From Synergistes sp. (GTDB lineage Bacteria; Synergistota; Synergistia; Synergistales; Synergistaceae): a stretch of DNA of 37,866 nt. Location: NCBI GenBank assembly GCA_030531745.1, contig JAUNMU010000004.1, forward strand, positions 1-37,866, written 5' to 3'. Under the pieces are notes generated by a model. It ran no database searches, was not told the DNA's origin, and saw only the letters and a list, made by a program, of their open reading frames with translations. Within the stretch, counting starts at the first letter, position 1. Each line of letters begins with the position of its first letter. Below are positions 1-37,866 of this stretch, piece by piece. Both the position numbers and the translations under genes were made by a program.

Positions 1-183
1 GGAACTTAGTTTGTTCACCGAGGCGTATATACATACGTTGGAGCCACAGGCGCGGCCTGACTGTGACGCGGATGGTGCATATAATCAGTGGTTCCCTTGT
101 GCATTTCACGCGGGGCTGATGTATGTTATAATTTTTTCGCGTAGTGCCGATGTAATGTTGTTATAGCGAAAGGTCGTGGGGTT
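1..183. other. Left edge of window, no assigned gene
   Basis: This stretch precedes the first clear gene. A frame on the + strand is open from base 2 to a TAG at 164-166 and could be the tail of a gene cut by the window edge, but its translation resembles nothing I know and it runs through a good promoter -10 element, so I do not call it. GGAAC at the very start could pair with GTTCC near base 93, and CAGGC-GCG-GCCTG forms a small hairpin near 48-60. A structured RNA reaching in from the left is therefore possible but unproven. Confidence 0.3.
124..132 (+). promoter_or_regulatory. Extended -10 promoter for the proC-like/ogt pair
   Basis: TGTTATAAT is a perfect extended -10 element (TGn plus TATAAT), about 50 bases before the first ATG. 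The -35 region at 104-109 (TTTCAC) is poor, as is usual for extended -10 promoters. The same TGnTATAAT form appears before rnpB and pepA in this window. Confidence 0.5.
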
Positions 184-990
184 ATGCAGATAGCTTCAAC
201 TTTGGGATTTATAGGAACGGGCGGAATTACGTCCGCTTTGGTTGAGGGGCTTTTATCGGCCGAGGATTTCAAGGGGAACATTATTCTTTCGGTTCACAAA
301 AACAGAGAAAAGCCCGACAGATTAAAGGCTATGGCTCCCGACAGAGTATCCCTTTCATATTCAAACCAAGAGATAGCGGACAGCGCAGACGTAGTATTCG
401 TAGCTGTTCTGCCGCAAGATCATAAGGATGTTGTTACTTCTCTCACGTTCACACCGGATAAGCACATTGTTCAGATCTCAGGCGGGATACAGCTTGACGA
501 AACAAGGTCTTTCTACGATCCGGCAACTCTTCTGTCACGCGCTGTACCGCTGCCTTTTACCGCAAGACGCATGGGACCTGTCCTTTTATATGGCAATGAT
601 TTGCTCGTGAAAAATTTGTTTGCAATGATCGGCACCGTAGTAGAGGTCAAGCACGAAGCTGAGCTTTGTGTCTTAGGTCCCGTGACGGGTATGATGGTGC
701 CTTATTACGGACTTCTTGCCGAATATGTAAAGTGGGGTATGGAAAAAGGTTTGGATTTCCGCACCGCGCTTGATTACTGTTGCTGCATGAACGAAGCTCT
801 GTCATCATTTATGCGTACCGACTGCGGCAGCGATATTGAAAAATTTCTCAACGACAACACAACTCCGGGCGGAGTGAACGAACTGGGACTTGATCTCATG
901 CGTTCGCAGAACGCATATAACTATTGGAAAGATACGCTGGATAAACTATATGTACGTTATAATTCTCTTGATAAAGCACCTAACTCATAG
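184..990 (+). CDS. ProC-like pyrroline-5-carboxylate reductase family protein
   Basis: This 268-residue protein opens with a Rossmann NAD(P)-binding motif (GFIGTGGI, residues 8-15). Near the end it carries TTPGGVNELGL, which corresponds to the SPGGTT signature of the P5CR dimerisation domain. The family reduces pyrroline-5-carboxylate to proline with NAD(P)H in the cytoplasm. Overall similarity to canonical ProC is loose, and a cysteine cluster (CCCM, about residue 199) sits in the helical domain, so it may be a divergent paralogue acting on another imino acid. The ATG at 184 follows a purine-rich stretch (AAAGG and GTGGGG). The ogt gene starts 6 bases after its stop, so the two are probably cotranscribed from the promoter at 124-132. 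Family is secure; substrate is not. Confidence 0.75.
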   Translation: MQIASTLGFIGTGGITSALVEGLLSAEDFKGNIILSVHKNREKPDRLKAMAPDRVSLSYSNQEIADSADVVFVAVLPQDHKDVVTSLTFTPDKHIVQISGGIQLDETRSFYDPATLLSRAVPLPFTARRMGPVLLYGNDLLVKNLFAMIGTVVEVKHEAELCVLGPVTGMMVPYYGLLAEYVKWGMEKGLDFRTALDYCCCMNEALSSFMRTDCGSDIEKFLNDNTTPGGVNELGLDLMRSQNAYNYWKDTLDKLYVRYNSLDKAPNS

Positions 991-996
991 CAGATC

Positions 997-1485
997 ATGA
1001 CAAAAAATTATATGCTGTGCAGCTTTGACGGAATAGGAAAGATATTGCTTGAAGAAAGAGCCGGTTTTCTGACAGGGCTCTTTTTTGAAAGAAGCCGTTC
1101 ATACACGAAAGATAATATAAAGCTCTGCGAAAGCGATCTGCTGAAAGCGACAGCAAAAGAGCTGAATGAGTATTTCAGCGGTATACGCAGGACGTTTGAC
1201 GTTCCCATCGCGCCTGAAGGTACAACATTTCAGATGCGCTGTTGGGAGGCACTTTTACAAATTCCCTACGGAGAAACGCGCACATACGGAGATATAGCTC
1301 GCACCATCGGCTCACCCAAAGGCTTTAGGGCAGTCGGTATGGCAAACAACAGAAATCCTATTGCGATCATTATTCCGTGTCACAGGGTAATAGGTGCTGA
1401 CGGTTCTCTGACGGGGTTCGGCGGAGGTTTGGAGGTTAAAAATTTTCTGCTCTCTCTTGAAAAAAAGCATCTTACGAAAAAATAA
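997..1485 (+). CDS. ogt: Methylated-DNA-[protein]-cysteine S-methyltransferase
   Basis: This 162-residue suicide repair protein transfers the alkyl group from O6-alkylguanine in DNA to its own cysteine. The active-site motif PCHRVIG is intact, with the acceptor cysteine at residue 128. The helix-turn-helix part (YGETRTYGDIA, then RAVGMANNRNP) and the C-terminal GFGGG turn are typical of the DNA-binding domain. Length matches short Ogt proteins without an AdaA-type regulatory domain. The start ATG at 997 has only a weak ribosome site, which fits coupling to the proC-like gene 6 bases upstream. Its TAA forms the edge of the terminator stem at 1484-1522. Confidence 0.92.
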   Translation: MTKNYMLCSFDGIGKILLEERAGFLTGLFFERSRSYTKDNIKLCESDLLKATAKELNEYFSGIRRTFDVPIAPEGTTFQMRCWEALLQIPYGETRTYGDIARTIGSPKGFRAVGMANNRNPIAIIIPCHRVIGADGSLTGFGGGLEVKNFLLSLEKKHLTKK

Positions 1486-1522
1486 AGGACAGCCGCAGCA
1501 TCGTTTTCTGCGGCTATCCTTT
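1484..1522. terminator. Bidirectional hairpin terminator between ogt and the aminotransferase pair
   Basis: Arms 1484-1498 and 1508-1522 pair at 14 of 15 positions around a 9-base loop (AAAGGACAGCCGCAG against CTGCGGCTATCCTTT). On the minus strand the stem is followed by a T-rich tract (TTTATTTTTTC), a good terminator for the aminotransferase transcript. On the + strand the tail is weaker (TTTATGTAT). The two converging transcripts share it. Confidence 0.8.
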
Positions 1523-1542
1523 ATGTATCGCATATATATTTT

Positions 1543-2706
1543 TTACAGGACTTCGGCGAGCCTTTTTATGCCCTCGCGTATCATTTCGGGCGTTGAGTTT
1601 GTATAGTTAAGTCTGAATGTATTGACACCATGCTTGCCGACATAGAACGGATCGCCCGGGACAAACGCGACTTTCTTTTCCATCGCCTTATAGAACAGGT
1701 CAAGAGCCGACTTGCCTTCCGGCAAAGTTACCCAAATGAACATACCGCCCTCAGGCTGCGTGTATTTTACATATTTGGGGAAGTATTCTTCCATTGCCGC
1801 AAGCATTGCATCTGACTGCTCTTTGTAGAGAGCCGTTATTTTGCTGATATGATCTTTCAGCGCATTGTGTTCAAGATATTCGGCAACAAGATATTGCGAG
1901 AATATGTTTGAATGAAGATCACTTGACTGCTTTGCTGTTATGAGGTGTGTCATAAGCTCGTTGTCCTGAGTTATGATATAACCGATTCTCATACCCGGGG
2001 TCACTGTCTTTGAAAATGTGCCGAGCAGCACACTGCGGTCAAAGCGTCCTGCGCCTATGTAGGGCAGATTTCCCCCCTTAAAGCGAAGTTCTCCGTACGG
2101 GTCATCTTCAATAAGGACAACATCGTATTTCTTAAAGAGTTCACAAATTTTTTCGCGGCGTTCCTTTGAATATGTAAGACCGGTAGGGTTCTGGAAGTTA
2201 GGTACAAGATACGCAAATTTCACACGATCCTGCTTTAGTGCCGCTTCAAGCCGGTCAAGGTTAAGACCGTCATCTTCAAGCGTCACGGGGATAAATTCCG
2301 GTTCAAACATCATAAAGGCCTGTATCGCGCCAAGGTAGCCCGGCTCCTCTATTATAACTTTATCACCGGGATTGAGAAGAACTTTGCCCATGAGGTCAAG
2401 CGCCTGTTGGGAACCGGTCAGGATGAGCACATTTTCGGGCTTAATATCAAGTCCGAAGTTTGCGTTATATTTATCCGCTATGATCTGACGGAGCTTAAGG
2501 TAGCCCTGTGTGGTTGAATACTGGAAAACTTTCGCACCGTACTTGTCAATTATGTCGCACGATGCCTTTTTCAGTGCTTCCTGCGGAAATGAAATAGGAT
2601 TCGGCAGACCGCCCGCAAATGATATTATTGACGGGTCTTCGGTAACTTTCAGTATGTCTCTTATAAATGATGACGGTGTCTCTAAAATTCTCTTTGAGTA
2701 GCGCAT
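1543..2706 (-). CDS. PLP-dependent class I/II aminotransferase (2-aminoadipate/LysN-like)
   Basis: This fold-type I aminotransferase has 387 residues. The Schiff-base lysine is K233 in GTFSKTVTPGMRIGY. NPTG near residue 173 and DDPY near 201 are the usual PLP-contacting motifs. FAGGLPNPISFP near the N terminus and a C-terminal LNYTN are typical of the subgroup that includes 2-aminoadipate and aromatic or branched-chain aminotransferases, without the GntR domain of MocR regulators. The ATG at 2706 is preceded by GAGGAG at 11 bases. It lies 53 bases after the second aminotransferase and is probably cotranscribed with it. Substrate cannot be read from sequence. Confidence 0.85.
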   Translation of the reverse strand: MRYSKRILETPSSFIRDILKVTEDPSIISFAGGLPNPISFPQEALKKASCDIIDKYGAKVFQYSTTQGYLKLRQIIADKYNANFGLDIKPENVLILTGSQQALDLMGKVLLNPGDKVIIEEPGYLGAIQAFMMFEPEFIPVTLEDDGLNLDRLEAALKQDRVKFAYLVPNFQNPTGLTYSKERREKICELFKKYDVVLIEDDPYGELRFKGGNLPYIGAGRFDRSVLLGTFSKTVTPGMRIGYIITQDNELMTHLITAKQSSDLHSNIFSQYLVAEYLEHNALKDHISKITALYKEQSDAMLAAMEEYFPKYVKYTQPEGGMFIWVTLPEGKSALDLFYKAMEKKVAFVPGDPFYVGKHGVNTFRLNYTNSTPEMIREGIKRLAEVL

Positions 2707-2759
2707 TGCGCATCACTCTCCTCATACATTGATCTGTCTCTCGTTTTATTGCAGCGAGA

Positions 2760-3902
2760 CTACTTTTTTATTTCGTTCAGTTTTGACTGAATGTCCTCTA
2801 TGAGTTCGTTGAATACTCCAAGCACCTCTGCAAAGTCACGACGTCCGAGACCGATACGGAAATGATTCGTCGTAAGGCTGTAGGAGCGTTCGCCTATTAT
2901 CATAAGCCCCTTCTCTTCAATCGCCCTTTCGCAGAGTTCCGTGATGTCAAACGGCGGCAAAAGACGCGGGAATGCCGTTGCCCCACCGTTTGGCTGAATC
3001 CAGTGGAAGAGATTCTTATGCTTTTTGAAGAAAGCCTCCGCGATCACAAGGTTGTCAAGGACGATTTTATGGTTGCGCTGCAGCAGATCATCTGCGTTCC
3101 TCATTGCGATCGTTGCAAGGATCTCGCCCGGAGTGTTGTTGCAAAGTGTCGTATAGTCCTTGTATGCGGCACATTCATCAAGAAGTTGATGATTTTTGGA
3201 GACAAGCCAGCCAATTCTCGTGCCGGGCAGTCCGTATTTGCTGAGGCCACCAACAACAGCGGCACGCGGATATATATCCGCAAGTGAAGGAAGTGCCGCG
3301 CCCGGGTCATGTTCCATGCCTCTGTATGTCTCTTCGTTAAATACCCATGTACCCATTCTGTCGGCAATGTTGAGAATCCTGTCAAGCTCTGTGTGTACAG
3401 GAATATAACCTGTAGGATTGTTCGGGATATTCATGACAAGCAACTTTGTTTTGTGAGAGATGTTTTCGGCAAGGAAATTGACATCAAGATGCCAGCCCCA
3501 TGTTGTTGATTCAAGCGGCCATTTTATGACCTTGCAGCCCAACGCACGGGGAATCTCGTACAACGATGGCAGACACGGAGTCATAACTATCACTTCGTCG
3601 CCCTCATCAAGCAAATTGTTCATAAAGACAAAGATAGCCTCTTCCGGCACAGCCTCAAGAATGTCTGACGGACGTATTGAGACGTAGCGTCTGGAAATTG
3701 CCTCGCGAAGCGGCTTAAAACCGCTTTGATCCTTCGGATAGCCAAGTACAAGATTCTCCCACCATCCGCGACATTCGTCATCAGCCATAGCGAGGATCTC
3801 CCGCATTGAGCAGCCCTCACAAGAAGAATTGCTTAAGAAATATTTCGTTTGACCTTTGTAGCGTGCAAAAAGTCTCTCAAGTTTGAACGTCTTTATCTTC
3901 AT
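2760..3902 (-). CDS. PLP-dependent class I/II aminotransferase
   Basis: This 380-residue aminotransferase belongs to a different subgroup from its neighbour. The PLP lysine is K222 in GGLSKYGLPGTRIGW, and NNPTGYIP near residue 161 is the substrate/cofactor loop. The N terminus (SNSSCEGCSMREIL, about 24-37) replaces the more usual glycine-rich entrance loop and has two cysteines three residues apart. It is vaguely reminiscent of the capreomycidine-synthase-like group of aminotransferases, but I cannot assign a substrate. A strong ribosome site (GGGAGGAG) precedes the ATG. It has its own -10 at 3970-3975 and heads a likely two-gene operon. Confidence 0.82.
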   Translation of the reverse strand: MKIKTFKLERLFARYKGQTKYFLSNSSCEGCSMREILAMADDECRGWWENLVLGYPKDQSGFKPLREAISRRYVSIRPSDILEAVPEEAIFVFMNNLLDEGDEVIVMTPCLPSLYEIPRALGCKVIKWPLESTTWGWHLDVNFLAENISHKTKLLVMNIPNNPTGYIPVHTELDRILNIADRMGTWVFNEETYRGMEHDPGAALPSLADIYPRAAVVGGLSKYGLPGTRIGWLVSKNHQLLDECAAYKDYTTLCNNTPGEILATIAMRNADDLLQRNHKIVLDNLVIAEAFFKKHKNLFHWIQPNGGATAFPRLLPPFDITELCERAIEEKGLMIIGERSYSLTTNHFRIGLGRRDFAEVLGVFNELIEDIQSKLNEIKK

Positions 3903-3969
3903 TGAAGATCTCCTCCCTTTATGGCACTATCGCGGCAAGCTATAAATACAAGCCGCATCATCCCTATCA

Positions 3970-3975
3970 ATTATA
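3970..3975 (-). promoter_or_regulatory. Promoter -10 box for the aminotransferase pair
   Basis: A perfect TATAAT on the minus strand lies about 68 bases before the aminotransferase ATG. The -35 position (TTACAC, 16-base spacer) is poor. A 7-base inverted repeat, GTTTTTA (3979-3985) and TAAAAAC (4007-4013), brackets the -35 area and could be an operator. Confidence 0.5.
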
Positions 3976-4057
3976 ACTGTTTTTACGCACTGTGTAATCC
4001 CCGAAATAAAAACCACAAATAAACAATCGTCACCTAATACAGATTAAAATAACGTAA

Positions 4058-4090
4058 ATATGTGATATTTATTATTTATATATCACATAT
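4058..4090. repeat. Perfect 11-bp inverted repeat in an AT-rich intergenic region
   Basis: ATATGTGATAT (4058-4068) and ATATCACATAT (4080-4090) are exact inverted repeats separated by 11 bases. The surrounding 3903-4187 gap is strongly AT-rich and holds no gene. The repeat sits about 85-115 bases upstream of the aminotransferase -10 and about 100 bases after mogA. It lacks a T tract, so a regulator binding site fits better than a terminator. Confidence 0.5.
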
Positions 4091-4187
4091 AACGATAATA
4101 GCTGGATAATATAAATACTATATCCAAAAACACAATAAAAACAGGCAAATACGACGAACAACAAATCAGCACGGAGCAACTCTGTTC

Positions 4188-5012
4188 TTAATGACCGTGA
4201 TGGTGATGCCCGCCGCACTCCGATGACTCACCGGTCAGAGTTTCAACCGCGTGGCGAAGTGCACCCGAAATCGCGTTAAAGCACTGCGATACAGCACGCA
4301 TACTTCCCGGAAATGCTATTATAAGAGACCGTTCCTTAATCACCGCAAGCGATCTTGTCAGAAATGCACGCGGAGTGTATTTAAGTGTTTCCATGCGCAT
4401 TGTCTCTCCGAAGCCAGGGACGACTTTATCCGCAATGCTCATAAGTGCTTCCGGCGTGTTGTCACGCGGTGAAAGCCCCGTGCCTCCGGTCGTTAAAATC
4501 AAGTTTATGCCGCGGCTCACCCACTCTTCAATGACGGATGTAATCTCAGTCTGCTCGTCCGCAACGATTGTCGCATCTTCCGTAACGCAGCCCATAAGAT
4601 AAGCAAGACGCTCAAGCTCCGGCCCTGCCGTATCCTCACGTTCACCGCGGCTGCCTTTGTCACTAACCGTAAGGACTGCTGTTCTTATAGGTTTCCATAT
4701 TTCAACCTTTTCCGAGACACCGAGAAAACCTGCCGTACACACCTTAAATGTTTGCTCAGCTTCGCTCCACCGCAGAAGTGCCCCACCGTTTTGCACATTC
4801 AGGAAGCAGCCGTCACGAATATCCGCATCCGGCGGCAAAACGATCGTCATAGCATCTTCAAATTCTCCGCAGTCGGTGTTTTCTCCCGCCCGCGCAAATT
4901 TTACGCGGATTTGAACATCATTTATGCAGGTAAAACCGTCATGATTCGTATGTATGTAGCAAAGTGTGTGATCTCCGATAAGTTTAGGCGCCCAAAGACG
5001 TAAAATTCTCAT
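4188..5012 (-). CDS. mogA: MogA/MoaB-type molybdopterin adenylyltransferase with an extra N-terminal domain
   Basis: Residues about 110-260 form a MogA/MoaB domain, with VLTVSDKGSRGERED at its start and the catalytic TGGTGLSPRDNTPEA (about 175-189). The family adenylates molybdopterin before MoeA inserts the metal. Residues 1-109 are an additional, apparently beta-rich domain that I do not recognise. It holds the place where a MOSC domain might be expected but lacks clear MOSC motifs. The protein ends in a histidine-rich tail (HHHHGH, 269-274), a plausible metal-binding site. Total length is 274 residues against about 165-195 for plain MogA. GGAGG lies 7 bases before the ATG. It is the last cofactor gene, 47 bases after cstA. 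Confidence 0.85.
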   Translation of the reverse strand: MRILRLWAPKLIGDHTLCYIHTNHDGFTCINDVQIRVKFARAGENTDCGEFEDAMTIVLPPDADIRDGCFLNVQNGGALLRWSEAEQTFKVCTAGFLGVSEKVEIWKPIRTAVLTVSDKGSRGEREDTAGPELERLAYLMGCVTEDATIVADEQTEITSVIEEWVSRGINLILTTGGTGLSPRDNTPEALMSIADKVVPGFGETMRMETLKYTPRAFLTRSLAVIKERSLIIAFPGSMRAVSQCFNAISGALRHAVETLTGESSECGGHHHHGH

Positions 5013-5059
5013 TTATATTCCTCCAAATTTTTAGGCGAAAATCCTTTTCTCCGTATCCG

Positions 5060-6505
5060 CTATTTTTCAAGCTGTGACATTTTGCCGACTTTCTTCAGGA
5101 AAAGCGCAAGAAAGACGACAGAGAGCACGATTCCAATGCCCACGGAAATATTATAGGCAAGCCCGTCACTGACTCCGAGCAGTCTCCACACGCCGCCAAC
5201 ACATTCACGCGAGTAAAAGAAATACGCCGTGGTAAGCGCTGTCATAAATACCGCCGGCACAACGCAACACAGCCAATTCTTGCCGTTATATGCAAGGCAG
5301 CAGGCAAACGCCCAAAGAGAGAACGTTGCAAGAGTCTGATTCGCCCATGACGCATACCTCCACAACACGCCATAATCTACATGACATCCGACGGCACCTA
5401 TAGCAAGGATAGGAACAGTAAGCATAAAGCGGTTTTTCACACTTGTCTGCTTTATGTCAAACCAGTCAGCTATAGAAAGGCGAACTGCACGGAATGCCGT
5501 GTCTCCGGAAGAAACGGGGCACACAATGATTCCAAGCATTGCAAGCACACAACCGACACGCCCCATTGTTGTTTGACAGATGTGATAGACGACTGCGCTG
5601 CAGCCGCCGCCGGCTTCAAGAAGTGCCTGCGAACTTTCATAGCACGACACACCGGCAGCCGCCCATACGAGAGCGATAACGCCCTCGCATATCATAGCAC
5701 CGGCAAAGACTATGCGCCCATCATACTCGGATTTTATACACCTTGACATCATGGGAGACTGCGTCCCGTGAAAGCCCGAAACAGCTCCGCATGCTACAGT
5801 TATGAACATAAACGGCCATACGGGCAATTTTTCTGCGTGCATATTACGAAAGCTATCCCATAACTCAGGCATTGCAAACTCGCCCGAAAAGAGCAGCGAA
5901 CCTGAAATTCCCACGATAGTAATTATCAGACACAGGCCGAAGAGCGGATAAACTCTGCCTATAAGTTTGTCAACGGGCAGAAATGTCGCCACAAAGTAAT
6001 AGGCAAGTATGACCCACAGCCAAAATGCAGCATCAAACCATTCAGGCGTGAGAAGCGCAAGCAATCCCGCGGGAGAAACACTGAATACAATGCCTATCAA
6101 TATGAGCAGAATAACAGAGAATATTCTCATAACGGTTTTTATTTTGTTGCCGAGATAAAAACCTACAATTTCGGCTATACTCGCACCGACATGCCGCACG
6201 GAGACCATTCCCGACATATAGTCGTGAACAGATCCGGCAAAGACACACCCAAGCACGATCCAAAGATACACTACAGGACCGAATATCGCGCCGCTCAGCG
6301 CGCCAAAAATCGGCCCCGTGCCGGCAATGTTAAGAAGCTGTATGAGAAATATCTTCCATGTCGGCATAGGGACATAGTCAGTACCGTCATTCACCAACAT
6401 CGCCGGAGTCTTTCTGTCATCCGGCCCGAAGTTTTCTTCAATGAGCCTGACATAAAAAACATATCCCAATATAAGGAGCAAAAACGCCGCTACAAAACTG
6501 ATCAT
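5060..6505 (-). CDS. cstA: CstA-family carbon starvation protein (short form)
   Basis: This polytopic inner-membrane protein has about 12 or more hydrophobic segments and matches the CstA family, whose members import pyruvate or peptides. Recognisable parts are the GTGPIFGALSGAIFGPVVYL stretch, VRHVGASIAEIVG, and the CGAVSGFHGTQSPMMSRC segment. At 481 residues it is the short form, compared with about 700 in E. coli CstA. I chose ATG 6505 over an in-frame TTG at 6520 because GGGGTGGG lies just before the ATG. A good promoter at 6531-6559 suggests it is expressed separately from the moa genes upstream. Why a nutrient carrier sits between moaC and mogA is unclear. Confidence 0.88.
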   Translation of the reverse strand: MISFVAAFLLLILGYVFYVRLIEENFGPDDRKTPAMLVNDGTDYVPMPTWKIFLIQLLNIAGTGPIFGALSGAIFGPVVYLWIVLGCVFAGSVHDYMSGMVSVRHVGASIAEIVGFYLGNKIKTVMRIFSVILLILIGIVFSVSPAGLLALLTPEWFDAAFWLWVILAYYFVATFLPVDKLIGRVYPLFGLCLIITIVGISGSLLFSGEFAMPELWDSFRNMHAEKLPVWPFMFITVACGAVSGFHGTQSPMMSRCIKSEYDGRIVFAGAMICEGVIALVWAAAGVSCYESSQALLEAGGGCSAVVYHICQTTMGRVGCVLAMLGIIVCPVSSGDTAFRAVRLSIADWFDIKQTSVKNRFMLTVPILAIGAVGCHVDYGVLWRYASWANQTLATFSLWAFACCLAYNGKNWLCCVVPAVFMTALTTAYFFYSRECVGGVWRLLGVSDGLAYNISVGIGIVLSVVFLALFLKKVGKMSQLEK

Positions 6506-6530
6506 AAGCCCACCCCACAATCACACAAAA

Positions 6531-6559
6531 ATAATAATCGGTTTTATGAAATGTGTAAA
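6531..6559 (-). promoter_or_regulatory. Sigma-70-type promoter for cstA-mogA
   Basis: On the minus strand TTTACA (6559-6554) and TATTAT (6536-6531) are separated by exactly 17 bases, and each matches consensus at 5 of 6 positions. It lies in the 72-base gap before the cstA ATG and would give a leader of about 20 bases. Confidence 0.6.
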
Positions 6560-6577
6560 CTCACCATCCGCAATGTC

Positions 6578-7051
6578 TCAGCCTTTGCTGACTTTGCACG
6601 TCATTTCGCATACGGACAGACGCATTACGGCGGTGCGCTCAAGCACCTGCGGCGGAAAATCCCAATCGCTTTTTTCGGAGTAGTGCGACATCATGATATT
6701 CAATGCACGCGATTTTTCTGCAAAATCGTCTATGATCTCTATTGTGCCCCTGCCGATTATGCTCTTATATCTGAATGAAAAATTGCACGCATCTTCACTT
6801 GTTACAAGAGAATGTCCTGTGTCCATTTCAAAGCCCACATTCGGATTCCTGCGCATCAATTCAATTTTTTTGCCGACAGGCGCACCGTGAAAGTACAAAT
6901 CAATGTGACCGTCTCTTGCCGTGTATCCGAAATTAAGGGGCACTATATAAATATTCTCTCCGTCATGCAGACCTATACGGCAGCAGTCACATTCTTCAAT
7001 TATTTTTATAATTTCCGCAACGTCTGTTACTTCTTTCTCTTTTCTGCGCAT
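6578..7051 (-). CDS. Pyridoxamine 5'-phosphate oxidase-like FMN-binding protein (NimA type)
   Basis: This 157-residue protein matches the split-barrel flavin-binding fold of the NimA/5-nitroimidazole reductase branch. The cues are CRIGLHDGENIYIVPLNFGY near the N terminus, the LYFHGAPVGKKIELMRRNP helix, and SVVGRG-like SIIGRGTIE in the last strands. Members bind FMN or haem and act as small cytoplasmic reductases or stress proteins. Its ATG follows the moaC stop with no gap (TAA then ATG), so it is the last gene of the moa transcript and translationally coupled. A role in cofactor synthesis is only suggested by position. Confidence 0.82.
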   Translation of the reverse strand: MRRKEKEVTDVAEIIKIIEECDCCRIGLHDGENIYIVPLNFGYTARDGHIDLYFHGAPVGKKIELMRRNPNVGFEMDTGHSLVTSEDACNFSFRYKSIIGRGTIEIIDDFAEKSRALNIMMSHYSEKSDWDFPPQVLERTAVMRLSVCEMTCKVSKG

Positions 7052-7555
7052 TTATATATTCTCTTTCCCTTCGCGGTAATCTTCCGCACACCATGTTCCG
7101 CTCTTGCCGCCTGTCTTTTTAAGCAGACGTATATCTTTTATTATCATACCTTTGTCAATTCCCTTGCACATATCATAGAAAGTAAGTGCCGCTATGCTGA
7201 CTCCGGTCAGTGCTTCCATTTCCACACCGGTAACCTCTGTTGCCGATGCCTCACAGGTTATTCTCACCGCTTGCCTCTCAGGTACAAGATCGCAGCGCGT
7301 CTTTATATTGTCAATGCGTATCGTGTGACACAGAGGAATCATATTGGGCGTTCTCTTTGCCCCCATTATCCCGCCAAGTTCAGCAATGCGGAATGGATCG
7401 CCTTTTTTAACGCCTCCCTGCGATACGGTTTTGAAAATTTCCTCCGGCAGATAGACCCAACCCTCTGCCAAAGCAACTCTTTTTGTTACGTCTTTACCGC
7501 TCACATCAACAAGTGTAGGACGTCCATCTCTGTCAAAGTGTGTATATTCTCCCAT
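7052..7555 (-). CDS. moaC: Cyclic pyranopterin monophosphate synthase
   Basis: MoaC converts the 3',8-cyclo-GTP made by MoaA to cyclic pyranopterin monophosphate, the first committed molybdopterin intermediate. The 167 residues carry the family hallmarks: PLCHTI (about 74-79), GVEMEALTGVS (about 109-119), DMCKGID (about 127-133) and KKTGGKSG near the end. It lies 3 bases after moaA, and its stop abuts the flavoprotein start. Length and motifs are normal. Confidence 0.95.
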   Translation of the reverse strand: MGEYTHFDRDGRPTLVDVSGKDVTKRVALAEGWVYLPEEIFKTVSQGGVKKGDPFRIAELGGIMGAKRTPNMIPLCHTIRIDNIKTRCDLVPERQAVRITCEASATEVTGVEMEALTGVSIAALTFYDMCKGIDKGMIIKDIRLLKKTGGKSGTWCAEDYREGKENI

Positions 7556-7558
7556 TGT

Positions 7559-8542
7559 CTATCCCCCAATTCCCGACATTTTTATATGTCCATCTCTTAT
7601 ATCGTTCCAACAGCGCGGTTTTCTTGCCACTGCATCGTATATTGCCGCCCGCAGCTTTTCCGCATCACCATTGCGCACTAAATCTTTGAGCGGTGTCTCT
7701 TCGGGATTAAAGAGACATGTGCGCAGATTTCCCAACGCGGAAAGACGCAGTCTGTTACATCTGCTGCAAAAATGGTTTGATACTGCGGTTATTATTCCTA
7801 TCCGTTCGCCCGTTTCGTCATTTTCATAATACTGCGCGGGGCCTCTGTTTTTGTCGCTGCATTTTACTTCACGCCACCCGTCGGCACATGGCATATTTGA
7901 AAGTATCTCACTGCCGCTTATAAACGAATTTTTATGCCATATACCGTCCTGGAGCGGCATAAATTCTATCAGGCGGAGAACGATTTTTCTTTCTTCAGCA
8001 AATTTGAGAATCGCAGGTATCTCTTTGTCGTTAAAGCCGCGTATGAGAACGGTATTTATCTTTATATTTTCAATTCCCGCATCTACTGCGGCATCTATGC
8101 CTTCTATTACCTTGTCTATCGTACCGATGCGCGTGATTTCTTTGAACCTTTCGGGGTTAAGTGTGTCAAGGCTTATATTAAGAGCCGATATTCCGGACGA
8201 GGCAAGTGCCTCTGCGTTATCCGAAAGAAGTGAGGCATTTGTCGTAAGAGCAATCTTTGCCTGCGGCAGTTCGTTGTGGAGTTCTTTCAAAAACGGCACA
8301 AGCCCCCTTCTCACCAAAGGCTCACCTCCGGTGAAACGGAATTTCTCAATGCCCATCTCGCAGAATATGCCGCACAGGAATTTTATCTCTTCGTACCTCA
8401 GTATGTCCGCATGTGGGATACATTTTACTCCCTCAGGCGGCATACAGTACAGGCATCTGTAATTGCACCTGTCTGTCACGGAAACTCTGAGGTATGTGAG
8501 TTTTCTCCCGAAAGAATCTTTAAGTTCTGCTCCTATGCCCAT
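7559..8542 (-). CDS. moaA: GTP 3',8-cyclase
   Basis: This 327-residue radical SAM enzyme makes 3',8-cyclo-GTP from GTP. The N-terminal cluster motif CNYRCLYC supplies C26, C30 and C33. The substrate-side [4Fe-4S] cluster is supplied by C259, C262 and C276 (CSRCN...TC). The protein ends in GIGG, the double-glycine tail that MoaA needs for activity. TGGEP (about 67-71) is the SAM-binding motif. Its ATG overlaps the moeA-PBP stop by 10 bases (ATGGGCATAG), which indicates coupling. All expected residues are present. Confidence 0.96.
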   Translation of the reverse strand: MGIGAELKDSFGRKLTYLRVSVTDRCNYRCLYCMPPEGVKCIPHADILRYEEIKFLCGIFCEMGIEKFRFTGGEPLVRRGLVPFLKELHNELPQAKIALTTNASLLSDNAEALASSGISALNISLDTLNPERFKEITRIGTIDKVIEGIDAAVDAGIENIKINTVLIRGFNDKEIPAILKFAEERKIVLRLIEFMPLQDGIWHKNSFISGSEILSNMPCADGWREVKCSDKNRGPAQYYENDETGERIGIITAVSNHFCSRCNRLRLSALGNLRTCLFNPEETPLKDLVRNGDAEKLRAAIYDAVARKPRCWNDIRDGHIKMSGIGG

Positions 8543-10452
8543 CTATATCCTCCCATCTTTTCAACTTTGCCGCGCCATTCTTTGTCGTTCAGTGCATCAA
8601 GCAGTGCGGCAATGCCCGGATGGTCTGTATATTTTTTCGGTATGACTAATTCGTAAGGCTCTTCTGTGATCGGTATAAAGTCAAGTCCAAGAGCATCAGC
8701 GGCTGATTTTATACCCAAAGTCGCGTCTGCAAGCCCCGATGACACACGGTTTGCCGCCTCCATGTGCGTTGTGCATATTTGAGAATAACCTTTAATTTCA
8801 GAAGACGGGACACCCTCTTTTTTGAGAAGACAGTCAAAAAGTACCCTTGTGCCTGCACCCGGCTGTCTGTTTGAAAATACTATATCTTTCTTGCAAAGGT
8901 CGGAGAATGTTGTTATTCCACGCGGATTTCCTCTTTGCACAATGATCCCCTGTGTTCTGTAAAAGACAAGAAAACGAAGCCATTCCGCACCGACCGAAAA
9001 TCGTTCAATAAATGTATCGTTATAGCTCTCTGTATTTTCGTCCAAGAGATGAGCGGCGGCAACATGACATTCACCGCGCGACAATGCGGCAAGTCCTCCC
9101 ATGCTTCCAACTGTGCGGCAGGCAAGATCTGCGCCGCGTCTGCGTATCGGCGTTATAAGCAGCTGGAGCGCAGGATCATCCGATCCTTGAAATAATGCCC
9201 TGCGCGGCAAGTCCGGCTTACGGCGAAGCCAAACATTTACCTTTGTACCGCGTTCACACTCCAATGCCTCACGCGGCAGGACAGCAATTCCGTCTGCCTC
9301 GGCAAGAGCCCACAGCACGCTCGCACCCGAAGTGAGAGGCCAAGAATAGATTTTTCCGTCAATGAGAGCGGTCTTCATGCGCAGCCATTCTTCTATCCCC
9401 GCACCTGACGAATGTTGAACCAAAAGTTCGGTCTGCATACATTTGTCCGCACCGGCAGCGCCAAGCGCAAGGGAACGTCCGTCACCTTTAACTCCGGTAA
9501 AGAATTTCAGGAGAGGACATACGAGCGCCCACAACGCAACTGCGGTTGACATAGGAAATCCAGGCAGACATATAACAGGTTTGCCGCCTATCTTCGCCGC
9601 CATTGCCGGACGCCCCGGTTTTATGCGCACACCTCTGAACAAGACTTCACCCAACTTATCAAATATCTCTATCGTATGGTCTCGTTTGCCCTTTGCAGAG
9701 CCTGCGCCCACAAGCACAACATCATATTTTTCCGTACATTCTTTAATATAATTTTCCAAAATTTCCGGGACATCAGGCAAAATAGGCATAACGTCAACAT
9801 CAAAGCCGTTTTCTTTCAGCGTTGCGGCAATAAAAAGCGAATTGCTCTCCGCAGCCGTGCCCGATTTTTGTATTCTTCCGGCAAGCCACTCTTTTTGGGA
9901 TACTATTTCATCGCCCGTCGGTATAAATACTGTTTTCGGTTTGGCGTACACAGGAACCTTTTCAATTCCAGCACACAGAAAGAGCGAGACAAGCGGCGGC
10001 GTTACCATTTCACCTTCGCGAGCAATGATCTGCCCTGCCATTACATCTTCACCGAGAGGACGAACATTTGATGACGGCGGAAGTGATTTATACACAAGGA
10101 CATTGCCATCCGCATCGGCAGAATCCTCAACCATAAGCACGGCATCTGCCCATTCCGGCAAAGCCGCGCCCGTATTCATCCACCGACAATCATTTTTTGC
10201 TATCCTTACAGGCGTTGCCGGAGATGCGCCTGCCGTATCGGACGCTTTAAGCGCATATCCGTCAACCGCTGATGCCGCGTAGTGCGGTACATTGCGCGCC
10301 GCAGTTACGTCCTCTGTAAGAATATGTCCGACTGCTTCGGATATTTCAATATTTTTCTTAAATTTTGCGGGATACTCCGCAAATGTATCAAAAATAATCT
10401 TCCATGCCTCGTCAAGCGTAATGTGTTCCGGATAATTTACTGCCATAGCCAC
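8533..10452 (-). CDS. moeA: MoeA molybdopterin molybdotransferase fused to a PBP-like domain
   Basis: The N-terminal two thirds are MoeA, with SAVDGYALKASDTAG, FIPTGDEIV, GAGSAKGKRDHT and LPGFPMSTAVAL, and should insert metal into adenylated molybdopterin. The last roughly 220 residues (from about ALFQGSDDPALQLL) are a periplasmic-binding-protein-like module related to LysR effector domains and ModA. It is seen fused to MoeA in several anaerobes and probably binds oxyanion or a regulatory ligand. The reading frame extends further upstream, but GAGGAGG lies 5 bases before the GTG at 10452, and the ATG at 10446 is a second option. Both overlap the end of the preceding moeA. This is the second moeA in tandem, so metal specialisation is plausible. 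Confidence 0.88.
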   Translation of the reverse strand: MAMAVNYPEHITLDEAWKIIFDTFAEYPAKFKKNIEISEAVGHILTEDVTAARNVPHYAASAVDGYALKASDTAGASPATPVRIAKNDCRWMNTGAALPEWADAVLMVEDSADADGNVLVYKSLPPSSNVRPLGEDVMAGQIIAREGEMVTPPLVSLFLCAGIEKVPVYAKPKTVFIPTGDEIVSQKEWLAGRIQKSGTAAESNSLFIAATLKENGFDVDVMPILPDVPEILENYIKECTEKYDVVLVGAGSAKGKRDHTIEIFDKLGEVLFRGVRIKPGRPAMAAKIGGKPVICLPGFPMSTAVALWALVCPLLKFFTGVKGDGRSLALGAAGADKCMQTELLVQHSSGAGIEEWLRMKTALIDGKIYSWPLTSGASVLWALAEADGIAVLPREALECERGTKVNVWLRRKPDLPRRALFQGSDDPALQLLITPIRRRGADLACRTVGSMGGLAALSRGECHVAAAHLLDENTESYNDTFIERFSVGAEWLRFLVFYRTQGIIVQRGNPRGITTFSDLCKKDIVFSNRQPGAGTRVLFDCLLKKEGVPSSEIKGYSQICTTHMEAANRVSSGLADATLGIKSAADALGLDFIPITEEPYELVIPKKYTDHPGIAALLDALNDKEWRGKVEKMGGYRWA

Positions 10453-11675
10453 ACACAAGCCTCCTCTTTCGCACGCATCGTCTCCGTATCCTCGGCAAGA
10501 CATATAAATCCGTCCGCCTCTTTAAGTGCCGTTATATACCCCGATTTTGCGGCAAGCGGCTCTGCCGTGCCTTCTTTTGATATTCTGCACGGTATAAATT
10601 TCTCTGCCCCGGTGTGCGCTGCCAAATCACCCGAAAGCGGAAAGCGCGTCAGCGTTCCGCAGAAATCGTGCGGCGCACCTATCATTTTAAGCAACAGCGG
10701 CAACAAGACAGTAAAAGCTACAGTCAGACATGAAAGCGGATGCCCGGGCAGACTTACGACCATTTTTTTTGCCTTGCGGTCTGCTGCGATAAGCGTCGGC
10801 TTTCCGGGAATAATATTTATTCCTCTGACGATCAGCCCGGGATCGGACATACGCGAAAGCACTTCAAAGGATCTGTCACGAACTCCGACCGATGAACCTC
10901 CGCTTAATATCAGCACGTCACTTTCTTTAAGCGCATTATTGAAAGACGCCTCAAATTCCGCGCCGCTATCCTTTGCTATCCCCTTATATGACGATATAAA
11001 TCCATAACGCGCAAGCATTGCAGCCAAATTCCACGCATTAACATCCCGTATGGAGCCCGGTGGCAATTCCTTTGTCTCTACGGGAACGATCTCATCGCCT
11101 GTTGAAAGAATTGAAATGTTTAGGTCAGGCACATTCAGATCCGATATACCTGCTGCCGCAAGAGCGCCTATTCCGCGAAAATCTATAAGCGTGCCTCTTT
11201 CCATAATTCTTTCGCCGCACGGCAGTTCTTCACCTGCCATAACGATATTCTCATACGCCTGAGCAGAGGCACGCACCTCTGTCCACCCTCCGGCACTGTC
11301 GGTATCTTCAATCATAACCACTGCATCGGCACCGCGCGGCAGAATCCCGCCCGTAGGAATCGGTGCGGCCTCACCGCGCAAAACTTCAAAATCCGGCACC
11401 TCTCCCATAACCACCTCTCCCTTTGTTGTCAGAAAAACAGGGGATGAGGCAGAGGCGCCGGAAACATCTTCATGATGCACGGCGTAACCATCACGCAGAC
11501 TCCTTGAATATGGCGGATACGCTGTGTCACTGTAAATATCTTCCGCAGACCGCAGACCTGCGGCATCGGATATGCGTACACGCCGTGACCTGATTTTCCA
11601 CGGAAAACAGAGACTTTCGGTTACATTTTCAATTACGATTTTCCTTGAAGTTACTTCTTTCACAAATCCGGACAT
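10437..11675 (-). CDS. moeA: Molybdopterin molybdotransferase MoeA
   Basis: This plain MoeA has about 412 residues. Typical motifs in order are YSRSLRDGYAV, ILSTGDEIVPVETKELP, LILSGGSSVGVRDRS and VSLPGHPLSCLTVAF, followed by the C-terminal domain IV. It ligates molybdate, or tungstate in tungsten-using anaerobes, to the dithiolene of adenylated molybdopterin. I chose ATG 11675 because TAAGGAG lies 10 bases before it. The longer frame, from GTG 11705, would abut the SPOR gene and has no ribosome site. It overlaps the moeA-PBP start, so the two MoeA proteins are probably made together. Confidence 0.9.
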   Translation of the reverse strand: MSGFVKEVTSRKIVIENVTESLCFPWKIRSRRVRISDAAGLRSAEDIYSDTAYPPYSRSLRDGYAVHHEDVSGASASSPVFLTTKGEVVMGEVPDFEVLRGEAAPIPTGGILPRGADAVVMIEDTDSAGGWTEVRASAQAYENIVMAGEELPCGERIMERGTLIDFRGIGALAAAGISDLNVPDLNISILSTGDEIVPVETKELPPGSIRDVNAWNLAAMLARYGFISSYKGIAKDSGAEFEASFNNALKESDVLILSGGSSVGVRDRSFEVLSRMSDPGLIVRGINIIPGKPTLIAADRKAKKMVVSLPGHPLSCLTVAFTVLLPLLLKMIGAPHDFCGTLTRFPLSGDLAAHTGAEKFIPCRISKEGTAEPLAAKSGYITALKEADGFICLAEDTETMRAKEEACVWLWQ

Positions 11676-11704
11676 AATGCCAACGCTCCTTACGACCATT
11701 ACCA

Positions 11705-12643
11705 CTATTTTTTGATATGCACCAGATACACGGGAAAACCTGCGGCTTCAATCCGCGATTTCAGTGCTTCGGATTTTTCGCGTTCTTCCTCACCCTTAAC
11801 ACGAACTTTATAGAACGGTTTGCCGTCCTTTTCGGAATCTGTCATATATGCGGCAAAACCTGATTTTTCCGCATCTTTTATGAGATTAAGCGCCCTCTCC
11901 CTTTCGGTAAATCCGCCGATCTGGACATCCCATCTGGAAGAAGCGGCGGTTTTTTCACTCGTCTCCGATTTCTTCACCCTATCCTTTTCGTTTCCGCTTT
12001 TTGTGTTTTTGCTCTCTGCGTTCGCAACTCTCACTTTATCCTTGTCCGACTTAACTGCGTTCGGATTTTCCTTAACGGTCTTTGCGTTATCTCTCGCTCC
12101 CGTTACAGAGACGTCCTTATTCTCCGTGGCCTCTCCGACAGCTTTTGTCACTGCAATATTTTTATCGCTTTTCTTGGTATCTTGTGGAACTTTTGTATCT
12201 TTTGCGATCTTCTCCGGCTCTTCCGCACCGACTAATTTTGCGGCATTTTTCTTTGTTTCGCTTTTTCCGACAGTCTCTTTGGTTTTCTGTGGCTTCTCGG
12301 TCACATCAGCGGTCTTCTTTTTAGGTTTTACTTCATCTTTGGGAAGATTCTTCTTATTCTCCGTTAGATTTTCACCAATATTTATGGCATCTTCGTCAGA
12401 AGTTTCTTCTTCGTAAATCTTTTTGTCATTTTTATGTGATATTACATTCTGTTCAGCTTCAATATAATCTTTTTTCCCATAATCATTCAGGGATTCATCG
12501 GGCGAATAGAAAAAGAGCCTCACACTGAAATAAAGCAGACACACAGCAAGCACCACGCAGAGCGGCAGTATAATGCGCCCGAAGAATGACAGTCTCCTCT
12601 TTTCTTTATAGTGCCGTACTCCGGATCTGCGTCCCGTAACCAT
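11705..12643 (-). CDS. SPOR-domain membrane protein
   Basis: This 312-residue bitopic protein has a short basic cytoplasmic N terminus, one membrane helix (about 22-46), a long Lys/Glu/Thr-rich low-complexity linker (about 50-235) and a C-terminal SPOR domain (about 236-312, starting RWDVQIGGF). SPOR domains bind denuded septal glycan strands and bring proteins such as FtsN or DamX to the division site. Topology, linker and position two genes after ftsZ suggest an FtsN-like or other late division protein. It lacks the short FtsN essential helix in any form I can recognise, so I do not name it ftsN. AGGGGG lies 8 bases before the ATG. Confidence 0.85.
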   Translation of the reverse strand: MVTGRRSGVRHYKEKRRLSFFGRIILPLCVVLAVCLLYFSVRLFFYSPDESLNDYGKKDYIEAEQNVISHKNDKKIYEEETSDEDAINIGENLTENKKNLPKDEVKPKKKTADVTEKPQKTKETVGKSETKKNAAKLVGAEEPEKIAKDTKVPQDTKKSDKNIAVTKAVGEATENKDVSVTGARDNAKTVKENPNAVKSDKDKVRVANAESKNTKSGNEKDRVKKSETSEKTAASSRWDVQIGGFTERERALNLIKDAEKSGFAAYMTDSEKDGKPFYKVRVKGEEEREKSEALKSRIEAAGFPVYLVHIKK

Positions 12644-12654
12644 TCACATACCCC

Positions 12655-14247
12655 CTAACAGAAATTCTTAAGTGCTTCAATCGTCCTATCTCTCTCTGTT
12701 TTGCGCAGCTCCATACGCCCATTTTCAATGCTGTGCGCAAGCTCGGCGCTATCCTCATAACCGTACCATGCAAGAGTATATTCCGTTATCGCTTCCCTTA
12801 CACCGATAAGACGCAAAAGCGGCATTTTTTTTGACAACGCACACATATCTTTTTTTATTTTCCCATATCTTTGCCTTATTGTATTCTTTCCGATAAAATC
12901 CTCTCTCTCCCAAGGCGTATGAGGTTTGGGGATAAAGGGATTGACCGACAGCGTAAGAGAGATTCCGGTCTCTTTTATGATATTGCCGCACAGAACGCTA
13001 ATTGCGGATATATCTTCTTCACACTCGCCCGGCAGACCTACCATGAAATAGAGCTTAGCTTTGTCTATTCCGCACTCTTTCGCAAGGCACAGCTTCTCAA
13101 TGATAGTTTCATTCGTAAACTTTTTGCCGCATGAAAATCGCAGTGCTTCGCTTCCGGTCTCCGGCGCAACAGTTATGCTCCTGCGCCCTCCCCCCGAAAG
13201 CGCGGAAATCATTTTCCTGTCCAATTTGTCAATACGCAGAGACGCAAACGAGACAGATATATTTCTTTCGGCGATGCAGTCAAGCAGCTGCGGCAGGAGC
13301 GGATAATCTCCCGCCTCCGGTGTAACAAGTCCGACCTGAGGCACTTCAAATTTATCGGATACTTCCTTAACAACCTTCTCCACAATATCAAACTTACGGA
13401 AACGCATCTTTCCAAAACAGTTGGGCAAAGTGCAATAACTGCACGAACGCGCACAGCCGCGCTGAAGTTCAAGTAAAAGTGTTTTTCCGAATACGCCTCT
13501 TGCCGTCATCCAAAGGCTATGGCTGTAATATGCACCGTTCAGATCCAAATTTCGCCCGATCTTCATCTTGCGTATAACTTTGTTGTCTCTGACATCAACG
13601 GGAGGGACAAATATCTCATCGTGTTCGGCAAGTTTCTTCCAGAGCTTTTCACGCTCAGACGTGCCGTATTTGCGGATACACTCCGCTGCATAATCAAGTG
13701 CTTCCATTCCGTCGCCCAGCACAATAAAATCACACACACCGGACAGCAAAAGCGGATTTATATACGAAAGGGCTCCTCCCATGCCAACTACGGGAAAAGA
13801 CGCTTTTGCTCTGTCAAAGGGTGAAAGAGGTATATGCGCACCGCAAAGCCACTTAAAGAACTCCGGCACATCGCCTTCGTATGCGATAGTAGCACTTATG
13901 ACGGAAAATCTTTCAAGCATCGTATCGCAGCAAACAGACCTGTACGGTATAGGCGACAGGAAAAAACGTTCCACCGCTATACCGTTGCTGCGCAGTCGTC
14001 CAAAGACATACTGATAACCAAGACTTGCCGCCCCTACAGAGTAATCCGCAGGGTAAAAGAGAGCCCAAGGCACATCTCCTCCCTTGGGCACTTGTGTTAT
14101 CCAAATTTCGTCCTTGCGGTACTCTTCCCAGCTTTTCCACGCAGACATTCTGCAGCCGACCTGAGAAGTCCTGCTATTTAGACAGTCTGTCTTGTGAAAA
14201 CGCTCCATACCGAGATCGTCCTTCATACCTTGTATATACTTTTTCAC
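12655..14247 (-). CDS. Radical SAM protein with B12-binding-like N-terminal region
   Basis: This protein of about 530 residues has a radical SAM core with the cluster motif CARSCSYC (C265, C269, C272). The region before it (about 60-190) includes FYPADYSVGAASLGYQY and GVCDFIVLGDGMEAL, which resemble the degenerate B12-binding fold of uncharacterised radical SAM families such as those annotated TIGR03960. No conserved cobalamin-ligand DxHxxG motif is visible, so B12 binding is doubtful. The start is uncertain: GTG at 14247 is the longest choice, and ATGs at 14226 and 14208 are also possible. It follows ftsZ by 48 bases without a terminator. Function unknown; a modification of tRNA, lipid or peptide are all open. 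Confidence 0.75.
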   Translation of the reverse strand: MKKYIQGMKDDLGMERFHKTDCLNSRTSQVGCRMSAWKSWEEYRKDEIWITQVPKGGDVPWALFYPADYSVGAASLGYQYVFGRLRSNGIAVERFFLSPIPYRSVCCDTMLERFSVISATIAYEGDVPEFFKWLCGAHIPLSPFDRAKASFPVVGMGGALSYINPLLLSGVCDFIVLGDGMEALDYAAECIRKYGTSEREKLWKKLAEHDEIFVPPVDVRDNKVIRKMKIGRNLDLNGAYYSHSLWMTARGVFGKTLLLELQRGCARSCSYCTLPNCFGKMRFRKFDIVEKVVKEVSDKFEVPQVGLVTPEAGDYPLLPQLLDCIAERNISVSFASLRIDKLDRKMISALSGGGRRSITVAPETGSEALRFSCGKKFTNETIIEKLCLAKECGIDKAKLYFMVGLPGECEEDISAISVLCGNIIKETGISLTLSVNPFIPKPHTPWEREDFIGKNTIRQRYGKIKKDMCALSKKMPLLRLIGVREAITEYTLAWYGYEDSAELAHSIENGRMELRKTERDRTIEALKNFC

Positions 14248-14295
14248 AAAAAGTGCGCTTTGTCCGTGACTCGCAAAACTCCTGCTTCGCCGACA

Positions 14296-15633
14296 TCACG
14301 ACCGACGTTTTCTCCTTACAAATGACGGAACATCATAGCTGTCCGCCGGTACACCACTGTCCTTAAAGAGATCATCATCAGCACTCTGCTGCGGTTTTTC
14401 CTGCTGTTTTACAACAGCCTGTGCAGCATCCTTTGTCTTGGGCGCAGATACAACAACGGACTGAACCTGTTCATTAAGTTTTGTTACATTCAATGGCGGC
14501 GTTGCATTCTCAGCGACACCTCCAAATGTTTCCTGACGCTTTGCCATACGGAAAGGCTGCGTCTGAGGCTGCAAACGCGGCTTCGCCTTTGTCTCCTGCA
14601 TGGGGGCCGCGACTCTTCTTCTCAGATCGGCAACGGTCTTTTGCTGTTCCTCATTGCCGTTATCATCAAAACCTGTCGCAATGACTGTTATCTGAATTGA
14701 GTCTTCCATTTCAGGATCAAAGACATGACCCCAAATAATATACGCATCTTCATCTGCGGCCTCCGTTATCGTTGAAATAGCCTCATTGATCTCATGTATG
14801 CGCACATTTGAACCGCCCGTTACATTTATGAGCACGCCCTTAGCTCCTGTCATACTTGTGTTCATGAGTGGGCTGTTTATCGCATTTGAGGCGGCAACCG
14901 CAGCACGTTTTTCACCGTAGCCCTCGCCTATGCCCATTATTGCCGTGCCTGAGTTTGCCATTACCGTGCGTACATCGGCAAAGTCAACATTGACCTGTCC
15001 GGGACGTTTAATAAGGTCGGTCACCCCCTGAACAGCCTGATGCAACACACCGTCAGCCAACTTAAATGCGTCGTTGACCAGTGTTTTGCTGTCCGAAATA
15101 TCAAGCAATCTGTCATTTGGTATAACGATGAGAGCATCAACCTTGCCGCGCAGCTCAGCTAACCCTTTTTTAGCCTGTCTTTGGCGGCGCGCACCTTCAA
15201 ACGTAAAAGGAATCGTTACAACCGCCACAACAAGCGCGCCAACCTCTTTTGCTATCTCCGCAATAACAGGTGCCGCGCCTGTGCCGGTACCGCCGCCCAT
15301 TCCCGCAGCTATAAATACCATATCCGCACCCTCAACGGCAGCACGTATCTCGTCACGCGACTCAAGTGCAGACTTTGCTCCTATTTCGGGATCCGCTCCG
15401 GCACCAAGTCCCCTCGTAAGTTCCTTTCCGAGAACGATGCGATTTGAGGTTTCCGAAAGCTCAAGATGAGCAATATCTGTATTTGCGGCAATAAACTCCA
15501 CTCCGGAAACATTGCCGCGTATTATATCATTCAGCGCATTATTGCCCGCACCGCCGACACCTACTACCTTTATGACCTCATGAGACATATCTTTCATTCC
15601 GTCAATCTGAAATACATCAGTAATTTCGCCCAT
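14296..15633 (-). CDS. ftsZ: Cell division protein FtsZ
   Basis: FtsZ is the tubulin-like GTPase that forms the division ring. The GTP-binding signature GGGTGTG is at 113-119, and the T7 synergy loop NVDFAD is at 215-220 with both catalytic aspartates. A Gln/Lys/Ala-rich linker (about 340-430) precedes the C-terminal conserved peptide ([11 protein letters not shown]), which binds FtsA and other tethers. Length is 445 residues, with a roughly 15-residue extra N terminus before [16 protein letters not shown]. It starts 18 bases after the ftsA stop behind a GGGGG ribosome site. All functional motifs are intact. Confidence 0.98.
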
Positions 15634-15651
15634 TGTACATTTCCCCCATAC

Positions 15652-16998
15652 CTAAAAGAGTTCTTTGAAAGGTGCTAAAATTTTGCCAAGTATATCCCTG
15701 GGCGCGCTTGCCTCGTTCTTCGGACCCTCGTTATCATTTTTGGTAAGGAAATCCGGCACCGGCGCAGATCTTCTTGTTCTCTCATTCTTGAGAATAGAGG
15801 GATTATCAAGATAGCGGAAAGGATCACGTTCCCTTTCGGTAATATATCTTATAATTCCGGCAGCAGCCGAAAACTCCTCTGTACCAAACTGAGGGGGCAT
15901 CTTTTCGTACTCTGTGGGTTTCGCAACGCGGGCAGACAACTCAAGCACATCAGAGACAAATTCATCTATTCCGAGTGACTTTGCTACTCCACCGGTTATG
16001 ATAACGCCCCCGGGCAACAGCTGAATCTTTGATTCCTTAACTGCGGAACGAACCAAATCATCCACAAGTTCTCCGATTCTGCATGTAACTATATTATAGA
16101 GATCTTCTTTAAGGATAGGATACTCCTGTCCGCGATAGTTTACCGATATACTCTCGTTTTCCTCAAAATCTTCAACAAGCGAAACCTCGTGTTTCACTTC
16201 TTCCGCTTTGTTTAAGGGCAGTTTCAGGACAGCTCCTATATCGTTTGTTATATGGTCTCCACCGACAGGTATAACAGCAAGATGCTTCAATCTGCCTTCG
16301 GCAAAAACCGTAACGCCGGTAGTTCCGCCGCCTATATCAAGAACCACAGAACCCGCAGTCTCATCCTCCGGTGCGAGCACGCCAAGAGCTGACACTATCG
16401 GTTTAATAACAAGGCTTTTCACCGAAAGATCGGCTCTGTTGACACAGTTTATTACATTTTGAATCGTTGTCTTGGGCACAATTATTGACTGCAAATCAAC
16501 CTCAAGGCGCGTTGCATTCATCCCGAGAGGGTCATCTATGCCGTTTGTGTCATCCAATGTATATTCCACGGGAATCGTGTGAAGTATGATCTGATTCGGA
16601 GGCACAGCAACATTCGCCTGAGCCGCCTCTATTACTCTCTCCAAATCAAGCTCGGCAACAGGACGGGGCGTTCTGCCTAAAGTAACCATTCCCTTTGAAT
16701 GAACACTGCGAACTTCTCCGCCTCCAAATGAAACGGTAACCTCATCAAACTCCTGACCGACCATATTCTGCGCATCAAGCACCGCCTGCTTGATTGACTT
16801 CACAGCCTGATCAAGATTCACCACCAAGCCTTTGCGGATTCCGTTTGATGACGCCTGTCCAGCGCCTATTATCTCCGCTTCTCCGGTCTCTTCGCCGCGC
16901 TCTGCTACCACTACCGATATTTTGCTTGTACCAATGTCCAACCCGACAATAAGTTCCGGCTCATTGCCGTGTTTCAATCGTGATGTCTTCTTAAACAA
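15652..16998 (-). CDS. ftsA: Cell division protein FtsA
   Basis: FtsA is the actin-like membrane anchor of FtsZ. The phosphate-1 motif GLDIGTSKISVVV is near residue 19. VVLDIGGGTTGVTVF (about 219-233) is the phosphate-2 loop, and TGGVAKSLGI (about 336-345) is the adenosine motif. The C terminus (DILGKILAPFKELF) is the expected amphipathic membrane helix. The start codon is TTG at 16998, with GAGGGGG 8 bases before it. An 87-base gap before the gene holds a candidate promoter at 17041-17068. Length 448 is slightly above the 420 of E. coli. Confidence 0.97.
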   Translation of the reverse strand: MFKKTSRLKHGNEPELIVGLDIGTSKISVVVAERGEETGEAEIIGAGQASSNGIRKGLVVNLDQAVKSIKQAVLDAQNMVGQEFDEVTVSFGGGEVRSVHSKGMVTLGRTPRPVAELDLERVIEAAQANVAVPPNQIILHTIPVEYTLDDTNGIDDPLGMNATRLEVDLQSIIVPKTTIQNVINCVNRADLSVKSLVIKPIVSALGVLAPEDETAGSVVLDIGGGTTGVTVFAEGRLKHLAVIPVGGDHITNDIGAVLKLPLNKAEEVKHEVSLVEDFEENESISVNYRGQEYPILKEDLYNIVTCRIGELVDDLVRSAVKESKIQLLPGGVIITGGVAKSLGIDEFVSDVLELSARVAKPTEYEKMPPQFGTEEFSAAAGIIRYITERERDPFRYLDNPSILKNERTRRSAPVPDFLTKNDNEGPKNEASAPRDILGKILAPFKELF

Positions 16999-17040
16999 AA
17001 TATATGCCCCCTCTTTTAGGCGTTACCGTCTATATTGTAC

Positions 17041-17068
17041 ATTTTAGTGATTAATAATAAAAGTCCAA
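17041..17068 (-). promoter_or_regulatory. Candidate internal promoter for ftsA-ftsZ
   Basis: TTGGAC (17068-17063) and TAAAAT (17046-17041) are separated by 16 bases on the minus strand, in the only sizeable gap inside the dcw cluster. A second -10-like TACAAT follows at about 17033-17038. Separate promoters for ftsAZ are common in other bacteria. Confidence 0.45.
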
Positions 17069-17085
17069 ATCTATTGCAAAAATTA

Positions 17086-17964
17086 TTATTTTTTTTGTTT
17101 TTCTTTGCTTTCGCTTACAGCCCCACCAACCCTGTTATTTTTCTTTACAAGAATTTTTTTGCCGAATGTTCCGTCAATAAAAACGTCTTCCGGAATATTG
17201 CCCACTCCTCCGTAAAGTTTTTTTACCGCAAGAGCGGGTTTTGCCCACAATTCAGCCTCGTTGGGCAGCATAAATTCGGCACCGTTCCCCGATTTCGCGT
17301 TCAAAAAGACTATCCTGACAACAGGCTTGCCCTCGTTGACCCCCGCTTCAATGTACTTTACGGCATGAGTCCATCCCAAACGCCCAACCGCCTCATACCA
17401 TGAATCTATGAGAGTGAGCGGCACCTGTGAAGCAAAGATGTTTCCTCCGGATTTGCTCTTATCGGACATATCTATCGGCGTTGCCCTGTCCGAAGCCCAT
17501 GAGAGCAGCGGTCTTTCATCCGATTTATGACTGTTCAGCACAGAATTTTCCGCAAGCGAGGAGAGCCACATTTTGCCGTCGCGTGACAGATACCAAAATT
17601 TTTCTCCCCAATATACCTTGTATTCCGGCTCAAGCGGAGAGGCATTAAGACAAAACTTTCCCCAACCTGTTATTTTAAGCTCTGCCTTAACGGGATAGAA
17701 TTTTTCAACAAGTTTCTGATATTTCTCGCGCTCGTACCATAAGGACGGCCAAAATCTCTCCTGCCACATCGGTATAATGCCCAACACCACATTTTGAGGC
17801 AAAATATGCGCAGGCTGTGTCTCAACGACGCCGACTCTCATCACGGCAAATCTTGCTTCGGCTGCAAACAACACGCCAAACAACAATACGAAAAACGCCA
17901 GAAGTTTTTTCCCTCTTTTTGTGTTGTGTCTAAAACGCGCCAAAGAATTTGATCTCATATTCAA
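17086..17964 (-). CDS. ftsQ: FtsQ-like divisome protein
   Basis: Called mainly by position between murB and ftsA and by topology. It has a basic N terminus, one membrane helix (about 19-40), then an extracytoplasmic region with a POTRA-like start and a beta-rich section (KVYWGEKFWYLSRDGKMWL) resembling FtsQ. FIDGTFGKKILVK near the end matches the last FtsQ strands. FtsQ bridges FtsL/DivIC-type proteins and recruits FtsW and FtsI. The sequence is divergent, with many Trp and Tyr residues. It overlaps the murB end by 35 bases if TTG 17964 is used (GGAG 6 bases upstream); ATG 17958 is the alternative. The gene ends in an A-rich run. Confidence 0.75.
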   Translation of the reverse strand: MNMRSNSLARFRHNTKRGKKLLAFFVLLFGVLFAAEARFAVMRVGVVETQPAHILPQNVVLGIIPMWQERFWPSLWYEREKYQKLVEKFYPVKAELKITGWGKFCLNASPLEPEYKVYWGEKFWYLSRDGKMWLSSLAENSVLNSHKSDERPLLSWASDRATPIDMSDKSKSGGNIFASQVPLTLIDSWYEAVGRLGWTHAVKYIEAGVNEGKPVVRIVFLNAKSGNGAEFMLPNEAELWAKPALAVKKLYGGVGNIPEDVFIDGTFGKKILVKKNNRVGGAVSESKEKQKK

Positions 17965-18823
17965 GTCTTACTCCAAATTCATCAAAAACTCTTTCCCTGC
18001 ACATTTCACAAAGCCTGTAAATATCATCCGATGTCGCTTCATTGTAATTTTCAATGAAGTTTGCGTGCTTCGCCGACACTCTTGCTCCGCCGACAGCAAG
18101 CCCCTTGCACCCACAGCGGTCAAGAAGGGCACCGGCTGCATATTTTTCGGGATTCTTAAAGACACATCCTGCGCTTCTTGCACCGATAGGCTGTCCCTTT
18201 TTCAGTTCCGCAAAGCGTCTTACGTTTTGCGTTATTGTCTTTCTATCCGCTGTTTCAGAGACAAATCCCGCCTTTGTTATAAAAAAAGGCTTATCATCTT
18301 TCTCATTCCAAGGAGATTTCCTATAACACCAAGCAAGTTCACTGCTCTCCCATCTGCGGCATGTCCCGTTGTACGAAACCGTCTCAACCCATTTCAGCGT
18401 ATTGGCAAACGAAACACCGGCGGCCCCTGCGTTCCCGAAAACAGCACCGCCCACAGTTCCTGGGATTCCTACGAGAAATTCAAATCCGCCGATGCCGTGT
18501 TTTACCGAAAGTTCAAGCAGCTTTTTTACAGGCAGACCCGCTCCTGCTTCAATGATGACTTTTCCGTCACTCTCGCATACATTCATAGACGACATAGCAG
18601 ACGAAGATACAACCGCGGCATTGACCGTTCCATCCTGAACAAGAATATTTGATCCTCCCCCCAAGGCATACACATCTATCCCCTCGTCATGTGCCGCTTT
18701 CAGAGCATCGGATACTTGTGTGGAATCGGCAGGAGCGGCAAACCAAAGGCATTTGCCGCCGCAGTGCCATGTATTGAGTTCTTTTAACGAGACATCCGAG
18801 ATTCGCTCCGTCATACCGATCAT
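17930..18823 (-). CDS. murB: UDP-N-acetylenolpyruvoylglucosamine reductase
   Basis: MurB reduces UDP-GlcNAc-enolpyruvate to UDP-MurNAc with FAD and NADPH. FAD motifs ALGGGSNILVQDG and GIPGTVGGAVFGNAGA are clear, and YRKSP supplies the catalytic arginine region. The proton-donor loop reads SAGCVFKNP, so the position held by Ser229 in E. coli (GSFFKNP) is a cysteine (C220 here), a substitution also found in other MurB groups. The frame extends upstream to 18925, but I place the start at ATG 18823, which overlaps the murC stop by ATGA and gives about 297 residues, the normal size. Confidence 0.94.
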   Translation of the reverse strand: MIGMTERISDVSLKELNTWHCGGKCLWFAAPADSTQVSDALKAAHDEGIDVYALGGGSNILVQDGTVNAAVVSSSAMSSMNVCESDGKVIIEAGAGLPVKKLLELSVKHGIGGFEFLVGIPGTVGGAVFGNAGAAGVSFANTLKWVETVSYNGTCRRWESSELAWCYRKSPWNEKDDKPFFITKAGFVSETADRKTITQNVRRFAELKKGQPIGARSAGCVFKNPEKYAAGALLDRCGCKGLAVGGARVSAKHANFIENYNEATSDDIYRLCEMCRERVFDEFGVRLEYEIKFFGAF

Positions 18824-20238
18824 CTCTGCATTTCTGCCAGTTTTTCCAGTATTTTTTTGCCAAGCGTTCCGACAGAACCGGCTCCGAGTGTCAGTATTAT
18901 GTCTCCGCATTTTGCAGAACGGCATACGGAGCTTATAAGATCTTCAAAGTCTTCCGAAAGTTCATAGTGCGACCGCGTATCATCGTCCGCAGCATCAAGT
19001 ATAAGCTTTGACGATACTCCGTCTATGGGCTGTTCATCGGAGCCGTATATCGGCAGTATAAATGTTCTGTCGGCAAGCGACAGCGCCCGTGCAAATTCTT
19101 TATACAACGCCGCAGTACGGCTGAAACGGTGAGGCTGGAATATAGCGACAACTCTTCGCCCTCCAAAAATTTTACGAATCGTTGAAAGCGTTGCGGTAAT
19201 TTCGTTGGGGTGATGTCCGTAGTCATCATATATGAGTATATTGTCAATTTCACCTGTCTTTTGCAGACGGCGCTTTGCCCCGCCGAAATATTTCAGCCCC
19301 TGTACGATCTGTTCATGAGGTATGCCCATTTCATAACACGCGGCGTATGCTGCAAGAGAATTAAGTACATTGTGATCCCCTGATACGGAAAGTTCAACAT
19401 CTCCGACTTCTTCCCCATCATGCAGCAGTGTATATGAAACACCGCCTCCCTCACGATGGTTCACATCGGCAGCACCCCAGTTATGATTATTTCCGTATCC
19501 GTACGTTATGATCTGAGTCTTAATTTTATATTCCTCGCGCAGTTTTCTTATCCCCGCATCTTCCATACAAAGGATTGTTTTGCCGCTTTCCTTGACGTTG
19601 CTTAAAAATTCATCAAATGCGTCGGTAACCGACTTAAATGTCATATAATGATCCCTGTGATCCCAATCTATGTTTGTCACTACCGCTATTTCAGGATGGA
19701 AATAGACAAAAGAGCGGTCACTTTCATCAAGCTCTGCCGCCATATATTCTCCCTTGCCTAATTTTGCGTTCGTTCCAAGCTGAAGCACTTCACCGCCTAT
19801 GGCTATGGTAGGGTCAATCCCTGCTTTCTCCGCAACAAGCGAGATCATTGAAGATGTCGTCGTCTTACCGTGAGTTCCGGCGACACCGACACCGCGGCGT
19901 TCGTTAAAAATTTTGCTTAATATCTCTGCTCTTCTTGCTACCTGTATTCCGCGCTGCCATGCTTTTAATATTTCGGGATGATCCTTCGGCAGCGCACTTG
20001 AATAGACTACGATATCAGGCATAAATTCATCTATGTGTCTTGTGTCATGACCCTTCATAACGGGGATCCCCGCATCTTCAAGACGTCTTGCATACGCAGT
20101 GCTGACAAGGTCGCACGCAGACACACGCGCTCCTATCTTATCCAAAAGTATCGCAAGAGCGCTCATTCCGGCTCCGCCTGCACCCATTAAATGAATATTT
20201 TTCCCTTTGAGACCTTCATCTAAAATCTTCATACTCAT
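18820..20238 (-). CDS. murC: UDP-N-acetylmuramate-L-alanine ligase
   Basis: MurC adds L-alanine to UDP-MurNAc with ATP. The N-terminal UDP-binding motif MGAGGAGMS is at about 18-26, and the P loop GTHGKTT is at 121-127; histidine in this loop is the MurC-specific form. DDYGHHPNEI (about 335-344) is the family-specific C-terminal motif. Length 472 is normal. ATG 20238 directly follows GGGGCGG, and the ATG two codons later may be the real start. Its stop overlaps murB by ATGA. Confidence 0.97.
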   Translation of the reverse strand: MSMKILDEGLKGKNIHLMGAGGAGMSALAILLDKIGARVSACDLVSTAYARRLEDAGIPVMKGHDTRHIDEFMPDIVVYSSALPKDHPEILKAWQRGIQVARRAEILSKIFNERRGVGVAGTHGKTTTSSMISLVAEKAGIDPTIAIGGEVLQLGTNAKLGKGEYMAAELDESDRSFVYFHPEIAVVTNIDWDHRDHYMTFKSVTDAFDEFLSNVKESGKTILCMEDAGIRKLREEYKIKTQIITYGYGNNHNWGAADVNHREGGGVSYTLLHDGEEVGDVELSVSGDHNVLNSLAAYAACYEMGIPHEQIVQGLKYFGGAKRRLQKTGEIDNILIYDDYGHHPNEITATLSTIRKIFGGRRVVAIFQPHRFSRTAALYKEFARALSLADRTFILPIYGSDEQPIDGVSSKLILDAADDDTRSHYELSEDFEDLISSVCRSAKCGDIILTLGAGSVGTLGKKILEKLAEMQR

Positions 20239-20250
20239 CCGCCCCTATTT

Positions 20251-21330
20251 TTATTTACATTCCCGGCAATTCCATATTTCGTCCCACAATCTGCTGCAAA
20301 CAGCCTCTCTGTGATTGTAAGGCGATACGCACTTTGTCCCCGATTTTTCGCCTATCCCCGACAACACATCCGCAAGTCTGCTCTCCATCTCATCCTCTTT
20401 AAGCATAATTCCATTGTTTTCTTTCACAAACAGCTGCGCATTTTTTAGCTGATGGTTATCTGTCGCTCTGCTGCACGGTATCACGACAGCCGGTATTCCA
20501 AGTTCCCTTGCTTCCGCAAGAGTTGATCCGCCGGCCCTGACGACAAGCACATCGGCAAGAGAATATAAGAGCGATGTATTCCACACTCTCGGCAGCAATA
20601 TCACATTATCCGAAGGACGTTCCGGCATCTCCGTAACGGCAGGAAGTACAAATGTCCACTCTCTGAGCATCTCCGATTCGGCAATTTTACATATTATGTT
20701 CTTTACGGATACACTGCCGAGCGATCCTGTAAAGACAACGGCAATTCTGCCTGTCGGTACGCACTCGCCCAACCCCAAATCTCTCCATGCGGCGGCGCGT
20801 TCAATAATGTCAAAGTTTCTGACAGGGATACCCACGTATTTATATCTATTTTTCTTGATGGGTACGCACTCGTTCCATCCGCTCAATACGAGAATACCGT
20901 TTTTTGAAGCAAAGCGCGTAACTCTCCCTGCATATACATTCTGTTCGTGTATGAGGCAACGCACTTTGTACTTTTTGCACGACAGCATTACGGGAAAAGA
21001 GAGATACCCTCCGAAAAGCAGTGCTGCATCGGGCTTAAAAGAATCTACGCCTTTCCGCGCTTTTTGAAATGCAGAGACCATGCAGCCAAACCTCTTAAAT
21101 TTTTCAGCAACATCTCCTGAGAGGGGAGATCCCTCTATAGGCAGCACAAAAGGGTCAACTCCGGCAGCCTTATATATATCAAGTTCCAGCCGGCGCGCCC
21201 CGCACATATACCGCACGGCACACTCCGGATGATTTTCACTCACCCACATACCAAACGACAAGGCCGGCCATATATGACCGCCGGTACCGCCTGCCGCAAG
21301 AATAAGCCTCTTCATAACATCTGCTTTCAT
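20251..21330 (-). CDS. murG: UDP-GlcNAc:lipid I transferase
   Basis: MurG adds GlcNAc to lipid I, forming lipid II on the inner face of the membrane. GGTGGHIWPAL near the N terminus is the signature loop, IHEQNVYAGR matches the EQN motif, and RAGGSTLAE (about residue 265) is the UDP-GlcNAc site. The open frame runs on to 21519, but the extra 63 residues overlap ftsW and look non-coding. ATG 21330 overlaps the ftsW stop as ATGA and gives 359 residues, the usual length. Confidence 0.95.
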   Translation of the reverse strand: MKADVMKRLILAAGGTGGHIWPALSFGMWVSENHPECAVRYMCGARRLELDIYKAAGVDPFVLPIEGSPLSGDVAEKFKRFGCMVSAFQKARKGVDSFKPDAALLFGGYLSFPVMLSCKKYKVRCLIHEQNVYAGRVTRFASKNGILVLSGWNECVPIKKNRYKYVGIPVRNFDIIERAAAWRDLGLGECVPTGRIAVVFTGSLGSVSVKNIICKIAESEMLREWTFVLPAVTEMPERPSDNVILLPRVWNTSLLYSLADVLVVRAGGSTLAEARELGIPAVVIPCSRATDNHQLKNAQLFVKENNGIMLKEDEMESRLADVLSGIGEKSGTKCVSPYNHREAVCSRLWDEIWNCRECK

Positions 21331-22466
21331 GCCATATCTGCCCCCATACGGCTTTCCTTTTCCAACCGCAGAAGCATACCGACCCTTGCCCACATAGTAA
21401 CAAGTGACGTTCCTCCGTAGCTCAAAAAAGGCAGAGCCATTCCCGTAAGCGGTACCATCTTTGTAACTCCTGCGACATTTATTGCAAGCGGCAGAATTAC
21501 GGTGAGCGCAATTCCCCATGTCATAGCAGCTTCAAATCCGCTTCCTGTTCTGAAATATGTGACGCGCGTCTGAGCAAACCAAAATGCAAACAGCCCGATT
21601 ACGCACAGAGTTCCGGCAAGACCTAACTCTTCTCCCACAGCGGCAAATATAAAATCAGTGTACGCGGCGGGAAGATAATTTAATTTTTGGAATCCGTGTC
21701 CGAGACCCATTCCCCACATTCCGCCGTTTGCAAACGCTATAAGCCCCTGTATTGCCTGATAACCCTTATCAAGCGGATCCGACCACGGATCCAAAAAGGC
21801 GGTGATTCGCCTCATTCTGTACGGCTCAAATATAATCAGCAGCGGCAGCGTAATGCCAAGCAGCACGCCGCCTATTATGACGGGATAGCGCCAGCAGATT
21901 CTCTCAACATAGATACCCATTGCAACGGCAGATACAAGCACCATCGTACCAAGGTCAGGCTGACAGAGCAGCGGGATAGCACATATTACCGTAAGTAAGC
22001 CGACCCTTACAAAGCTCTTAAATTCGTATGATGCCGCATCATACTTTGAAAGAAGCTTTGACACATGAAGTGCTACGGCAAGACAGAGCAATTCCCCCGG
22101 CTGTATTGACATACCAAGCCCGGGTATTCTCACCCAGCGTCTTGCGCCGCCTATTGACTCACCTACTCCCGGAATAATAGGCAGCCATGCGAATACCCAC
22201 ATACACACGAGAATGACACCGGACCACTTGTACCAGAATTTCAGCGGCACGAGATAGACCACATACATTCCCGCCATCGCCACACCAAGCCAGGTCAGCT
22301 GCTTTATCCCCATCTGAAACGGCGTTCCCGTGTTCACAAATGATGTGGGGCTTGTCGTGGAAGTTATCACAAGGATACCTATTCCGCTCAAAATCAAAGG
22401 CACAAGCCACAGAAAGGGATTTACCGAAAATTTTTCAATTTCTCCGGGGATGTCACGCTCAAACAT
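21327..22466 (-). CDS. ftsW: Lipid II polymerase FtsW (SEDS family)
   Basis: This 379-residue SEDS glycosyltransferase has about 10 predicted membrane segments. GARRWVRIPGLGMSIQPGEL and LCQPDLGTMVLV carry conserved family residues, and the C-terminal PFLSYGGTSLVTMW is the SEDS signature. Its place between murD and murG makes FtsW, the partner of FtsI at the septum, more likely than RodA or SpoVE. It starts 1 base after the murD stop and overlaps murG by ATGA. Confidence 0.95.
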   Translation of the reverse strand: MFERDIPGEIEKFSVNPFLWLVPLILSGIGILVITSTTSPTSFVNTGTPFQMGIKQLTWLGVAMAGMYVVYLVPLKFWYKWSGVILVCMWVFAWLPIIPGVGESIGGARRWVRIPGLGMSIQPGELLCLAVALHVSKLLSKYDAASYEFKSFVRVGLLTVICAIPLLCQPDLGTMVLVSAVAMGIYVERICWRYPVIIGGVLLGITLPLLIIFEPYRMRRITAFLDPWSDPLDKGYQAIQGLIAFANGGMWGMGLGHGFQKLNYLPAAYTDFIFAAVGEELGLAGTLCVIGLFAFWFAQTRVTYFRTGSGFEAAMTWGIALTVILPLAINVAGVTKMVPLTGMALPFLSYGGTSLVTMWARVGMLLRLEKESRMGADMA

Positions 22467-22467
22467 T

Positions 22468-23835
22468 TTACTCTTCTCTTTCTATTATTCCCTTTGCTAT
22501 CGCGCAAAAATGTTCGCCGCGCACATTATAGCTCTTATACATATCCCAGCTTGTGCATGCCGGAGAAAGAAGGATCGTATCTCCCGCCTCAGACATTGAA
22601 TATGCAATATTCACGGCATCTTCCATATCCGATGCGAGCCTGTAGTTTTCTACACCGACAGAAGCAAGTGCTGCGGCTATTTTTTCTTTTTCGGCTCCCA
22701 AAATGACAGCGGCCTTTGTATAATTTTTAACAGCTTCGGCAAGCGGCGCATAATCCTCGCCCTTTCCCTGACCGCCGAGTATAATTATCTTGCTTCCGTC
22801 AAGAGACGTCATCGCCGTTATTGTCGCAGCAACATTCGTACCCTTTGAGTCATCAACAAAAGTTACGCCGTTGACACTTCCGGCAAACGCACAGCGATGT
22901 TTCGGCGGCGTATATGAACCTATAACATCAGACGACACATCCGACACGTTAAAAATCTCAAGAGCGCCGAGTGCCATCGCCGTATTTTCAAGATTGTGCT
23001 TTCCGAGAAGTTTTACATCGTCAAAACAGAACATTTTATGCTTTATATGATCTTCTGCATCGTTTATCCACACAGCGTGAAGTTCTTCGTCAAGGCAGAT
23101 TCCCCGAACTTCCGCTTCGCACTTATTCCATGAAAGCGGAAATTTACGCACGCATTCTTTTATCTTCAGCGCATCTTCATCGCGCTTCTGATAGATCGCA
23201 GAACCTCCCTCCGCGACACATCTGATAATATTTGCCTTTGCTGCAACATAATTTTCGTAGGAGCCATGCCAGTCTATGTGGTCGGGCGCAAGATTCGTCA
23301 CGACGGCAAGGTCGCACTTAAATTCCTTTGCCCAATGCAACTGAAAGCTTGATAGTTCAAGGACAACAAAATTATACGACTTGTCCGCGGCGTGTACTGC
23401 CGCGTTTCCGATATTTCCACCCGTCATTACGGAATAACCCATCTTTTCAAGATAATATCCTATCATTGAAGTCGTGGTCGTCTTGCCGTTGCTGCCGGTA
23501 ACGCCTATCACGGTCCCGTTAAGGTATGGAGAGATAAAATCAAGTTCCCCTGTTATCTTTACATTTTTCTCACGCGCATCTTTGAGTATGGGAATGTCAG
23601 GCGATATGCCGGAGCTTACGAGTATTTCGTCTGCTTCAAGCACACGGAGCGTATTTCCGCCATCTTCCCAACTGATTTTTTTACTTTCAAATGCTTTTTT
23701 TACATCTGTGCCGATTTCCTTTTTATCGGAGACAAATACGTCCGCTCCATGCTCTTGAGCAAACTCAGCAAGCGCCTGTCCGCTTACGCCGGCTCCTATT
23801 ACGGAAATTTTTCTTCCTTTTAGTTCACACGCCAT
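22468..23835 (-). CDS. murD: UDP-MurNAc-L-alanine-D-glutamate ligase
   Basis: MurD adds D-glutamate to UDP-MurNAc-L-Ala. The P loop GSNGKTTTT lies at about 114-122, the Rossmann start is VIGAGVSGQ, and the late motifs FVDDSKGTN and ILGGQGKGEDY are MurD-specific. LLSPACTSWDMY near the C terminus is also typical. ATG 23835 is preferred over GTG 23844 because GGAG stands 8 bases upstream of it. Length is about 455 residues. It lies 23 bases after mraY and 1 base before ftsW. Confidence 0.97.
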   Translation of the reverse strand: MACELKGRKISVIGAGVSGQALAEFAQEHGADVFVSDKKEIGTDVKKAFESKKISWEDGGNTLRVLEADEILVSSGISPDIPILKDAREKNVKITGELDFISPYLNGTVIGVTGSNGKTTTTSMIGYYLEKMGYSVMTGGNIGNAAVHAADKSYNFVVLELSSFQLHWAKEFKCDLAVVTNLAPDHIDWHGSYENYVAAKANIIRCVAEGGSAIYQKRDEDALKIKECVRKFPLSWNKCEAEVRGICLDEELHAVWINDAEDHIKHKMFCFDDVKLLGKHNLENTAMALGALEIFNVSDVSSDVIGSYTPPKHRCAFAGSVNGVTFVDDSKGTNVAATITAMTSLDGSKIIILGGQGKGEDYAPLAEAVKNYTKAAVILGAEKEKIAAALASVGVENYRLASDMEDAVNIAYSMSEAGDTILLSPACTSWDMYKSYNVRGEHFCAIAKGIIEREE

Positions 23836-23858
23836 TTTATCCACTCCGTTCTTTCAAA

Positions 23859-24806
23859 TCATATCAACGTGAAAATCAGTAAAAGAGACAACATGCCAAC
23901 TATGTGTATCAGCCAAAAGCGTGCCACTATTTTTGTCTCTTTCCAACCGCACAATTCAAAGTGATGATGCACGGGACTCATTTTGAAAATCTTCCTATGA
24001 AAGTGCCGTATTGCAACTATCTGAATAAAGACCGTAAATATCTCTATCCCGAACATAAAACCAAGCGGAAACACCGCCGGCACAGAACCGGAGGTAAGAC
24101 AAACAGTCAATATGAGAGCCGCAAGGAAGTGTGAACCAACGTCTCCCATAAAGACAGATGCCGGATGTGAATTGTGCCACAGAAAACCGAGAGATACACC
24201 GCAGCCCATTGCGGCAATTATCATTGCATCGGCATTTTCGCAAAGTACGAACAAAGCACCTACAAATGAAAAGAGCGAACACCCAACCGCAAGTCCGTCC
24301 AGTCCATCCGTAACATTCACCGCATTGAGCAGTCCGACGCCAATAAATGATACTGCCGCGACATAGACGGGATAGGAAACTTCAACATAAGGCAATATGA
24401 TATACGGAGGCACAGCGGCATAAGATACGCATGGCACGGTAACTGCGATTTGAAGGAACAACTTCTGCATACTTGTAAATCCGTCGGAAGATCTGCGCAA
24501 GTGCTTCAGCAGGTCATCCGCAAATCCTACGGCTGCTGCCGCAATAGGATACGTCACACAAAGCAGGACTTCGGTAAAGCTCCAAAATCCGCTCACGCAC
24601 AGAATTATTGCAACGATCACCGCAACCGCGACAAAGACAACACCGCCCATCTCAGGCGTACCGAGTTTATTTTCCTCATGCCATTTGGGACCGTACAGCT
24701 TCGTCACCTGTTCAAGCTTCATCTTACGCATGGCATCTATCCAAAATCTCTGAATCGTGATCTCAAGGAAAAATGCCAAAAGGGCAATAGCTATGAGATA
24801 TATCAA
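23859..24806 (-). CDS. mraY: Phospho-MurNAc-pentapeptide translocase
   Basis: MraY transfers phospho-MurNAc-pentapeptide to undecaprenyl phosphate, making lipid I. This polytopic membrane protein of 315 residues carries GFADDLLK (the DDxxK catalytic pair), NVTDGLDGLA, MGDVGSHFLAA and the MSPVHHHFELCGW histidine loop, all hallmarks of the family. The start codon is TTG, overlapping the murF stop as TTGA, with GGAGG 7 bases upstream. It is somewhat shorter than E. coli MraY (360). Confidence 0.96.
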   Translation of the reverse strand: MIYLIAIALLAFFLEITIQRFWIDAMRKMKLEQVTKLYGPKWHEENKLGTPEMGGVVFVAVAVIVAIILCVSGFWSFTEVLLCVTYPIAAAAVGFADDLLKHLRRSSDGFTSMQKLFLQIAVTVPCVSYAAVPPYIILPYVEVSYPVYVAAVSFIGVGLLNAVNVTDGLDGLAVGCSLFSFVGALFVLCENADAMIIAAMGCGVSLGFLWHNSHPASVFMGDVGSHFLAALILTVCLTSGSVPAVFPLGFMFGIEIFTVFIQIVAIRHFHRKIFKMSPVHHHFELCGWKETKIVARFWLIHIVGMLSLLLIFTLI

Positions 24807-26197
24807 CTTGCCGCCTCCATATACTTGTCGGTTATATATGAAAGACCGTAAGAGTTTGATCCCTTAACAAGCACAACGGCACCGTCCGTCTCCGAGTAAT
24901 TCAGAATAGCATCAATATCCGCAAGACAATCGCACAAAAGCGCTTTGTTTGGCAATTCTCCGCACGTTTTCCACTCATCTCCGAGCAGCACGATCTTGTC
25001 AAAATCACTTACTTCACTCAATATTTTTTCATGCCACACGGCACTTTCTCTTCCAAGCTCCCTCATACCCGCCAAAACAGCACGTTTTTCAAGTCCCATA
25101 TTTTCCGCCAAAGAGCGCGTATTGCATATTGCCATACTCATTGCCGCAGGACTTGCATTATATGCTTCATCTACAAGCCAACCGCCGCCGGAAAGTCTGC
25201 GGCACACACCATGCCCCGAAACAGCTCTCGCATTCGCAAGACCGTATCTCGCTTCGTCCGGTGAAAGCCCCATTTCAACGGCTGCCGCAAACGCAAGCGC
25301 CATATTATACGCATGCTGCACACCGAAGAGATGTGACAAAAGTGTTAATTTTTCATTTTTATATTCAATATCCGCCAAGACAGAGACGCCGCCGCTCTCC
25401 GCCGTGATTTTCGCATCCTTTATCACAACATCACAGCATGATCTCTTACCTACCGAAATTTTTTTCTTTCCCTCAAGTCCGGCAGAGAAATATTCCGCAA
25501 GCAGCGTGTTATCGCCGTTATATGCCACAGCCGACAATCCGGAATGTCTGCATATTTCCGTTTTCTCTCTCAGCACACCGGACATTGTCCCGAAATTTTC
25601 AAGATGACACGGCGCAACCTCAGTTATCACCGCAACATCGGGGGGAAAGAGCCCCACAAGTTTTGCGATCTGACCGAAATTATCCGAGCCAAATTCAAAG
25701 ACAATAGCTTCCATATCCTCCGGCATAGTAAGAACACCAAATGAACAGCCCAAAGGTGTGTTGTAATTTTTGATCGCCGTGTGTACCTTGTATTTTTCAC
25801 GCAGCGCCGCGCTTATGAGTTCGCGCGTCGTGGTTTTGCCCACACTTCCGGTAACCGCTGCCGATTTCGGCGCAACTCTTCTGTAATATTCTTTTGCCAG
25901 CTTAAGATATGCGTCCTCGCTGCCGTTTACCGTTATGAATGATACATTTGGAAATTCACTGACAAAATCACCGCGGCAGAAAGCATATTCTTCCATCATG
26001 ATAAGTTCCGCACCGCGCTCTGCCGCGCTCCTTACATAATCGTTTCCGTCTGTATTCGCGCCCCTCACAGCAAGAAATGCACTGCCTTTTTTCACTTCGC
26101 GGCTGTCAAACACCCACTCACGGCAAACGGGAACATCACGTCCGAAGCTTCTGCCTCCGCATATAGCAGCACCCTCGCAGCTTCCGAAAGATTTCAT
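24803..26197 (-). CDS. murF: UDP-MurNAc-tripeptide-D-alanyl-D-alanine ligase
   Basis: MurF adds D-Ala-D-Ala to the UDP-MurNAc-tripeptide. GSVGKTTTRE is the P loop (about 117-126), and YNTPLGCSFG, VDEAYNASPAAM and LGDEWKTCGE match the central and C-terminal MurF motifs. I use ATG 26197, which overlaps the murE stop as ATGA and gives 464 residues; the frame is open a further 10 codons. No ddl gene, which would supply the dipeptide, is present in this window. Confidence 0.96.
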   Translation of the reverse strand: MKSFGSCEGAAICGGRSFGRDVPVCREWVFDSREVKKGSAFLAVRGANTDGNDYVRSAAERGAELIMMEEYAFCRGDFVSEFPNVSFITVNGSEDAYLKLAKEYYRRVAPKSAAVTGSVGKTTTRELISAALREKYKVHTAIKNYNTPLGCSFGVLTMPEDMEAIVFEFGSDNFGQIAKLVGLFPPDVAVITEVAPCHLENFGTMSGVLREKTEICRHSGLSAVAYNGDNTLLAEYFSAGLEGKKKISVGKRSCCDVVIKDAKITAESGGVSVLADIEYKNEKLTLLSHLFGVQHAYNMALAFAAAVEMGLSPDEARYGLANARAVSGHGVCRRLSGGGWLVDEAYNASPAAMSMAICNTRSLAENMGLEKRAVLAGMRELGRESAVWHEKILSEVSDFDKIVLLGDEWKTCGELPNKALLCDCLADIDAILNYSETDGAVVLVKGSNSYGLSYITDKYMEAAS

Positions 26198-27702
26198 TTC
26201 ACTATTTCCTTTCCATTGATTTTGCACCAGTCTGCCACGATTTCCCTGTCCACAAGAGGCACAGAACCGTTTTTCAATATCTGATGCGTTTCGGGACCGC
26301 GTCCGGCTATAACCACAATGTCGCCTTTGCCTGCGCGTGAAAGACCTTCATATATTGCCTCTCTCCTGTCCGTAATAGCGGTGTGGGCACGATTTACTTT
26401 CTTCACTCCTGCCGCAATTTCTGAAATTATGACATCGGGATCCTCGGAACGCGGGTTGTCGGATGTGACTATGACATCATCGGCAAGCCTTCCGGCAATC
26501 TCTCCCATAATGGGACGCTTGCTTTTATCCCTATCTCCGCCGCAGCCGAATACAACGGAAAGAACACCGCGGCATACAGGCCTGACAGCATTCAGTACCT
26601 TTTCCAATCCATCCGGAGAATGAGCAAAATCTATCACACACGCTGCTCCGCTGTCAAAACCGTAACGCTCAAGACGACCTGGGATCTGAGGCATTTTACT
26701 CATAGCATTAAGGGCAATATCAGCCGGAACTCCCAAAGAATATGCAAGCGAAACCGCCTGCAACATATTCAGCACATTATACGAGCCGAGCAACGGAAGA
26801 CGTACAATATCTTTCTTTCCGATACAGCCAATATTTACCTCCACGTCAAGGCCACCGATACCGATCTTTGTTATCCTTGCAAAAAAATCCGCCTTTTCGT
26901 CCGTCATACTGTAGGTCATTGACCTTTCGCCCAAAGCACGGCAAAGCCTCCTGCCGTACTCATCGTCAATGTTTACCGATGCTGACCAATCGCTCTTCAT
27001 AAATCTGTCAAAAAGAGATTTTTTCGCGAGGAAATAATTTTCCATGTTCCCATGATAATCAAGATGCTCTATCGTAAGGTTCGTAAACCCACCGCGGTCA
27101 AAATATGTACCGTTTATCCGTCCCTGCATTATCGGCTGTGATGCCGCTTCCATAACACACGCACCGCATCCGTTTTTAACCATCTCGGCAAGAAGTGCCT
27201 GAATGTCACAGCCCTCCGGAGTAGTGTGCGCGGCTTCACGCACATTGCAGCCGTCATCATAATTGACAGTGCCTATTATTCCCGTCTTTATTCCGGCACT
27301 CTGCAAAATATTCTGCATCATAAACACCGATGTTGTCTTTCCGTTTGTGCCTGTCACTGCGATCATCTTCAACTTCTTTGAAGGCTCGCCGTATAAAAGC
27401 GATGCGGTCTCACCCATTGACGCACGCACGTTTTTGCATATTATCTGAGGAATTTCAAAATCAATTTTGCGTTCACACAACACAGCCGATGCACCGTCCC
27501 TTACGGCACACGGCACAAAGTCATGCGCGTCCGAGTGTTCTCCCTTTGTGGCGGCAAATATATTTCCGGCACGGACATTTCGGCTGTCACAGACCATATC
27601 ATTCAACTCAATCTCTTCCGCGTGAAACCCATCGGGCATATAAATTTGATGTGCCATATTGTTTTTTTCAAGAAGATAAATCAGTTCATCAAGCCTCATC
27701 AC
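26194..27702 (-). CDS. murE: UDP-MurNAc-L-Ala-D-Glu:meso-diaminopimelate ligase
   Basis: MurE adds the third residue of the stem peptide. The P loop GTNGKTT is at 118-124, and the amino-acid selectivity motif DNPR (415-418) is the form found in meso-diaminopimelate ligases, so this organism should build mDAP-type peptidoglycan. TNLTIEHLDYHG and FAHSPDGLEKVL are typical. The start is GTG 27702 or ATG 27699, with AAGGGG just upstream. Length 502 is normal. Confidence 0.97.
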   Translation of the reverse strand: MMRLDELIYLLEKNNMAHQIYMPDGFHAEEIELNDMVCDSRNVRAGNIFAATKGEHSDAHDFVPCAVRDGASAVLCERKIDFEIPQIICKNVRASMGETASLLYGEPSKKLKMIAVTGTNGKTTSVFMMQNILQSAGIKTGIIGTVNYDDGCNVREAAHTTPEGCDIQALLAEMVKNGCGACVMEAASQPIMQGRINGTYFDRGGFTNLTIEHLDYHGNMENYFLAKKSLFDRFMKSDWSASVNIDDEYGRRLCRALGERSMTYSMTDEKADFFARITKIGIGGLDVEVNIGCIGKKDIVRLPLLGSYNVLNMLQAVSLAYSLGVPADIALNAMSKMPQIPGRLERYGFDSGAACVIDFAHSPDGLEKVLNAVRPVCRGVLSVVFGCGGDRDKSKRPIMGEIAGRLADDVIVTSDNPRSEDPDVIISEIAAGVKKVNRAHTAITDRREAIYEGLSRAGKGDIVVIAGRGPETHQILKNGSVPLVDREIVADWCKINGKEIVK

Positions 27703-27718
27703 TTATATCCCCTTCCGA

Positions 27719-29443
27719 TTACCGCAAACTGTTTTCAACCTTAAGACTCCTCGTTGCGTCCCTGCCTTGACTTTGAACTATATCCTCGGCTATTGCCTTA
27801 AAGATAGGCGCTGCGATCTGTCCGCCGTAATATCTTGTGCCCTTCGGCTCTCCTATGTTTATGACCATCACATATTTAGGCTTATCCGCGGGCCAAAATC
27901 CGGCAAACGATGCGACATACTGACCTTTTTTATATTGTCCGGAGGTTGCTATCTGCGCTGTGCCTGTTTTTCCCGCGATTCTGACCTTATCCGACTTCGC
28001 CTGTTTTCCTCCGCCTTCGGATACGACCATAGCCATAGCATGCCTCAAAAATGCCGCTGTTCCTTCGGACATAACATTGTAACGCACGCGCCGTGTGCCT
28101 TTATGGACGACATTACCGTAACTGTCGCGAACTTCCCCTATAACGTAAGGTTTAAGGAGCTTTCCGCCGTTCACTATACTTGAAATCGCCATAACAACCT
28201 GTATCGGAGTAACCCCTATCCCCTGACCTATAAATATATTCGCGGGAACCGTACCGAGCCATTCCTCCGGCTCTTTCATAAGCCCTGCTTCCTCGCCCGC
28301 TATCTCAACATCGGATTTTTCGCCAAATCCGAACTGTCTTAACATTCCGTAAGCCTCATACTTGGGCACTCTCATTGACATAAGCGACATGCCTATATTG
28401 CAGGAATTCATAATAACGTGAGTCACATCTTGAAATCCGTGCGCCCTTTTGTTCACATCATTCATTGTCTTATCAAACAGCTTCATCGTGCCGTGACACA
28501 TAAATGTTGAATTTCTTGACACGTTTCCGCTTTCAAGTGCTATTGCGGTCACTATAGGCTTAAAGATAGATCCCGGCTCAAATACGCGCCCGACGACATT
28601 GTTGCGCACCGCGTTCTCGTCTGAGAGCGACTGCCTCTTGTTGGGATTCAAAGTCGGATAGCTTGCCAAAGCAATGATTTCGCCTGTGTATGGGTCAACA
28701 CAAACTCCGGCCGCCCATGAAGCATCGGCATTCTTCGCACCCTCAGCAAGACGAAGTTCCATGATCTGTTGGATCCCCGAGTCTATGGTAAGACGCATTG
28801 AGGAGGCATTAAGCTTTGTAGGTGCCTGTGCGCCTCCTATGATCTCAACTCCGCGGCCGTGCGAATCCCTTGCAACAAACCGCGTGCGCGGCGGAGAATA
28901 AAGCAGAGAATTCCATTCAAGCTCAACCCCTGCCTGTCCAAGCTGATCTATATCACAAAAACCGATAAGGTGAAACGCAAGCGAATCATGCGGATAATTT
29001 CTGCGAATCTCTGTAACCGTGTAAAGCCCCGGAATTTTTTTATCTATAACTCTATCCGCTACACTCTTAGGCAAATTGCGCTTAACCCAATGAAATCTGC
29101 CCTCCATCGGCCTTGAAAATTTATCGGCTGTCTCTCTGCCAAACGCCTCTGCAAGAAAATCCGCGCTCGCCGGATCCCAGTACATCGGATCAATGAAAAA
29201 ACTTGTCGTAGGCACCGATACGGCAAGCGGCACTCCCCATCTGTCGGTGATAGTGCCTCTTGTAGCGCCCTCCGATATATTCGCCCAATACTGCTTCTGC
29301 GACTGCTGTGAAATTCTCTTGTCCGGGACAAGATGAGCCTTTGCTGTACCTAAAAGCAACACCAAAAGAATCAGGTACACCAATACCCACACCAACTTAT
29401 TCTTCCTTATTCCATTATCTTCCCGTCTTCTAATCCTCGGCAT
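27719..29443 (-). CDS. ftsI: Penicillin-binding protein, septal transpeptidase
   Basis: This class B penicillin-binding protein cross-links septal peptidoglycan. Counting from ATG 29443, a single membrane anchor lies at about 15-37, the dimerisation/pedestal region follows, and the transpeptidase motifs are all present: SIFK at 292-295, SCN at 347-349 and KTG at 492-494. There is no PASTA domain. The frame opens at TTG 29458, but ATG 29443 overlaps ftsL by 14 bases and gives about 574 residues. Position between ftsL and murE identifies it as FtsI. Confidence 0.95.
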   Translation of the reverse strand: MPRIRRREDNGIRKNKLVWVLVYLILLVLLLGTAKAHLVPDKRISQQSQKQYWANISEGATRGTITDRWGVPLAVSVPTTSFFIDPMYWDPASADFLAEAFGRETADKFSRPMEGRFHWVKRNLPKSVADRVIDKKIPGLYTVTEIRRNYPHDSLAFHLIGFCDIDQLGQAGVELEWNSLLYSPPRTRFVARDSHGRGVEIIGGAQAPTKLNASSMRLTIDSGIQQIMELRLAEGAKNADASWAAGVCVDPYTGEIIALASYPTLNPNKRQSLSDENAVRNNVVGRVFEPGSIFKPIVTAIALESGNVSRNSTFMCHGTMKLFDKTMNDVNKRAHGFQDVTHVIMNSCNIGMSLMSMRVPKYEAYGMLRQFGFGEKSDVEIAGEEAGLMKEPEEWLGTVPANIFIGQGIGVTPIQVVMAISSIVNGGKLLKPYVIGEVRDSYGNVVHKGTRRVRYNVMSEGTAAFLRHAMAMVVSEGGGKQAKSDKVRIAGKTGTAQIATSGQYKKGQYVASFAGFWPADKPKYVMVINIGEPKGTRYYGGQIAAPIFKAIAEDIVQSQGRDATRSLKVENSLR

Positions 29444-29840
29444 GAGCTGTGTCCACAAAAGGATTCATATTCGCCAAAAATCCTTTGTCCTTTGCCGCAC
29501 GCACTTTCTTAGGAGACACAGCCGCAATTTCAGCCATCCTCACCTTTATGCACCGAATATTTTCTGCGTTTTCCATTCCGAGATTATTTCTCGCATAAGT
29601 ATAGATTCTCGCCGGAGTAAGCATCTGCGAATATTCACGGGACAAATCAGCGTTGCGTTCCCTACATTCCTCAATCTTATGCGTAGTTTCCGATATTCTG
29701 TGTTCAAGATAAAGCCCATAAAGACGTATCGTACCCAACACCGCCGCGCACACAAAAAGACATATACAGCTTGACACAAAAAACACAGAATGATGTTGCT
29801 CTTCTTCGTGCTTAAACTCACTGTTCCTTGCTTGTCTCAT
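29430..29840 (-). CDS. ftsL: FtsL-like divisome protein
   Basis: This small bitopic protein of 136 residues has a short charged cytoplasmic tail, one membrane helix (about 20-40 from ATG 29840), and a periplasmic heptad-like coiled coil (LEHRISETTHKIEECRERNA), ending in a basic tail. FtsL/DivIC family proteins form a complex with FtsQ and activate FtsWI. The sequence is poorly conserved, as usual, so the call rests on topology and position between rsmH and ftsI. ATG 29840 overlaps the rsmH stop as ATGA. Confidence 0.8.
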   Translation of the reverse strand: MRQARNSEFKHEEEQHHSVFFVSSCICLFVCAAVLGTIRLYGLYLEHRISETTHKIEECRERNADLSREYSQMLTPARIYTYARNNLGMENAENIRCIKVRMAEIAAVSPKKVRAAKDKGFLANMNPFVDTAHAED

Positions 29841-30763
29841 ATCCCCGAATTCTCCTCGCATTCATACTTGCGAAATATCATCATCTTCGCGCTTCTTGCC
29901 TTATAATTCTCCGCAACTTCATCTTCGGTCGGAAGAATCGGCTTCTTAGGGGTGATCTCACCCTTCTTTTCGTCTCTCCATCTCCTAAAGTGCAGCTTTG
30001 TCATCTTTTCTTCAAGCGAATGATAAGATATAACGACTATCTTCCCCTTGGGCTTCAAAATTTTCAAAGCCCCATCCAAAGCCTCATCAAGGGCATTTAT
30101 CTCGTCGTTCACAGCGATACGGAGCGCCTGAAAAATCTTCCTCGCGGGATGCCCTCCCATCTTACGCTGCAAAGGCTCCGGAAGGATCTTCCTCACAAGC
30201 GCGACAAGCTCTCCCGTAGTATTCAAAGTGCCTCCGTATTCACGGTAACGCACGATGCCCTTTGCTATCTGAAACGCATTGCGCTCCTCGCCGTAATCTC
30301 TGAATATCTTTGTAAGCCTGCTAACATCGGCATTCGCCAAAATATCGGCGGCATTTACGCCTATTGCCTCTTCTCCGCTCTCCATTCTCATATCAAGAGG
30401 ACCGTTGATTTGAAAAGAAAAACCTCTTTCGCCCTCCGTCAACTGCATATTTGAAACACCTAAATCAAAAAGGACAAAATCCGCTCCGTGAAAATCGCTT
30501 CTCAAAGCAAGATCCGAGATATTTCTGAAATTATCAGCTATGATCTCAAAGCGCGGCGCAAACGGCGCAAGACGCAGAGAGGCAATCTCTCTTGCCGCAG
30601 CATCTCTGTCAAAACCATAAACGAAAGCGCATTCGTACCTTTCAAGTATTGCCGCGCTGTGTCCTCCGAGACCCAAAGTCGCGTCTGCGACACAGATGTC
30701 ACTTTTGTCATCATCAATCGCAGCAAGCGTCTCTTTAAGCATTACAGAGATATGTTCTTTCAT
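29837..30763 (-). CDS. rsmH: 16S rRNA (cytosine(1402)-N(4))-methyltransferase
   Basis: RsmH (MraW) methylates N4 of C1402 in 16S rRNA using SAM. DATLGLGGHSAAIL (about 27-40) is the SAM-binding loop, VLFDLGVSNMQL (about 95-106) is motif IV, and HPARKIFQALRIAVNDE and YHSLEEKMTK are family signatures. Length 308 matches the family. The start overlaps the mraZ stop (ATGA), and the stop overlaps ftsL in the same way. Confidence 0.97.
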   Translation of the reverse strand: MKEHISVMLKETLAAIDDDKSDICVADATLGLGGHSAAILERYECAFVYGFDRDAAAREIASLRLAPFAPRFEIIADNFRNISDLALRSDFHGADFVLFDLGVSNMQLTEGERGFSFQINGPLDMRMESGEEAIGVNAADILANADVSRLTKIFRDYGEERNAFQIAKGIVRYREYGGTLNTTGELVALVRKILPEPLQRKMGGHPARKIFQALRIAVNDEINALDEALDGALKILKPKGKIVVISYHSLEEKMTKLHFRRWRDEKKGEITPKKPILPTEDEVAENYKARSAKMMIFRKYECEENSGI

Positions 30764-31185
30764 ATCTCATCCAATTCCTCTGCTATACTGCTGAAATCGT
30801 CAAGCACTTCTGTACGGTGTTCATTCCACTTATCGCTGTCCCAAACCTCCAAGTGATCTTCGGACCCGATAAGCGTCACATCGGACACGATCTCGCCGTA
30901 CTCTCGCAAAATCTGCGGTATAAGGATTCGCCCTGCTCCGTCAATCTCAAGCTCGCTTGCCATTGACAAAAGCACCCTGCGAAAATCCCTTGTTTTCTTC
31001 TTAAATGACGACAGATCTTTCAGCTTAACAAGCAATTCTTCCCAACGCGAAACGGGATAAAGCGTAATACAGCGGTCAATGCCTATAGTCGCAACGACAG
31101 ACGCGCCAAGCTCCCCACGAAACTTCGCGGGCAAAACCATGCGCCCCTTGCCGTCTAACCTATGACAGAAACTTCCCACTAACAT
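30760..31185 (-). CDS. mraZ: Transcriptional regulator MraZ
   Basis: MraZ is an AbrB-fold DNA-binding protein with two tandem repeats. Both DxxGR motifs are present: DGKGRMVLPAKFR (about 10-22) and DGAGRILIPQILREY (about 79-93). It forms a ring and represses its own dcw operon. This is the first gene of the cluster. Its promoter carries repeated AAAGTG boxes (31183-31234), the nearest of which includes the ATG, consistent with autoregulation. GGGGTG serves as ribosome site. Length 141 is normal. Confidence 0.97.
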   Translation of the reverse strand: MLVGSFCHRLDGKGRMVLPAKFRGELGASVVATIGIDRCITLYPVSRWEELLVKLKDLSSFKKKTRDFRRVLLSMASELEIDGAGRILIPQILREYGEIVSDVTLIGSEDHLEVWDSDKWNEHRTEVLDDFSSIAEELDEI

Positions 31186-31234
31186 ACACTTTCACCCCAC
31201 TTTATTCCATTTTATACCACAACGCATACACTTT
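31183..31234 (-). promoter_or_regulatory. mraZ promoter with candidate MraZ boxes
   Basis: On the minus strand an extended -10 (TGGTATAAA, with TATAAA at 31216-31211) would start transcription near 31204. Around it stand AAAGTGTATG (31234-31225), AAAATGGAAT (31213-31204), AAAGTGGGGTG (31203-31193) and AAAGTGTATG (31192-31183). The last three are contiguous, at 10-11 base steps, the helical spacing used by MraZ in other bacteria. They cover the -10, the start point and the ribosome site. Confidence 0.65.
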
Positions 31235-31260
31235 ATCCCCTTTTCCCAAATCGTGCAACG

Positions 31261-31481
31261 CAAAAATCTAAAAAGTCGTGAATAAAATAAGGTCTATAGA
31301 CTCAATTTTATAAAATACAATTTATGCCTGAATATAACGTAAAAATTTGAAGACACTATCAATCAGGATAACCAAGCAATGTCTACATATTTTCATTTAT
31401 CGCTTAATTTTCAAAGGAATAAAATGCGTTTGAGAAAAACCGCATATAAATTTATCTCATAGTGTGATGTCGGATATATAC
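31261..31481. other. AT-rich spacer between mraZ promoter and rnpB terminator
   Basis: No gene is visible in these 221 bases. The stretch has a perfect 10-base palindrome (GTCTATAGAC, near 31295) and a possible 12-codon + strand frame (31424-31462) behind an AAAGGA site that I do not call. The mraZ transcript is separated from rnpB by this spacer, so the dcw cluster has its own promoter. Confidence 0.4.
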
Positions 31482-31512
31482 AAAAAATCCGCCGTGCGAT
31501 CAAGCACGGCGG
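31482..31512 (-). terminator. Rho-independent terminator of rnpB
   Basis: On the minus strand a perfect 9-bp GC-rich stem (CCGCCGTGC / GCACGGCGG) with a 6-base loop is followed by ATTTTTTG. It lies 12 bases after the last paired base of the RNase P RNA. Confidence 0.92.
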
Positions 31513-31523
31513 CATAATATAAC

Positions 31524-31867
31524 GAAGCACCCAATAAGCCGGGTTTTGTAAGAAATAATCTTTCAGCCATTTATCTAATCCTGCGCTTGCACGCAGAAAT
31601 GAGCGGTCGTACCCGGAAGTCAGCGGGCAGCCTCGTCCTTCCCTATTCAACCTTGCTCCTGATGGGGTTTGCCAAGCCCGCGAATTCCTGCGCGGCCGGT
31701 GGGCTCTTACCCCGCCTTTTCATCCTTGCCGTCATAAGACGGCGGTTTCCTTTTCTGTGGCACTTTCCCTGGGTTCGCACCCGCAGGAATTTCTCCTGCA
31801 TCACGCCCTGCGGAGCCCGGACTTTCCTCCCGCGCAAAACGCGCCGGCGGCTGAAATTAGATACTTC
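31524..31867 (-). ncRNA. rnpB: RNase P RNA component
   Basis: This is the catalytic RNA that trims the 5' leaders of tRNA precursors. The minus strand contains the universal P4 sequence GAGGAAAGTCCGGGCTCC near the 5' end, a downstream partner (ACAGAAA-type stretch near 31755), and the 3' AACCCGGCTTAT element. The ends were set by helix P1: GAAGTATCT (31867-31859) pairs over nine positions, including G-U, with GGGTGCTTC (31532-31524). Length of about 344 bases fits a bacterial A-type RNA. It has its own promoter and terminator and sits between recD2 and mraZ. Confidence 0.93.
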
Positions 31868-31874
31868 AAGCGGA

Positions 31875-31883
31875 ATTATAACA
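31875..31883 (-). promoter_or_regulatory. Extended -10 promoter of rnpB
   Basis: TGTTATAAT on the minus strand ends 7 bases before the predicted 5' end of RNase P RNA (31867), exactly where a -10 box should be. No good -35 is visible, in line with an extended -10 promoter. Confidence 0.75.
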
Positions 31884-31979
31884 TAAATTCTCATTCTGCG
31901 CCGCAGCAAAAACGCCCGCACATACGCTTCGCTTGCGCGAAAATGACAGATATTCGTGTATACATCGGACTATCAATAA

Positions 31980-32160
31980 ATGTCCTGCGGTGCAGCGTGA
32001 GGATATGAATACAAAGGCGCAGTTTCCGCGTGACACGAAAGGAGAGAAAACACACACGAAAACTGCGCTCTATACAGTTTGAGATACGGGGTTATCTCAA
32101 TTACTGCCATGACTGATTGGTTTGTTCAGCGTGTGCCGTAGGGCACGCGCTATTATTATA
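31980..32160 (-). ncRNA. Candidate structured RNA between recD2 and rnpB
   Basis: The 354-base gap 31868-32221 has no convincing gene but several strong hairpins. Arms 32017-32032 and 32053-32068 pair at 14 of 16 positions around a 20-base loop. Arms 32079-32086 and 32093-32100 are a perfect 8-bp stem with a 6-base loop. A GC-rich stem (GCGTG-GCC / GGC-CACGC, with a bulge) lies near 32129-32150. On the minus strand a TATAAT (32160-32155) stands just upstream, without a clear -35. I see no T-tract terminator and no match to tmRNA, SRP RNA or a known riboswitch. Strand and even transcription are uncertain; a divergent 6S-like RNA is one idea. Confidence 0.3.
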
Positions 32161-32221
32161 CTGCAAATTTCATTTTGCTGTTGTTCTTTTGCTTTGACTT
32201 GCGACCATTATCGGCTTTTTT

Positions 32222-34567
32222 TTATTTTCTTTCCGTCTCTTTTGTATTTTCCCGAAAAAGACGATCTATTTCTTCTTCGGTCATCTGATGTATTGTATCA
32301 CTTGCTTTGTCTCTCAGACGTTCGGCAAGCCTTGTGTAGCGTACTTTGGTGCTGTCATTTCGTACCGCGATTTGCAAGGCTTTTTTTGTTCCGACTATGA
32401 CAACGAGTTTTTTGCCGCGTGTGATTGCAGTGTAGAGCAGATTGCGCTGAAGCATCACATAGTGCTGAGTAAGCAGCGGTATTACGACCGCAGGATACTC
32501 AGAGCCTTGTGATTTATGTATTGATACCGCATAAGCATGGACAAACTCTTCTGCTTCGGAAAATTCATAATGCACCGTGCCTGTGTCCATTTCAACCGTT
32601 ATCGTCTCATCGTCGGCGCTGATCTTTGTTATCGTGCCGATGTCACCGTTATATACGTCTTTGTCGTAATTGTTTTTTGTCTGCATAATTTTGTCTCCCT
32701 CTTTGAATGTATGTTCAAGACGTGTGAGGGAAGCGCCGTTTCGGGTGTTTAATATTTTTTGCAGTTCCGCATTAAGATGTCTGGTGCCGAGCGTTCCGTT
32801 GTGCATCGGAGCCAAAACCTGAATGTCGGTTATCGGGTCAAAGTTGAATCTGCGAGGAATATTTTCAGATACGAGTTTTTTGATCGTTGCAAGAACTCTT
32901 TCCTGAAATAATGCCGTGTATTCGTCCTCTGTTATGCCGCTTTTTTCAATGCGCGGTTCTATAAAGTAAAAGTCGGAGAGTTCCTTGCTCTGATCATCGG
33001 GAAGAAGGGGCATAAGTCCGTCGTTTATCCTGTGTGCGTTGATTATTATACGGCTTTCTTTGCCTTGACGGAAAATTTCGTTCAGTTTAACTATGGGGCA
33101 GACCTCGGATTCTATAAGATCTTTCAGGACGTTGCCCGGGGATACTGAGGGAAGTTGATTGACGTCACCGACAAGTATGAGCGATGCGCTTGCGGGTATT
33201 GCTTTCAAAAGATGATGAAAGAGTATTATATCCACCATAGACGCTTCATCTATTATGAGCAGATCGCATTTAAGCCGATTCGTGCTGTTGCGCATAAATG
33301 TGCCGGTCGCGCCTGTGATGTCTCCGGCAGTGCCTGTGTATTCAAGAAGACGGTGAATCGTCTTTGCCTCGTGCCCTGTTGCCTCGGCCATTCTCTTTGC
33401 CGCGCGTCCCGTGGGGGCAGCAAGCATTACGGTGTAGCCTTCCTTTTCCCGCAGCGAGAGAACGGCGCGGATTATCGTTGTCTTTCCTGTGCCCGGGCCT
33501 CCGGTTATTATCATTACTTTTGAGTTCACAGCGCACTTTATGGCATTTATCTGAGCTTCTGCGAATTTTATGCCGACTTCACGTTCAAGCCACGGAAGCA
33601 CTGCCGCACAATCTACATATTGGCTGTTGTACGGCTCGCAGACCAACGACCTGAGATTCTCGGCTGCCTTTGTCTCTGCGTAGTGAAATGCCGGCAGATA
33701 TACGGCAGTGTCATTTTTGCCGTCCTTATCCGTGAAGTCCTCAACTATAATCTCTTCGCTCAGGCGTGCTGCTTCAATTCCGGCACGTGCCTGCTCAAGT
33801 GTTACGGAAAGTGTACGCGCCGTGTGCGCCGCAAGAAGGTCAATAGGAATATAGACGTGTCCCTCTGTTACAAGCTGATTCAATGTAAATTGGACACCGG
33901 CTCTTATGCGCAGCGGTGAATCTGCTTCTATGCCGAAATTCTTTGCTATTTTGTCTGCTGTGGCAAAGCCTATGCCTGCCACTTCGGATGCAATTCTGTA
34001 TGGATTTTCTGTCAGTGCCGCCTCTGTTTGAGAGCCGTAGCGGTTGAATATGCGCATTGCGAAACCTGTGCCGATGCCGTAGCTGTGAAGAAAAATCATC
34101 ACTTCGCGTATGTTGCGCTGTTCTGCCCATGCTTCACCGATTTTCTCCGCTTTATTTCTGCTTATGCCGCTTACCTCCGCAAGCCTGTGCGGTGCTTCGT
34201 TAAGAATCGTAACGGTCTCGTCTTTGAATTTTTCTGTGATTTTTTTCGCCGTTGCTGCGCCTATGCCGTGAATTATTCCGGAGGCAAGAAATTTTTCAAT
34301 CCCGTCAGAGGTTGCGGGAATTGCCGATGTACATTCCGATGCTTGAAATTGCACGCCATACTTTGGATTTTTTACCCAGATGCCGCGCATAACAAGGCGT
34401 TCTCCTTGAGCGGGTTCCGGCATATTGCCTATTGCCGTCACGGGTTCGCTGTGTCCGTGCACACTTAAGCGGAGAACGGTGTAACCATTCTCCGCATTAT
34501 GAAATATTACTTTTTCCACATCGCCTGTAAGTTCCGTGGAAGGTGTCTTTTTTTTTGTATCTGACAA
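32222..34567 (-). CDS. recD2: ATP-dependent DNA helicase RecD2
   Basis: This SF1B 5'-3' helicase has 781 residues. The N-terminal region carries helix-hairpin-helix repeats (GIGAATAKKI near 101, then GISRNKA and GIGFATADKI), typical of RecD2 and absent from RecBCD-type RecD. The Walker A is GGPGTGKTT (356-364), motif II is DEAS (440-443), and the last helicase motif AYAVSIHKSQGSEYP is near the C terminus. RecD2 works in repair and replication-fork stability without RecB or RecC. The start is TTG 34567, with GAGG 8 bases upstream, 11 bases after the amidohydrolase stop. A run of nine A residues falls in codons 4-7. Confidence 0.95.
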   Translation of the reverse strand: MSDTKKKTPSTELTGDVEKVIFHNAENGYTVLRLSVHGHSEPVTAIGNMPEPAQGERLVMRGIWVKNPKYGVQFQASECTSAIPATSDGIEKFLASGIIHGIGAATAKKITEKFKDETVTILNEAPHRLAEVSGISRNKAEKIGEAWAEQRNIREVMIFLHSYGIGTGFAMRIFNRYGSQTEAALTENPYRIASEVAGIGFATADKIAKNFGIEADSPLRIRAGVQFTLNQLVTEGHVYIPIDLLAAHTARTLSVTLEQARAGIEAARLSEEIIVEDFTDKDGKNDTAVYLPAFHYAETKAAENLRSLVCEPYNSQYVDCAAVLPWLEREVGIKFAEAQINAIKCAVNSKVMIITGGPGTGKTTIIRAVLSLREKEGYTVMLAAPTGRAAKRMAEATGHEAKTIHRLLEYTGTAGDITGATGTFMRNSTNRLKCDLLIIDEASMVDIILFHHLLKAIPASASLILVGDVNQLPSVSPGNVLKDLIESEVCPIVKLNEIFRQGKESRIIINAHRINDGLMPLLPDDQSKELSDFYFIEPRIEKSGITEDEYTALFQERVLATIKKLVSENIPRRFNFDPITDIQVLAPMHNGTLGTRHLNAELQKILNTRNGASLTRLEHTFKEGDKIMQTKNNYDKDVYNGDIGTITKISADDETITVEMDTGTVHYEFSEAEEFVHAYAVSIHKSQGSEYPAVVIPLLTQHYVMLQRNLLYTAITRGKKLVVIVGTKKALQIAVRNDSTKVRYTRLAERLRDKASDTIHQMTEEEIDRLFRENTKETERK

Positions 34568-34578
34568 CGAGGCCGCCT

Positions 34579-36204
34579 CTATTTAATGTATCTGATTTTT
34601 CCGTCAACAACTGTCAGACCGATCTCAATTTTATCAATCTCTTCTTCATGGACAGTGAAAGGATCCTGCATACACGCAATGAAATCAGCAGCCTTGCCTT
34701 TTTCAAGCGTGCCGCGCCACGCAAGTTCACCGCAGACATTTGATCCTCCGCTTGTGTAAACTGCAAATGCCTCAACTCTGTCAAGACGCTGCGATGGAAT
34801 CCAACCGTGTTCCGGCTTACCGCGTTTATCACGGCGAGTCATTGACGTGACAATGCCCGTAAAGGGATCTGACGGTGCGATGGGGGCATTTGATCCGGCG
34901 CCGACCGGAATTCCGGAAGCTATCATTGTTTTCCATGCGTAGCTGCTTCTCGCACGTTCTGCACCGAGTCTTGACATAATAATGCTCCAGTCCGATGAAA
35001 TAAATACAGGCTGAATATCCGCCATTACGCCAAGTGTCACCATGCGTGCGCAAAGATCATCCGGCATCACCTGACAGTGAATTATTCTGTGCCGAACGTG
35101 GCTGTGCGTTTTATTTGCCGCGTACTCAACAGCGTTTAATGAACGCTCTATGGCTCCGTCACCGACTGCACAGAATGCAACAAGCATACCGGCCTCCTGT
35201 GCCAAAGCCGTCATTTCGTTGAGTTCTTCCTGTGTGTGTAAATATACGCCTCTGTTTCCCGGATCATCGTTGTAGTCCTCGCGAAGTGCAGCTGTGTATG
35301 CGCCCAAAGAACCGTCTACCTGTATTTTCAGAGGACCGGAACGGAAATATCTGCTGTGTCTGAGGTGTGAGCCGTGTCGCACAAACTCCGACAATTCTTT
35401 TATATTTTGAAAGGGCCACTGCTCTGTAAGTCTCAGCGGAACTTTATCTTTTGCGTCAAGGTTTTCGTATAATGAAAATACTCTATCCGGGTCACCAACG
35501 ACTGCAACATCGTCTGTCTGTACGGATGTCACTCCGCGCTTTATAAGCTGCTGCGCGGCAAGCGAGAAACATCTTTCCAACGTATCTTCATTTACTTTCG
35601 GAATACGCATTTTTGTCCAATGTACTGCGGCTCCTCCCATAACTCCGTTCGGTTCGCCGTTGTCATCAAGAAACATTGTTCCTCCGTGGATTTCAAGATC
35701 CCGCGTTATTCCAAGCACCTCAATCGCCTTGCTGTTGAGAGAGACTACAGTTCCGCATGAGCGTTCAAACAACATCGGCATATCTGTTGAAATTTTGTCC
35801 AAATCATATCTGTTAGGATAACGCTTTTCTTCAAGTTTTTCCTCATTCCAGCCCACTGCATAAAGCCATCCGTTGTCTGCCGGAGAGTGAACGGCAAAAA
35901 ATTTCCTTGCCGCAGATATAATTCTGTTTATTGACGACACCCGAGAGAGATCCAGCATCTGTGCAGCGATTCCAGAAAGGAGAACGGAAATGTGCGTATC
36001 CGTAAAGCCGGGCAAAATGAATGCGCCCTTCATGTCAAGGACTATTGTCTTTGTATCGCACATTTTAAGAATATCCGCATTGCTTCCAACGCTTTCAATG
36101 ATACCCGCACGAGCAAAAAGTGCCTGAGCACGCCCGGGGTACGCCATGGGATAGATAATACCGTTTATAAGTGCGATAGAATCTGCTCGTGTAACATCCG
36201 GCAT
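34579..36204 (-). CDS. YtcJ-like amidohydrolase family protein with altered metal site
   Basis: The 541 residues match the Amidohydro_3/YtcJ family across their length: GFTDTH (66-71), NSKAIEVLGI, the KIQVDGSLGAYTAALRE lysine motif (K293), RHRIIHCQ (H376) and the C-terminal EKGKAADFI. Several expected metal or active-site residues are replaced. HxH is H71-I-S73, the GH after the RSC motif is T152, the His before the xGDGA motif is C345, and the catalytic Asp of GSD is N439. The carboxylated-lysine position and one His remain. It may use a different metal or have lost hydrolase activity. It lies between pepA and recD2 with short gaps. Confidence 0.8.
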   Translation of the reverse strand: MPDVTRADSIALINGIIYPMAYPGRAQALFARAGIIESVGSNADILKMCDTKTIVLDMKGAFILPGFTDTHISVLLSGIAAQMLDLSRVSSINRIISAARKFFAVHSPADNGWLYAVGWNEEKLEEKRYPNRYDLDKISTDMPMLFERSCGTVVSLNSKAIEVLGITRDLEIHGGTMFLDDNGEPNGVMGGAAVHWTKMRIPKVNEDTLERCFSLAAQQLIKRGVTSVQTDDVAVVGDPDRVFSLYENLDAKDKVPLRLTEQWPFQNIKELSEFVRHGSHLRHSRYFRSGPLKIQVDGSLGAYTAALREDYNDDPGNRGVYLHTQEELNEMTALAQEAGMLVAFCAVGDGAIERSLNAVEYAANKTHSHVRHRIIHCQVMPDDLCARMVTLGVMADIQPVFISSDWSIIMSRLGAERARSSYAWKTMIASGIPVGAGSNAPIAPSDPFTGIVTSMTRRDKRGKPEHGWIPSQRLDRVEAFAVYTSGGSNVCGELAWRGTLEKGKAADFIACMQDPFTVHEEEIDKIEIGLTVVDGKIRYIK

Positions 36205-36231
36205 ATTTACAAACCTGCCCTGATCAAAAGA

Positions 36232-37692
36232 CTACAGCCCTTTAAGAAGTTCTATTATCGTTCGTGTTCCAAAACCGGTCGCACCTTTCACATAGTAGCT
36301 GAACGGGTTCTCAACAAAATCTGTTCCGGCTATATCAAGGTGAATCCACGGAATATCCTTGTCAACAAAGGCTTCAAGGAACATCGCAGCCGTAATTGCA
36401 CCACCGTAGCGTCCGGCGGAATTTACCAAATCGGCAAACGGAGATTTTATCTGTTTGCGAAGATTGGGATCCGTCATCGGAAGCTGCCAGAATGACTCTC
36501 CGCTTCGCTTCGCCGCAGCAAGAAGCTTGTCCGCAAACTCTTGATTATTCGTGAATACCCCTGCCGTTGAATTGCCGAGGGCAACGGCGCAAGCTCCGGT
36601 AAGCGTGGCTATATCAAGTATGCAGTCGGGTTTCATCTCCGATGCGCAGCAGAGCGCGTCTGCAAGTGTGAGGCGTCCCTCAGCATCGGTATTGTTCACC
36701 TCTATCGTCTTGCCGTTCCTTGCGCGCAGAATATCATCGGGTCTGTATGCGCTGCCTCCTGGCATATTTTCAGCCGCAGCGGAAAGAGCCGTGACTTTCC
36801 ACGGAAGATCAAGCTGTGCGGCAGCGGCTATCGCTGCAAATACACAGCAAGCACCGGACTTATCTCCTTTCATCGTAAGCATAAAACTATCGGGCTTAAT
36901 ATTCAGCCCACCGCTGTCAAATGTAAGTCCTTTGCCGACTATAACAATATGCCCCTTTGGAGTACATTTCGGAGTATATGTAAGACGAATGAATCTCGGT
37001 TTGTTAGCAGATCCGCTGCCAACGGCAAAATACGCACCCATCTTTTCGGCCTCAATGCGCTTTTCGTCCCACACTTCATATTCAAGACAGAATTTATCCG
37101 CGAGCTTCCGAGCCTCTTCCGCAAGCGCCGACGGTGTTATGCGGTTGCCCGGTTCGTTTTCAATATCGCGTGCCCACATCTGTGCTTCTGCCGATATAAC
37201 GCCTTGCTTTACACTGTCAGGGTCAGCACCTGCTATTGTGATCTGCTCCGGCGAGCAGAAATTATCGTGTTCGTTCTTTGTTTTGTATTTATGAAAGCGG
37301 TAAGATGCAAGAGCCGCCCCTTCCGCGACCGCCGCAGAGCGCGCCGCGTCCTTTGGATCTTCAATGGTTATTGAAAGAGTTTTAACGCCTCTTTCGGCAG
37401 CTGCGCGTGCGGCACGAAATGACGCAGTACGCAGAGCATTGTTTTTATTGTATTCCTTGCCGTCTACGCCGGATATAAATACATAACGCACATTCCTATC
37501 TGCTGTCGGAATCGTCAGAAGAGAACCTTCCTCCGCGCTGAAATTTGCATTTACCGCTATCCTGCGGCACATATCCCGCATTTCTCCACGCAGCGGATCC
37601 AACGAAATGGACTCAGCTGTGCCTTTTTCAACGATAATTGCGATTCCCTGCATATCTTCTGCGTTTAAGTTTTCACATTGAAACTTTGTCAT
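36232..37692 (-). CDS. pepA: Leucyl aminopeptidase (M17)
   Basis: This 486-residue cytosolic metallo-aminopeptidase removes N-terminal residues from peptides. The M17 signature NTDAEGRL (334-341) is complete, and KGLTFDSGG (254-262) and MKGDKSGA (274-281) supply metal ligands and the catalytic lysine. The N-terminal roughly 160 residues are the usual less-conserved domain. GGAGG stands 9 bases before the ATG. It has its own extended -10 promoter at 37765-37773 and probably leads an operon with the amidohydrolase and recD2. Confidence 0.96.
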   Translation of the reverse strand: MTKFQCENLNAEDMQGIAIIVEKGTAESISLDPLRGEMRDMCRRIAVNANFSAEEGSLLTIPTADRNVRYVFISGVDGKEYNKNNALRTASFRAARAAAERGVKTLSITIEDPKDAARSAAVAEGAALASYRFHKYKTKNEHDNFCSPEQITIAGADPDSVKQGVISAEAQMWARDIENEPGNRITPSALAEEARKLADKFCLEYEVWDEKRIEAEKMGAYFAVGSGSANKPRFIRLTYTPKCTPKGHIVIVGKGLTFDSGGLNIKPDSFMLTMKGDKSGACCVFAAIAAAAQLDLPWKVTALSAAAENMPGGSAYRPDDILRARNGKTIEVNNTDAEGRLTLADALCCASEMKPDCILDIATLTGACAVALGNSTAGVFTNNQEFADKLLAAAKRSGESFWQLPMTDPNLRKQIKSPFADLVNSAGRYGGAITAAMFLEAFVDKDIPWIHLDIAGTDFVENPFSYYVKGATGFGTRTIIELLKGL

Positions 37693-37764
37693 TTATATTT
37701 CCTCCATAAAACTGCTGTAATGAATTTTATAAGTATTCAGCGTGTCTCTACAACACTTTGTCAG

Positions 37765-37773
37765 ATTATAGCA
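37765..37773 (-). promoter_or_regulatory. Extended -10 promoter of pepA
   Basis: TGCTATAAT on the minus strand is a perfect extended -10, about 75 bases before the pepA ATG. There is no good -35. Confidence 0.6.
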
Positions 37774-37822
37774 TAATTCTTATGAAAATTTGACCTACGG
37801 TTATGATTTCAGTAATTTCGCT

Positions 37823-37852
37823 TGCGGCAGATTTTGATAAATATGCTAAAAT
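37823..37852 (+). promoter_or_regulatory. Possible divergent promoter at the right edge
   Basis: TGCTAAAAT (37844-37852) is an extended -10-like element on the + strand. TTGCGG lies 19 bases before its TAAAAT. If real, it drives a gene lying to the right of the window, divergent from pepA. Confidence 0.3.
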
Positions 37853-37866
37853 CTGTGTAGCCATAC

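Follow-up and report, generated by a model that had tools for sequence, protein, structure and literature searches.

BwBSH1, a hydrolase of the YtcJ/COG1574 type, is a secreted and active metallo bile-salt hydrolase, in which alanine mutants of H110 and H112 (the HxH motif), K373, H441, H474 and D583 are all inactive; its H196 sits close to the amide bond that is cut (PMC13081902). The window that we analyzed, a contig stretch of 37,866 nucleotides from Synergistes sp., carries an open reading frame derived from ytcJ (34579..36204, minus strand) that retains some of the equivalent residues and has lost others. Inactive amidohydrolase homologues include the CRMPs and the non-catalytic dihydroorotases, which keep the fold without the metal ligands; their structural roles are known, and the inactive state is fixed clade-wide.

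A full-length YtcJ orthologue with an altered active site

The ytcJ-derived frame starts with ATG and encodes 541 amino acids without interruption, exactly the length of its orthologues. Its product matches PF07969 with an E-value of 9.9e-87 (spanning positions 2–472 of the 472 in the profile), and the AlphaFold model, computed with 26 homologues, has a pLDDT of 92.7 and a pTM of 0.88; among PDB folds, this model best matches 3icj and 3igh (TM-score by target 0.88). The window ORF is a true orthologue of the YtcJ-type (PF07969) metallohydrolases, and its full-length product is predicted to be well folded, in agreement with a sequence-only reading of the window that had described the family fold as clear. 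NCBIfam assigned the protein no specific function, a scan of genome contigs returned only distant relatives (25–36% identity), and a search of viral contigs found no relatives.

When compared with 3icj, 3igh and 22 syntenic orthologues, the window residues align to the HxH, H(152), K, HAIGD, H and TDS/SDAP columns. The HxH segment (codons 71–73, 35986..35994, minus strand) reads H-I-S, with H71 encoded by CAC and S73 by TCC. Codon 152 (ACT; 35749..35751, minus strand) specifies Thr for a conserved His, the equivalent by motif order of the auxiliary H196 of BwBSH1, and codon 293 (AAA; 35326..35328, minus strand) retains Lys at the position of the bridging carboxylated lysine. Codon 345 (TGT; 35170..35172, minus strand) encodes Cys, while the orthologue alignment identifies codon 376 (CAC; 35077..35079, minus strand) as the retained beta6 His and codon 439 (AAT; 34888..34890, minus strand) as Asn for the catalytic Asp of beta8. 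The open reading frame, its translation and the alignment thus bear out the frame, the coordinates and all seven residues as they had originally been read.

Correspondence of H71, S73, K293, C345, H376 and N439 to the six essential BwBSH1 residues was inferred from motif order, the direct alignment being to 3icj; on this basis three of the six required ligands are replaced, in addition to the auxiliary His. Among the features that define a YtcJ-type enzyme, the protein has the fold and profile, the bridging Lys (K293) and the beta6 His (H376), and lacks the beta1 HxH of the alpha-metal site, the beta5 His of HAIGD and the beta8 catalytic Asp. The rest of the sequence is well kept, as the earlier reading had also held: of 119 sites at which 19 orthologues do not vary, the window protein retains 106. 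Loss of catalytic residues together with retention of the fold, in this case a predicted one, is the pattern expected of a pseudoenzyme.

Nearby residues do not appear to make up for the losses, a possibility that the earlier reading had listed as one that would count against it: no His, Asp or Glu has been gained in the motif segments around positions 71–73, 345 and 439. The new Glu, His and Cys residues are E121, E122, H173, H195 and C345, with the gained Glu and His residues located outside the motif segments. D439N and Y345C can each be explained by a single nucleotide change; since H73S and H152T each require at least two, base-calling error is unlikely to account for the substitutions.

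Three of the replacements are confined to the window genome

The 22 full-length syntenic orthologues, which come from one family-level group and are 42–58% identical to the window protein, all keep H71, H73, H152, K293, H376 and D439. In a broader alignment (A1), position 73 is His, the HxH motif is present and position 439 is Asp in 26 of 26 homologues; 25 of these also have His at position 152, the remaining homologue having an unrelated Ile, and K293 is invariant. Among all homologues aligned, S73, T152 and N439 are found in the window genome alone. We rejected a family-wide trait as the source of the substitutions, the best seven homologues in order-level relatives being canonical at all sites.

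Position 345 differs in its history. The 17 closest orthologues (L017–L033, 55–58% identical) have Tyr here (YAIGD), while five more distant ones (42–44%) and homologues from other families of the order have His. Hence the earlier reading, which took the HxH motif, the GH position, the His before GDGA and the GSD Asp all to be altered from the family consensus, stands for S73, T152 and N439, which replace conserved residues, but not for C345: because the 17 full-length closest orthologues have Tyr, the event in the window protein was a change from Tyr to Cys, not from His to Cys. The replacement of His by Tyr at this position is an older change shared by the clade, whereas S73, T152, C345 and N439 originated on the branch leading to the window. 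As the sole member of its genus in the set, the window genome has no sister species for comparison, and its changes cannot be dated.

All other catalytic residues are retained in the Tyr345 clade, and the equivalent BwBSH1 mutant, H441A, is inactive. The partial orthologue L041, too, carries Tyr where the beta5 His would serve as a metal ligand.

The retention of K293 and H376 leaves room for a hydrolase that is still active, either through a beta-site metal alone, bound by K293, C345 and H376, or by a different mechanism. Cys is able to bind Zn, so that C345 could hold a metal, and the Tyr345 clade shows that the beta5 residue can change with the rest of the site kept. Nevertheless, a single Ala at any of the six BwBSH1 ligands suffices to kill activity, while three of the equivalents, including the catalytic Asp, are replaced here, and we regard continued hydrolysis as improbable.

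Gene order at the ytcJ locus and co-occurrence with cyuA

In the window, ytcJ lies 27 bp downstream of pepA, which encodes an M17 leucyl aminopeptidase with intact GKGxTFD and NTDAEGR motifs (36232..37692, minus strand), and 11 bp upstream of a recD2-type helicase gene (32222..34567, minus strand). This arrangement follows the family order pepA(M17)-ytcJ-(cyuA)-recD2: pepA adjoins ytcJ in 22 of 22 full-length syntenic orthologues and in both genomes of genus g9, and recD2 follows ytcJ directly or one gene later in the genomes examined. In several genomes a gene lies between ytcJ and recD2; in L089 and L099 it encodes a PF03313 protein (L089:70-1446, L099:196-1491) whose PDB match is the L-cysteine desulfidase CyuA (9fsl, E 2e-27). 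Judged by gene order and co-occurrence, the pepA-ytcJ-cyuA group probably serves cysteine or thiol-peptide catabolism.

All but two (G048 and G049) of the 22 genomes in which ytcJ is intact contain a full-length CyuA orthologue, at the locus or elsewhere. We found no CyuA orthologue in the window genome, whose sole PF03313 match is a distant one on contig C94 (a 522-aa frame, probably an ordinary serine dehydratase), nor in the g9 genomes G018 and G019, nor in G003, G016, G017 and G045. CyuA presence and absence is therefore 20/2 among genomes with intact ytcJ versus 0/7 among those in which ytcJ is eroded or absent (Fisher P 2e-5 by genome and 0.002 by genus, the genomes not being phylogenetically independent). 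In G014, which has an intact ytcJ, the cyuA homologue is broken by in-frame stops (C1:3194729-3196042); counting this genome as CyuA-less changes the table to 19/3 versus 0/7. Small genome size is a confounder that could drive the losses of cyuA and ytcJ independently.

Elsewhere in the window, a segment on the minus strand (7052-11705) carries the molybdenum cofactor genes moaC and moaA and two adjacent moeA-type genes, one of which has a PBP-like C-terminal domain; a single MoCF_biosynth protein is encoded at 4188-5012, and the genome as a whole measures 1.6 Mb. A cluster of division and cell-wall genes, running from mraZ to ftsZ, occupies 14296-31185 (minus strand) and includes, after murB, a 292-aa ORF (17086-17964) that has no Pfam match and is possibly a divergent FtsQ/DivIB.

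Erosion of ytcJ in other genera

The gene has degraded further in other genera that lack CyuA. Two species of g9 have truncated but open ytcJ frames of 423 and 422 amino acids at the same locus (L050:998-2266, minus strand, and L051:1001-2266, plus strand), in which about 120 residues (approximately 84–203) are deleted. H376 is Ser and position 345 is Gln in these proteins, D439 is kept, and the HxH motif has become HxR in one of the two. The truncation in g9 is independent of the changes in the window protein. Change between the g9 pair at codon positions 1, 2 and 3 amounts to 0.27, 0.23 and 0.55 (NG86: dN 0.315, dS 1.9), and because of this excess of third-position change, the truncated form may still be made as a protein. 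Its AlphaFold model was of too low confidence to be used (pLDDT 51).

In G003 (g4), G016 and G017 (g8) and G045 (g19), ytcJ is absent and pepA and recD2 are immediate neighbors, their protein matches lying only about 60–85 bp apart.

Faster evolution and probable residual constraint

Rates were estimated on a tree fixed from PepA and RecD2, the deep nodes of which are weakly supported. The basal place of the window sequence in the ytcJ gene tree was set aside as a long-branch effect, the PepA tree placing the window beside g21 and g7. On the fixed tree, the terminal branch of the window measures 0.76 changes per site for YtcJ, compared with 0.44 for PepA and 0.465 for RecD2. Relative to the summed intact tips, the window branch is 0.655 for YtcJ (5–95% range, 0.575–0.77) versus 0.32 for PepA and 0.39 for RecD2, a rate excess of 1.7–2 fold over the expectation from the flanking genes; dS is saturated for pairs that include the window. 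The corresponding ratio for the g9 branch is 1.57 for YtcJ versus 0.40 and 0.39 for PepA and RecD2, a four-fold excess.

This acceleration, the small genome and the absence of ytcJ from g4, g8 and g19 would all suit a recent ordinary pseudogene, in which constraint is gone entirely and the frame is open merely for lack of time. However, in a neutral simulation that allowed point mutations only and was generous to neutrality, the chance that the 541-codon frame stays open while four or more of the seven catalytic codons change never exceeded about 1e-3, whatever the duration, and two of the observed changes need two nucleotide steps each. Pure decay is therefore unlikely, and we give little credence to a simple pseudogene; constraint seems to have persisted after catalysis ceased to matter.

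Selection on the frame that outlives the catalytic loss, as the simulation suggests, is also what neofunctionalization would predict; here, the active-site changes would have been selected as the pocket took on a new metal, a new ligand or a role in binding (to PepA, for example). Among the conserved sites, catalytic positions have changed disproportionately often (Fisher P 0.017–0.021; the lower value is for 3 of 6 catalytic versus 10 of 113 other invariant sites) with the rest of the fold kept, E121, E122, H173, H195 and C345 are new, and the second lineage, g9, likewise keeps its frame with substitutions concentrated at third positions. On the other hand, the new residues are seen in a single genome with no sister species in which they are fixed, the rate increase is spread across the protein, and ytcJ is degraded or deleted in the other cyuA-less genera, leaving a selected new function with a rather low probability in our judgment.

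The sequence-only reading had argued for selection for a new role, and this claim is not supported. Because S73, T152 and N439 are unique to one genome, the protein evolves faster, cyuA is absent, and the same gene is degraded in other cyuA-less genera, the pattern is instead one of relaxed constraint. That reading had itself named substitutions unique to the strain and accompanied by relaxed selection as evidence against a new role; this is nearly what we find, and yet selection on the protein seems to have outlasted the constraint on catalysis.

A proposed history of the window ytcJ

The explanation that we favor, and consider reasonably probable, is that the window gene encodes a hydrolase that was inactivated after the loss of its pathway and is still weakly constrained, making it a pseudoenzyme candidate. 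In this scenario, cyuA, and with it the CyuA pathway, would have been lost in a small-genome lineage, upon which constraint on YtcJ catalysis would have relaxed and ligand losses accumulated: H73 and D439 of the alpha-metal site would have gone, together with the auxiliary His152, and at the beta site the Tyr of the clade at position 345 would have given way to Cys. Binuclear metal chemistry would thereby have been lost, and a folded protein left under purifying but weakened selection, either as a remnant that no longer catalyzes but has some minor role, or as a gene on its way out. Counting against this history are G048 and G049, which have an intact ytcJ and no CyuA, and the interrupted cyuA of G014.

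A related scenario, which we hold to be possible but not likely, is that genera g1 and g9 each lost YtcJ activity separately once the cyuA pathway had gone, and that both kept the protein for a non-catalytic function, such as pairing with the neighboring M17 aminopeptidase or regulating it. If this is true, the locus would record a repeated transition from enzyme to pseudoenzyme, caught at intermediate stages, from an ancestor that already carried Tyr instead of His at the beta-metal ligand position.

One conserved locus thus offers a graded series: a canonical site, Tyr at the beta-metal position, a full-length protein that has lost another three conserved catalytic residues, a truncated protein, and absence of the gene, with every eroded or absent case in a genome without the cysteine desulfidase. 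Such a series makes it possible to test how the gene for an enzyme is lost or reused after its pathway goes, and hints that a YtcJ subgroup to which no function has been assigned acts in the context of cysteine or thiol-peptide breakdown.

Comparison with known systems

The window protein and BwBSH1 belong to the same PF07969/COG1574 family and share the Lys and the beta6 His; they differ in that BwBSH1 has six essential ligands, whereas three of the six equivalents are replaced in the window. Similarly, the Pyrococcus proteins 3icj and 3igh, uncharacterised metal-dependent hydrolases of the YtcJ type, resemble the window protein in fold over the whole length (26% identity), but are canonical at the HxH, K, HAIGD, H and Asp positions. 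L017–L033 are equal in length to it and, like it, are neighbored by pepA and (mostly) recD2; they differ in keeping H73, H152 and D439 and in having Tyr at 345. The g9 orthologues share with the window protein the locus, the lack of cyuA, the loss of metal-site residues and an open frame, and depart from it in the large deletion and in having lost H376 while keeping D439. Finally, the window protein is like the CRMPs and the non-catalytic dihydroorotases in that the amidohydrolase fold is (predicted to be) kept and ligands are lost, although its changes are found in one genome.
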